NCBI GenBank assembly: GCA_025174535.1
Contig: JALBUN010000004.1
Coordinates: 248,001 to 312,000 of the forward strand
Reading direction: 5' to 3'
Length of the DNA: 64,000 bases
Origin: Cantharellus purpuraceus
Lineage: Eukaryota > Basidiomycota > Agaricomycetes > Cantharellales > Hydnaceae
A program made the translations under genes and the position numbers. This document shows, in pieces, positions 1-64,000 of the stretch. The notes under the pieces were generated by a model. That model worked only from the letters and a program-made list of their open reading frames with translations, had not been told where the DNA came from and did not search any database. Every line of letters starts with the position of its first letter. Positions within the stretch are counted from its first letter, which is position 1.

Positions 1-1222
1 GTGAGTTTACGGCCGTTTCAGCGACGTAAGGTTCCGGGGTCGATCAATACTTCATGATCCTCTGTAATCTACAGACTCGACTTCCTAAGCAAATATGCCT
101 ACCCACGTCTCTTTTCGCCTCTTCTGCTCATTTCCGTTCGTCTTCACCATGCTCTTCCGACGCGTACACCTGGTGAGCAAACAAAAACGCCTTCTGTATT
201 AGGTGTACTTACATGGGCGGGGCCAGTTAGTGGTGAAACAGGTGTATCCTTGCGCACATAGACCAGGAACGCAAATCATTTCCAGCGGTCACAAGTATTC
301 ATTGAGTGCTGAGTATATACGCGATAATGCGTGCAGCCATGTTTCAGATCTAGATGTCTGTCAGTTGGGTGATGGCTGGGAAGTAACTCCTCAAGCGGAT
401 GCAAAGGGAAGTGTTCAGTATTGCCTTGAATGCTCTTAGTTTCTACGGAAGCCAGCAGATTATGGGTTCAATACTTGACAGAGGACAAAACGGAATTGAC
501 CTATGTTCAAGATGAACATGAAAACTGTCGGCTTGCGGCTTGAAAGCCGGCTAGGAGCCGAGCCGAGCCAAGTGTTACTGGCTCGGCTTGACTGGATATA
601 GTTCGGCGGGGGTTACTTGCGGCTTGGCTCGGCCAGGAACCAAAGCCGAGCCGCGGCAACACTAGACTGATATTATTACCTTGACAATTTCATTATGCGC
701 CAATGAAGATGGACAACCGACGAGTGTGTCACGCCGCATCACGTCACGTCACACTCAGCACTCTGGTCAACACTGAACTTTGGCAATATTCACCGTGTCG
801 CATAAGCTACCTGCTGCATCTGACTAAAGATTTGCAGGCAGCGAATACTGGGATTCCACCCAACTAGACCGGTTATGAGAAGATTATCAGGGCCCTTCCC
901 TGACCTTCAACGTTCAACCCTTCACGTGCCAGAAACTAAAAATAATGGTCAGATATGTTCTGAAATGCATGTACTTGGGTCGAATATAGCTATGGGGAAA
1001 CGAAGTATGCCTCATGAAAGACGATTACATAAACACAGATTATATATCCCAACGAAGAAATAAATGATTTTCGCTTGACGCAAGGAACTTTGTAGTGATG
1101 AGGTTCATTATCTCCATATCCCAACAAAATTCAAATGTAGATGACCATGATATCTGGGAGTTGCCCTCGCAGAAGACTCTCCTCGGTAAGGTCGCACGCG
1201 CACTGTTTCGCTGATCACGGTT
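1..1222. other. Intergenic, no recognised gene
   Basis: Several short open frames occur on both strands, but none matches a family I recognise and none has convincing exon-intron structure. The stretch lies downstream of the bestrophin gene, which ends at 1223 on the minus strand. The only notable content is the GC-rich repeat cluster at about 528-658, listed separately. Confidence 0.5.
528..658. repeat. GC-rich gccgagcc / ggctcggc inverted-repeat cluster
   Basis: About 130 bases contain several copies of gccgagcc in both orientations, interspersed with ggcttgcggctt-like units, so the segment can fold on itself. It is much more GC- and CpG-rich than its surroundings. It could be a small foldback element or a local expansion. 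No flanking target duplication was identified. Confidence 0.5.
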
Positions 1223-3505
1223 TCACGAGTCACGAGTTACCTCCTCCACTTTCTTCCAGCTCTTCAGAAGCGTCCGTCTGACGTGGTCCATACCATGCGG
1301 CTGTGCGTGGTATTCGTGGTTTACATCAGATATGATCTCTTCGGCACTTTTGTCTTCTCCCGGTGCGAAAGGTTTGTTGAAGGAACTGAAGATGTATGCT
1401 TGCGGTTCGAGTATCGGATGCTTTTCGGATGATATTGTCAAATGAGCAATCAAGTGCTGAATACCATAAGATGAGGAAACATACCGCGGTGATTTCGTGC
1501 AGCTCCCTCTGGATCGCCAGGCAGAATGAGTCCATGTCTGTAATTGAATTTGTCATCTAATCTTTTGAGTGAGGAAAAGGAAATAAACGAACCTAGATCG
1601 TTCTCATCGTAGTTAAAAGGGTTTTCACTAAAAAAAACATGATTTACAGTTGAGTAAACGACACAAATTCAAAGGCCAATTGGGGGTATACTCACATCTC
1701 CTGACCGATCTCAAGGAATCCCAAAAGAAGGAAAGAAGCGAAGCAAGAAGCGCTATTGACGAAACAATGAATCACAAATGACAAAAGCCACTAGCTGGAT
1801 GCATACGGGATGGTAAACCAATGCATCGCTTGCACAATTTGAAACTGAGGATGTTCAGTCAGTCGTCAGTTTGATAGACAATGAGAAGAGCGACACACAG
1901 GCAAGAACAAGAGATACAACCTGTACATGGTTCACCAATGATCAGCGCCCCGAACCAGCAAAAACCGTGAGATAGCTGCTGTCTGTAAAACTCACCACAA
2001 TGACATACGCAGATGAGCCTGCGATGATTACAACAGTTAGAGATGACGCAGATAAGGTGCAACCCGTAAAACTTACCTGATACGCAAAAGGAATGGGAGT
2101 ATTGCGCACACGATCCAGATTAGTGACAGTGTCCTGAAGGGAAGACAGGTTGGCGACTAATCCGGACGCGATTGACGCGGTCACGTAATTTTTCTTGAGC
2201 AAGAATTGCAAATACGAGTGCAAAAACATGGTTATCTCTAGGGGAATATTGGTCTCTATGGCTAGCGGGTCCTGCTTCTTGCTTGAGATTCCTTCGCTAC
2301 CTATCTCTTCTGGCTCAAGAGTGTATGTTCCGCGTTTCTTGAACATACGGCGGTATACCCACCTTGGACCCGCGATGATTGGCTTGATGACGATTAAAAA
2401 TGGGACATATTCATAGATCGTCGGCTGGGGAGGGTTGCGTGCTCCGCGAAGTGGAACGTCGGAATAGATGCGTGGTAGAGCTTTCTCAGGGTCAAAACTG
2501 TTGTTACGGGATTTATAATTCTTTTTTGACGTGAGTGTGTTGGAAGGTGACGTTGTAGGAGATGCGCGCGCGCTTTGCGAGAGTGTGTCATGTTGAATCC
2601 ATATTGGAAGGACGTCACTAGCCGTAGGTACGGAGGACGGGTGCACGGTGTGTCGTGGTAAGAAGCTGATGAGTGGAAAAAGATCCGCGTAATAAATCCC
2701 TAGTTCACCACGAAGGAAATGCTGCAACACAGTGAGTTATAAAATAGAAGAACAGAATGGTAACTCGCCTTGACTGAAACAGAGTATGCTTGGATCTAGG
2801 GGTGTAATGATTAATATAGATAGCTACTCGACAATGCTCAAGCATACGAGATTGATCATGCTACGTTTCTCTATGATGGCCTTGAGCCTTTCGGCTCTCT
2901 CATGATCTTGTTCAGCTTGACTATCGGGTTTAGAAGGAACTCTGTTGATTTCGACATGCACCCAAAGCTATTCAGACACGTTGAATATAAGCCTATCAGT
3001 CGAATGCTGAATTCGATTCTGTCCTGTTACTTACCATCTGAGCAAGATTCCTCGAAGCAATGGAAATGCTTGTCCACAGTTTCCGTCCTTCCTGGTATCT
3101 CTCATATGCGGATGATGTCCGGAAACTGATCTAGATACGATTAGATGTCAACGACTACGGCAAGGCATATTGGTATCAATAACAAGAGTACTCACCACCA
3201 GACCCAAGACGGTACCGAGAACGGTAAGTAATGCATTGTTGAGTGCTAGGTTATGGGACGTTAACTCAGACACCGCCGCAACCACTAATTCAATAATTCA
3301 ATTGGCTAGGTTGAACCCCAGCGCTTGCAGACATGCTCACTTGTTGCTATCAACGTGAAGAGCAGAGTCTCCGGCCATATATCTGTGTGGTAGTTGAATG
3401 ATCAATGAACAGGTACATAAGGAAAAGGTACATACCGTTAATGACCGTCGCATTGAACTTTTGAACGGTCCATGAACTCGTGAGAAGCGAGGCAGACGTA
3501 ACCAT
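1223..3505 (-). CDS. Bestrophin-family (UPF0187) anion channel
   Basis: Predicted membrane protein of the fungal bestrophin family, probably a chloride/anion channel. I reconstructed 14 exons on the minus strand: 3505-3436, 3382-3341, 3284-3196, 3130-3035, 2967-2848, 2795-2769, 2721-2077, 2018-1996, 1920-1899, 1844-1807, 1752-1696, 1627-1593, 1537-1485 and 1456-1223. They total 1551 nt, an exact 516 codons plus stop. Family hallmarks are visible: SFRTSSAYERYQEGR near residue 69, NIPLEITMFLHSYLQFLLKK in the long exon 7, the EIENPFNYDENDL motif near residue 408, and DSFCLAIQRELHEITA after it. Exon 7 carries a long Ser/Thr-rich insertion in the cytosolic loop. Several exons are only 22-42 nt. 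The intron after exon 6 uses a GC donor (AAG|GCGAGT). The ATG at 3505 is chosen because the family-like sequence starts shortly after it. No stops or frameshifts were seen. Confidence 0.9.
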
Positions 3506-5523
3506 GTTGGATGTAGCAGGTCGAAGGGGCGAAGGATTGAGGACTGGCACTGCCAGACGAAAGGGATCCACGAGGAGAAAGCGAACGGAGAGAGTGTGGG
3601 AGGGATCTAGGGTTGAGTAATTTTGCAAGCACCCTCTAATTAGAAATTTAGGCCGCGGGTGAGCGCTTAGCTCTACAGCGCTGGAATCAAGTTCCCCGCA
3701 TTTCTCGGTTCTCCCGTGTTAATCCATCAAAGGATTAATAGGTATCAATTTGTGATTATATCCAAGATCAGATCATATTCACACCCTGCTCCGTCTCATA
3801 CTGTCCTCCATATCCTACTCGCTGTCCTGGTGCTTCTGACTGGCATGCAATAGCATGCCAAGGAAATGTGAACATGTGACAGGTGCTAGCGCTGATAGCT
3901 GGGTCGGTCGTGTCTTCCGCGTTGCGTCCCTGCTTATCCAACGTGCCCAAACCTCGTGGCCAGCGTCCGTTTGATGTATACGATAGATATTCGAAGTTTG
4001 TCTACAGTCTTTACCTGTTCCTGAAGCCTAAAAGGACAAGGTCGTCATTCACTATCGCTCAGTGATATTTGCGTTTCATGCCGGCGGGCTGAGCATTCCC
4101 GAATGATTGTCGGTGGGATACCTCACTGATGCGGCAAACAACCATCATCCGCACGATGACAGTTAGGTAGCAAGTTTGCTTGCGCTTAAGAATATAAGTG
4201 GATGGACCCAGCCAAAGACTTTCAGCAACTCTACAATCCAACTGAGTCAAATTCACGGTATAGCAGCCTCAAAAAAGATGCACCAGCAGATGGGTCATAC
4301 ATATCGATTTGTCGTAGCGACACTTCATCGTTCACGTATGCGATCTTTGATGGGCACGTCAAGTCTTGTGCCGCGAAAAGTTGCCATAACATGTGTAACT
4401 TCATAAGAATATATATAACAATCAACCATCATGAGCTCGGGATCAATTTTTGTTATTATGGCGTTCGGACCTCTCTTGTCACCGGTTACTCGGGTTTCTG
4501 GCCTGCAAGTTCCTAATAAGTACGTCTCATCGTTACGAAAGGTTGCGTGATTGAACCTTGCTGTGTCTTCTTCGAGATATTCTCCACGCACTCAGCACTC
4601 AACAACAATCTAGACTTCGGCACTGCGATGAGCGCGTATACAACAGAGTGGGCGGTGCAAATTTTAACGGGTCCACCTCATCATACGCTGTGGCTCCAGT
4701 CTAGTCAGTAGTGATAGGACGCAACGTTTTGAAAAAAAATTAAGCGATCGAATGGGGTACGCTGGCCTTTCCATGGGGTAAGTGCACATGACTTGATGTC
4801 CGGTAAACTCACACTTTAACGCCTTCTGACCCTGAACCCTTCTCTCCTGACGAAGTGGTGTAAGGTGGAGTTGAGATCAAACGGTCAGCGGGGGGAGTGA
4901 CGTGAACCTATAGGGTCCACAACTTAGTGCCTGGGAAGGTTTCCACCTTGAGGACAGTTGGCGGCTGTGAAGTCATTTCACACCTCTTGCGGCACGAGAC
5001 TCCATGACTTGCCAGAATGATCTGCCGTCAGCCAAAGGCCATATATTCCAGACTGCCAGCTGCCCATTCGCGGGTGGTCTCAGCTTCTGTATTTAATCGG
5101 CACGTTTGCTACTAGGGACTGAATCGCACGATTTCCCGGCGACATATAACAATACTGCAACTCGAGGTCGTACCGCCATTAGAGAACGACTCGGACACGA
5201 TTTATTTTGATTTAACGACTATTTTCTCGTCGCACACCATCTCTCCGAAATGATGGCAAGTTTACTCCATTCGGTCCATGACTCCTCAACAGCGACCGTA
5301 ATAGTTGCATGACATGATATAGGTATGGAATGGGGTTGCCTGATGGTTAAGCATATTCAAGTTGAGAAATTCTATTTGAGCTTTGCTTTACACGAGACTA
5401 AGTTTATATTGATTAGCAATAGTCTAACTTATCTGCAATTGAGGTCAATAGCCTAGTTACAGTTCACTTTGATCCACGAGAGATTACTAGCAAGCTTCAC
5501 TGCGCCACAACCTCGAATAGGAG
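3506..5523. other. Intergenic; no convincing gene
   Basis: About 2 kb separating the bestrophin promoter side from the methyltransferase cluster. A 104-codon frame at 4202-4516 (+) starts just after an AATATAAG sequence, and opposing frames at 4059-4591 (-) look moderately protein-like, but I recognise no domain in either. Around 5213-5247 the sequence resembles the stretch just upstream of the intact methyltransferase at 6393-6427. This suggests that the promoter of the first, dead copy was separated from its coding part by about 270 bases. Confidence 0.4.
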
Positions 5524-6160
5524 ATGTCTCAGGAAGCAGTTGTCTAATACTCACGGTCATCATGCGTTGGTGCTGCCTTCATACATCTTGCGCACCGCCG
5601 CTAATTCAGCTGCGCCTCTGCTTTTGCATGAAGATGAGATGTTGGATATATGCTGTGATCTTAGCATGATTCCAGCAGATCTAGCCGCGCTTGTTCCCGA
5701 CGGGCAGGTAATATGCCCTCGAAGTTCTCGACCAGGCTCGCACTTTGACTGCCAAAAGCTAGTGTCCATTGTGGGTGATGTCCATTCCCTCGATTCGACG
5801 TCGTACACACGTATCGGGTGCTTCAGCACATTGGGAATCCCGTACAAGCACTGCGCGAAATGCGCCGCGCCACTAAACCCAGCGGTATTGTCGCCGCCGG
5901 GACGGCCACAACCTGGTTCCCGGAGTCTAAAGGCATGTCCGACTAGATGGATCTTTATCAATGCGTTGCACGCTCCAATGGAGGCGAACCCAACGCCGAA
6001 CGTAGGTTGCACGCGTGGGCGCGCGAGGCTAGGATAGACCCCAGTCGCATCACTATTACAGCTAGCACGTGGTTATTCTAGCTAGGAGAATCTCGCTTGG
6101 TGGAGACAGCCCAGAGTCTGACCTTTCTGTGCCGCACGGCGAGATCCTTTGTATGTCTGA
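5524..6160 (+). pseudogene. Decayed SAM-dependent methyltransferase, first of three tandem copies
   Basis: This stretch aligns from the start codon (ATGTCTCAGGAAGCAG) to the stop-proximal HGEIL region with the intact copies at 6435-7250 and 7845-8660. It is only 637 nt against 816 nt. One extra A shortly after the start shifts the frame, the glycine-rich SAM motif is damaged (LDIGCGPG reads as LDICCDLS), and internal segments are missing. The 3' flank (gttttgcaagtcgcctc) is shared with the second copy, so the duplication unit included downstream DNA. It cannot encode a working enzyme. Confidence 0.9.
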
Positions 6161-6434
6161 GGGTAGTTTTGCAAGTCGCCTCACGGAAAATCAAAGGGCA
6201 GCATGCTATCGGCACCTGAAGAGGTTTATCTGACAACATTTTATCCCGCAGAGTCGAATCTTCTCGAGTGCGGCGATGTTGACCAGTACCAGGTTTTTAT
6301 CTCCGCTTCAAAATCATTTACAGGGAGGGAGTGGCTCTTCATGACTCATTTGATTTTCTTTTGTCCATCAATTTTGGGCCTTGGCATCTCTTCTAACGAC
6401 CCACTTTTCATCGCACACCATCTCACATGCGAAG

Positions 6435-7250
6435 ATGCCACAGGGACCAGCAGTCTATACTCACGGTCACCATGAGTCGGTGCTACGCTCGCACACCTGG
6501 CGCACCGCCGCCAATTCAGCCGCGTATCTGCTGGATTCTCTTCGCATGAATATGAAGATATTGGACATAGGTTGTGGTCCTGGCACAATTACAGCGGATC
6601 TAGCCGCGCTAGTCTCCGACGGGCATGTAATTGGCCTTGAATATGCACCTGAAGTCCTTGACCAAGCTCGTGCCACGGCTGCCAAGCGTGGGCTAAAGAA
6701 TATAGACTTCGTTGTCGGCGATGTCATGGCCCTCAATTATCCCGATGCTTTCTTCGATGTCGTGCACGCGCATCAGGTGCTACAGCACGTCAGGGACCCC
6801 GTTCAGGCCCTGCGTGAAATGCACCGCGTCACTAAACCTGGCGGCATTGTCGCCGCCCGGGACGCGGATTATGCGGCCATGACCTGGTTCCCAGAATCCA
6901 AAGGCATGTCCGACTGGATGGATCTTTATCAGCGCGTCGCACGCTCCAATGGAGGTGAACCCAACGCCGGACGTACCTTGCACGTGTGGGCACGCGAGGC
7001 AGGGATTAACCCTAGTCGCATCACTGTTACTGCTAGCACGTGGTGTTTTCGGAGCCAGAAGGATGTCGCTTGGTGGAGCGGCCTCTGGTCCGACCGTATT
7101 CTTGCTTCGTCATTCTCCCGAAGCGCGTTAGAAGGCGGACATGCTGCCATGACCGAACTGGAACATGTTTCACAGGCATGGCGAGTCTGGGGTGCAGATG
7201 AGGATGCCTGGTTTGCTGTGTTGCATGGCGAGATTCTCTGTCACGCCTAA
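6435..7250 (+). CDS. Class I SAM-dependent methyltransferase, copy 2
   Basis: Single-exon, 271-residue class I methyltransferase of the Methyltransf_11/25 (UbiE-like) kind. Motif I, LDIGCGPGT, lies at about residues 43-51. GLEYAPE follows as the acidic strand-2 motif, then FDVVHAHQVLQHV, then KPGGIVAARD before strand 5. The C-terminal half holds conserved Trp-rich segments (AWWSGLW) shared with copy 3. The substrate is unknown; similar fungal proteins are assigned only as small-molecule methyltransferases. An in-frame upstream TTG exists, but the first ATG gives exactly the same length as copy 3 and is preferred. The absence of introns contrasts with the intron-dense neighbours and may reflect a bacterial-type origin, which is inference. 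Confidence 0.88.
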   Translation: MPQGPAVYTHGHHESVLRSHTWRTAANSAAYLLDSLRMNMKILDIGCGPGTITADLAALVSDGHVIGLEYAPEVLDQARATAAKRGLKNIDFVVGDVMALNYPDAFFDVVHAHQVLQHVRDPVQALREMHRVTKPGGIVAARDADYAAMTWFPESKGMSDWMDLYQRVARSNGGEPNAGRTLHVWAREAGINPSRITVTASTWCFRSQKDVAWWSGLWSDRILASSFSRSALEGGHAAMTELEHVSQAWRVWGADEDAWFAVLHGEILCHA

Positions 7251-7844
7251 CGGTGGTTTTGCAAGTCGCCTCCTAGACAATAAAAGGACAGCAGTTACAT
7301 GTTATCGGATCCAAAATGAAAATGTTCTCAGTGTATGTAGAAGGAAGAGGGAGACACTGTCAAACAAATTATCTGAGTACCTGACAATACACCGCAAATG
7401 TTAAAACATGGTAGGTTTTTGAAACAAACATGTCGCCAATTTGATGATAAGTTATCTGCGAAAGAGTTCAGCCTGCGAGTATTCGTTGCTTTATCAACTT
7501 ATCCTTTGAACTGCGGACCTCCGCGCGTGCCAGGCTTGTAATATATATCTCAAAAGAAGAGCATTATGTGTAATGACGCAGTTAGGGAGTCTCCGTAAAC
7601 TAGTACCTAGTGTTCAATGGATCCTGCTCCCTAACTTGGTGAGATGTAGATGTTAAACCGTACATTGGGCTCAGTATCATACAACGAAGGTCAAACTGTC
7701 GAGACGCTAGCCTATGGTGAAGCGCTGTCTGAACCACGTTGCCATGTGAGTCACAATATCTGGAGAACCTCCTGAATGGCAACTAACTTGACAGTACGTC
7801 AACGGCAACGTAGTGCATCACGCTCTCTCTCTTACATGAGACTT
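7251..7844. other. Spacer between methyltransferase copies 2 and 3
   Basis: About 590 bases holding the 3' flank of copy 2 and the promoter region of copy 3. No further gene was recognised. An ATG at 7776 is in frame with copy 3 and would add 23 residues that have no counterpart in copies 1 or 2. Confidence 0.6.
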
Positions 7845-8660
7845 ATGTCCAAGGAAACAGCTGTTTACACATATGGTCACCATGATTCTTCGGTGCGAGC
7901 ACACACCTGGCGCACCGCTGCCAATTCTGCCGGTTATCTATTGGATTTTCTTCGCACGAACATGAAGATATTGGACATAGGCTGTGGCCCTGGCACAATT
8001 ACAGCAGATCTAGCCGCGCTAGTCCCCGACGGACATGTGGTCGGCCTCGAATATGCCCCCGAAGTTCTCGACAAGGCTCGCGCTTTGGCTGCCGAACGTG
8101 GACTGGAAAATATAGAATTCGTTGTGGGAGATGTCAATGCCCTCGATTATCCTGACGATTCGTTCGACGTCGTACACGCGCATCAGGTGCTCGTGCATGT
8201 CGGGAATCCCGTACAGGCCCTGCGCGAGATGCACCGCGTCACCAAACCCGGCGGCATTGTCGCTGCCCGAGATTCAGACTTCGCGGCCATGGCATGGTTC
8301 CCGGAGTCCAACGGCATGTCCGACTGGGCAGCTTTGCATCAACGTGTTGTACGCTCTAATGGAGGTGAGCCCAACGCCGGACGCAGGTTGCACGTGTGGG
8401 CACGTCAGGCTGGGCTCGAACCCGCGGGAATCACTACTACTGCCAGCGCGTGGTGCTACCACACCCCAGAGGAGCGCGCCTGGTGGAGTGGCCTATGGGC
8501 TGAACGTATTCTTGCCACGCCATTCGCTCAAAGCGCGGTGGAAGGCGGATATGCCACCGCGGCTGATCTAACACGAATTGCACAAGCATGGAAAGACTGG
8601 GGTATTGATGAAGATGGTTGGTTTTCTGTGCTGCATGGCGAGATTCTATGTTGTGTCTGA
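7845..8660 (+). CDS. Class I SAM-dependent methyltransferase, copy 3
   Basis: 271-residue paralogue of the product encoded at 6435-7250, with the same motif order: LDIGCGPGT, GLEYAPEVLDKA, DDSFDVVHAHQVL, KPGGIVAARD and C-terminal WWSGLW. The reading frame is clean and intronless. The start at 7845 (MSKETAVYTYGHH) is chosen over the upstream in-frame ATG at 7776 because it matches the start context of both other copies and gives an identical product length. It lies tail to tail with the proton-pump gene on the opposite strand. The two intact copies differ at many positions, so the duplication is not very recent and both appear to be under selection for an open frame. Confidence 0.88.
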   Translation: MSKETAVYTYGHHDSSVRAHTWRTAANSAGYLLDFLRTNMKILDIGCGPGTITADLAALVPDGHVVGLEYAPEVLDKARALAAERGLENIEFVVGDVNALDYPDDSFDVVHAHQVLVHVGNPVQALREMHRVTKPGGIVAARDSDFAAMAWFPESNGMSDWAALHQRVVRSNGGEPNAGRRLHVWARQAGLEPAGITTTASAWCYHTPEERAWWSGLWAERILATPFAQSAVEGGYATAADLTRIAQAWKDWGIDEDGWFSVLHGEILCCV

Positions 8661-9209
8661 TGGCCAGTTACACACCTGTTGTTGTCCAATCCCAGCTGCT
8701 GAAAAGCTTGTTACAGTAACCTAGGAATAGTGAAAGCATTAGGCTGAGGTGGCCCACTGAATATCCTGTGGCTCAACCGACGGACCTACATCCGAGTCGC
8801 AGCTCCTTGTAGAAACATTCACAAATGAGATCACTCCTTGAACTGTCCCATAGAATTCAAAATTCACCAAATGAGTTCGTTCCAGAAGAAACGCCAGTGC
8901 ATTACAGGATATTTCTTGTGAATATGTCTACTTGGTATCGGTGTTCACGCGACATCAAAGGTGTTTAGGTGTGTTGTAAGGCCGTACGGTATTCTCCAGA
9001 TGAGATTTCCTTTTCTGATAGTCAGGACACTGATTTATAGTACTCCATAGTTTATGCCCCACCCCAGAGTAGATACGTCAGACATGAAAAGCTGCCCCAT
9101 CGATCCTGTATCTACGGATTGACTTAGATTTAGATTAGAAAAGAAGTTATATTCAGAGCAACTCGAGGTAAACAGAAAGCATTACCACCGTTCATCGCGA
9201 GTACCTTTC
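8661..9209. other. Convergent intergenic region
   Basis: The shared 3' flank of methyltransferase copy 3 and the proton-pump gene. I see no gene, repeat or clear polyadenylation element that can be named with confidence. Confidence 0.5.
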
Positions 9210-12200
9210 TCAGGTATCCGACCCGGACTCAATTCCGGTGGCATCTCCAGCACCAGCATCTCTTGGAATTGCAATCTTTCCATGTTCGCGCTTATGCTGG
9301 AAATGATACAGGTCCGGGTGGCCGTCGAACCCAGATTCGTGAACAATGGTGAGGCGTTGGAGGTTGTGGAACATGTCTTCCACAACGGGGTGCTTCTCGC
9401 TGCGCTGTAGAGAGGGATAAGTATCGTGGAAGATCAAGGATAGCAGCGATGTAATACCAACCTTCTTCCTTCCGAGGTTATCCAGCCATGTCCAGCGGTT
9501 GAGCACGAGGTAGACCATTGAGATGACGATGAGAACACCAAAGCTGAAAGCCCAGACCTTCGTAACAGTGACAATATCAGTCCAGCTGTGACGGAGTATG
9601 TGTCAGATCGGTGTCAGTGCAAAGAAAGAAATGAGGGAGGCGAACCCGCTATGGCGGGCTGGTCCTGATAACCAGCCAAAGAGTGCAAAAAGGGTGGCTA
9701 GAATGTCGAGTCCGAGAATTGCACCCACAAGTTGCCACGAAGGCCATGTCCAACCCCCTGTTGTTTACATGAATATCCAGGTAAACCACTTGATCTTCAG
9801 GAGAAGGGTAAATGAATATTAACTAACCGCCAGCGACTCTTGTAAGGAAAATCAGCCAATTCTCGGTGAGCGCCACTTCCAAAAATAAGATCTCTTGAAC
9901 ACTGATAGAAGGTCAAAAAAATACCCATCCCATTTCACCATGCGACGGACCTTCCAAAATTTTGAATCACACCACCCCCGGGTATGAAAAGTGTACCACG
10001 GAGGACCCACGTTGCAGCGGCCAGGAGTATGCCTGTACGTCGATATGAACTGAGAAAACGAAAGCTCAGAAGAGCACGGCATACCGAGAATTACTGAGAT
10101 GAACCAGATCTTTGGGAGTTGCCACTCGACCGGTCGTGCTTGATAAGGAGCGTTGTCATAGGCAATTGCAATCGTTGCGAGATCCGCAAATATAGCAATG
10201 AAGACGATGAGTTCTACACGAATTGTTTCGTTCCGAATAAGCATTGATAGAGTCTAATCAGACAACACTACAGTTAGGCTAGCCTCAAAAAGGTAGGAAG
10301 GTACGCATACGAGATATATTTCCAAGTGAAGGCAAAGCGCTATGCGATACTGGATGTATGCCTTCATGCGGTGAAAGATTTGTCTTGAGACTTTAATAGC
10401 TGTGATAATGGTTGACAGCCCTGGATCGAGGAAAACAACATCTGCAGCACTACGAGCTGCGTCAGAAGCACCTTCTACAGCGATCCCACAATCTGCGGTG
10501 GCCAAAGATGGGGCATCATTGACACCTATATCTCTTCAGTCAATTAGAAAATGTTAGGTGTGGGTTTAACTATGTACCATCTCCGGTCATGGCGGTAAGA
10601 TGTCCACGAGACTGCAACATTTTAACAACCTGGTACTTGTGCTCGGGGAAAACCTCCGCAAAACCATCAGCTGCTTCAACAAAATCATGGATCTGATCGA
10701 CTGCCATCAGCTTCAGATGTGAGCAAATACTATGCCCTAGCTTACATCCGAGCCAGCCATACTGCCGCCAATTAGACGTTGAGAGTCGTACACTCTCGTA
10801 CCTAACCGGAGATGTCTAATGGAATATGCGATATAGGTAACAAACATAACGCACCGAGATTGAGCATACGACAAGTCTCCTTCGCTATAGCTACCGCATC
10901 CCCTGTAAGCATCTTTACTTTAATGCCAAGGTTTTGTGCTTCGGCGATCGTCTAAGTGGAGATGTGAGACATTGTCTCATAGCAACATCGCAGGACATAC
11001 TGCGGCAGTATCGCGACGCGGAGGGTCAAACATGGGAAGAAGACCAAGAACTTCCCAATCTTTCTGTCCTTCTTTGACAGCAACACCGAGTGAACGGAAG
11101 CCACGCCTTGCAAAGTTCCCGCTCATTTCTTTGTAAGTGTTGATAATTTTCTGAGGAGGATTGCACAATTTCAAAATTCTATTATGAGAGAGATGAGAGA
11201 CGCAAGGTTAGCCAGGGAAAAGGAACATATCACATACGCATTGGGGGCTCCTTTAGCGCAAGTAAAACGCTGGCCATGCTTTTGCACCTCAGCTGTAATA
11301 CGTTTGGACACAGGATCAAAAGGCGTGAATTTGACAGTTATCCAACCCTCCTTGAGCATGTCGCATGCCTTGGGATAGTTCTTCAAGCCAGTAATGGCGA
11401 CACGGTCTATCGGGTCTCTGTTGTGGTGTATCCATACAAGCAGCAATGCAGGTAGCAAGCGGACGCACAATGACTTGATATTATGGGAAGAGGCTAGAGC
11501 TGCAACGCACATCATCCTAGAGTGATGTGTGTGAGATTCAAGATGTGCAGATATGGAACGGTCACATACCAATTTACATCTACACATGATAAAACAAATG
11601 GCTCATGCAGTGACAGTTGATTTGCTGTGAGTGTGCCTGTTTTGTCACTACAGAGGATATCGACACCTAGGTCACGCGAACCTCAAGATGGCGATTACTA
11701 CATACCACTAACGACAAGCTTACCGGCCAGAGACTCTATGGCAGAGAGTTTTTGGACGATTGCTTTCTTTCTGGAAAGGTACGCAGCACCGACGGCCAGG
11801 GTTGTACTATAGTTCGATGAGAAATCTATTCCATTTTATGACACCCAGGTGGCCAACGCACGTTGTTACACATGGCAGACCAACAGGCACACCGATGATC
11901 TATTAGGGTGTCGTCTCAATCTGCTTACAACTATGGAGTCAGAGGCATACTTACCAAGAAGATAAGCGCGTACACCAACAAATTGTTACTTTGAGGTTTA
12001 GTGATACCGATGTTGCGGAAGAAACCGCCAATCCAAACGATGAAGATCCATAAAGTTACGAGGGCGAGCAATGTTGTTCCTATGGACGACATAATTCTTT
12101 CGAAGTGGCCCTTTTCTCTGCTGCCTGTTACCAAGGACGCTGTCCTTCCCACGAAGCTCTGCTTCGCAGTTGCAGTGACAACTGCGAAACACTTTCCGCG

Positions 12201-13569
12201 CTTCACAGCAGTGGTGAAAAAAATCTGCAAAAACTTGAGCATTGTCATTAGCAACCTTCATCGCCTACACCTCACGGTGTCAGAGATATATTTGTCCACA
12301 GCAAGACTTTCCCCAGTGATGGCACTCTGATCAACACTAAGGATCGAAGGGCCATTCCTGTCGTCATCGTCACCGTCCTCGTTCCCAGCCACTTCACCAT
12401 CCTTGAATTTTCCGCTCGCCTTTTTGGGTTCGGTAGTTTCGTCTTTCTGTCTGGACTGTTCAACCTTCTCCATGATAGCTATTGCCTGCCGGCCATCCTT
12501 GTCGTCGTATGAAGCTAGAATCTGTGGTGTTGCCACAAGGGTAGACTTACCAGAAGAGACAACAAGTCGACTAGCATACCTTTGCGTCGGCCGGAATTGT
12601 CTGCCCTTCTTCCACTGGGACCTATTCACTTTATCGAGACTGGGTCTATTGAGTCAAGAAAAAGACTTACAATATCACCAGGAACAAGGTTTCGCGCCTC
12701 TATTTCCTGTTCCTTGCCGTTCCGAATGACCTACGCGGGGCACTAGTGACGAAGGCCGAAGATGTAAATTATTGGAGCGCCATCTACTCACTGTAGCTTT
12801 CAAAGCGATCGAAGCCTTCAACTTGGCGACAATATCGCCCGCCTGTTTCTCCTGGTACCACCCCACAAAAGCATTCAACCCTAAGATGCCGATCTATCGA
12901 AGCAGCATTAGTATGCTTTCGTGAAGATAATGCCACTTACAATTACACCAAAATCAATCCAATCTCTTAGACCTGCGGCAAGTAGAACTGCAAGCTCCAT
13001 GACATATAAAATAGGTCCTTGAAAATAGGAAAGAAATTTAAGAAATGGATTATGATGAGAACTAAAGAGATTCAATAGCCATATTGTCACTCTTAGGTCA
13101 TTGTATATTTACCTTTCTAGCTCATTGAATCCAAATAGAGCCCTTCGTTTGACAACTTCCTTATCATCCAGCCCTCGATCCATTGGTGTTGTAAGCCCTT
13201 AGTGAGTACATTAAGCCGATGAAATCAAGTAGGATTCAGGGTTTACATGAGGCGGGAACCTGTTTATCTCCAGTCTTACGTTCTTTGAATTTCCAGGGCA
13301 TATACCTGATGGAATCGAGTCAGGCCAATCCCAATATAAAGCATCTTCAACATGGGAAGAACTCACCAGATCCGCTTTCTCATTATCGCCTCCTCCTGTG
13401 TCTCATCATGAACTTCTCCCACTTCCTCCTGCCGGTCAATGTATGACAATAGGGAAGAGTACTCCTCGTTGGCATCTCCGTATTTGGACACGTTCGAACT
13501 ATTGTTCCTGCTCTCTTCGACCTCAGGTGATCCCTTCTCGATATCGTGTGAGGTCCTCGTGTTGGACAT
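9210..13569 (-). CDS. PMA1: Plasma-membrane H+-ATPase (P3A-type P-ATPase), PMA1-like
   Basis: Electrogenic proton pump of the fungal plasma membrane. Translation across many short exons (about twenty introns) gives the full P3A order. An acidic N-terminus (13569-13366) is followed by DRGLDDKEV and the first helices ([20 protein letters not shown]). The actuator loop has SAITGES, helix 4 has [12 protein letters not shown], and the phosphorylation site is [11 protein letters not shown] (Asp acceptor, near 11640). KGAPNA, KMLTGDA and TGDGVNDAP follow, then the pump helices with [16 protein letters not shown], whose Asp corresponds to the proton-binding position in yeast Pma1. The tail after the last helix (from about 9395) contains [13 protein letters not shown], like the regulatory C-terminus, and runs on for about 45 further residues. 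A long acidic/Asp-rich insertion (about 12370-12480) precedes the TGES loop. All splice joins inspected keep frame and no stop was found. The individual exon list is not exhaustive. Confidence 0.92.
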
Positions 13570-13920
13570 CGCAGTGAGCTGGCGGTCTAACTAAGTCGGC
13601 AGTTCGAACAAAGCGTATGCTACTAGTGTCTACCATGACGCCCGATTTGTTTCACCGTGACTCGGATACTGGCATCTGCAGAATGGTTGTATAGGATTTT
13701 GCAGAGGCGTGATTTGCCAAAAATACTTGATGCTTCCCATAGCAGATTAAAAATAAACGACTATTTGTTGAATATGACGACGTAGGTCGTAGGTATCCTT
13801 TGGACGTGACGCTGATTGGACGTCATGTGAAACACCAGTGACGCAGTATATGACAGTTTATATGATCCATCACCTGCTCGCGGAGTTTGAAATACCTAGC
13901 GACTACCTTGCAAGGTTACT
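13570..13920. other. Upstream region of the proton-pump gene
   Basis: This stretch lies between the pump start codon and the MITE-like element. It probably holds the promoter and 5' leader of the pump gene. No individual control site could be assigned. Confidence 0.4.
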
Positions 13921-14415
13921 TACTAGAGAGTACTTGTTACCAATATTTATTAGGACGGCTAATAAATCTTTATAAACTAATAGTACAAGCGCCAAGGTCA
14001 CTAATAATTCACACAGGTGCTCTACACGTAAGACGAACGTGACATACTTAGACTTCAATTGGCACTGCGCTGAGCAGTTGATAACTCTTCACGTGGCTTG
14101 CGTAAATGTTTTTGAATGGAAGGGAGGCTGGTTGTGGTGAGAGGTGAGCTGGCTGGGGGAAGGTGTGCTGAGTTCATGGGGTCCAAATGAAATGTCGGGT
14201 CAGCTGGTGACAAATGGAGGGGGTGTGGTAGAAGGGGTAGAGGAGCTGTAGAACAGCTCAGGCAGGATGGCAGCCATGTGAGGTGAGACGCGGTATGTTG
14301 TGGGTAGGAGTGAACGCGTCCTTTCCTATTAACTTCCCACGGTCTACTAGTAACTATTATTCTGCCCAGCATACGCCGGAGCCAATAATTATTGGTAACA
14401 AATACTCTCTACTCC
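13921..14415. mobile_element. Candidate MITE with about 35-bp terminal inverted repeats
   Basis: The left end (13921-13955) and the reverse complement of the right end (14381-14415) share agagagtaYttgttaccaat followed by aWttattRg, i.e. around 30 matching positions. The roughly 495-bp unit has no transposase-like frame; the internal 105-codon minus-strand frame is low-complexity. Its size and terminal repeats fit a non-autonomous DNA transposon. The target-site duplication could not be settled. It sits about 350 bp upstream of the proton-pump start codon, so it could affect that promoter. Confidence 0.7.
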
Positions 14416-15840
14416 GGGGCCTGATTCCCAGTCAAAATTGACACGGTTGAGATCGGGTGCCGGTTGTATTTTCATGTAAAGCTTGGTTAAAATCGGTGTC
14501 TTTTGAATCGATCTGTAAATAAACATAATACACGTGTCCGTTTATGTATAATTCGGTGCCTTGTGCTCGATCGAGATCCGACGCATGGCCGCCCGCTCAC
14601 CTGCACCACATAGTGGTGCAACTGTGCAGCCTACTGTCACAAAAAAATCGGACATGGCACACGCACGTACGGTATCGCTCCAGCTTTGTCCCCCCCTTCT
14701 TGCCATGTACAAACTGTCGCAAACGAATTATCACCGCCAGGCCCATCGCCACCCGAGCATAGACCATATGTCGGTTCGGGAAATATTAGACGTTTTGGCT
14801 CCCTGGAGCCAGATGGTGGGGAGGGCGGAACCACGACATACTAGGAAGCGAAGCGGTCGGGCCGCGAGGTGAGGTCGACAGCAGAGATCTCCTAGTAGTG
14901 GACGATGTGGAACCCGTTTTTGATGAGCAACCTGACTAGCAGATGTACCCGACGCGATCTCTCGCTGTGACACACTCTGCATGGACTTTTTCAGCTTGAC
15001 ACACATGAAGGTGAGCAAATTTACAGTTCTTCAGGAGGAAAGGATTATAAAAAGGACTATCCAGCACCTTATGGAGATAGATAATTAGCTAGTGCGAAGC
15101 CATCTTCCGGAGTCAGAGCGACCTCTTGCATGGTCTGTTAAGTCGTGTTTCAAGCGGTCCTGGACGTCCCAATAATATAAATGTGCACTTGGCCAGTATT
15201 CGTAATGGAGAAAATCCCTTACAGGTGAATATGCCTTGTCTGTAAGGGGTATACATTAATGATATGCGGTCACGGATGGATGCCACAATCATTTTGCGAA
15301 ACTTGGTCAACCAAGGAAGTGCGTGGGATCTGAACAGGGATCCGAGCAGGAATGAACGAGACTGTAACATCAGTCCACACTAGAAGTGCAGTCTAAGGAA
15401 CATATTACATCGCTTACATACATGGAATTGACCTCCTGGGCCACATGCAGTCTAGTGCTAAAGGATGGTTTTGAAGCTCTACCTCAGTGTGAATATGTGC
15501 TTTTGGTGGCCATAATCCCTACAACGCATCAGTGTTCCTCAGGAACTGCTCACGGCTGGTTGGGAATGTTGAATCCGGGGAAAACGTGCACTGTTGCTCA
15601 GTGTCGTGGGGCTGAACATAAGTTTTCGGACTACCGTGTGTTCGAGTCACTGGCCCTGATCGAGATCGATGATGTATAAAAAACTCAGACAGTATGAGAT
15701 ATTACGACAGCCCCGGTGCTAGACTGCTCTAATGCCCCCCTCCCCTGAGCAACCAGTGAAACATTGGCTATAATTATAACTATAAGCATATACCGCGGGA
15801 GATTTGTTCGACTGGCAACCCACTGGAAAAGACTCCCATA
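14416..15840. other. Intergenic; no recognised gene
   Basis: Short frames on both strands (for example 15113-15370 on minus and 15386-15679 on plus) have no recognisable domain or splice structure. The last part must contain the promoter of the ABM-like gene starting at 15841. Confidence 0.4.
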
Positions 15841-16558
15841 ATGCCTATCGTATTCGTGAGACTCATAGTGAAGGATCACGTTACTACAGATATCGTCGAA
15901 AGATTGCTTGACCGCATGAGAAATCCTCCGGGTCTCCGATCATGCGGGTGGAGCCGCAACCTTGAAGATCACAACCTTATGGTTGGCATTTTCAGTGCGT
16001 TTTTGTTGAATGTGTGTCTCCAGAACTGATGCTGCTCCGGGTCGGCCACGCAGATTGGGAGTCTTTGAAGGATTACTACAATTACGTTAACTCGCCTATC
16101 TTCCCTCCGTATCTAACCAAAGTTAACTCATTTTGCACGGAGCCAGCCACCTTTTTCTATACAAAGCTTCAGCCGACCCCTCCTCCTTCTTTAGAGATCT
16201 ACCAAGCTGACGTCGTTGAAATCGCCGTTTTAACCAAAAATCCTGGTGTCGAACAAAATCAGTTGGCGCAAGTCAGCTGTGCATTCTTTGAGCGCGTAAA
16301 ACAGACACCAGGCTATCTGTTCCATTTCTGGGGCATCAAAGAAGAGGATCATAATGTTCGTATTAACTTGGTGGGATGGGAATCACAGGAGGTGAGCGAT
16401 ATAAGCATCCAATCAGAGTATATAAACCGATAAGAGTACCCTCCTAGTCCTATGAGGCCACCCGCTCAAATGAAGCATTGAATCAGCTACAAACTGCAGG
16501 TGGTCTTATTGACAAGGGTGGATCATATGTATATCACTTGAACTTCCGACTTAACTGA
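15841..16558 (+). CDS. Two-domain ABM-like (dimeric alpha-beta barrel) protein
   Basis: Three exons, 15841-15994, 16054-16391 and 16448-16558, total 603 nt and encode exactly 200 residues. Intron 1 (59 nt) has a GTGCGT donor and an AACTGATG branch-like site. Intron 2 (56 nt) has a GTGAGC donor and a CCTAG acceptor. The N-terminal half (IVERLLDRMRNPPGLRSCGWSRN...NLMVGIFNW) and the C-terminal half (QADVVEIAVL...TPGYLFHFWGIKEE...VRINLVGWESQESYEA) both look like antibiotic-biosynthesis-monooxygenase folds: strand, helix, GWS or WG turn, then W-(E/K)-S. The reaction is unknown; such fungal proteins are usually annotated only by fold. The gene stands alone between the pump region and the retrotransposon block. 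Confidence 0.7.
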
Positions 16559-17605
16559 ACTCTTACTCTGGTTTATTATTCACCTGGGCCTATTTTCACC
16601 CTCGGGTGAATGCATTATTCTTCGTTTGTGTCTTGTTTTATCTGAAATAGTCTGCAACGAACCTGGGGTGGGGTACTGACAGTCGCCGTGAGTGCTGCAC
16701 AGAAGGTGAGGGTCCGGGTAAAGAAATATATATCTTGAACGACATTGAACAACCGCTGCACCAATAAACAGCGGTACTGTGAAGGGAAAAATGGGTTAGC
16801 AGCGGGGCTCGCCGCAGCTCCCCCACCTGCAAGATTATGTTGCGGCACCTCGAATATGGCGAATGGAGACGTGCACATTCCTGGAGGTGCCAAATGTCCA
16901 GGTACCAGCGTGTGTCGTGTGCCCGAGATTGGAAGCAGGGTTGACGAGGATGAATTGTGGCTCAGGGAGCACTTGAGGATATCTGAGTCGCATTACTTGC
17001 GAAACAATTTGTGCGGCAAGAAGCGTGATGTTGAGTTCTCAACACGAATCAATTCATGATTAGAGATTAAACATTCTTGGGGTCAGTGTCCATGGCTGAC
17101 TTAAGGCTCGACTCGATGCTCCAATTGGCGCAGCTAGAGGAAGGGTCGGTGTCCCGGCAGATTGCTAGGCATTGGGTCAGCGAGTATCTCACATCAAGTC
17201 TAAGCAAAGGGTACAGTTGATGTTGCAAGCGGTAGAACGATTCACATTAGATTTCCAGTGTTCATACCCTTTGACGAGTAAGGGAAAACAAACTAAGGTG
17301 AAGATAAAATCTGCCGTTTGTTTATATTCCTCCGGCAGGCGAGAAGCACCGAGTGCACAGGCCTCTGCTTGAGTTTACACAACCATCCACAGCGCCAGGA
17401 GTGTTGAATGGTGACGTGATATGAGTCATCAGTTTGGTTTCATTTAGTCAGCGGAGTCTGAACGAAGAATGGGATTCGTGGGCTCGTTCTCACGAACTAT
17501 TGCCACGAATCCCAGATCCATACGGATCACATCTATTATCTTTCACTGCGTTTATTAGGTTATGGGCCCCGTGCATTAAACAGACCAAAGGAAATCATAC
17601 CTACA
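16559..17605. other. Intergenic, boundary with the mobile-element block
   Basis: About 1 kb with only short, unrecognised frames (for example 16745-17059 and 17172-17372 on plus). It ends where copia gag coding begins, so its distal part may be the 5' leader of that copia element. No copia LTR or primer-binding site was identified. Confidence 0.4.
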
Positions 17606-17691
17606 ATGTCAGGCTTTGAAGGCAAAAGCACTAAAACAATCCAACTCACCAGCTTGGATTATAACATCTGGTCAATTGCACTCCAGGGCAA

Positions 17692-19121
17692 TGTATGGGA
17701 ACTGGTTTTCCCTTAAAAAGATCTTGTTTAAAGTCCCGAAACTGTACAATTCCGCTTGATGGCCTTAAAATATCAGCATATATCTGCTGCTTTCTCTTGA
17801 TTCAGGGCCATTCAAATATTCTCTATTTTTTCATATTTTTTCAGGAATTTTCCATGCAGAAATGAGTCTACAAACTTATTGTTCTGCTGGGCGAAGTTTT
17901 GGGACCCACATGGACCCACAAACCTTCGCAGATGTCAGCAGCCTCAAAGTCAGCCGGAGTCACCCGGACAACTGACTCATTTTCGATCACATGACTCATT
18001 TCAATCTCCGACTCAATCTGGTCACCACTGCCAGTAAATCCTCAATATCTTCGCAACCACTGCACCTCCTGACTCCATTTTCAGTGGAGAGTTCAATAGA
18101 AGCCATGCCTACCCATAGCTGTGCTAATCAGCCTGGGAAACAAAGTATTGACCGAGTTATTTGAGTAATGGTGACTCATGCAATGACTCCTGCCATGACT
18201 CATGCTATGACTCCTTCCATGACTCATACTATGACTCCTGCTCTGAGTCACACTATGACTCCATCCATGACTCATGCCCTGAGTCAGAGCAAATCCAAGC
18301 AGCTCATTGGCTAGGAAACTTCCACCCCCTTCTCACATATTCCACTAGCTTCCAGTAGTTTCCATCTATTAATAGGTAGAAGTTTCCAGTAGTATTAGTC
18401 AGCTCCTGTAAATACAATATAAAAGGAGCCCATTCTGCCTCTGAAATAAATAACCATTTCTACCCCATCATTTGCACATCAGTGTGACTAGAGTGACATA
18501 CAGTGTCATCCTCTATATCTCAGTAACTGTTGATTGTCCAGTTCAAGGGTCGCTTACAGTTGTGTAACTGTATTCGATTGCACTCGAAGTAGTGATTGTC
18601 CTGCTTTGGGCGTGAGTGTAGTATCTACCTCGCGTGACTATGAATCTACAGGGTGAGATTGTCTGTCGATAGTCCTGCCATTAGTGCTCTTGTTTAAGTT
18701 ACTAGTGTGTACTGCCTTTGCAGAGCATTAGAATCTTGAACTTGTGTGAAGCAGTTGCTAGACTACTTCACACATCGCTGTTACCTGCTTCAGAGTGTCA
18801 CTGGTTGGACGGTCGGATTCATCCACCTACTTCCTCTAGCCTCTAAGTGCATTCCCCTCTTTTTGGAATATCTGGACCCCTAAGCGTCCGTGAACTCTAG
18901 ACTCTGGAAGTCTTATTCATTCCCTACTGCTAAGAAACGTATTACCTTCCTGCGTATCGTCTGCATTGACCATTACAACGGATTGTAACCAAAGTACAAA
19001 CGTTAAATCGTTTCTGGAGTTGTGCTGCAGTAGGATTTGATATTCTTCTCAGCTGTTCATTCACGGAATTGTGGTGATTTAGAGTTTGCCCTAACACCAT
19101 AATTTTGCGGGTTCCAAAACA
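17692..19121 (+). mobile_element. Solo LTR, form A (LTR-A1), gypsy family G3
   Basis: 1430-bp LTR with TG...CA ends, flanked on both sides by ggcaa (17687-17691 and 19122-19126), a 5-bp target duplication. No internal retrotransposon sequence lies next to it, so it is a solo LTR left by LTR-LTR recombination. U3 contains the TGASTCA array, a TATA box (TATAAAA at about 18418) and the U3/R region after it. A near-identical copy of the same length lies inverted at 34848-36277. The family is the one whose internal region is seen at 54563-63876. Confidence 0.92.
17973..18286 (+). promoter_or_regulatory. Array of TGASTCA (Gcn4/AP-1-type bZIP) sites in LTR-A U3
   Basis: Eight exact TGA(C/G)TCA sites start at 17973, 17992, 18172, 18196, 18220, 18244, 18268 and 18280. 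From 18172 to 18280 the core TGACTC/TGAGTC recurs every 12 bases, with weaker TGACTCC sites at 18184, 18208, 18232 and 18256. TGACTCA is the known site of Gcn4/CPC1-type bZIP regulators of amino-acid starvation. The array lies about 130-450 bases upstream of the TATA box and recurs in the other form A LTRs. Confidence 0.75.
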
Positions 19122-19469
19122 GGCAAGCTTATGACAGCAAACGCATGGTGAGTTGTGACAAGTGAGATAAAACGACCAGCAGCAGACAGTGCAGCACTGA
19201 ATGGATGGCTCCTCAAAAGAGAGTAGGCTGCAGGCATCATACTCAACTCACTAACACCCACACAATACATGCACATTGAAGGAATGATGGACGATCCAAT
19301 AAAAATGTGGGAAAAGCTACAAGAGGCAATTGTCACAATCAATCTTGCTCATCCGCCTCCAGTTCCGATTGATGCATCACATCACCATAGGAACCTGGAC
19401 ATCTGTCCCCATCAGACTTGGACATATTCATGTAAGGCCGTTGGCCTCGGAGACCCATCACCAGAGTAA

Positions 19470-20631
19470 TTATTATTAGATTTCAAATATGTATTTAAGT
19501 TGCCTGACTGGGGACTTCATTCCCCAGTTCGAATATCAAATCATGCCTAGCTCCCAAGTCTGATCCTAACTATCTAAGTCATACTCTGTCTCTGAAATCT
19601 CAGACACTGGTATTAGTGAGGGTGCAGCACATAAGCTGAAGCCAAGTCTGTTTCTGACCCCCACAATGCTCCCCAATCCCTGCTCCAACTCTGACCATTG
19701 ACTCTGACCCAATCTCCAACCCCCAATTGGACCTAGTGCATAACATATCAGACCTGCATGGACCTCTCCCAATCAGTACAACCATGGGGCATAAATACTG
19801 GGTAATGTTTACAGATGACTACACATGGTATAGGATGGTCCATCTGCTAAAAACAAAAGATGAAGCTTTTGGCCCATTCCTTACTTATAAAGTGCTAGCC
19901 AAAAACCAAACTGGTGAGAAGATCAAATGGTTCAGAGATGACAAAGGCGGTGAATACATTGGCCAAAAATGGGACAAATACTTCTTGGAGCACAGTATAA
20001 TCCATGAGCGCATGGCTAAAGGCATGCCCCAGCAAAACGGCATAGCTGAGCACACAAATCACATGCTTATGGAGGGAATAATAGCAATGCAACAACAAGC
20101 ACAGCTGCTATCGTCAACATGGGGGGATGCTCTAAGACTACTAACCCAAATCATTAATGTGACCCCCACATCGGCACTGCCTACCATGACTCCATACAAA
20201 GCTTGGCATGGCAATAAACCAGACATCAACATGTTATGTGTATTTGGCTGTTGTGCCTACATCCATGTGCAGAAAGACAACTGATCAGGACTTCAATCCC
20301 ACACACGCAAATGCATCTACCTGGGATTTGAAGATGGTTACAAGGGCTGGTGATGTTACAATCCTAACACAAGACAGACCATAATTTCATGTGATGTCAT
20401 TTTTGATGAAACTGAATTTCCAGGATTATACAGTTCACCAGAAAATAATCCACAACTACTACTCATTTCCACACCACAATCACCAAATATCCCAGATGAA
20501 CCTGAAAATAAGCCAAGTGACACCACCAACCCAGAGACAGATCCCCCTGAACCTCCACATGAGCAAACACCACTCCCTCCACCCAACCCTGACCCCCAAT
20601 TATGCTGATTGACCTGATCTACATGGACTGA
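19470..20631 (+). pseudogene. Ty1/copia integrase remnant
   Basis: From about 19709 the frame encodes a copia integrase core: DLHGPLPISTTMGHKYWVMF with TDDYTW, RDDKGGEY, and PQQNGIAEHTN containing the catalytic Glu, followed by TPYKAWHGNKPDI and YLGFEDGYKGW. Two TGA stops (20282 and 20351) fall where the family has Arg (DNRSGL, GWRCYNP). A Pro-rich linker follows, and the element is cut at about 20631 by the LTR of the next element, so reverse transcriptase is missing. The 240 bases before the core contain a short hairpin (ggggacttcattcccc) and no protease. Confidence 0.82.
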
Positions 20632-20899
20632 TGTTAATGTGTGTCATAGTTCACACTGTTGCACAGAACTCAACCAAGTGTATTGGTTGTGTGATATGTT
20701 GTACAGTGTGGTAATTAATAAGTTCTTTCTACTATAAGTGGACCCACATGTGTACTGGGTCCACTGGCTTACATAATAACTATACATATGCACCCATAGG
20801 GTGCATACATCTACCAAAAGGACAACATTCCTTAAGGGAATGCTGCATATATCAATTATACTTATATACTATAGTAAGTAAGTACCTTGGGTACTTACA
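20632..20899 (-). mobile_element. Candidate 3' LTR of the hairpin-rich gypsy element
   Basis: 268 bp from tgttaatgtg to gggtacttaca, i.e. TG...CA. On the minus strand it is directly preceded by a polypurine tract (plus strand ccctccccttttt, 20900-20912), as expected for a 3' LTR in minus orientation. It is rich in hairpins: 20737-20765 has 10-bp arms, 20787-20807 has 9-bp arms, and aagtaccttgggtactt lies near its end. No second copy was found, because the 5' end of the element is lost at 36484. Confidence 0.6.
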
Positions 20900-21732
20900 C
20901 CCTCCCCTTTTTGAATGAGGCACAATCTCATTCAGTACCTTTTAATCAACCCACTCCTTATGAAGCTGTTCCAATGAGTCGGTGTCCATATGATTGTCTT
21001 GTTCATATGGTTCCAGAGGAGGATGGCTCTCAGTTGTCCCCAAAGTGGTTGCTGTATCCTCATCCACTTGAATGGATGAGGAGGATGCAATTGCTACTGC
21101 AGCATCCCTATCGAGTTCACAATTAAGTTGATCATTGTTGAGAGATAAATTTGTGACAGTGCCTTGCTGGGGGTGTTCCATGTGAAGTAGAATTTGAATA
21201 GGGAATGGAGAAGTGATGTGGACTGGGTGTATGCACAGTTGAATGAAAGATATACTTGAGTCATATCTTCCTACAAAGTTTGAAATGATTCGGTGTGGTC
21301 CTCATCTAGATATTGACAATTAAAGTATGCAGCAGGGACTGATGCTTCAAAATTGAGTAAATGCTTAATAGAAAATCGACCAGTGGAGCTTAGGCTTTGC
21401 AAACTGGGATTCAAATAGATGATGATTGTAGAAAGACGCATCCGTTCTGGAGTTATTCCAGATACAAATAGTTCAGATACAGTCAACAAAGAAATAGTGA
21501 GAGTTAATTCTCTAGTCCATTGCATATCTAGCTAGGCATGTTTTATACAAGATATGCATGCTAATGACTCATGATAAAAGTTCTGTGTCATGTGAATAAA
21601 GGGAAAGTGATTTATGATAAAAATGAAATGGGGGTGATGTCAAATAGGAAAAAATGACAAAATAAATCAAAAGAAAATTAGGGTGATTGTTCAGGTGATT
21701 GTGGAGCTTACAGGGGCTCCTCCTTTCCCCTC

Positions 21733-23604
21733 TCAGTTGTTTCCCTTCATCTCCTTATCCCCTCCTGAGCTCCTGAGCCTCCTATGTGCTCCTATCCCTC
21801 CTATCCCCTCTGTTCCCCCCTCTCCTCCTTTCTCCCCAGAAGTCCAGTTTTCCAAATAACAATTGTGACCTAAATGCTCAGCAAGAGAGTGTTTAGCAGC
21901 TTTATGAGCTGCTTGGGAGACTCCCTGAGTCTCCTGCTTTTGCTTACCAACCCTAGTGGGCTGGTTAAAAGCTGCTCCAGAGGTGATGTGTTTAGCAAAC
22001 TCCTCTAATATAGCAGCACAATCAGGGGTGATGCCTCCTGATTGCCCAAACCAGAGCGCAAGCTCTAATTCAGTATGTTCTTTGGGAGAGCAATTCCCCC
22101 AATCATATGCTCCAGTGACTGAAGTGTTAAAGATGTCACCAAGAGTTGGTGAGAACTTTTGACCACTGGTCAATAATTCCCAGTGGCCAGGATTCTGGAA
22201 CATAGTCCAGAGGTTCTTCTTGAATGCAGAAGAACCCTTCTTGGGAGTGGCGTTTTGCAGCCACATCCAGATGTCCACATCAGACAAGTTCATCATACCA
22301 TCCAACTCCTGTCGGATGGCTGGGGGTCCCCCATTAGGGTTTACTTGCCACCCCTGTATGAGGGCAAATGTGTCTACCGGTGTGGTTGGTAGAGTGATGA
22401 TAAGACTCACGTTATTAGCGTGAGCCAGCAGAGTCATTCTCTTGATGACTCTGCGCATCAGTACAGTCCGTTCTGCAAATGGTGTGGCCAATGCCTTTTT
22501 ATGGAGCGATATGAACTCCAGAGTGTCTGTATCACAGATGAACCAGTCTGCCCTGATAGGGGCACACTTTCCCAGAGGTCATGGCAGGTGGCCAGTGACT
22601 GCTCTGGGAGGGTCAGCTGCAGTCATGAACCATGGTGCCCATTTGGGGAATGATTTCCCCACATCGGCATGCCCAAAATCATCCCAGCATTTGTGATAAT
22701 TTGTACACTGGGCTTCTTCCAACATCTTCAACACTGGGTCTTTTAAGGTATGGCTGGCATCACCAGCCATATATTCCTTTCAAAGCTGATCAATCTCAGC
22801 TTTGATTTCTGATAGGGAAAACTGTTTGAGTTTGCCTGGTTGCTTAGCACCCTTGGGAATGCTAGCCAGGAGGAGACCATGGTCATATCCCTCCCAGATT
22901 GGGTTGGTGTCATCCCAATCTTGACCCTTGAACCCTTGAGGGTCAACCTGAGGCAATTTGCTTGGGAGATTGTCCTCTTTGGTGAGATCAATCATTTCCT
23001 GTGATGATTGAAGCCATGGGTTGTGATGGCATAATGGCAGGCAATGATTTGCCTGTGGTAGCACATGATAGCAATGCTACTGGGGCCAAGCACACCATCG
23101 TGAGCATGGTTTTGAATGTAGGAGTGCTCTATTAGCAGCCTCCTTCAGTGTTTTTAGCTTGTCTCTGAGACAAGTTACTTTGGACTTCTCATTGTCAAGA
23201 AGTCCTTTGAGTTCTTGGACCTGTGCAAACAGGTCCAAGTTATCCTTGTACATCTTATTGTAGTCTTCATGATAAGGTGTCGTGACATCATCTTCAATGT
23301 CACATATAAGTCATGGCCATGCGACTCTTAATGCTCTTTCCACCAAAGCGGTGAGAAGATATAGTTGGCCTCCATTTTGGGCCTTGATTAAGTGTGACAC
23401 ATATGCATCACACTTGTTGCACCTGTGAGGGTGATGGATGGCAGTGCCACCATGCCATCTGCTGATTTTCCAGGTCATCTCATCTTGATGACCCCTGATC
23501 ATATCTGCAGCACTCGTTGCCAGTGCTGCTGCTGTGGAAGTTTGTTCAACTTCCATTGGATGCTCATCCTGAGCATCCATCATCTCCCTTCTGAGAGATG
23601 ACAT
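21733..23604 (-). pseudogene. Extra ORF between pol and 3' LTR of the hairpin-rich element
   Basis: A coding-like stretch on the same strand as pol. It is seen as frames 23604-23311 (starting MSSLRREMMDAQDEHPMEVE and containing HPHRCNKCDAY), 23064-22780, 22770-22579 and 22491-21733. The last ends in a Gly/Glu-rich, then basic, tail. Stops and frame changes between the blocks indicate decay. I recognise no domain. The protein looks soluble (no long hydrophobic helix), so it is not a typical envelope. Hairpins run through it, for example 22212-22236 with 9-bp arms. Confidence 0.6.
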
Positions 23605-24037
23605 TTTGATGGGGGGGTTGTGGTGGTTTGAAGAAACACCGCTAGCCTTTTATGGCTGAGCAAAAATTCTTTATTGAGAATTTTTCCAGTGACTATGTCA
23701 CATGGGTGTAATGTGATTAATTATTGCTTACCCCTTTCATGCTACTATGAGTAGCATGACAGTGAACTGCTCCCATAGGGAGCAGTTTTTTCTACCATTG
23801 AGCTGCCTGTTGTTATGGTAGCTCTATCCTTGTCTAGGAACTACCATTTAATCAAGGTAGTTCCTCCTCCCCTCATTGAGCTACCATCATTGATGGTAGC
23901 TCTTTGTTGCATCCTGCTAGGAGCTACCTTTATTCTTGGTAGCTCCACTTCCCCCCCTTGAGCCCCATTAGATCTTTGGGGCTCCATCTCTCTGAGAACT
24001 ACCATCTATGAGGTAGTTCTCACACTTGAGTCACCCC
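23605..24037 (-). repeat. Non-coding tract of consecutive hairpins
   Basis: Between the integrase stop and the extra ORF, hairpins follow each other almost without gaps: 23739-23759, 23765-23787 (10-bp arms), 23837-23864, 23878-23902 (12-bp arms, 1-base loop), 23920-23946, 23960-23984 and 23994-24021 (10-bp arms). Four of them share the stem word AGCTACC or AACTACC with its complement. It could form a long multi-stem RNA structure. Confidence 0.8.
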
Positions 24038-25045
24038 TCAAAGTTCTAAATAATTGTCTAGAGCTTCTAGGTCCTTACATGACATGTAAGGTTCCCAGGT
24101 GACATCTCCCAATGTCCATAGAACTTGAAATTCAAGTTCTTTATTGCTTATACATCGATGAGTGATGATTTCATCGACGAGCCCCTCCTGCTCATCATCA
24201 TTCCCAAAGTCGTAAAATGACTTCACTTCCTGTTTTGGGAATCTCATCTCATCATTCAGCACATATGGTTGAATGAGGCTAACATGGAACATAGGCGTAA
24301 TGCACCTACTAGTCAGTTCTGGTGGCAGTTCCAGTGTCACCATTGAGGCTTTATTATGGGCTTCAATTATTTTATAGGGCCCAATATACCTGGGCACTAG
24401 TTTGCTGGTTCTACCCTTAGGTAGAGTCAAGTTTTTCATTGAGAGGTAGACTTTGTCACCTCTCTGGAAGGTTGGACCTTCCTGACATTTCTTATTGGCA
24501 TGAAACATCTGAATGACACAACTTTCTATAATCGTGTCATGCGCTGCTAGCAGGTTTGTTTGAGCCTGCTGTGCGAATTGTTTGACAACCTTGAACTTGG
24601 TGTCATTGTTAATGGGCATGCCTATTCCAGGCATATACCTGTAGTTAAGCTCAAATGGAGTAAACCCTGTTGTTGAGCTTATGTTGGAATTTAGCACGAA
24701 CTCCACCATTGGACACTTGTGTGCCCAATCCTTCTGATCACTTCATACAACAGTACAAAGTATTTGGCCAATGGAATGATTTGCTTGTTCCGTCACTCCA
24801 TCTATTTGTGGATGGAATGCTGTGGACATGAGGAGTTTCACTCCCATTATCCACTGTAGTTCATGCCAAAAGATAGACATGAATTTTGAATCTTGATCAG
24901 ACACAATCAAGTCTGGTACACTGTGAAGGTGTACAACTTCTTTAAGGAATAGCCATGCTACTCCTTTTGCTGTTACATGTGTGTCCGTAGGTATTATATG
25001 TACTTGCGACGTGAAGCAATCTATGACTACCAGTAGGTAGTTCAA
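24038..25045 (-). pseudogene. Gypsy integrase core and chromo-like C-terminus (hairpin-rich element)
   Basis: Frame 25045-24743 carries the integrase catalytic core: NYLLVVIDCFTSQVHIIPT, LIVSDQDSKFMSIFW with the second Asp, and STAFHPQIDGVTEQANH with the Glu region. Frame 24709-24038 continues with TTGFTPFELNYRYMPG, the GDKVYLSMKNL and LVPRYIGPYKI linker typical of gypsy integrases, PMFHVSLIQPY, and a chromodomain-like end (DEIITHRCISNKELEFQVLW...WEPYMSCKDLEALDNY). A frame change around 24730 and truncation at 25045 by the inserted chromovirus make it non-functional. The N-terminal zinc domain is gone. Confidence 0.85.
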
Positions 25046-25052
25046 TTGACTA

Positions 25053-25612
25053 GCTGCTCATGTCCAATGGGGAAATGCAGCACTCCAACGCCAATTATAC
25101 AATGGCCTTCCATCCTGAATCAAGGATGAAGTTGCCAGAGTAGGCAAACCTGTCACCCTATCTGAACTCTGGACTCTAGCACAGTCCATCGATGCTTGGT
25201 ACTGGGAACGATGCTCCAAGGTAGCTCGTGAAACAGCCTCGGGCAAGAACCAGGACAAGTCCAACGACAAGGGCAAGCCCATGTCATCCACCAACACCCA
25301 GGGCAGCGATAACAAGAAGCATCCCAACTCTGGTAAATCCGGAAACCCCAGATCCAACCCCCCCACAGCCTCTACCTCTGGAACCCCAAAGCAGACCCCC
25401 AACCTCCCTACCAAGCTTGGTAAAGATGGTAAACTTACTCCACAGGAATGACAATGTCGTATCGAGCAGAATCTCTGCCTTTTCTGTGGACGAGTAGGTC
25501 ACATTGCCAAGGATTGTCCGAAGACCACCTCTGCAGCTACGAAAGCTTGTGCTGCTATGATGGACAACAAGTCCGACAAGATCTCCAAAGCCAAGGCTAT
25601 GGAGCCAAAATA
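25053..25612 (+). pseudogene. Chromovirus gag remnant with CCHC zinc knuckle
   Basis: The C-terminal half of gag: VQWGNAALQRQLYNGLPS aligned with the second copy at about 48055, then a Lys/Ser/Asn-rich linker (DNKKHPNSGKSGNPRSNP), then the nucleocapsid knuckle CLFCGRVGHIAKDC (C-x2-C-x4-H-x4-C, about 25477-25520), ending at TAA near 25611. One TGA within PQE-stop-QCRIEQN (25449) stands at an Arg position. The N-terminal capsid is missing through truncation. Confidence 0.82.
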
Positions 25613-28600
25613 ATAATAAGCAACCCTCTGGCTCCGGCACCAGACAAGGGTTGCATTGAACTCATTGGTGCCTTCATGGAGCTACATCTCAATGCATCTG
25701 CTCTTTCTGATCCTAACTCCTTGACACTCCAACTTACCTCCGACACTATTCCTTTAACACCAATCCCAACCCTAGTGGACTCTGGTTCCACTCATTGTTT
25801 CCTTGACTCCTCATTTGTCTCTGGATATCATCTCTGGACTGAAGACATCACTCCTATTCTGCTATGGCTTTTCAACGGATCCTCTAACTCCGTTATCAAA
25901 TCCACAATCAAATTGCCACTCCATTTTCCTATGGGAGAAACCCACTCCATTACTTTTTATGTAACTCCGTTGGATGTTAGTTGCTTGGCAGTTCTGGGAC
26001 ACAACTGGCTCACCCGCTACAATCCATTGATTGACTGGGTATTGGGCAGTACCTCGTTCCAAACTCTGATAGAGACTAAATCCTTGGCACCACCCAAGTC
26101 GGTAGCATTAGCTCCACTCAACTCTGTAACTCCATCTCCGTTCGTTGCTCCAAAAATAGCTTTTGTCAATGCAGCAGCCTTTGCCTGTGACTCTTCCCGA
26201 GCTGACGCACAAACATTCAAGTTGTTCATCTCCTCAACAGTTCCAAAGAACTTTGAGGACCCTCCAGTCGACGTGAAGAACGTTCCAACCGAATATCATG
26301 AATTCATGGACATCTTTAGCAAAGCCCATGCCAACACACTCCCTGCTCACAAGCCATACGATTTGAAGATTGAAATGGAAGATGGAACATCTCCTCCTTT
26401 TGGTCTGATCTACTCCTTGTCCCAGAGTGAACTCCAGGCTCTTTGAGAATTCATTGATGAGCATCTATCTTATGGTTTCATCCGGCCGACCCAATCTCCA
26501 GGCGGTGCTCCAGTCCTTTTCATTCAGAAAAAAGATGGTTCCCTCCGACTCTGTGTCAATTTCAGGGGCCTCAATAAACTCACCAAAAAAGACCACTATC
26601 TGCTTCCTCGCATCTCCAATCTGCTCAACAGTCCTAGACAGGCTTGATTCTTCACCAAAATCAATCTCCAGCATGCTTACCACCTTGTCCGGATTCATGA
26701 AGGTGATGAATGGAAGACTGCATTTTGCACTCGCTACGGCTCGTTCAAGTGGTGCGTTATGGCCTTTGGACTTACCAACGCTCCAGCAGCATTCCAGCAT
26801 CTTATGAACGACATTCTCTGACCTCCTGGATATATGCGTCCTCGTGTACTTGGACGATATCCTGATATACTCCAACAACTCCAAAGAACACAGCAACCAT
26901 GTCCATGAAGTCCTTCTCTGACTCCAGAAGCACAAGCTGTATGCTCAAGCCAACAAATGTTCTTTCCATGAGAGCACGGTTGAGTACCTCAGATATATAT
27001 TGTCTCCAAATGGACTTACTATGGACTCCAGCAAAGTCCAGGTAATACAAGATTGGCCAGAACCCCGCAAAGTCAAAGACATGCAATCCTTCCTAGGATT
27101 TGCCAATTTCTATAGGTGTTTCATATTCAACTACTCCGATCTCACAGTTCCACTGACTCGTTTAACTCATAAAGGAACTCCTTGGGAGTTCTCGGACTCC
27201 TGTCAGACATCCTTCAAAACATTAAAGAGAGCTTTCATCACAGCTCCGGTCTTATCACAATGGAATCCCAGATCCCCAATCATTGTAGAAACCGACGCCT
27301 CTGACTACACACTTGCAGCCATTCTATTAACCATCTCTCCAACAGACAATGAGGTCTATCCAATAGCTTTCCACTCCCAGACTTTCACTCTGGCGGAACT
27401 CAACCACAATGTCCATGATAAAGAACTACTCGCAATCTTTGAAGCTTTCAAGCCCTGGCGACATTACCTCAAGGGATCTCCAACTCCAGTTGATGTCATC
27501 ACAGACCACAAGAACCTTGAATACTTTTCAACTACCAAACTCCTTACATGGCAGCAAGCCCACTGGTCCAAATTCCTGTCCCAGTTCAATCTGGTAATCC
27601 GTTTCCATCCTGGCAAACTTGGTACAAAACTGGACTCGTTAACTAGATGATGGGATGTCTACCCTAAAGAGGGAGGAAATGATTATGCAGCAGTAAATCT
27701 GCATAATTTTAGGCCTGTGTTCACTAATGAACAGTTAACTGCATCCCTCTGAGCCACAACATTCTACTCCCCAGTCCTCCAAGCAGCCATCACTATGGAC
27801 ATTGACACTCCACTCCAATATCCGATCCACACTCCAATCAGATCCAGCCATCTCTGATCATCTCAATAAACTGACCAATTGCTGGTCCATTGACTCAGAA
27901 GGCTTACTCCATCTCGACAACCGCATCTATGTTCCTGATGTGAACAATCTCTGACTCCATGTACTCCAGAACAAACATGACCATCCAATCTCCAGTCATT
28001 TTGGACAAAACTGAACTATAGACCTAATCAGGCGAGACTATGTCTGGCCCAAACTCCGTGGTTCTGTTAAGTCCTACATCAAATCATGTACCACTTGTAT
28101 GCACTCAAAGTCACAGAGACATTGTCCTTATGGACTACTCAAGCAACTCCCCATTCCAGAGAGTCCATGGAACTCCATATCCATGGACTTCACCGCTTCC
28201 AGCATCCTCCAGTTATGACACCATGCTAGTTATTGTGGATCACCTCACCAAGCAGTCCATTTTTATTCCTACAGTTGACACCATCACCGCTCCTATGCTT
28301 GCAAAATTATTTGTGCTCCATGTCTTCTCCAAGCATGGAGTTCCATCACACATTACCTCTGACCAGGGTACGGAGTTTGTGTCCTCCTTTTTCTGAACCC
28401 TCAGAAAGGCCTTGGACATTAAACTCCACTTCACCTCCGGATACCATCTGGAAGCCAATGGACAAACCGAATGAATGAACCAGACTTTGGAACAGTACCT
28501 CCGAGTCTATTGCAACTACCAACAGGACAACTGGTCCAACTTACTTCCACTCGCAGAATTTGCATATAATAATGCTCCGAATGCCACTACTGGCTTATCT

Positions 28601-29270
28601 CCATTCTTTGCCAACAAGGGTTACCACCCAAACATCTCCATACATCCTGAATGAGACCTCGCTTCTTCAAGAGCACAAGACTTTGCTGTGGACCTCCATG
28701 AACTCCACCAGCATCTCTGAAAGACCATCTCTGATGCCCAACTCTGTTACTCCACCTCTGCTGACCATCATTGATCCCCGGCTCCAGACTTCAAGGTTGG
28801 AGACAAGGTTTTCATCAAATCTGACAACATATGTACCATGAGACCTTCCAAGAAACTATCAGAGAAATATCTTGGTCCTTTTGAGATCATCACTCAAGCA
28901 GGCTCTAACTCCTTTACCCTCTGTCTCCAAGAAAGCATGCACTCCATACACCCCATCTTCCACGTCTCTATGCTCGAACCATCAACTCCAGATCTATTCT
29001 CCAGTCAAGAACCAACTCCAGTTCCTCCTGTTGTCATAGATGGAGAACTGGAGTATGAGTTATCAGTGATCCTGGACTCCAAGATCAACAAGAGATGAAA
29101 GTGTAAACTGCAATACCTTGTCAGGTGGGCAGGATACGAAGGAACAGATGAAGAAACTTCCTGGCTACCAGCCTCAGAACTAGGACATGCGACAGAGATC
29201 ATCTCTGATTTCCACACGGCCTACCCTCATAAACCAAACCCCATCTTATCTCAGTTCACTCCATTTTCTC
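25613..29270 (+). pseudogene. Chromovirus pol: PR, RT, RNase H, integrase, chromodomain
   Basis: Order and landmarks: protease LVDSGSTHCFLDSS (near 25770), RT with [10 protein letters not shown] (near 26850) and FLGFANFYRCFI, RNase H starting ETDASDYTLAA and reaching TDHKNLEYF, integrase with MDFTASSSY-type start, ITSDQGTEFVSSFF and YHLEANGQTE, then a chromodomain (EYELSVILDSKIN...QYLVRWAGYEGTDEETSWLP). The frame is broken by about ten TGA codons (26444, 26645, 26819, 26920, 27648, 27751, 27952, 28394, 28472, 28654, 29096), nearly all where the family has Arg, plus some small frame changes (integrase). The coding architecture is otherwise complete. It is dead by point decay rather than by large deletions. 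Confidence 0.88.
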
Positions 29271-29313
29271 CAAGAAAATCCATTCATTCATTTCATCACA
29301 TTCTCTAACTACA

Positions 29314-30192
29314 TCAAATCTCCATGACCTCCAATTCCCCTACATCTGACTCCTCAGAATCTCCATCCACTGTTCCCTCCTTCTCTGAAATCTCCATCTC
29401 CTGCTCCCTAAGCATCTTGTCTATCTCCTCCCAAGGATGCCACATCTCATCATCCAAACCATCAAAGTTCTCCAGGGTATCCCACAATCCTGAGGAATTA
29501 GAATCCATGTCATATGTGGTCTCCAAAGCTTCCCGCTCCAATAAGACCAACTCCCAATGGAATGGACTCCATTTTGTTCCAGTCATGTGGTTGCAGAACA
29601 ATCCCATGAGCTCACCCAAATGGGCCTCAATGCCCTGAAGGGCTGTGGTTGTTCTCTCAGCATGCTTGGAGATGTCAATCAAACGATGAGCCACCGTGGC
29701 CACGTTAACGCTGACATCCTGCACGGCCTCTACCAACGCTGGCAGTATTGACTTGATCAGAGGACCCACAGACATGGTCCGCATCCTCTGACGCTTGGGA
29801 GACAGATCCACTGCACTACTACCCTCTTCACAATCACGCTTGTGTCACAGAGGAGCACTGCCCTTCACCTTGCACTTCAATCAATTATCTTGGCACACAA
29901 GGCAGGAGCAAGATTTTCCCATCTAAAAAACAATAAAATCAGTATGAAAAATTAATGCATTCACTGTTCCACTCACCGTGGCCCTTTCACATATGTCTTT
30001 GCGCTTGAGGCATGTGTTGCATATTAGGTCCAGCTTGGACTCCTTGTCCAGGTCTCAAGCGACCTCCTTGCCCTTTGCAACTGTCTTTGCCAAGGCCCTC
30101 TTCTTTGTGGCCTCTGCCTGGACTCAAGCAACCCCAGTGGCCCTCTCACGAGCCACCTCCTCCTTCTTCTGCCTTTCTTCAGCAATAGGCAT
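29314..30192 (-). pseudogene. Antisense spliced ORF with Zn2Cys6-like motif in the chromovirus 3' region
   Basis: On the strand opposite to pol, between the chromodomain and the 3' LTR. From ATG 30192 the frame reads MPIAEERQKKEEVARERATG and a basic helical segment, then CNTCLKRKDIC (C-x2-C-x6-C). An intron of about 54 nt follows, with GTGAGT donor, TACTGAT branch-like site and TTTTTTAG acceptor (about 29957-29904). Then come MGKSCSCLVCQDN-stop-LKC (again C-x2-C-x6-C), a basic SPKRQRMR stretch, a helical region (about 29780-29590) and an acidic tail to 29314. Four TGA stops interrupt it, matching decay of CGA or TGG codons. The cysteine spacing resembles fungal binuclear zinc-cluster transcription factors; the function is unknown. 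Confidence 0.65.
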
Positions 30193-30336
30193 AGCAGATG
30201 GTGGTAAGAGATAAGGAGCAAGGCAACATGCATTTAATATTTGGCCCAGCCTCGTGTGCCAATTCAAACGCATATACCGTCAATTTTCCCACAGTGCTGA
30301 CTAAGATCTCATGGGCTCAATCTAGAAGGGAGATAC

Positions 30337-30772
30337 TGTTACATCCTGTAACACTGAGTCCAATCTCCAGATTTCATCTCCATCTCCTTTTACTCCACCT
30401 CCATTAACTCCATCTCCATTAACCCCAAACTCCATTATTGTTCTCCTTATAAGTAGTTTTCTTCTTATGGGTTACAACAAGCCATTACTCTTTATATTGT
30501 TTAGTATTAGTTTGGACTTGAGTCTGAACTCCGAACTCCTTTCTGTGTTGTATTCCATATCCATCTTATTGTCCTATCACTTTTAGTTTATCATTCATTT
30601 CTTCACATACTTATATGGGCTACTCTCTGTATGTTACAGCAGTTCATATATCGACTAAGATTCCCCATCAGCTTCTTGGTTGCTAGCTTCTTGACAAGTA
30701 TCTTCTTGACAAGTCAAACTCCAGATCCTTAATCCAACTCTGTACTCCAATCTCCAAAATATTGGACCGACA
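30337..30772 (+). mobile_element. 3' LTR of chromovirus copy 1
   Basis: 436 bp beginning tgttacatcctgtaac and ending attggaccgaca, preceded by the purine tract agaagggagata. TATA-like sequences (ttataagtag near 30448, ttatattg near 30493) lie inside. No 5' partner exists in the window, so the ends are inferred from TG...CA and the adjoining purine tract. Confidence 0.65.
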
Positions 30773-30940
30773 ATTTGAGGGGGCACAACACACAAGTTGA
30801 AGCCAAGTCCACTCAATCTGACTCAATAGTTATTGTTGACATCTGTCTCCAGTTGAACTGGAACAGTAAATCCCACCCTCTTCCTCACTAGCATCTGAAT
30901 TCCAGTGACTCCTTTGCACTCCAAAATTTTCAACTCTTAA
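30773..30940. other. Short copia-like scrap at the insertion boundary
   Basis: Includes agttgaagccaagtc, which resembles the stretch at about 19628-19648 of the plus-strand copia remnant. It is probably a small leftover of another insertion between the chromovirus LTR and the hairpin-rich element, which resumes with a hairpin at 30943-30960. Confidence 0.4.
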
Positions 30941-32420
30941 CAAGGATGAACTTTCATCCTAGTAGCTTATCTTCCCATCTCATTAGGGCTTTGAGGACAG
31001 CTATAGTCTCATGCTTGTGGGTCTTATAGTGCTGTTGTGCAGCACTAAATTTCTTGGATAGGAATCTGGCAGGCCGACAGGTCTGCCAATCTTTTCCTTG
31101 TCCATAGATGGCTCCAACTCCAGTTTTGGAGCTGTCAGTAATAACCAAATAGTATCGGGGTTATTGACATTGATGGGCTTCAATATTGGAGCCCTACACG
31201 CTAGGAGCTTGATGCTCTCAAAGCATTTCTCTAGCAGTGGTGTCCATAAGAATGGACAATTATTACGAGCACAACCCAATAATGGGGCTGTGTATGCAGT
31301 TATGTCTGGCATATAGTGCGCCAGATACTGCACTAGTCCAAGAAAATGTTCATGGTATGACCTAGGTCATCTCCACTCTCATATTCACTGCATTTTATCA
31401 GCATCTGTGTGCACGCCTTGGTCATCTATTAGATGACCAAGGCAATCCAAACTTGTTGAGTATAGATTGATCTTATCCTTGCTGAGGAAGATATGTGCTT
31501 TTCCTGAGTTCAGTGAACACCATCTCTAGGTGGCATTTGTGCTCTTGTATAGCACAAGAGTACACAAATATGTCGTCCAGATATACATGGACAAATCTTC
31601 CAATATATTCTTGGAAGATGGCAGTCATGAGCCGCTGAAATGTCGAGGGGGCATTGCAGTCCCCTTGCTGCATGACTTGTCCCCAAGACAATTGCAAATG
31701 ACATCTTGGGTGTATCTGTCGGTCTGATGCGCATCTGTTCATATGCCTCAGACATATTGAGTTTAGATCAATATGTACAGCAGGCAACATTGTGTCTAAT
31801 GTTATCCTGATCGGGGAAGGGTGTTACATCCTTCACTGTATTATCATTCTGTTCATGCAAGTCAAACATGGTGCAGAGCTTCCCATTTTTTTTGGGAATG
31901 CATAGCATTGGTACAGCCTGGCAGGCTGTAGCCAATACCCACCATTTAGCAGTGGTGTATCATAGAACTTTCTCTGAAGGTTCTACTCAGTAGTGCTCTG
32001 GACACTTAGGCAAGCAATAATGTATTCATTTGTCAGAAAACACAAGATTAATCTTGTGGTTAACTTCCCTAAATGGGGGAAGTTCTAAGGGTATGCTGCT
32101 GAATAGGTCAGCATACTTTTCTTTCCATTGATCCCTCAACTGAGGGATCTGACCAGCCATGTAAGTGGTTGATCCTTCATGAGATGAAGCTATTCACGTC
32201 GTGCTCTTATTTGGATCTTCCATTGGGGATCCTTTACCAAGTCTAGTCCTTCTTGTAGGAAGGACTGCATTGTGGGTAGCTTGTGTTTAGAGTTACCCCC
32301 TTGGCGCCATTTATTCATGCCAATACTCCTTCACATTGAGTTTATACCCCATGATGGGGTATGAAGAGCATTGGTATTATGCTCTTCATTGGTGGGGACT
32401 TCTTCAGTTCCCATCATGAT
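30941..32420 (-). pseudogene. RT and RNase H of the hairpin-rich gypsy element
   Basis: Minus-strand fragments contain the RT catalytic region (CNAPSTFQRLMTAIFQEYIG then FVHVYLDDIFVYS, about 31560-31650), the connection segment QYLAHYMPDITAYTAPL, and an RNase H start (MVITDSSKTGVGAIY, KFSAAQQHYKTHKHE, to 30954). Upstream RT parts (32400-31800) are heavily decayed, with scattered motifs only. Hairpins remain dense: 31595-31619, 31912-31930, an 18-base perfect palindrome at 32041-32058, and 32130-32149. Confidence 0.8.
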
Positions 32421-32672
32421 TCAGCCTGGGTCATTAAAGTCCAGGCATATTCCTAGCTTTCGTAGGAATGGGGTACTGAGTATTACATTGTAATACTCAA
32501 CGTTGGTGACATCAAAATATTCTTCAATGTCCCAACTACCAAATTTTATGATAGTGTGAGTACCATAATTTATGGTACTCCTGCTCCCAACACATGCTAA
32601 TTGCAGTGTGATGGGTTGCTCTAGCACAAAGGTTTTCATACCTGTTGCACATGTGAATTCAGGGGATATCAT
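32421..32672 (-). pseudogene. Aspartyl-protease region of the hairpin-rich gypsy element
   Basis: The 83-codon frame has the flap and C-terminal part of a gypsy protease: QLACVGSRSTINYGTH, FDVTNVEYYNVILSTPFLRK (the ILGxPFL-type motif) and GICLDFN. The D-S/T-G active-site part just upstream (about 32675-32710 on the minus strand, reading LLDSGSEG) lies across a frame break. The segment 32673-33221 connects to gag and holds the acidic end of gag plus short decayed frames. Confidence 0.7.
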
Positions 32673-33221
32673 TATCCCCTCACTTCCACTGTCTAATAGA
32701 CAGTGGGCTAGTGTTCCACCAATTTCCCAATACCCAGAGATTGTTTTGTTGTCTATGTGTGGTCTATCTGATTGCGCTGTTGACTTCTGTTAGCTCCTAT
32801 GATTATACATAGGTTTGGCCGATCTGTCAACACTAACAGCAGCTATATGCAGCTGTCATGATTCCCTGCTTCTCAGGAATCTTGTTGCACTATAGAAATG
32901 CACTGCATAGGTGTGTCTCAGTGGAATTTGATCATTGGGTTGAATTCATATCACATTAGAGTGATACATTGGCATAGCCTCCCTTTTGGGGGCATAATCT
33001 TGGTCATCCCATTCGTATGGGGCAACCTCTTCATCTCATTTGTCAGCCACTTCTATAGCTGATATTTTTTCATCTAGATGGTCCTTGGGATCATCCATTG
33101 CTTCTTCATGTTCTCCCTCTATCAGGGAGAATCCATCTACCTTATCCTTCACTATGTATGAGGACACATCCTTTCAGACCACAGCTGACCTTATGTTGCC
33201 CTTTAATTTGGGGCAGCTAGG

Positions 33222-34832
33222 TCACATGTGACCTGTCTGGCCACATTGGTAGCACACAATGTTACTAGTAACATTGTTCAATCGATCACCACTCGTGTGT
33301 GCTGGTGGTTTTGATTGATAATTACCCTTGAAAAGGTAATTGTTGGAATTGGACCCAGAGCTTCCATTATGGGGTTCCAACCTTGACACACTTGCTTGTT
33401 GTGAGTGTGTGTTGGAAGCCATATACACACATCCTTGGGGCATGGGTTGACTCCCCATATTTATCATACCAGTAGTTCTATTGACTACTGGTCTATGGGT
33501 TGAGGAGGATGTGTTAGTCGCATTCTCCAGGTGTTGCATACTGTGGTGGTATTGCACCACTTCCTCTATCATTTGAGCAGTTTCATACAACTGCTTGATA
33601 CTGCTAAATTTGGCATTGAAGCCCTTCTTGAGGACTTCTTGTCTCAGAGGTTCACACATTGCAGTTACAAACCTCTTCCTGTACGTCCTTTGACCCTGTA
33701 TTACATAGTCAAATTTATTTGATGCATGGTGATGCATCAGGGTGTGTAGGAATCTATGCTGCAATCCTTGGATTGCAGTGTCCAGGGTCCAGTCTTGGAC
33801 TGCCCTGTTGTAGTGTTCTACATTCCTGTAGAACCATTCCTGGGCCTTGCCTTTAAGGTGAGTGCCTAAGTACAATAGCTGAAACTTTGTACTTGATGGC
33901 CCTAGGAGATTACTCATCTCCAGCCATCATAGCATACCTGCTACAAAGATCTCAAACTCTTCAAGATCTGTGCCTCCTGTGTATTGCTCAGGAGGTGATA
34001 CTTTAATGCCTGCCTTGGCAAGTACAGACTTTTCTGGGTCTGTGTCTCTATTATCAACTATGGCTACTTGCACCATGCAAGTAATGCCATCAATAGGATC
34101 AATTGTGTCCAATTGATCTGGTATGCCTTGACCTTCTAGGGTCAATGGCACTGATTGTTCCCTGTTATGGGGAATGTCTTCTTGAGGTACCCATTGGGTA
34201 TCTTGTTGCTCATGGTGGGTGTCTCCTGAAAGGCCCACTGCTCATACACGCTGATAACTGTTCAGTGCATGTTGCGACTGTCAATTCAAATTGACAGCCA
34301 CATTGAGCTCTTGCTGGGGCCACTGCTCTCTAAACAGCTGGCTGAGCTCTTGCTCTGCATGTTTAGCCTTCCGTTCAAGGGCTAATCTATGTTTACAAGA
34401 AGCCTCAACTTCTCATTGTTTCCATAGCTCAATCTCTTGATTGAGCTCCTTTGTCATAGATTGAGGAGTTTCCTCTTCAATCTGGATCAGTAATCCTTGC
34501 CTTGCCAGGATTACTGGGTCTCTAATTCCCTCCATTGGGGAAATTTCATTTCCTCTGTCTAACTGATCATTTGGTTGGACCCTCTCACCCTGGGGTCCAG
34601 ACTCTCTGGATTCAGATTCTTGTTGAGAATCTGATCTTTGGTGACACAACTTGCGTCGCTCAGAGTTCCCTTGGAGTGATTTTAACATTGTTCCTAGCTC
34701 TGCTATTTGCTGCCCCATAGTAGTGGCAGCATGCCCTGCTTCAGCAGCCATCTTAGCTGCCTGAGCACTAGCTTTGCTAATGCTCTTCATCTCATGTTGA
34801 TCACGCATGAGTTGTTCAGTCAATCTTGCCAT
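33222..34832 (-). pseudogene. Gag of the hairpin-rich gypsy element
   Basis: Begins MARLTEQLMRDQHEMKSISK (34832), a coiled-coil-like N-terminus, followed by a charged linker with several stops. The capsid core is at 33917-33222 (LLYLGTHLKGKAQEWFYRNV, AMCEPLRQEVLKKGFN). The segment ends in the zinc knuckle CYQCGQTGHM, next to a TGA where an Arg or Trp would stand. Perfect palindromes lie inside coding sequence, for example 33256-33277 (22 bases) just before the knuckle, 33468-33492, 33759-33778 and 34278-34297. Confidence 0.82.
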
Positions 34833-34847
34833 TGACCTGTGGGTTTC

Positions 34848-36277
34848 TGTTTTGGAACCTGCAAAATTATGGTGTTAGGGCAAACTCTAAATCACCACAA
34901 TTCTGTGAATGAACAGCTGAGAAGAATATCAAATCCTACTGCAGCACAACTCCAGAAACGATTTAACGTTTGTACTTTGGTTACAATCCGTTGTAATGGT
35001 CAATGCAGACGATACGCAGGAAGGTAATACGTTTCTTAGCAGTAGGGAATGAATAAGACTTCCAGAGTCTAGAGTTCACGGACGCTTAGGGGTCCAGATA
35101 TTCCAAAAAGAGGGGAATGCACTTAGAGGCTAGAGGAAGTAGGTGGATGAATCCGACCGTCCAACCAGTGACACTCTGAAGCAGGTAACAGCGATGTGTG
35201 AAGTAGTCTAGCAACTGCTTCACACAAGTTCAAGATTCTAATGCTCTGCAAAGGCAGTACACACTAGTAACTTAAACAAGAGCACTAATGGCAGGACTAT
35301 CGACAGACAATCTCACCCTGTAGATTCATAGTCACGCGAGGTAGATACTACACTCACGCCCAAAGCAGGACAATCACTACTTCGAGTGCAATCGAATACA
35401 GTTACACAACTGTAAGCGACCCTTGAACTGGACAATCAACAGTTACTGAGATATAGAGGATGACACTGTATGTCACTCTAGTCACACTGATGTGCAAATG
35501 ATGGGGTAGAAATGGTTATTTATTTCAGAGGCAGAATGGGCTCCTTTTATATTGTATTTACAGGAGCTGACTAATACTACTGGAAACTTCTACCTATTAA
35601 TAGATGGAAACTACTGGAAGCTAGTGGAATATGTGAGAAGGGGGTGGAAGTTTCCTAGCCAATGAGCTGCTTGGATTTGCTCTGACTCAGGGCATGAGTC
35701 ATGGATGGAGTCATAGTGTGACTCAGAGCAGGAGTCATAGTATGAGTCATGGAAGGAGTCATAGCATGAGTCATGGCAGGAGTCATTGCATGAGTCACCA
35801 TTACTCAAATAACTCGGTCAATACTTTGTTTCCCAGGCTGATTAGCACAGCTATGGGTAGGCATGGCTTCTATTGAACTCTCCACTGAAAATGGAGTCAG
35901 GAGGTGCAGTGGTTGCGAAGATATTGAGGATTTACTGGCAGTGGTGACCAGATTGAGTCGGAGATTGAAATGAGTCATGTGATCGAAAATGAGTCAGTTG
36001 TCCGGGTGACTCCGGCTGACTTTGAGGCTGCTGACATCTGCGAAGGTTTGTGGGTCCATGTGGGTCCCAAAACTTCGCCCAGCAGAACAATAAGTTTGTA
36101 GACTCATTTCTGCATGGAAAATTCCCGAAAAAATATGAAAAAATAGAGAATATTTGAATGGCCCTGAATCAAGAGAAAGCAGCAGATATATGCTGATATT
36201 TTAAGGCCATCAAGCGGAATTGTACAGTTTCGGGACTTTAAACAAGATCTTTTTAAGGGAAAACCAGTTTCCATACA
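34848..36277 (-). mobile_element. Solo LTR, form A (LTR-A2), inverted
   Basis: 1430 bp, the same length as LTR-A1 and nearly identical over the stretches compared, including the TGASTCA array. It is flanked by gtttc on both sides (34843-34847 and 36278-36282), a 5-bp target duplication. It was inserted into the 5' leader of the hairpin-rich element, upstream of its gag. Confidence 0.92.
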
Positions 36278-36484
36278 GTTTCATGCCACTCCATGCTGCA
36301 ATTCCCAAGCAGAAGTATTGCTACTTCACATTGCTACTTCTACTTGTGCTTGTATATTGAGTATGTTCCTTTCCTTTAGGAACATTGGAGACAGTGGATG
36401 ACTGTCTCCTCCTTTCTTCTCTAATCAAAGAACCACTCAATGAGGGGCTCTTGTTTGACAGACAATCTACTGTGCAATCGTCTG

Positions 36485-37870
36485 TGTTTTGGAACCTGCA
36501 AAATTATGGTGTTAGGGAAAACTCTAAATCACCACAATTCCATGAATGAACAGCTGAGAAGAATATCAAACCCTGCTGCAGCACAACTCCAGAAATGATT
36601 TAATGTTTGTACTTTGGTTACAATCCCTTGTATTGGTCAATGCAGACTATACACAGAAAAGTAATATGTTTCTTAGCAGCAAGAAATGAATAAGACTTCC
36701 AGAGTCTAGAGTTCATGGATGCTTAGGGGTCCAGATATTCCAAAAAGAGGGGAATGCATTTAGAGGCTAGAGGAAGTAGGTGGATGAATCCAACTGTCCA
36801 ACCAGTGGCACTCAGAAGCAGGTAACAGCGATGTGTGAAGTAGTCTAGCAACTGCTTCACATGAGTTCAAGATTCTAATGCTCTGCAAAAGCAGTACATA
36901 CTAGTAACTTAAACAAGAGCACTAATGGCAGGACTATTGACAGACAATCTCACCCTGTAGATTGGTAGTCATGTGAGGCAGATACTACACTCAAGCCCAA
37001 AGCAGGACAATCACTACTTTGAGTGCAATCAAGTACAGTTACACAACTATAAGTGACCCTTGAACTGGTAATCAACAGTTACTGAGATATAGAGGATGAC
37101 ACTGTATGTCACTCTAGTCACACTGATGTGCAAATGATGGGGTAGAAATGGTTATTCTTTTCAGAGGCAGAATGACCTCCTTATATATTGTATTTACAGG
37201 GGCTGACTAATGGTTTTGGAATATTCTACCTATTAATAGATGGAAACTGCTGGAAGGTTATGGAAGGTGGAAGAAAGGGGTAGAATATTCCAAGCCAATC
37301 ACAGGTTCTGGAATGTTCTATCTAATAATAGAAGAAAACAACTAGAATGTTATGGAAAGGGGTAGAATATTCCAAGGCAATTACCTGATCTGATCATCAA
37401 TCACCTGCTCTGATCCCTGAACTAGGCACTGATCAGGCAAAAAGAAGGGTATCCACCCTGTTTTCTGCACTGGTTTGGACAGCCATGGATAGCCACATCT
37501 CAGGGCAAGATCTCCATGGAAAATTGTGCCCTGAGAGGCTGTGGTTGTCAAGTTACAGATTATTTATTGATCAGAGACATCTGAGCTTGAATTCAGGCCG
37601 AATGCCTGGTCCAGAGGTGGAGAGCTGGCTGTGTGAAGGTTTGTGGGCACCTATGGGTCCACAACTGTAGCACAGCAGAATAAGAGCATTCTAGGCTGAG
37701 TTCTGCATGGAATATTCCTGAAAAAATATGGAAAAATAGAGAATATTTGAATAAGTCCATTCCAGGTACAAGCACTAAATATATGCTGATATTTAGGAAT
37801 GGAAACGCAAAGTATAGCACATTGGTGCTGCATAAATAGGATTTGATAGGAAAAAGGTGGTTCCCATACA
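36485..37870 (-). mobile_element. LTR, form B (LTR-B0), inverted, without matching flanks
   Basis: Starts tgttttggaacc and ends gttcccataca, the form B variant of the same LTR family. The flanks (gtctg and gctgg) do not match, so it is not a simple solo insertion. It joins the leader of the hairpin-rich element on the left to a copia integrase on the right. This suggests that recombination between two LTRs removed the DNA between them, including the 5' LTR of the hairpin-rich element. Confidence 0.85.
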
Positions 37871-40387
37871 GCTGGTTGTTGTCACAGCCACCTCTATCTC
37901 ATCTTTGGTTGCTGCCATTTCAAATTGTGTTGCAGGATTTTGGGTTCGCGTTGGGTGACTATGTGGTGGGAGATTAGCCCATTTGGATGGATGGGATGGT
38001 AGTTGTGGGTCTGGCTCTGGTTCAGGAGGTGGGGATGTGCAGGTGTCATTACAAGCATCTGGGGAATGAACCAGCTTGGATTGGTTCAGTGTCGGTTCAG
38101 ACTCTGGTGTGTTTTCCTTTCCTGCTTGGCTTGTGTCCTCAGGTACAAGCTGATCAATCTCAGCATGTGTGGGGACAGCCCCTCAGGTGTTAATCAAGAC
38201 AAGATCTCCTGGCATTTGGTCCTCCATGAAATGTATGTCCCTTGCCACTATTAATTTCCCAGTTTCCACATCCTCAAGTCAATACCCTTTCATTTCATTA
38301 GCCCACCAGCCCAGCAAGCAGCACTTTACTGAGGTAACTTCCAGCTTGCTACCATGAAGCTTCTTTGGGATATTGACATATGCAATGGAGCCAAATATTC
38401 AGAGGTGAGATATATCTGGTCTCTTTCCAGACTATGCTTCTAATGGTACCTTTCCATTGAGCACAGAGGTGTAGGAACAGCTCTCTATGTGAATGGCATA
38501 TAGGAATGTCTCTCCCCAATACCATAAGTCTATTCTGGCAGAATGTAGCATACATCTTACCATCTCAAAGTAGACAGCTATTGCTCACTCAGTGATACCA
38601 TTCTGTTCTGGTGAGTAGGGGATGGTGGTTTCCAAAATGATTCCATTGCAGTGACAGAATGACTTGGTAAGCTTCTTGATAAACTCCGTTCCATTGTTGC
38701 ATCTGACCCGCTTTAGTCATTTTCCTGACTGTTGTTCAAGCATCACTACAGTCTCCTTCAGTGCAGCTCCAGCCTCATCCTTCAAACATAGGAGCCATCC
38801 AACTGGGAGCTGGCAAGCAACCTCAACAGCCACAAATGCATATTGCATTCCACTCCAAGTTTCAACGGACATGGGACTGGCGAGATTGACAGCTAGTAGG
38901 TCCATCTTCTCATATTGAGTACTACTGGCTTTAGGGAACAGTAGCCAGTGTGACTTGCCAAGGGCACATCCCTCACATAAGTGATCATATTCATTGGGCA
39001 CTGATATGGTGAGTCCATCAACCATATTCTTTTGAGACATTTCTTGGATTGCATCTAAATGCAGGTGGCCTAAGCACCGATGCCAGAGGTGGAGGCTCCC
39101 ACTTGTTATGACATAGGCAGCTTGTCTCTGCATCTTGAGGTATTTGATATGGTACAAAGTACCACTATCACCGGTGAGTGATCCATGGAGCAACTCTTTG
39201 CCTTTTAGTGATACTGACAATCCACCCTCAAAGCTGACAACTGACACCCCTTCTCGCTGCAACTTGCCAAGGCTGACCAAGTTTGCAGCAAGCACGGGAA
39301 TGTGCAGAGCGCCAATTAGGGTGATTGTTTGGAATCCCTCTGGTAGTATGCTCCTAAATTGAATGGAGCCATGACTGGCTACTGGAATGTTGCAGGCATT
39401 CCCAACTGCGATTGATTTGCATGAACCCAATGGTGAGTAAGTGATGAAGAAACTCTTATCACAGAACATGTGTGACATCATGCCACAGTCTGATATTAAC
39501 TTGGCCGACTTTGGAGTCCCTCCCACCATGTATACCTGTCCAATCTGGCATTCTCCTAGCTCCTGGAGGTTATTGACAGTGAGGTTAGCCACACCTCCAC
39601 TGCCTTTCTTTTTCTCATCTTCCTCATGCTTGGGACACCTGTTGGCCCAATGTCCTTTTTCATGACAGTAGCAACATTTGTCATCTGGCCTCAGTTTCAC
39701 TCCAGTGTGCTTCTTCTTGCCAGCTCATAGTGCTGTTTCACTAGCTTTCTCTCTAGAGCAGCAATTGGATTCCAAAATGAGCATGCTGCTGACAGTGGTA
39801 GAAGTGAGCTTAGGTGATTCCAAGCTAAATGGTTGAATCTTGATAACATCCCATGACTGATTGTGGGGGAGCGAGAGGATGAGCACTTGAGCGACATGTA
39901 TATCAGGGAGCATCTCTCCCACTCCCATGATTTTCTGTCTGAGGTCAAGCATGGTAGTGATATGGTCAGCCATGGAGCTTGTCTCTACGTACTTCTGAGT
40001 ATATAGTTCCTCAAAGTAGTAGTGGACATCTATCCATTGCTGATTGGTCATGTACATGTCATGCCACATGTCCCACATCTCCTTCGAAGTTTGGGCCTTT
40101 GAAACATGCAGCCATTGAGAACTCTCAGTGGTGCCCTTCATGAGACCCTGAGCCGCCTGATTGTGCAGCAACCAGTCCATGTGTTCCTTCTGTTCAAGCT
40201 TCCATTCTGTGGTAGCCACCTTTGCACCAGATGGTGCTTCCAGGCAAGTCTCCATGCCATTGACTATCAGCCAAAGGTAGTGAGACTGCAGTGCAGCTTG
40301 CATGTGCTCGGCCCAGAGCAAGTAGTTCTGGCCATTGAGCTTTGGAAATTTGAAGGCATGTGATTCTGATTCACTGGTGGGGCCCAT
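37871..40387 (-). pseudogene. Ty1/copia gag-protease-integrase remnant (minus strand)
   Basis: One frame from ATG 40387 (MGPTSESESHAFKFPKLNGQ, then NYLLWAEHMQAALQ) runs through copia capsid, one TGA (39725, Arg position), the knuckle CCYCHEKGHWANRC, and a protease region in which the expected D-[S/T]-G reads SDCGMMSHM. The integrase zinc domain (LWHRCLGHLH...CEGCALGKSH) follows, then the start of the core up to 38717. Beyond a stop the core continues in decayed form (GTEFIKKL, ETTIPYSPEQNGITE then TGA, GYxLEDVETGKLIVARDIHF) to a Pro-rich linker cut off at 37871 by LTR-B0. Reverse transcriptase is absent. It is a different copia lineage from the one at 17.6-20.6 kb. Confidence 0.85.
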
Positions 40388-41718
40388 AACCTAACAACTA
40401 GTAGGTTCAGGTGGTGAGCTGGACCTTAAGCCTACAGCTGGAGTTCATGGATCAAGGTGTGATGTATTAGCTATTAGAGATATAGACTATCACACTATGC
40501 ATACCTGGAGTTCACAGATAAAGGCATGAACTCCAGCAGGCACCCCAAAAAAAAAACTTTTGTATACCCTGCTGAACTGTGGATCCATACACATCCACAT
40601 TAAGGGTGAGTCACTTCATAGTAAAAACCTTCATCAGACACTTCAGTTGATTGCTCCCTGCACAACTGAAGTGTACATCCCATTTCTTTCTCTCATATAT
40701 AACTATATTAACCACAAGCTCTGTAGTATACACTTAGGTAGCTACTGAATGTATCAGTTGATTGCTCCCCACACAATGAAGTTATACACTTAGCTCCTCT
40801 TTGTGTCCATATCCTTTAGGTAAATATCCCTATATTCTATTTCTTCAGTAGCTGACAATCCTTGTAGTCATTTACTATAGGTTTGTCAGAATACAGTCTT
40901 TCTGTTTCACAAGGCTGAGTTGTTTACTATAGCTCCTTCTATATATCTAACTCACCCTGTCTTACATACATACATGTCTCTCACCCCCTCACCATCATCA
41001 CCTGGACCACAACTGATTTTCCAGATAAGTGCTGTCTCATCTCACTTATTGCTCTCTAGGTTGTCATGACCACAGTCACATCTCAGGTTGAGTGGTTTCA
41101 TTAAGCCTGGTCACTTCATGATTAAAAGGTTTTCACAACCAAAAACCGCCCGTGTGCAACATGTGCCAACACCTGGCTCCCTGCAGATAGCCTTAGGCTA
41201 CACCACTAGTGGGTGACTATCCGACCTGTAAGACTCACATAGATTCTGTAATATAATTATGAAGCTAAACACTTGGGACTATGGTGAAAGACAAGTATAT
41301 ACATGGCAGGGCTGACATTATGGTAACATGGGGTCGTGAGTTCGGTCTGTCACAATTTGTCTCCCAAAATGCTCATGGGCTGAATTTCCATAATTAGACC
41401 TGGTACTGGTGACATAGCATGCAGCATTAGGCAAAGCAGTAGCAAAGGAGAGTGAAAATCGGGCGTGATACTCGAGCTAGTGCTGCCGCAATGCAACAGA
41501 CTCTCAGCGGTTTAGTGAATGATGGCGAATGGAATGTGACTGGTCTCAGTCGTGATAGGGTGGGGTTGCACATACCGATCCATATGATTCGCTAAAATGT
41601 GAGCAGATGTTGGACATTTTATGAAGTGGTGCTACTGGACGATGCCAAGGCATGTGTTCGTACGAGACTGACGACGCAAAGTCTATGGGTGCTTGTGGAC
41701 AGGTCACTGCTCTTACTC
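40388..41718. other. Copia 5' leader or LTR region and adjoining DNA; no gene
   Basis: Upstream of the minus-strand copia gag. It probably includes that element's leader and LTR, but no TG...CA pair or primer site was identified. Two strong hairpins stand out: 40505-40536 (10-bp arms) and 40638-40674 (12-bp arms around an acacttcagttg stem). A related word, cagttgattgctccc, recurs at 40755-40769. From about 41240 onward the composition becomes host-like. Confidence 0.4.
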
Positions 41719-42234
41719 ATGGACGTTAACACACCCTCCTCTTCTGCCCCTCGTCACACCTCACTGCTTCCTCCCAGCAGTGTGCCACTTGCAACACAAA
41801 ATAGCTCCACTTCGCGCTAGCGACAAATGCGACCAGCAGACCCGTTGGCCTTGGATGATGACGATGCAGAAGCGGTTGAGGACCACACCATGAGCAGCCC
41901 TCGAGCACGAAATCAGCACATCCTAGATATACCCATTGTCAAAGATGCAACAGGGGAAAAGGTGTCGTTAAGCTTTCAGCTCTTTCTCCAGACGTGGTAG
42001 GCCCATGATATCAACTACTATCCCATCACCTGACATCTCAGATTTACAGAGGTGGAGCTTCCACCAGGAGCAGACAACAATGGTGCATGACTTCAAGCTT
42101 ACTACCCTCTTATACTCACCTTCTCCAACGTGAAGAAGTTCTTGCACACGCCATCTCGGATCAATATTACCGCTTCCTCCCATATCTCGTCATGCTCTCC
42201 TTAACCTGGTGAGAACCTACGAGCCCACCTACGT
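41719..42234 (+). pseudogene. MCM6: Fragment of MCM6 replication helicase gene
   Basis: MCM6 encodes a subunit of the MCM2-7 replicative helicase. Here only pieces of the N-terminal part are readable: MDVNTPSSSAPRHTSLLPPS, (after an in-frame TAG) PADPLALDDDDAEAVEDHTM, then HILDIPIVKDATGEKVSLSF, then in another frame LQREEVLAHAISDQYYRFLP and LLNLVRTYEPTYVYVNV. These follow the order of fungal MCM6 N-termini. Stops at 41818 and 41998 and at least two frame changes rule out a working gene. The helicase domain is absent. Confidence 0.72.
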
Positions 42235-42479
42235 CTACGTCAACGTGGAGTGAAACGCACACGGGCAGTGGAGGACTGGGTCAATGGCCGCCTCATGAAG
42301 AAGCTTGCAAAGGTGCGTTCATTGGCGCCAGTGGTCCTGTTTGTATGTTGAGAGATATGTCCACCCACTAGGTCAAAACTCACCCCTCCTGTATGCACCG
42401 GCAAGAGTTCTCCATCTGAACCTCGAGCACTTCCACTGGATCGCATCACCTCCACTTCTCCATCTTCCTCCCTATTCTC

Positions 42480-45400
42480 CTCCCACTTGCCTACGCCACT
42501 CTAGTTCAACATGCGGCGCCCTTGCCTCGCCATCCTCCGAGAAGCCGCGGCTGAGCATCGATGTTTGTGGCAGTGACACATTTTACCACTGCAAAGTGGA
42601 CGCTTCAAGGATGCAGAGTGATTGTGTGTATGTCGCAGTGGATGCTGGAACCAGTGTCGGTGGCAGTCCTCCATGCCACACCACCGGTGAGTTTCTCTAT
42701 CAAAAACACACAGACGCGTCCTAGTCCTCGTACGCATGCGCCTACGTCCACGCTCAATGGCATGCTCCTCGACAGGCATCGCAAACGCAGGAGGGCAACG
42801 CATGGGGACACGGCCCCGCCAGCAATGTGACGCTCCCCACGTTCACGATCTTCACGGGTGGCCTCACATCGCACGACAATGACAATCAGCGCTGTCGCGC
42901 ACCTATGTGGAGTATGTGGACTCCGCCGTGTTCAGCGGGTTCAAGGTGTACCTTGGGGTGCCCCTGTCTACGCTGCCCTGGTATGTACGTGCAGTTTTTT
43001 TTTCTATCCTCGTTACCATCCGTCGCTGCCCTCGCAGTGCAGTGTGAATCGCACGGGATTGGACTGTGCATGTGGAGGCTAATGTCATGGGGTGTGAGGT
43101 AGGGGCCAGTCTGAGTGGAATTATGGCTATTTATCCATGTATGTGCTGTGTTTCCTTTTCCATTGCATCGTAGTTGCAGTTGCAGTCTTCTGCAGTCCTA
43201 GTCTTCCTTGACTCCTCCGCGTCATGTTGGGACGTTCCGCTGATTCACTTCCACCCTCTAGTTTATGGCACACGAAGGGTTGGATCTTGGAGGTGGCAAA
43301 AGTATCCAAAGCCACGTACGTCCCCACGCCATCCCTTTCTTGATCACGTACGCATGCTATCTGCATAGGTACTCTGCGTATTCGACCATCATGCCACAAG
43401 GGCTTAAAATCATTACGTGCGTCCCGCTCTGCTGTTGTTTCATGCACGCTGTGCACGCTTGTGTTGAGATGCACCACTAATGCATTCCATTGTGATGAAC
43501 ACCGACTTTTGGTACCAACAAGTGAGCATGTTGTATTTTCTTTCATTGGGAGGGACAATGAGCTCATGCGGCATGCATTGCAGCTGGTCCAAGTACGTCA
43601 TTCTGCCCTTGTCATTGTCATTCTTCGCATGCTACTATTATATGACACGCCCAGTTTCAAACGTACACCTCACACATATCCCATCACGCATTTACTGACA
43701 AACCCACTTGGGTTAGGGTTTGACTGAGAGGAGAGAGCTCACCATTATTTGTGGCATTGACGTTGGCACCTTGCTGACAAGGAGATGCACACAGTCTTTG
43801 CAGTCAAGATCTTGGACTGCATCAAGAGTGAGCTGTGCGACAAAGGTGTGCCCTTTGCCAATGGACTGGCCCAGTCTATGTTGCCGGATACGTTTTTGGA
43901 GGGAAGGTTAGTTTGAAAGACAAAGGATGTAGTGACGCTTGCTGACTCATGTGGTCCCTGGCTGACTCATCTGGCGCTGGCGGCAATGCAAGATTGTGTT
44001 GCAGAGCTAGTTTTTCACTCTGGAGGATGGGTTAAATGGTGCGTAACATGTTAAATATGTCGACGCCCATCTAATGAAACTGTTTCCAGGGCAATACAGC
44101 GAGCAGAGGTGAGCCAATCGAGGTAGCAAAACGGTGCGACGCGCGTGTCGCATCGCTTAGCACATCGCTTAGCACAAATGGCAAGTGGTCGATTATGTAA
44201 TCCCGAAAATGGCCCTGGGCGCCTGGGCATCTAGCTGCTGGATGTAATGCGTTCCATTGATGCAACTTCACCAGCTCCCAGACACTTTTCCCCCACTGTC
44301 ATCTGGCGCTGGCGTCCAGAGGTTCATTAATACTGTCATACTACATCATTTATTGAAGAAGGCGATGCAGACGTATGCGCGTCAGGGAGGGACGTCGACT
44401 ATATGTATTAGTGATGATGGGATACAGGTGCATTGCGTTTTCCTTTTTCCACTCCTTTGATCAACCCTTAATCTACCCCCTTCTCCCCTCCTCCATACGC
44501 AATGCTAAACTCCCACCCCCACAGCTTCTCCCCCCCGCCGAGCGTCTCGCACGTCAGACTTTTTACGCCCAACACGGCATTGGTTGGGTCGCGCACCTCA
44601 AACACGACCCCTTCCCCCCGCCTCCAAAAAATCCTCCAAAGCCGTCACATCCACCACCGCCCAAGCAGCCTCCGGCTTTGTACGCCCCGGCCGCTTCAAG
44701 AAGGCGAGCGATATGAGCTACGGGCTGGCGCTGAGCTTGAAGGTGGAGAAGTTTGTGTTGCAGCTATTGGAGGAGCAGGAGCGGGAGCGGGGGTGGAAGG
44801 CGATGGAGAATGTGGGCGGTGCCGGTGCGACCATGGGTGTGAACTCGTACTCTGCGCGGTCAGGCGCGACATGGATGACGACTGGGACCGGGAGCACGGC
44901 CACCAGGATGTTGACATCAAGGAAAAAGCGCTGCAGCTGGCCGTGGAAGAGACGTATGAGGAAAGTGAGCGGCGGTGGATCCCGTGGGCGGCAAACGCCC
45001 GCGCGCTGCATGTGGGGGCATCATCCTGTTTGTGGACTCGGATACTGCCGTGCCAGAGGATTGTTTGAGGGATGCTGCCCGGGAGCTGGCGGCGTCGCCG
45101 GAAGTAGCATTCATACAGCATGAATTGAGTGCGTGCACCTATACGAGTACGTTTTGGGCCATTGATTGACATTGGTGTGCATGTGTGGTAGATGTGATGC
45201 AGATGGCACACCATTGGTTTGAGAATGGAATCGCGCATTTCACGAGGAGGATTAACAAGTGTATTTTGATGGGTGTGTTTTCTCCCTTCCGACGCTCCTC
45301 GCCACCGCTGACAACTCGTCTCCACCAGCCTGTGCCAACGGCGAGGTCGCCCCATTCGTCGGACATAACGCGTGAGTTTTCCCCTAATAAAGTGTTCGCT

Positions 45401-45825
45401 GCTCACCAATTCGCGCCCTCACGCCCCTCCTCTACTGCCAGTTTTCTCCGCTGGGAAGCCCTCCAAGACGCCTCCTTCATCGACCCCTCCGACGGGCAGC
45501 GCAAGACTGGTCTGAGTCGAATGTGTCCGAGGACTTTGACATGGCGCCGCGTCTGCAGCTGCAGGGCTACGCGATCCGCTGGGTGTCCTACTCGAACGGA
45601 AGGTTCAAAGAGGGTGTCGCTCACGTGTGATGACAAGCTGAATTGGTGGGAAAAGTACATGTATGGGTGTAATGAGTGAGTGTCAGGGCAGCAGGGTTGC
45701 TGTCGTGTTATGGTTGCGATTCTGATTGTGTGCAGGCTGCTGTTTACCCCGCTCATCGAGTGGGGTCCTATCACCACGCAGCTCCAGCAGTTTGTGTGGT
45801 CGAACGCGCCCATCATACATGTCCT
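42480..45825 (+). pseudogene. Decayed family-2 glycosyltransferase (GT2) gene
   Basis: The core matches large fungal membrane GT2 proteins: KKAMQTYARQGGTSTICISD then DG (44345-44428), an intron, LLPPAERLARQTFYAQHGIGW, RFKKASDMSYGLALSLKVEK, LQLAVEETYEESERRW, IILFVDSDTAVPEDCLRDAA (DxD region), VMQMAHHWFENGIAHFTRRI, CANGEVAPFVGHN, FLRWEALQDASFIDP, SEDFDM and YAIRWVSYSNGRFKEG. These pieces lie in changing frames within exons, mostly through single-base losses (for example near 45019, 45510 and 45615). Probable N-terminal parts (TSHDNDNQ, EYVDSAVFSGFKVYLGVPLS) lie at 42850-42980. Introns at about 45130-45190 and 45271-45330 keep GT-AG ends. The C-terminal membrane region is missing after 45825. 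Confidence 0.75.
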
Positions 45826-45855
45826 GCTCCATAGTGGGGTCAAAGAGGCAGGGTG

Positions 45856-46080
45856 CTGCCTGTCACCATACCAATGGTCCATGGGGTTGCAGAGGGGCAG
45901 TGAAGTTTTCTGGAGTAGGTGGCACAAGGGGCTATTGTGGTTGGCTTTGCCATGGCCTTTGCTATCAAGGATGCCACTGGCCCTCTCAAAGTCAACCACC
46001 ACAGCCCCTTGTGCCACCTGCTCCAGAAAACTTCACTGCCCCTCTTCAACCCCATGGACCATTGGTATGGTGACAGGCAG
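45856..46080. repeat. 225-bp foldback (arms about 92 bp, loop about 37 bases)
   Basis: The left arm begins ctgcctgtcaccatacc and the right arm ends with its reverse complement ggtatggtgacaggcag. Apart from a few mismatches the arms pair over about 90 bp (45856 to about 45950 with about 45988 to 46080). It abuts LTR-A3 exactly at 46081 and replaces the 3' end of the GT2 pseudogene. No transposase is present. Confidence 0.85.
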
Positions 46081-47496
46081 TGTATGGGAACTGGTTTTCC
46101 TTGAATAACATCTTGTTAGCAAATGAAATTAACACTATCTGACAAATCTCTATCCATTCAAAGGGCTGCGGCTGAGGAGCAAATACCTGCTGCTTTCTAT
46201 TGATCTAGGGTCATTCAAATATTCTCTATTTTTTCATATTTTTTCAGGAATTTTCCATGCAGAAATGAGTCCACAACCTTGTTGTTCTGCTGGGCAAAGT
46301 TTTGGGACCCACATGGACCACAAACCTTCCCAGATGTCACCAGCTTTAAAGTCAGCCGGAGTCACCTGGACAACTGACTCATTTTCAATCACATGACTCA
46401 TTTCAATCTCCAACTCAATCTGGTCACCACTGCCAGTAAATCCTCAATATCTTCACAACCACTGCACCTCCTGACTCCATTTTCAGTGGAGAGTTCAATA
46501 GAAGCTGTGCCTACCCATAGCTGTGCTGATCAGCCGGGAAACGAAGTATTGACCAAGTTATTTGAGTAATGGTGACTCATGCAATGACTCCTTCCATGAC
46601 TCATACCATGACTCCTGTGATTACTCATACTATGACTCCATCCATGACTCATGCCATGAGTCAGAGCAAATCCAAGCAGCTCATTGGCTAGGAAACTTCC
46701 ACCCCCTTCTCACATATTCCACTGGCTTCCAGTAGTTTCCATCTATTAATAGGTAGAAGTTTCCAGTAGTATTAGTCAGCTCCTGTAAATACAATATAAA
46801 AGGAGCCCATTCTGCCTCTGAAATGAATTACCATTCCTACCCCATCATTTGCACATCAGTGTGACTAGAGTGACATACAGTGTCATCCTCTATCTCAGTA
46901 ACTGTTGATTGTCCAGTTCAAGGGTCGCTTACAGTTGTGTAACTATATTCGATTGCACTCGAAGTAGTGATTGTCCTGCTTTGGGCGTGAGTGTAGTATC
47001 TACCTCGCGTGACTACAAATCTACAGGGTGAGATTGTCTGTCAATAGTCCTGCCATTAGTGCTCTTGTTTAAGTTACTAGTGTGTACTGCCTTTGCAGAG
47101 CATTAGAATCTTGAACTCATGTGAAGCAGTTGCTAGACTACTTCACACATTGCTGTTACCCACTTCTGAGTGCCACTGGTTGGATGGTTGGATTCATCCA
47201 CCTACTTCCTCTAGCCTCTAAGTGCGTTCCCCTCTTTTTGGAATATCTGGACCCCTAAGCATCCGTGAACTCTAGACTCTGGAAGTCTTATTCATTTCTT
47301 GCTGCTAAGAAATGTATTACCTTTCTGCGTATCATCTGCATTGACCATTACAACGGATTGTAACCAAAGTACAAACATTAAATCATTTCTGGAGTTGTGC
47401 TGCAGTAGGATTTGATATTCTTCTCAGCTGTTCATTGACAGAATTGTGGTGATTTAGAGTTTGCCCTAACACCATAATTTTGTGGGTTCCAAAACA
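46081..47496 (+). mobile_element. LTR, form A (LTR-A3), without matching flanks
   Basis: 1416 bp with tgtatggg...ccaaaaca ends. It carries the TGASTCA array in slightly shortened form and a TATA box (acaatataaaagg). CpG sites intact in LTR-A1 are partly TpG/CpA here, so it is older. Left flank ggcag and right flank ccaat differ, so it is not a clean solo LTR. It joins the foldback to the leader of chromovirus copy 2. Confidence 0.85.
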
Positions 47497-47525
47497 CCAA
47501 TTCCAAACATGCATGAACCATTGAG

Positions 47526-48675
47526 GTGCCCACTCTCAGCATTGACACCATCCCTGAGGTTGTCAGGGGACCAATGGACCACATAGAGACTGTCAATAAA
47601 GAGGACCATACTCCGCCCTCCCCAAATCTGGTGCAAGCCATCTCCCTCACCAGCAGCATCCGTACCTCACAAGCTCCTAAGTCCTGGACCTTGGGGTGGG
47701 AACCTGACCCATTCGACGGCTCTGACCTACACAAGCTCCAGCCATTCTTGGTGCAATGCCGGTTGAATTTCCACAACTGCCCCAACGCGTTCACATCCAA
47801 TCAGGTGAAGGTCACCTTCACCATGTCCTATCTCAAGGGCACTGCACTGGACTACTTTGAGCCAGCACTCATGGATGACTCCAATGACCTGATATGGTCA
47901 GAAGACTACTCTGACTTCATCTCCAAACTTCAGACCAATTTCGGTCCCTACAACCCCAAGGCCAACGCCCAGAATGAACTCCATTGACTTCAGATGAAGC
48001 AAAATCACAAAATTGCAAAACATATTGTGAGTTTCCAGCAGCTAGCCCCAAAAGTCCAATGGGGCAACACTGCACTCCAACACCAATTCTACGTTGGTCT
48101 CCCATCCCACATCAAGGACGAGATATCACGTGTCAGTAAGCCAGATACTTTGGTTAACCTTCGCAAGCTCACCCGTTATTGGAAACATCAATCCAAGGTC
48201 TCCCACAAAAATTTGGCTAACAACAAATCAGACAAATCATTGGACAAGACCCCAAAGTCCAACAAGGGGTCCGATAAGAAGACCACCACCAACTCCAGCC
48301 AGAAGTCAAACACTGGTAATGCCGCTGCTTCTGGTCCTGGTCAGAACAACTCCAGGTCCAGCAATAACTCTGGAGCTTGCAAGAGCACTCCGGAGCTCAC
48401 AAGAGCACTCCGGACCTCTCCACCAAGCTGGGGAAAGATGGAAAACTTACCCAGCAGGAATGCCAGCACCACATGGACAACAACCTCTGTCTGTTCTGCA
48501 GAAAACCTGGCCACCCAGCCAAGGATTGCAACAAGGCAACCTCATCCGCAGCAAAGGCAAAGGGCCATGCCGCCAATGCCATGATGGACAAGTCCAATGC
48601 CAAGGCAACGGACCCAAAAAAAAAGTAAGCAGTCCTCTAGCCTCCATATGGGCTGAGGGCTGCATTGGTACTCCC
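47526..48675 (+). pseudogene. Chromovirus gag, copy 2
   Basis: More complete than copy 1. It has an N-terminal part (STLSIDTIPEVV-like start), capsid core (WTLGWEPDPFDGSDLHKLQP, LVQCRLNFHNCPNAFT, GTALDYFEPALMD), a TGA at 47985 in ELH-stop-LQMKQ where Arg is expected, QWGNTALQHQFYVGLPSHIK, a Lys/Asn/Ser-rich linker with a frame change, and the knuckle CLFCRKPGHPAKDC (about 48490-48530). It ends at a lysine run and TAA near 48626. A 20-base direct repeat (gagcactccggagctcacaa region, about 48383-48412) has disturbed the frame. Confidence 0.83.
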
Positions 48676-50104
48676 TGTATGGGAACCACCTTTTCCCTAT
48701 CAAATTCCATTTATGCAGCACCAATGTGCTATTCTTTGCTTTTCCATTCCTAAATATCAGCATATATTTGATGCTTGTACCTGGAATGGACTTATTCAAA
48801 TATTCTCTATTTTTCCATATTTTTCCGGGAATATTCCATGCAGAACTTGGCTCAGAATCATTTATTTCTGCTGTGCTACAGTTGTGGACCCATAGGCACC
48901 TACAAACCTTCACGCAGCTGGCTCTCCCCTTTGGACCAGGCATTCAGCCTGAATTCAAGCTCAGATGTCTCTGATCAATAAATATTCTCTAACTTGACAA
49001 CCACAGCCTCTCAGGGCACTATTTTCCATGCAGATCATCACCTGAGATCTGGCTATCCATGGCTGTCCAAACCAGTGCAGAAAACAAGGTGGACACCCTT
49101 CTTTTTGCCTGATCAGTGCCTAGTCCAGGGATCAGATCAGCTGATGGGTGATCAAATCAGGTGATTGCCTTGGAATATTCTACCCCTTTCCATAACATTC
49201 TAGCTGTTTCCTTCTATTATTAGATAGAACTTTCCAGAACCATTATTCAGCTCCTGATCAGTGTTAGTGCTGTGATCAGATCCTGTGATTGACTTGGAAT
49301 ATTCTACCCCTTTCTTCCACCTTCCACAACCTTCCAGTAGCTTCCATCTATTAATAGGTAGAATATTCCAGAACCATTACTCAGCCCCTGTAAATACAAT
49401 ATATAAGGAGGCCATTCTGCCTCTGAAAGAATAACATATCAACATATTCTACCCATCTTCTGCACACCAGTGTGACTAGAGTGACACAGTGTCATCCTCT
49501 ATCTCAGTAACTGTTGATTACCAGTTCAAGGATCTTTTACAGTTGTGTAACTGTACTTGATTGCACTCAAAGTAGTGATATTCCTGCTTTGGGCGTGAGT
49601 GTAGTATCTGCCTCACATGACTACAAATCTACAGGGTGAGATTGTCTGTCAATAGTCCTGCCATTAGTGCTCTTGTTTAAGTTACTAGTGTGTACTGCCT
49701 TTGCAGAGCATTAGAATCTTGAACTCGTGTGAAGCAGTTGCTAGACTACTTCACACATTGCTGTTACCTGCTTCTGAGTGCCACTGGTTGGACGGTTGGA
49801 TTCATCCACCTACTTCCTTTAGCCTCTAAGTGCATTCCCATCTTTTCAGAATATCTGGACCCCTAAGCGTCCATGAACTCTAGACTCTGGAAGTCTTATT
49901 CATTTCTTGCTGCTAAGAAATGTATTACCTTTCTGCGTATAGTCTGCATTGACCAATACAAAGGATTGTAACCAAAGTACAAACATTAAATTGTTTCTGG
50001 AGTTGTGCTGCAGCAGGGTTTGATATTCTTCTCAGCTGTTCATTCACAGAATTGTGGTGATTTAGAGTTTGCCCTAACACCATAATTTTGCAGGTTCCAA
50101 AACA
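48676..50104 (+). mobile_element. Solo LTR, form B (LTR-B1)
   Basis: 1429 bp, tgtatgggaaccacc...ggttccaaaaca, flanked by ctccc at 48671-48675 and 50105-50109 (5-bp target duplication). Form B shares R/U5 with form A but has a different U3. Many positions that are CpG in form A are TpG or CpA here (for example ttgattgcactcaaag against ttcgattgcactcgaag). Confidence 0.92.
49226..49374 (+). promoter_or_regulatory. Two perfect three-unit heat-shock elements in LTR-B U3
   Basis: aGAActTTCcaGAAc at 49226-49240 and aGAAtaTTCcaGAAc at 49360-49374 both fit nGAAnnTTCnnGAAn exactly. They lie about 25 and 160 bases upstream of the TATA box (tatataagg near 49400). The same sites recur in the other form B LTRs (for example near 52400). 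This is the known binding pattern of heat-shock factor; activity here is inferred. Confidence 0.7.
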
Positions 50105-51714
50105 CTCCCCATACGACAAATGAGGTCCACCTGAACACATCCACTCTTTCCCACTCTGACTCCCTCACCCTCCTCATCTACTCCAACTCCATTCCCAATA
50201 CCACTATCCAAGCATTAATTGACTCCAGTTCTACTCACTGTTTCCTTGATTCCTCTTTTTCCAATTTACATAAACTCCATACATACACCATAACTCTGAT
50301 TATTTGATGGCACTACTAATGCTGTTATTTCACAAGCTATAGATCTGTCTATCCGTTTTTCTGTCAGAGAAGTCCAGAACCTTACATTCTATGTTACCCT
50401 GCTTGACTCCAGCTGTTCTGTGGTTCTCAGACATAATTGGCTCACCTGCTACAATCTGTTGATTGACTGGGCATTGGGCCATATCACATTCCATTCTCCA
50501 GTGCAGGCTGTGTCATTCCCGATGTCATCAGCAACTTTAGGTGCGAAATTATCTTCTGCCTCTGCTGACTCCACTCCAATAGATACTCTGTCTATATCGA
50601 TGGTGGACACTATGATCTTCACCAGACTAAGCAAACTGGATGGCTCACAAACATTCCAGGTTCACCTCTCTGATCCAATGCTCCTTGCTGCCCGTTCCAC
50701 CCAATCAACTCCACTGGACCTATCTATGATTCCTAAGGAGTATCATGAGTTCACCAATGTGTTCAGCAAGTCTAAAGCTGACTCCCTAGCGGAACACCAA
50801 CCATATGATCTCAAGATTGAGTTGGATGACAACTCCACCCCTCCGCTTGGCCCTATTTACTCACTATCCCAAAAAGAGCTACTGGCTCTCTGAACATTCA
50901 TAGACGAGAACTTGGCCATGGGCTTCATCCACCCATCCCTATCGCCCCATGGAGCTCCAGTCCTATTTGTCTGCAAAAAGGACGGATCACTCCATTTATG
51001 CATCGACTTCTGTGGACTCAACAAGATCACCAAGAAAGACCGATACCCAATACCCTGCACCGCGGACCTGCTCAAGAGCATGCAAAAGGCTCGATGTTAC
51101 CATCCTCATTTACTTAGATGACATTTTGGTATATTTGGATAACGAAGAAGAACATCAGACACACATCTGAGAAGTACTCCGACATCTCCAAAAACATGGC
51201 CTCTTCGCCCATGCCAACAAATGTGAATTCCACTCCAACTCAGTCAAATATCTAGGCTATATCCTCTCCCTGGCAGGACTGACAATGTCTGATGACAAAA
51301 TCAAAGCCATACAGGAATGGCCAGAACCACAGAAAGTCAAAGACATACAGTCCTTCCTGGGGTTGGCCAACTTCTACCACTGCTTCATTTACAACTACTC
51401 CAATATTACCGTTCCGCTCACCCAACTAACTAGGAAGGGTATCCAATGGAATTTCACTGACAGATGTAGACAGAGCTTTGAGACCTTGAAGAAGGCCTTT
51501 ACTTCCGCTCCGATACTGACTCATTGGGTTCCAGACGTTCCTATCCTATTAGAAACTGATGCCTCTGACTATGCACTTGCCATGATCCTGTCCATCATCT
51601 CTCTGGAAGATGGACAAGTCCATCTGATCACTTTTCACTCATATATATTTATGCCCCTCAAACTGAACTATGATGTCCATGACAAAGAGCTCCTTGCCAT
51701 ATATGAAGCCTTCC
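50105..51714 (+). pseudogene. Chromovirus protease-RT-RNase H, copy 2, with internal deletion
   Basis: Protease region reads ALIDSSSTHCFLDSSF (expected D-S-G changed to D-S-S). It is followed by NVFSKSKADSLAEHQPYDLK, a TGA at the same Arg site as in copy 1 (50891), and RT start [20 protein letters not shown]. About 200 bases of the RT palm are missing between MQKAR and [12 protein letters not shown] (near 51090). FLGLANFYHCFIYNYS and the RNase H start ETDASDYALAM follow, and the sequence is cut at AIYEAF by the next LTR. Further TGA stops lie at Arg positions (for example 51168). Confidence 0.84.
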
Positions 51715-54562
51715 TGTATGGGAACCACCTTTTCCCTATCAAATTCCATTTATGCAGCACCAATGTGCTATTCTTTGCTTTTCCATTCCTAAATATCAGC
51801 ATATATTTGATGCTTGTACCTGGAATGGACTTATTCAAATATTCTCTAATTTTTCATATTTTTTCAGGAATATTCCATGCAGAACTCAGCCCAGAATCAT
51901 TTATTTCTGCTGTGCTACAGTTGTGGACCCATAGGCACCCACAAACCTTCACACAGCTGGCTCTTCCCCTTTGGACCAGGCATTCAGCCTGAATTCAAGC
52001 TCAGATGTCTCTGATCAATAAATATTCTCTAACTTGACAACCACAGCCTCTCAGGGCACTATTTTCCATGCAGATCATCACCTGAGATCTGGCTATCCAT
52101 GGCTGTCCAAACCAGTGCAGAAAACAGGGTGGACACCCTTCTTTTTGCCTGATCAGTGCCTAGTCCAGGGATCAGATCAGCTGATGGGTGATCAAATCAG
52201 GTGATTGCCTTGGAATATTCTACCCCTTTCCATAACATTCTAGCTGTTTCCTTCTATTATTAGATAGAACTTTCCAGAACCATTATTCAGCTCCTGATCA
52301 GTGTTAGTCCAGTGATCAGAACCTGTGATTGACTTGGAATATTCTACCCCTTTCTTCCACCTTCCACAACCTTCCAGTAGCTTCCATCTATTAATAGGTA
52401 GAATATTCCAGAACCATTACTCAGCCCCTGTAAATACAATATATAAGGAGGTCATTCTGCCTCTGAAATAGGAACATATCCATCCTATTCTACCCATCTT
52501 CTGCACACCAGTGTGACTAGAGTGACACAGTGTCATCCCTATCTCAGTAACTGTTGATTACCAGTTCAAGGATCTTTTACAGTTGTGTAACTGTACTTGA
52601 TTGCACTCAAAGTAGTGATATTCCTGCTTTGGGCGTGAGTGTAGTATTTGCTTCACATGACTACAAATCTACAGGGTGAGATTGTCTGTCAATAGTCCTG
52701 CCATTAGTGCTCTTGTTTAAGTTACTAGTGTGTACTGCCTTTGCAGAGCATTAGAATCTTGAACTCGTGTGAAGCAGTTGCTAGACTACTTCACACATTG
52801 CTGTTACCCGCTTCTGAGTGCCACTGGTTGGACGGTGACGAGCCAGGACGCATCGAGGACGCATATCGAACCACTCTGACAGTCCAACTCCGCCAGCGTC
52901 TTTTCGTATCAACTTTTAAATAGCGCCGCAACTCCCTCTCCACCTCAGTCTCTAATTCTAGCCATCGATCATCACTCGTGTTTCATCGCCATCGATCATT
53001 ATCAGCCTTCTATTCACACCAATCCTTTCATCATCATTCACATGGCTTCCCATTCTATTCCCCTCTCCAACATCACTTCTAATAACGTCACACTGGTCTC
53101 TGGACACAGAGGACTATCAAAAATACGCCGAGCTCCACGGGCATGTTAAGCCACCTCCACGTGTCAAAATACTTCCAAAACTCTTTCAGCGTCCAAGATC
53201 CCCACCATGTCTCTCTTATGCCATTGGCGATCCCATATTCTTTCACAATTCCGTTGAACCATATACATTCCTCGACATTTCACCTCTATATCGTAACACG
53301 GATAGAAGAGTCGAACGTGAGGTGGAATTTCAGTTGCCATCGCTGACCTATCCTCCCACTTCAATCCGACTCAGGTTACATCGTGTCAGGCAAAGGGACC
53401 AAATACTCTTGGAATGGGATACCATATGGAGACGGATCACTAAGACAATAAGGAGTATTTGTTGTGGATGCTGACGGAAGTCCTCATGTGACTCAGGGTC
53501 AATTAACCTTCGGAGCCGTAGGGAAGATGGTATTGGTGGACATTTCTATTGTTCTTTTATATGACTCACCCCTGTTTCATCTTTTAATTCATTCATACAC
53601 GACTTACTCATCCTTGTTCTATTTTTGGTTCTTTTATTACTCATCACCCCCTATTCTTACAAAGATTACCCCTATCTGTCGTTTCATTTCTCCATGATTT
53701 CCCCCTTTAGTAGTTCAACTTCACACGCTTCGTCAGCTGGCTTGATCAGCATTTCTTGCATCATATCGCATCATTTGCTCCTCATATTGTGTCGTTGTGC
53801 CCTGGGGATTTGTATATAAAAGGGCGCTAGTTTTCGCCTTTGGAATCAATCAACAAGTTTTCAGCCCACGCTCTAAAGTCAAAGTCCACGCTCTAAGTCT
53901 ACGCTCTACGCTCTACATCACAATCCATTATCTCTACACTGAGGTAAAACACCTTGGTTCGACAATCAGATTTCCCTCCGCCACCGAGAGGTTGCTTCTC
54001 CTGAAACCAGCTTTCGCGTACCTCCCAACCGGGCTCCGCATTGTCATCCAGTCACAGAGCACGATCAGCCATCAGGACCGACCTTTTGCTCCCATCCTCA
54101 TCCAACCACAGAGCACTATCCCACTTCCCTGTTACGTACCCCTCGCCCTGATTGATCTTTGGAGTGCTGAACAACTGCGTTACACACCGTCTGTTTGCTA
54201 GGACCGTTGCGCGCAGGCTTATAGGATCTATTCCTTAAGCGAACCGACAACGGTTGGATTCATCCACCTACTTCCTTTAGCCTCTAAGTGCATTCCCCTC
54301 TTTTTGGAATATCTGGACCCCTAAGCATCCGTGAACTCTAGACTCTGGAAGTCTTATTCATTCCCTACTGCTAAGAAACGTATTACCTTCCTGCGTATCG
54401 TCTGCATTGACCATTACAACAGATTGTAACCAAAGTACAAACGTTAAATTGTTTCTGGAGTTGTGCTGCAGTAGGATTTGATATTCTTCTCAGCTGTTCA
54501 TTCATGGAATTGTGGTGATTTAGAGTTTGCCCTAATACCATAATTTTGCGGGTTCCAAAACA
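51715..54562 (+). mobile_element. 5' LTR of G3, mosaic of forms B and A, with nested insertion
   Basis: Left part (51715-52835) is form B, almost matching LTR-B1, with the heat-shock elements. The right part after the insertion (54254-54562) starts B-like (cctttagcc) but from about 54290 follows form A (cccctctttttggaatat, ttccctactgctaagaaacg). The 3' LTR of the same element (63877 onward) starts as form A. The two LTRs of one element should begin identical, so recombination or gene conversion has occurred. Confidence 0.8.
52836..54249 (+). mobile_element. Solo LTR of another family nested in the G3 5' LTR
   Basis: 1414-bp insertion, absent from LTR-B1, beginning tgacgagcc and ending accgaca (TG...CA), with acgg on both sides (52832-52835 and 54250-54253). 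It holds a TATA box (TATATAAA at 53813) followed by repeated acgctcta words (53868-53920). It is rich in CpG, unlike the LTR around it, which suggests a recent insertion. A fifth duplicated base is possible if the ends are read one base differently. Confidence 0.75.
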
Positions 54563-54580
54563 TTGGTGGACGCTCTGGGA
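54563..54580 (+). other. Primer-binding site of G3
   Basis: Directly after the LTR end, ttggtggacgctctggg is complementary to a tRNA 3' end finishing in CCA, as expected for minus-strand priming. The tRNA was not identified. Confidence 0.6.
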
Positions 54581-54860
54581 ATTGCTTAAGCAGTGTCTAG
54601 AGTGTAGATTCTAAGCACCATTGCAGATATAACCCAACCCTCTATCACTAAGTCTTTACTCAATATAGTTTCTCGTAATCTGGAACAAACCGATTTGGAA
54701 TTTCCAGAGGACAAGTTCTATAGTCACACCTGTCCTGCCCTCCTCCTCTAATCCTAACTCTCCTCTTTATCTAAACCCTTATCCAACACCAACTCATATT
54801 CAAACTTGTTTCAAATCATATCGACCTCGTGACAAGTTGACCTCATTCAAGCTGAGCAAC

Positions 54861-57800
54861 ATGTCTACCTCAACAATTCAACAACAACAACAACTTGAGG
54901 ACGACCCGTCTACTCCTTTGGCTGCTCAACCAGAGCAACCAATTGCCCCTATTACTCCTGGTTTCTTGCACACTAGATCCCCACTCACTCCTGTGAATGA
55001 TCTTGACCAGACATTTGCTACGGATGAAGAGATTAGTGCTGCAGATGCCTCTTTTGCTGTGGAAGTTGATCAGACTGACCATGCACTTACCAATTGGACT
55101 TTTGATGGACCCCTTATCACAGGACCATTACAAAATGTCTTTGTAGTGCCTGGTAAGCCTTTGAAAAGCTTCAGTGCAGCAAGAGTATGGAGAGAGGTCA
55201 GACTTGATCCCCTACTCTCTTCCAGAAGAGATGCACTCCTTAGCATTCCAGAGATGAGCTTTAATCGTGCGGAAGCACCAGGTACTAGAGCTCTGAATCG
55301 CCTTGCTATTGGACTCTTCAAGAAAGAGTTAGCCTTACTCAATGTAGTACTACTCAGACATCCTGGACGGGTTAGTCAACATGGTAGTACGGGGTATTAT
55401 CTTGATCCATGGAAGTATAAGCAACTGTTAGATGCACTCAATCACCTTGCAAGTGAAAGAGAAAGTGTATTGCAGCAGATGAAACTTCCTACTCCTACTG
55501 TCCCTTAATTGCCTTCAGAATGGCCTAGTGACTCCCTTTGGAGTTCCAAGGACATGGAAGTGCTTTGTGTTACGCTATGTGAAGACGTAGAAAACTTTTT
55601 GGCATTTTATTGGGATGCGGTATCCAAGTCTAATGGTATATGGAAACCAGTCAAGGATGACTTTTTGTCTCCTGCACTCCCAGATATTGCAGAAATGTCT
55701 TCTGACATTAATGGCTTCAAAATTCGTTTTACTGCTGCCCAAGCTGCTTTGCAGAGAAAGGTTGCTGCAGATACTAGTTTCTATGAAGCCAAGGTCATTA
55801 ATGCACCAGTGAACCCTGTCCTTGGATATGAAGTTCCTCCTCATGCATCTATGCCTGTTAGAAACATTCAGCAGTCCACTGTTGCCTATACTGCTAAGGA
55901 AGCTCCTTTGATTTCCAGAACGGATCAAGGAGAAAACTTTCCAGTTGATCATGAACGGATTAGACAGAGACAGTCTGCGGTTTACAATGACGCTTGTTCG
56001 GAATCATGTCAGTATACAATATTCTGATGTATAGGAGATATACATCAGGATTTCAATGATACATAAAGCCAGGGAGTTACAATTTGGATATCTTAAAAGA
56101 TTTCGGATGTGTGAAATTTTCATAAATATAAACATATATTCTATATTTTAATAAACTTTAAAAGATAAGATATTTGGTTGAGATGAACATAATTATTTAC
56201 ATGGATATAATAGGAATGTCTGTATTAATATAATTGGTATTATATAGGGTATTTAGATATACAAATACCAGGTGGGGATTAAAGATAGTTCAAATTATGT
56301 TACAAGTATTGTATAAGAAAGAATCAATGATATTTGGATGTTCCTTCAAGAGAGTTGCCACCACTAAATGGGGAAAAAAGAATTATTTTTGAGAATTATG
56401 CCAAAATATCACAATATGTTTTAATCTAGTATATTGTGTAAAATTTGAGAATCATGTTGAAATATGAAAATAAGTTTGAATTGAAGTGTATTGTATAAAA
56501 TTTGAGGAAAATAGATTGTATATATGTATTTGTTGTATTTCTGAACAAGCGTCAATCGTGGTCCCAGACCCTCTACTCTTTTCAATTCTCCTTACCATCA
56601 GGATCCTAGTAAACTTACAGGATCTGCAGGTTTGGAAGAAATGTTCTATACTCCTCCTCAAGTTCAGAGCAGGGCATTCCAGAATCCATTATGGTTCCTC
56701 ACAGACCTTATTGAGCTTCTGGAGGAGGTGCTCCACCTCCTGGAGGTGAACCTCCTGATGATGACAGATCTCTTGGTCCCCCTCATACACCTAATCCATT
56801 TTTACCTAGACCATCATTGCCACATAGAAGTGTGAGGAGTAATCCTCCCCCTCTGGGTAGGCATGGAGGCTCAGGTCCTCCTGATGGAGGTGATGGTGGA
56901 GGTTACAGTCATAGTCCAGACTGGGGGGATCTTGATCAGAGAAACCCTAATCTCAGATTAGACGCTCCAGTGACTCAGAGCAAGCTAGAAGCTTACTTTG
57001 ATAACAAGTTGTGTCAGGACTTAGTCCCTGAATGGGATGGAAACCCTGACAATCTGGCTCAATGGATATTGAAAGTAAATCATTTGGCTCAGCGATCTCC
57101 TACGGTCTTCAAGCAATTGGGACAAATTATCCCTTTGCGGTTGCATAAAGGAGCAGAGTGGTGGTTTTTCTCTTTACCATTATCCTACCGCCAAGAAGCA
57201 ACTGAGGACTGGAAGTCCATCAGAGAAGTCATTGGTTCATACTATATGAACAGAGCCTGGTTGGATAGGCAGAAAGCTAGAGCAACTCATGCTACTTTCA
57301 GAGAGCCTGGCTTTACTAATGAGACTCCTAGTGAGTATTACGTTAGAAAGTCGGAGCTATTGAGACTGGTCAGCAAGCTGTCAGACTCAGAGCTTATATT
57401 GGAAATCATGAATGGTGCACCACCGTACTGGCATACAGTCATTGATGCTCACAGGTGTTCATCTGCAGTGGAATTCCAAACTGCTATCAAGTATCACGAG
57501 GAATCATTGTCGCATGCTCCTTTCTCTTCAGGAGACAACCTGGAAAGACGTATTAGAAGTTTGGAAAATTCTTTGCATCAACCCAAATCTAGGTTTGACT
57601 CAAACAGATCTTTTAGAGATGCTAGAGCTCATCTGGTTGGATGGTCATCCAAATTGAATCCTCCAAAATTCCCTCGGGATGATTCTAATGTGTCTAAAAA
57701 TTCCACACCTGAATACAAAGGAGCTAGACCTTGCAGGCATTGTGGCAGTAACAAGCATTGGGATAATGAGTGCAAACATGCCAGTTCAGCATCTCGCTCT

Positions 57801-58175
57801 GCCCATACATGTTACACGGTTTCTAATGAAGAAGCTAATGCGGACCTTGCCTATGAGGATATGTACCTTGAATCACTTCATGAATCAGAAGTGGATTCAA
57901 ATTCAGACAATGCTCATGTTAATAATGTTGCAACTGAGAATATTCCTGAAGAACCTTCTTTGGATCAACAGGACTCTGCTCAGGATACAGAGGCACATTG
58001 TCAACTTGCCAAACCAGCCATGAGCTTGCTGGAAAGTATGTCCCGACTGGGGGGATCCATACCTAATAGAGAAAAATCTTCTGAGCCTTTGTCTCTGGAA
58101 AAATCTTTTTCTGAGACGTTCACTCCTAAATCTCGTCAAGAGAGGAGAAGGTTAATGAAAGATTCCAACATGTAG
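54861..58175 (+). pseudogene. G3 gag polyprotein, interrupted by a stop and a MITE
   Basis: Starts MSTSTIQQQQQLEDDPSTPL. The first 215 residues end at an in-frame TAA (55506), after which the same frame continues (LPSEWPSDSLWSSKDMEVLC) to 55987, where a MITE is inserted. After it, coding resumes with a frame change near 56690, a Gly/Pro-rich segment and the capsid core (56817-58175: WDGNPDNLAQWILKVNHLAQ, LGQIIPLRLHKGAEWWFFSL, SEYYVRKSELLRLV). It ends with the knuckle CRHCGSNKHWDNEC (C-x2-C-x4-H-x4-C) and an acidic tail. The N-terminal 500 residues before the capsid are unusually long for a gypsy gag and may be a separate product. Confidence 0.8.
55988..56554. mobile_element. AT-rich MITE inside G3 gag
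   Basis: 567 bp bounded by TGACGCTTGTTCGGAA (55988-56003) and the reverse complement of TGACGCTTGTTCAGAA (56539-56554), 15 of 16 matching. The interior is very AT-rich with no coding frame, in contrast to gag on both sides. Joining the flanks brings SAVYN next to RGPRPSTLFN in the same frame. The target duplication is at most one or two bases by eye. Confidence 0.8.
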
Positions 58176-61100
58176 CTGCTTTCCTAAGGAATTCTAAGCT
58201 TACTAGTTGGGCTCCAAACTCTTTGATTAAACTCAAGCGTTCATGTCCAGACCAGTTGGCTGTGCTTTCCTTGGATCTTCTGCAACCACTACTAATGTTT
58301 GGCTGGGAGAATATGGGAAGAATCAAACTACCCTTGTAGCTGATTCTGGTTCGGACATAACCCTTATCGAAAGCTCTCTGCTCTATGGAGAATCCTCCTA
58401 AAATCAAAACGGGTCAGAAAATTAACTTGATACAAGTTACTGGCACATCCAAAATTTCTGGATACGTTACAATACCCATTTACTTTGACTCTGATTCTGG
58501 ACCAGTCCAAATTGAAGTTGAAGCTTATGTGGTCAAAGGCATGACTACCCCTGTCATTCTTGGGATGATTTTGCTGATCAGTACTCAATCTCGCTTTTAA
58601 GAGAAGGCTTGGATAGCCATCTTATGTTTGGTAATACTGGACGGAAAGCTAAAATTGAGAACTCAGTGAGCTCACCCTTATTGGATGAGAATGGTCACAC
58701 CTTTAAAATAAGAGCCCTTCCTGACCTTGCATCTCTGACTGCAAAGTTCAAGGCTCATAGACGTATTAAGAAATCTTGGAAACAGATTAGAGCACGCATT
58801 TCAGATTCAAGTGTCAGGGCCTTACATCCTGTCGCAATTCCTCCTGAAACTGCTTCTCTAATTCCTGCTTCTATCTATTTCCCTGGGAATAGTAATGAAG
58901 TTTATGTGGAAAAAGTGCTTCACTCCAATCACAGGCCTGAAGATTTCTATGGCATTTCAGATGCAATTGTATCTCGGAATAACCCGTGCCTGCATGTTAG
59001 CAATTTTTCATCACAACCAGTTACTATACATCAAGGACAACTTCTGGGTCATGCTAGGAATCCTTCCAATTGGCTGGATTGGACTTCTAATTTGAACCAG
59101 AGTCAATTAGAGACTAGACTCTCTCATGCCGGACTCATCAAAGCTCTTGCTCAACAGAACTTTGAGTCTGGTACAATACCTACTGTTGCCTCTCTTGAAT
59201 CAGATGGAGAGGTGGTACAAGGAGGACCTAAGGCTCAGGAGACTCCTCCTGAGGATGTTCCTGAAAACCAACTGTTGGATGAAATTGACGTCTCACCAGA
59301 GCTCAATGAGTTCAATAGGAAGGCTCTCCAAAACACAGTTTTGGCGCATAAAGATGCATTTGGTCTTGATGGCAGACTTGGCAATTATGATCCAAAAGTT
59401 GAAATCAATCTCAGGCCTGAGGCCAAAGAAATTTCACTACCACCTTATAATGCCTCACCTGCCAAAAGGGAAGTCATTGATAAGCAAATGGATGCTTGAC
59501 TCAGTCTCGGAGTCATTGAACCATCCAAAAGTCCTTGGGGTTTCCCAGCTCTTATAGCCTATCGTAATGGGAAACCAAGAATGTGTATAGACTATAGGAA
59601 ACTCAATGAGATTGCTGTCCCAGATGAATTCCCTTTGCCAAGACAAGATTCCATTTTGCAGGCACTCACTGGATCTCGTTGGCTATCCACTTTGGATGCA
59701 TTAGCGGGTTTCACGCAGCTGCAAATGTCGGACAGTGCCAAAGAAAAAACTGCATTCAGAACTCATAGAGGACTGTATCAGTTCAAACGAATGCCTTTTG
59801 GGTATCGGAATGGGCCTGCAGTCTTTCAAAGAGTAATGCAAGGTGTCCTAGCACCTTTTCTATGGGTATTTGCCCTGGTCTATATAGATGATATTGTCAT
59901 ATATTCCAAGATGTTCAAAGAACACTTAGAACATCTGGACAAAGTGTTCGGAGCTATAGAAAAGTCTGGAATCACCTTATCTCCTGCTAAGTGCCATTTG
60001 GCCTACCAGTCTTTGCTACTGTTGGGACAAAAGGTATCACGGTTGGGTCTATCAACTCACAAGGAGAAGATAGATGCTATACTGGAATTGGCAGAACCAA
60101 AGAATGTGCATGACCTACAAATCTTCCTTGGAATGGTGGTATACTTCTCCTCATATATACCATTCTATGCATGGATTGTAGCTCCTTTGTTTAAATTGCT
60201 CAAAAAGAATTCAACCTGGGAATGGGGCATTATTCAACAGGAAGCCTTTGATTTGGCTAAGAATGCCCTAGTCAGTGCACCAGTTAGGGCATATGCCATT
60301 CCTGGTCTTGGATACAGAATCTACTCTGATGCATGTGATGTCAGAATTGCTGCTATACTTCAGCAGATCCAACCTCTCAAAATCAGAGATCTCAAGGGTA
60401 CCAAAGGGTATGAGAAACTCAAATCAGCTTATGACAAAGGATTACCTGTACCCCAAATGGTGATTCCTGTGTCTAAGGATGAAACTCTCCCTAAGCCAGG
60501 TACTTGGGATAAAGACTTTGAAAACACTATGGTTTCAGTAGAACGAGTCATTGCTTACTGGTCTCATACCTTGAAACCAGCTGAAAGGAATTACTCTCCT
60601 ACGGAAAGAGAGGCGCTTGCGTTATGAGATGGTCTTATCAAATTTCAACCCTACATTGAAGGGGAGAAAGTAGTAGCCATTACAGACCATGCAGCCCTCA
60701 TCTGGAGTTGGACCTACCAAAATGTTAATAGGCGGTTATTAACTTGGGGAACTGTATTTGCTGCATACCCTGAATTAAAAATCGTACACAGAGCAGGACG
60801 GGTTCACTCCAACGTAGATCCTATCTCTAGACTCAGGAGGAATGTTCCATACCAAGATGGACCTTCTTCTGATGACACCATTCCTACTATCCTGGATTCA
60901 GAACAGGATCCACTTGTGGATTTTTATTCTGACATCTCTCCCCAATTTGAAGCCAGGACTTTAATGTTAATGGCTGCGTATGAAGAAGAGAACCAGAGAA
61001 TTCCGCAGAAAGTGTATTCTTCTTCCATCCAAGCTAATACCAGCCTTGAAGAAGACTTCACCATTCCATACGTAACAGTCAAAAGCTATAATCTAGTCTC

Positions 61101-62640
61101 TAGCCTTGCTCAGGAGGAGATTCAGAAAATAGTCGATGCATATGCCAAAGATCCTTACTTCAAAAGGGTCAGATCTGAATTACGACAGGAGTCTAATTGG
61201 ATCAGCCCAAAGCATCCTCTCTTTTTTGAAAATGAGGATGGATTGCTTTACTTTGAAGATTGGAATGGAAATTACAGGCTGTGTGTACCCAAGGATGAGC
61301 AAGCTAAACTTCTAAGTGAAATTCATGATGAAATCACTGAAGGAGCTCATGCGGGTTATCACAAAATGTACAACAAGCTGGCTTCTACTTTCTATCGGCC
61401 TAGAATGAGTAGAGATGTCAAAAAGTTTGTCGTGAGCTGTGACATTTGCCAGAAAGCCAAACCTAGGCGACATGCACCCATTGGATTATTACAGCCCATT
61501 CCTATTCCAGAAAATCCATTCGAAGTCGTAACCATGGATTTCATTACGGAATTACCCAAGAGCAATGGGTATGATTCCATCCTAGTAATAGTGGATAAAC
61601 TCACAAAATATGGAATCTTTATCCCTACTCAAAGTACCATTAATGAGGAGGGTACAGCTCAGTTATTTTTTGAACATGTACTGTCCAAATATGGAATCCC
61701 TAAGCAAATCATATCCGATAGGGATCCTAGATGGACTAGCACCTTTTGGAAAGAGTTGTGCAAGCAATTAAATCTGAAGAGAGCCTTAACTACTGCCTAC
61801 CATCCTCAAGCTGATGGACAGACAGAGATTTTGAATCAGATGCTGGAAACCGCGCTGCACTCTTACATAAGCCCCGCGCGTGACGACTGGGCGGCTCTCA
61901 CCACTCCTTTCACGTTCTCTTACAATAACACTCCCCACTTGGCTACTGGTCTAGCCCCCGCATTCCTACTCTTTGGATATCAACCACGCACATCCTCTTC
62001 TTACCTACATCCTGCCCCTGATGGTGTAGTGCGACCGCGATCAACAAATCCAGCTGAGTTTGCCGCCAAACTTCCCGATCGCGCTAGAATGGCCCTACCT
62101 GCTCCTGAGGTCGAAAGCACGAAAGCCACTGACTTTCTAAAGGAGTTTAAGGCTTACCGATCGTGAGCCAAGCAATCCCTGCAGTTCGCGCAGGTCGCTC
62201 AGCAACATAGCTACAACGCTGGGCGACTGGCCACGGAGTTCGAAGCTGGCGACCTCGTCCTCCTTAACCCCCACTTTCTCGACCTTCTACGCTCTGAACC
62301 GGGCTGAGGACCAGCTACGTACTGGCTGCATCTGCCCGCATCCTATGGCATCCACCCGGTCCTCAACATTGCCCATCTTGAGCCCTATTCCTCCTCCCAC
62401 CCTCATTTCGGAAAGTGGCCCACTAGGCCCCTCGATCGTGCTAGCTTCAGCAAATTGCCGGAATTTGAGGTCGAATCTATCATTGGTGAGCGCTGGCACA
62501 AGGCCCGGAACGGATGACGAGTTCAAGAGCTACTCACGTGTTTCCTTGGCTACGACGCAAGCTACGATGAATGGCTCCCTCGTCGCTACCTTCGCAACGC
62601 CCCCGATCTGTTGCATACTTGGGACTGGCGTGACCGAAGC
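58176..62640 (+). pseudogene. G3 pol: protease, RT, RNase H, integrase, chromodomain
   Basis: Protease with LVADSGSDITLIESSLL (58333-58383) and VILG (near 58560, one base lost just after). A linker of about 300 residues (58609-59499) follows, then RT with MCIDYRKLNEIAVPDEFPLP, MPFGYRNGPAVFQRVMQG and LVYIDDIVIYS (near 59880). RNase H follows (YSDACDVRIAAILQQ, ITDHAALIW), then integrase with HHCC zinc domain (HAGYHKMYNKL...CDICQKAK), TMDFITELPKSNGYD, IISDRDPRWTSTFW and AYHPQADGQTE (about 61320-62000). A chromodomain lies at about 62440-62640 (FEVESIIGERWHKARNG, FLGYDASYDEWLP). Lesions are few: TGA at 59497, 60625, 62164, 62305 and 62517, mostly at Arg positions. Confidence 0.86.
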
Positions 62641-62795
62641 AAGTCTCACTAAGAAGTCTTCCCCTCTCACTCTACTCTATCGGCTCCTTCTTCCACCACT
62701 TTCCAGCTTGTTCTATGCATGTATGCCCACTTACTTTAAAAACCAATGCGACTCTCTATCTTGACATCTCACTCCCACCTTGAAAGAGCTCTTAG

Positions 62796-63845
62796 AAAAC
62801 AATCAATCGTTCTATCTATCATTTCGCTACGGCTGTCTATCCACAAATTTCCTCCCTCCAGTTTTCCTTGCGTAAGGAAGGAGATTCTTTCGTTCAGGAG
62901 CCAGTCTCCATCCCCAACTACAGGTATCAATACACATCCGATTTCGACTATTATAAACCAAACCGGTTCGACTTTGTCTATCTCAATGACCCTGCTGACG
63001 ATTATGGCATTCTACGCAGTGAGCTAGCCAGTTGTTTCTGGGAATCGCTCTGGATGAAAGGGCGATACATTCTATCAGCAGCCCATCGCTGGAATGGCAA
63101 AACGGCTCTCGAACCCCTTCCCCTCTACGTTCCATCGGAGAAGTTGCGCGAGATAAACATGATTCCACCCCCTTTCCCTTCCGTGCATCAGCTCTCCTAC
63201 AACCTTCTACTTCTCCCTGAAAGGACAGGCATAACCCACGGCTGGATCAAAGACTGGCAGAACCAGTCCCATCGCTTGTCTGCTTGGATCAGCAAGGCCA
63301 AATACAATTCCTCTTTGGTGCCCGATTGCACTTGGAGGTGGCCTCCTTCACCTCTAGGTGACGACTACAATTCTGATTCCGGCTCTCCTTCTTTCCATAC
63401 GGAGGATGACTCCAGGTCATCCAAGCTTTCCAGCACTCTCCTCCCCATCGCTCACTCTTTTCAAATTCACTCTGACTGCGAGTCTACCAAAAGACCTCGC
63501 AGCTCTTCTCCTGTTGAACCAGACTGAGACGGCGAGGAAGCCAATAAGAAACAGTTGGTGTTGTGGAAACCGTCGGTGAGACAGCTTCTTGATATGCACC
63601 GAGCACTCGCTTGCGGATATGTTGATTCCTATCACCCGGAGACTGTTCATGTCTTCACTCCTCCTAACACACCTACTCCTTCCATACATGTATCTAACTC
63701 TTCCTCCACCTGTGACCCATGTGTCAAAAAGGCCTACCCTTCCTTCCTTCCTCTGCCTCTCAACCCACGTGTTGTAGACCCGTATGTGGCTAGTAACTCA
63801 GGTGGTGCCGATGAGGTTGGAATAGTAGAGGAGAGGAGTGACTAA
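62796..63845 (+). pseudogene. Extra ORF between pol and 3' LTR of G3
   Basis: Open from 62796 (no early ATG) to a TGA at 63525, then the same frame runs on to 63845, about 350 codons in all. Readable segments are KEGDSFVQEPVSIPNYRYQY, DDYGILRSELASCFWESLWM, LYVPSEKLREINMIPPPFPS and, after the stop, LLDMHRALACGYVDSYHPE. There is no hydrophobic helix and no family I recognise. The TGA in PD-stop-DGEE fits an Arg to stop change. The position corresponds to env in retroviruses, but nothing in it looks like an envelope protein. Expression could need splicing or readthrough from pol. Confidence 0.6.
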
Positions 63846-63862
63846 AGTCTCGGAGAATATTT

Positions 63863-63876
63863 GAAGGGGGGATGAA
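63863..63876 (+). other. Polypurine tract of G3
   Basis: gaaggggggatgaa lies immediately before the 3' LTR start, as expected for the plus-strand primer. Confidence 0.75.
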
Positions 63877-64000
63877 TGTATGGGAACTGGTTTTCCCTTA
63901 AAAAGATCTTGTTTAAAGTCCCAAAACTGTACAATTTCACTTCATGGCCTTAAAATATCAGCATATATGTGCTGCTTTCTTTTGATTCAGGGCCATTCAA
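63877..64000 (+). mobile_element. Start of the G3 3' LTR (form A), cut by the window end
   Basis: tgtatgggaactggttttcc and the following 100 bases match the start of LTR-A1 with only a few differences. The rest lies outside the window. Confidence 0.9.

Follow-up and report, generated by a model that had tools for sequence, protein, structure and literature searches.

Dense perfect hairpins with inverting loops in a Ty3/gypsy retrotransposon family of Cantharellus purpuraceus: a likely product of short-range template switching

A Ty3/gypsy chromovirus-like LTR retrotransposon family of the basidiomycete Cantharellus purpuraceus is saturated with short hairpins, and the loops of these hairpins are inverted in place between copies. 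Loop inversion is the key finding and matches the published footprint of template switching, one of three causes offered by the original prediction and the one that the inversions support. Repeated short-range template switching is the likely process by which the family was turned, almost throughout, into closely spaced perfect hairpins. The origin and upkeep of perfect stems is an old question of molecular evolution; template switching is a proposed answer, inferred for the most part from individual ancestral events. With 111 hairpins, 94 places of one gag hairpin, 266 LTR places and two-state loops, this multicopy family provides many replicates of the event within one genome, and makes it possible to compare the footprint of reverse transcriptases with that of DNA polymerases.

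Results

The copy under study lies in a window of 64,000 nucleotides (contig JALBUN010000004.1, positions 248,001 to 312,000, forward strand). Inverted repeats with arms of at least 7 bp and loops of at most 12 nt were scanned against 100 dinucleotide shuffles. All 14 hairpins listed from the first reading were recovered at their positions, and the saturation observed by that reader is real, the excess over the shuffles being stronger than had been claimed. Region 20632-24742 contains 49 inverted repeats (shuffled mean 3.8, maximum 9) and region 31000-36484 another 49 (mean 5.0, maximum 12); with arms of at least 9 bp and loops of at most 12 nt the numbers are 19 (mean 0.26, maximum 2) and 20 (mean 0.36, maximum 2), respectively. 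The excess covers the LTR, leader, gag, pol and 3' ORF, as the prediction had it, at 5.9-20.9 hairpins per kb of element part, or 8 to 60 times the shuffles. The neighbours reach only 1.2 to 2.5 times their own shuffles, with 1.7 hairpins per kb in the nested chromovirus, 1.2 in the copia-like neighbour, 1.4 in the 46000-54500 block and 2.2 in the gypsy element at 56715-62166. Arms are mostly of 7-12 bp, and the longest perfect arm, of 14 bp with a 1-nt loop, is located at 31415-31443.

The stretch 20632-36484 is not the single continuous element that had been supposed, since it is interrupted by other insertions (Table 1). These foreign sequences, together with the stretch beyond 36486, are hairpin-poor (0.7-1.7 per kb), and at 36486 the 5' piece of the gag frame is broken off by another copy of the inserted element. 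A second LTR for this copy was not found within the window. Beside the reverse transcriptase and RNase H part, about 900 bp of the pol sequence that other copies possess are missing, and gag is without about 68 bp found in other copies. The ORF at 21733-22578, belonging to the 3' ORF, gave no match in a Pfam search, its end falling inside the inserted stretch, and has relatives in metagenomes. Four hairpins of the GGTAGTTC type, related as judged by eye, stand in tandem at 23836-24022, within the spacer that separates pol from the 3' ORF.

Table 1. Parts of the window copy, interrupting sequences and hairpins followed between copies
Position	Strand	Feature	Hairpins or remark
20632-20899	-	3' LTR (TGTAAG...AACA)	18.6 per kb
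20787-20807		LTR hairpin	3-nt centre inverted in window copy relative to most places
20900-21135	-	3' untranslated part, polypurine tract AAAAAGGGGAGGG directly before LTR	
21136-21865		Insertion of about 730 bp, missing from other copies read	1 hairpin, not rich
21868-23649	-	Pieces of additional 3' ORF after pol	14.6 per kb
23650-24032	-	Spacer, pol to 3' ORF	20.9 per kb
23765-23787		Hairpin	Loop inverted in window copy relative to commonest form of other copies
24033-25041	-	Integrase C-terminal part (SH3_Tf2-1) and chromodomain-like pol end	5.9 per kb, lowest of the element
25042-30939	+	Insertion: nested chromovirus plus other sequence	1.7 per kb
30940-32262	-	Reverse transcriptase and RNase H part of pol	11.2 and 11.7 per kb
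32263-33157	-	Protease and linker	8.9 per kb
33158-34847	-	gag	12.4 per kb
33759-33778		gag hairpin	Central AA to TT in 7 of 94 places genome-wide (two patterns); window has common form
34848-36277		Second nested insertion	1.4 per kb, not rich
36278-36486	-	5' piece of gag reading frame	Broken off at 36486

The LTRs of the family start with TG and end with CA, a polypurine tract precedes the 3' LTR, and the ORF pieces follow the order gag-PR-RT-RH-IN, with the motifs of protease, reverse transcriptase and RNase H identified by eye. Pfam returned Ty3_capsid below the cut-off (E 0.0012) and SH3_Tf2-1 above it. For a chromodomain at the pol end the Pfam search gave no match; 99% of the pol-end query aligns, at 50% identity, with a Phanerochaete sordida protein annotated as chromo domain-containing. 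No TGG start of a primer binding site was seen directly after the 5' LTR in any of the eight copies read, and comparison of the first 40 nt of one leader with one LTR, made with regard to self-priming, gave no match longer than 7 nt. Among viral contigs, 41 stretches fitted a pattern and none was a relative by tblastn.

Other genome copies, which the prediction had proposed to look for, were found, and the hairpin excess is both family-wide and family-specific: 12.2 hairpins per kb in 109.9 kb of the family versus 1.54 per kb in 202.7 kb of other fetched sequence. A related family of the same genome, sampled as pieces of 1.4-1.5 kb from three copies, has no excess (3, 1 and 4 hairpins versus shuffled 1.4, 1.1 and 1.4, all three counts falling inside the spread of 100 shuffles). 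A few 1-kb intervals outside the family reach 6-8 hairpins, namely the join ends of L016/L019, L024 and positions 55751-57000 of the window. The ratio of observed to expected inverted repeats rises from 2.8 at 6-bp arms to 50 at 9 bp and 86 at 10 bp, while in the same spacing bins direct repeats stay at 0.3-1.7 and mirror repeats at 0-2.7 times the shuffled level. Low complexity or composition as a cause was ruled out by the dinucleotide shuffles and by the fact that direct and mirror repeats are not enriched to a similar degree. The hairpins are limited in size: the 111 present in 9 kb (loops up to 12 nt) span at most 30 nt in total, versus a permuted maximum of 35 on average, and longer arms go with shorter loops (Spearman -0.45, p 7e-7). 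They lie at shared positions in two aligned gag segments, the copy alignments being pairwise projections on one copy with indels ignored.

Loops were compared among 27 family sequences, an exact reverse complement being defined by 0 transversions and at most 2 transitions. In 28 copy-rows the loop differed from the commonest one by at least two transversions, and 14 of these, in nine hairpins, were exact reverse complements. When rows of windows with at least five of six flanking pairs were taken, 67 of 106 multi-transversion differences were exact reverse complements, versus 5 of 637 in the control with three or four flanking pairs and 5 of 3274 with fewer. The LTR hairpin at 20787-20807 is inverted in 45 and not inverted in 220 of 265 LTR places genome-wide; all 45 inverted places and 100 of the 220 non-inverted ones were among the matches listed. 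None of the six intermediate A/T loops occurred in perfect context among the genome-wide matches, in which all would show. The LTR pattern count of 266 exceeds 45 plus 220 by one, hence one or more places must have an intermediate A/T loop in imperfect context. The 120 LTR places outside the matches listed may hold further intermediates. For the gag hairpin at 33759-33778, perfect context gives 66 AA and 6 TT loops, and context with a single mismatch gives 21 and 1, respectively; the AA and TT lists share no place, so that there is no intermediate in perfect context. Inversions common to several copies may be inherited, and the events are then fewer than the copies.

Correction of stem mismatches in single copies showed no excess, as 47 transversion states restore the pair and 53 do not, with a similar balance in slid controls; hence arm creation was not caught in the act, and loop inversion alone was. 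Double compensatory changes between two subfamilies numbered nine at the true register versus 0-1 per slid register, although eight of the nine depend on a single copy of subfamily B, L035, and the helices had been picked on the same sequences, which biases the test towards the true register.

Discussion

Strand switching during replication of the element probably made the hairpins and maintains them. On reaching a partly self-complementary stretch, up to about 30 nt long, the polymerase copying the element would quit its template, briefly copy the nascent or complementary strand, and then return. The switch would render the two arms exactly complementary and, where the copied piece spans the loop, would leave the loop inverted; changes compatible with the encoded proteins would survive and be spread by retrotransposition. 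The switching polymerase is probably the element's own reverse transcriptase and the switching step reverse transcription. The same process would first have made the arms, and the hairpins presumably have no use of their own. Perfect Watson-Crick arms with no wobble or strand preference, a feature of template switch products, are present in the family. In Monttinen and Loytynoja (2022, PMC8794818), loop inversion is a product of interstrand switching and loop-only inversions are statistically enriched in rRNA histories, the strongest support being compensatory change together with loop inversion. The loop inversions seen in the family occur alone, without accompanying compensatory change.

Host DNA replication or repair could instead switch strands once hairpins exist, the element being a hairpin-rich substrate only. 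This is unlikely, even though template switching has been proposed for ordinary DNA replication too (PMC8794818) and seven of eight other window intervals have a mild inverted-repeat excess (1.2-2.5 fold; the eighth 0.8). Nested insertions, neighbours and related-family pieces of the same genome show no strong excess, hence the host alone is not making hairpins. Two neighbouring same-strand LTRs, possibly of one element, are discordant, C18:660294 being inverted and C18:638964 not; gag and integrase pieces of the hairpin-rich family lie between them, and discordant same-strand pairs 0.6 kb apart are found on C5 and C15. If such pairs are one element, inversion can take place after integration or during the step just before it. 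In contrast, both LTRs flanking the L035 copy (C48:2023393 and 2034568, 11.2 kb apart) are inverted, and on C45 this is also true of two LTRs on the same strand that lie 6.4 kb from each other. Concordant LTRs are expected if the loop state is set before integration, and chance agreement is possible.

Selection for RNA structure was also offered by the prediction; it is quite improbable that selection for a highly folded genomic RNA, for packaging, stability or silencing escape, is the main cause. Such selection would fit hairpins at shared positions across copies and the folding of 53 windows of 150 nt far below shuffled sequence (mean z -3.52, 83% below -2), versus only -0.89 in 36 windows of a neighbouring gypsy. 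However, sense and antisense strands fold equally (z -3.52 versus -3.46 in the 53 windows, Wilcoxon p 0.64), and no wobble preference appears in fixed stem mismatches (G-T 21 versus A-C 23) or in single-mismatch stems (G-T 8 versus A-C 13). Moreover, loops of 0-2 nt are enriched 11.8 fold, nearly as much as longer ones (12.4-18.0 fold), and loop orientation flips freely among copies. Taken together, the results on wobble, strand and loops reject RNA-structure selection as the main cause. Insertion of ready-made hairpin modules, the third cause offered, would suit the four tandem hairpins of the spacer, seen by eye, but is very improbable given the shared positions in the two gag segments and direct repeats of at least 7 bp that are at chance, which indicate no general similarity among arms, so that hairpins in general are not copies of one module.

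Dense palindromes are carried here by long coding sequence, and in conserved columns residues match those of relatives about equally in arms (38 of 50) and elsewhere (214 of 274). The commonest residue of the relatives is matched at 62 of 114 arm positions and 331 of 542 others (p 0.21); hence no clear cost to the encoded protein is seen. The window hairpins fall into codon phases 1, 2 and 3 in 35, 22 and 19 cases, and codon-shuffled gag gives 37, 34 and 29%. The broadest reading, for which the balance lies slightly on the doubtful side, is that of an LTR retrotransposon lineage in which reverse transcription habitually changes strand within about 30 nt and which has, in the course of many rounds, rewritten itself into near-continuous perfect hairpins, still coding for its proteins and with loops still inverting. 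If this is true, the element owes its form to errors in its own copying.

Comparison with known systems

Fungal chromoviruses of the Tf2/Ty3 type have an LTR, a polypurine tract, a gag with a Ty3-like capsid, protease, reverse transcriptase, RNase H and an integrase with SH3_Tf2-1 and a chromodomain-like end. The window family resembles them in its LTR, polypurine tract and gag-to-integrase layout, and differs in being saturated with hairpins, in its extra 3' ORF and in that no TGG-type primer binding site was seen. No hairpin-saturated retrotransposon was found among the listed titles and abstract openings of the open-access literature. Genome-scale ordered RNA structure is known from some RNA viruses; the family is similar in its folding energy far below shuffled along the element, but is without strand asymmetry or wobble preference.

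Perfect inverted repeats inside protein-coding genes are shared with the mitochondrial palindromes of Nematomorpha, for which Mikhailov et al. (2019, PMC6649704) discuss template switching as well as conversion of repeats among the possible causes. There, codon registers are ranked by constraint, phase 1 being the weakest and phase 3 the strictest; repeats above 15 bp number 47, 22 and 41 in phases 1, 2 and 3, with totals of 2419, 1207 and 1120 bp. Those repeats are mitochondrial and long (up to 284 bp), whereas the window family is a nuclear LTR retrotransposon with many short ones (arms of 7-14 bp) and with loop inversions seen directly between copies. The family is also like the template switches of RNA genes, with perfect stems and in-place loop inversion. 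For these, PMC8794818 explains compensatory double changes by short-range switching and counts 69 loop-only inversions across many rRNA histories, the loops being typically of 4 nt. In contrast to those cases, nine inverting hairpins belong here to one family, saturation extends over an entire retroelement, and the switching is suspected to occur in reverse transcription.

The hairpin-rich element

The window corresponds to positions 248001-312000 of contig C4 in the assembly G000 (40.15 Mb, 50 contigs), and its hairpin-rich element is a Ty3/gypsy chromovirus-like retrotransposon on the minus strand, with gag, protease, RT, RNase H, integrase, an additional 3' ORF, LTR and polypurine tract. 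Protease, RT and RNase H were identified by eye in ORF pieces, the integrase carries SH3_Tf2-1 followed by a chromodomain-like end, and the LTR of the window copy has 268 bp (TGTAAG...AACA). Phanerochaete sordida was among the protein matches of the element. Because the additional 3' ORF has 10 relatives among metagenome proteins, the best with 53% identity over 79%, it seems to be a gene that the element's lineage has conserved. The sequence directly 3' of the 5' LTR was read in eight copies (L027, from its position 1467, and seven others); it is CTTTTTTGAACTTCC or a close variant, with no TGG-type primer binding site directly after the LTR in any of the eight, and in four of them (L027, L021, L028 and L013) this start is followed by a perfect 22-nt palindrome. 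None of the insertions that break the window copy is hairpin-rich. One inserted element is present twice, 1.6 kb apart, and sequence matching it occurs in several other loci fetched from the genome, such as L010, L014 and L022.

Features of the window (positions from its start; hairpins are perfect inverted repeats with loops of up to 12 nt)
Position	Feature	Details
5423-8660	Three related ORFs or fragments	In tandem
5903-6073, 6874-7044, 8284-8454	Repeats of one another	Within the tandem ORFs
6354-7250	Middle tandem ORF	Methyltransferase domains
20632-24742	Element interval	Arm >=7: 49 hairpins (shuffled mean 3.8, maximum 9); arm >=9: 19 (shuffled 0.26)
20787-20807	LTR hairpin	
21136-21865	Insertion	
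21733-23649	Additional 3' ORF	No Pfam match (21733-22578 tested)
25042-30939	Insertion	
31000-36484	Element interval	Arm >=7: 49 hairpins (shuffled mean 5.0, maximum 12); arm >=9: 20 (shuffled 0.36)
33685/33684	Gag	Lacks ~68 bp (~23 residues) found in other copies
34848-36277	Insertion	Inserted element, copy inside the retrotransposon
36485-37870	Inserted element	Copy at the cut-off 5' end of the retrotransposon
Beyond 36486	Insertion	
55751-57000	Sequence outside the family	1-kb windows with 6-8 hairpins

The saturation with hairpins is a real and striking feature. All 14 hairpins named in the original prediction are present, and in both element intervals the number of hairpins (arm of at least 7 bp and loop of up to 12 nt, unless stated otherwise) lies far above that in 100 dinucleotide shuffles per interval. 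In the five other intervals of the window the counts exceed their shuffled means by factors of 1.4 to 2.3. The enrichment rises with arm length, from 7-fold at 7 bp to 50-fold at 9 bp, and is 12-18 fold with loops of 0-12 nt, 1.7-2.7 fold at 13-25 nt and 0.7-1.6 fold beyond. Direct repeats in the same spacing bins show no comparable excess (0.3-1.7 times shuffled), and mirror repeats range from 0 to 2.7 times shuffled, with the top values (2.0-2.7) at spacings of 17-30 and 4-5 cases each. Stems take up 29% of the bases versus 5% after shuffling, and when decayed CG sites are allowed 40% of the element lies inside hairpins (6% shuffled). The total span of 111 hairpins averages 22.6 nt, with a maximum of no more than 30 nt; longer arms go with shorter loops (rho -0.45), so that the span itself looks bounded.

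Hairpins as a property of the family

The hairpin property belongs to the element family. Many other copies were found in the genome, and in the two gag segments compared, for which 15 and 14 fetched copies were set beside the window copy, every sequence (16/16 and 15/15) carries 7-18 hairpins at positions common to the copies (shuffles, 0.3-1.3). The pooled density is 12.2 hairpins/kb in the family (109.9 kb) versus 1.54/kb in other fetched sequence (202.7 kb), where 13 overlapping 1-kb windows reach 6-8 hairpins, at the ends of the joins of loci L016 and L019, in locus L024 and in one stretch of the window. All parts of the element stand at 8 to 60 times expectation (LTR 18.6 hairpins/kb, leader 10.9, gag 12.4, protease 8.9, RT 11.2, RNase H 11.7, integrase 5.9, spacer 20.9, 3' ORF 14.6); the leader and a 0.9-kb part of pol, both missing from the window copy, were taken from L027. 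Pieces of 1.4-1.5 kb were taken from three copies of a related family of the same genome (L038-L040), which shares 57-59% of its nucleotides with the integrase region; they have 3, 1 and 4 hairpins versus 1.4, 1.1 and 1.4 shuffled, none outside the values that 100 shuffles gave. In a third gypsy family (L041), 1.3 kb of sequence contains 1 hairpin versus 0.95 expected.

The family is large, two patterns around one gag hairpin matching 94 places genome-wide and one LTR pattern 266. In the main subfamily, transversions between copies amount to about 1% (0-2%), but BLAST identity to the window is mostly 82-94%; a second subfamily (L035-L037) differs by 1-6% transversions. The remaining divergence among the copies (L009-L037) consists of transitions; because many are CG to TG or CA, their excess fits cytosine methylation and suggests that the repeats of the fungus are methylated.

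Inversion of loops between copies

Comparison of copies revealed loops that read as the reverse complement of their usual form. A systematic test took in 324 loops, counting those that overlap, with an arm of at least 6 bp in one or more rows; it used 27 sequences, of which some do not cover every loop. At least two transversions separate the loop from its commonest form in 28 copy-rows; 14 of these match the reverse complement exactly (zero transversions and up to two transitions), and the other 14 do not. The inverted rows fall at nine hairpins, in gag, RT-RNase H, integrase, spacer, 3' ORF and LTR. In a control that sorted all windows of 3-12 nt in the same alignments by paired flanking bases (of six), inversions made up 67/106 window-rows with at least five paired, 5/637 with three or four and 5/3274 with fewer, rows that are not independent because the windows overlap.

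At the LTR hairpin, CCCTATGGG occurs at 45 places genome-wide, all listed, and CCCATAGGG matches 220, of which the 100 listed are all perfect. The six A/T loops intermediate between these states would, with the rest of the context perfect, lie within two mismatches of CCCTATGGG, and none is among the places at that distance. Any A/T loop gives 266 places, which exceeds 45 + 220, so that at least one intermediate stands in imperfect context; further ones may be among the 120 unlisted places. The centre of a gag hairpin is AA at 66 places and TT at 6 in perfect context, without intermediates, since the two lists share no place; one mismatch adds 21 (AA pattern) and 1 (TT pattern), as locations only. 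The natural reading is that the loop inverts in one step.

Among the 16 LTR rows read, each loop state is found with either base of a nearby T/A difference, which implies recombination or more than one inversion. The LTRs flanking L035, 11.2 kb apart, are both inverted, as are two on contig C45, 6.4 kb apart. By contrast, the LTR at C18:660294 is inverted but that at C18:638964 keeps the other state; integrase and gag pieces of the family lie between the two on the same strand, and the LTRs may be the ends of one element or belong to separate ones. At C5:1022073/1022672 and C15:986557/987156, LTRs of the family in opposite loop states sit 0.6 kb from each other, likewise perhaps of one element, perhaps of two; given the equal spacing on two contigs, one of these pairs probably arose by duplication of the other.

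Origin of the hairpins

Hairpins in reading frames of the window use all three codon registers, with raw counts of 35 (1:1/2:3), 22 (1:3/2:2) and 19 (1:2/3:3) and shares of 37, 34 and 29% in codon-shuffled gag; the order of the counts is the rising-constraint order described, in the part of PMC6649704 considered, for mitochondrial coding palindromes of Nematomorpha. Over the integrase end, gag and the 3' ORF, 62/114 residues in arms and 331/542 elsewhere are those most frequent among relatives (p 0.21); at conserved columns the figures are 38/50 and 214/274. Since arm and other residues match similarly, the hairpins suit the proteins at no measurable cost, which is what would be seen if protein function had sifted the products of the process; a slow synonymous process would give an identical coding picture.

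Selection on folded sense RNA would tolerate G-U and not A-C. In one-mismatch stems A-C occurs 13 times (2.2 expected) and G-T 8 times (1.5 expected), other classes being near chance, and mismatches fixed in subfamily A are 23 A-C, 21 G-T, 30 in five other classes together and 17 mixed. Folding is similar in sense and antisense (mean z -3.52 vs -3.46 over 53 element windows, Wilcoxon p 0.64), a neighbouring gypsy element giving -0.89 (36 windows). With no strand specificity in stems or folding, the selection for RNA structure originally proposed is unlikely as the main cause.

Template switching, also foreseen, is well supported by the loop inversions, the perfect arms, the absence of wobble and the bounded span. 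A polymerase would switch briefly to the nascent or complementary strand and yield perfect arms, and a copied piece spanning the loop would invert it. The feature is confined to one family and is faint or missing in neighbouring sequence, in nested insertions and in the pieces of a related family; this suggests that the switching occurs during the element's own replication, the reverse transcriptase being the obvious candidate. Between subfamilies nine stem pairs changed on both sides with pairing kept, versus 0-1 in each slid register, eight of the nine coming from L035 alone and the helices being chosen on the same sequences. Single-mismatch repairs in individual copies show no excess (47 restoring, 53 not), which counts against template switching.

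In the sections of Monttinen and Loytynoja (PMC8794818) considered here, such a brief switch produces perfect stems and compensatory changes, with the loop inverted where the copied piece spans it; loop-only inversions are enriched, and a compensatory change joined to a loop inversion is the strongest support and extremely rare. The copies described here show loop-only inversions alone, without a joint compensatory change, and the anatomy of their hairpins, with perfect arms, no wobble and bounded span, fits the process set out in those sections.
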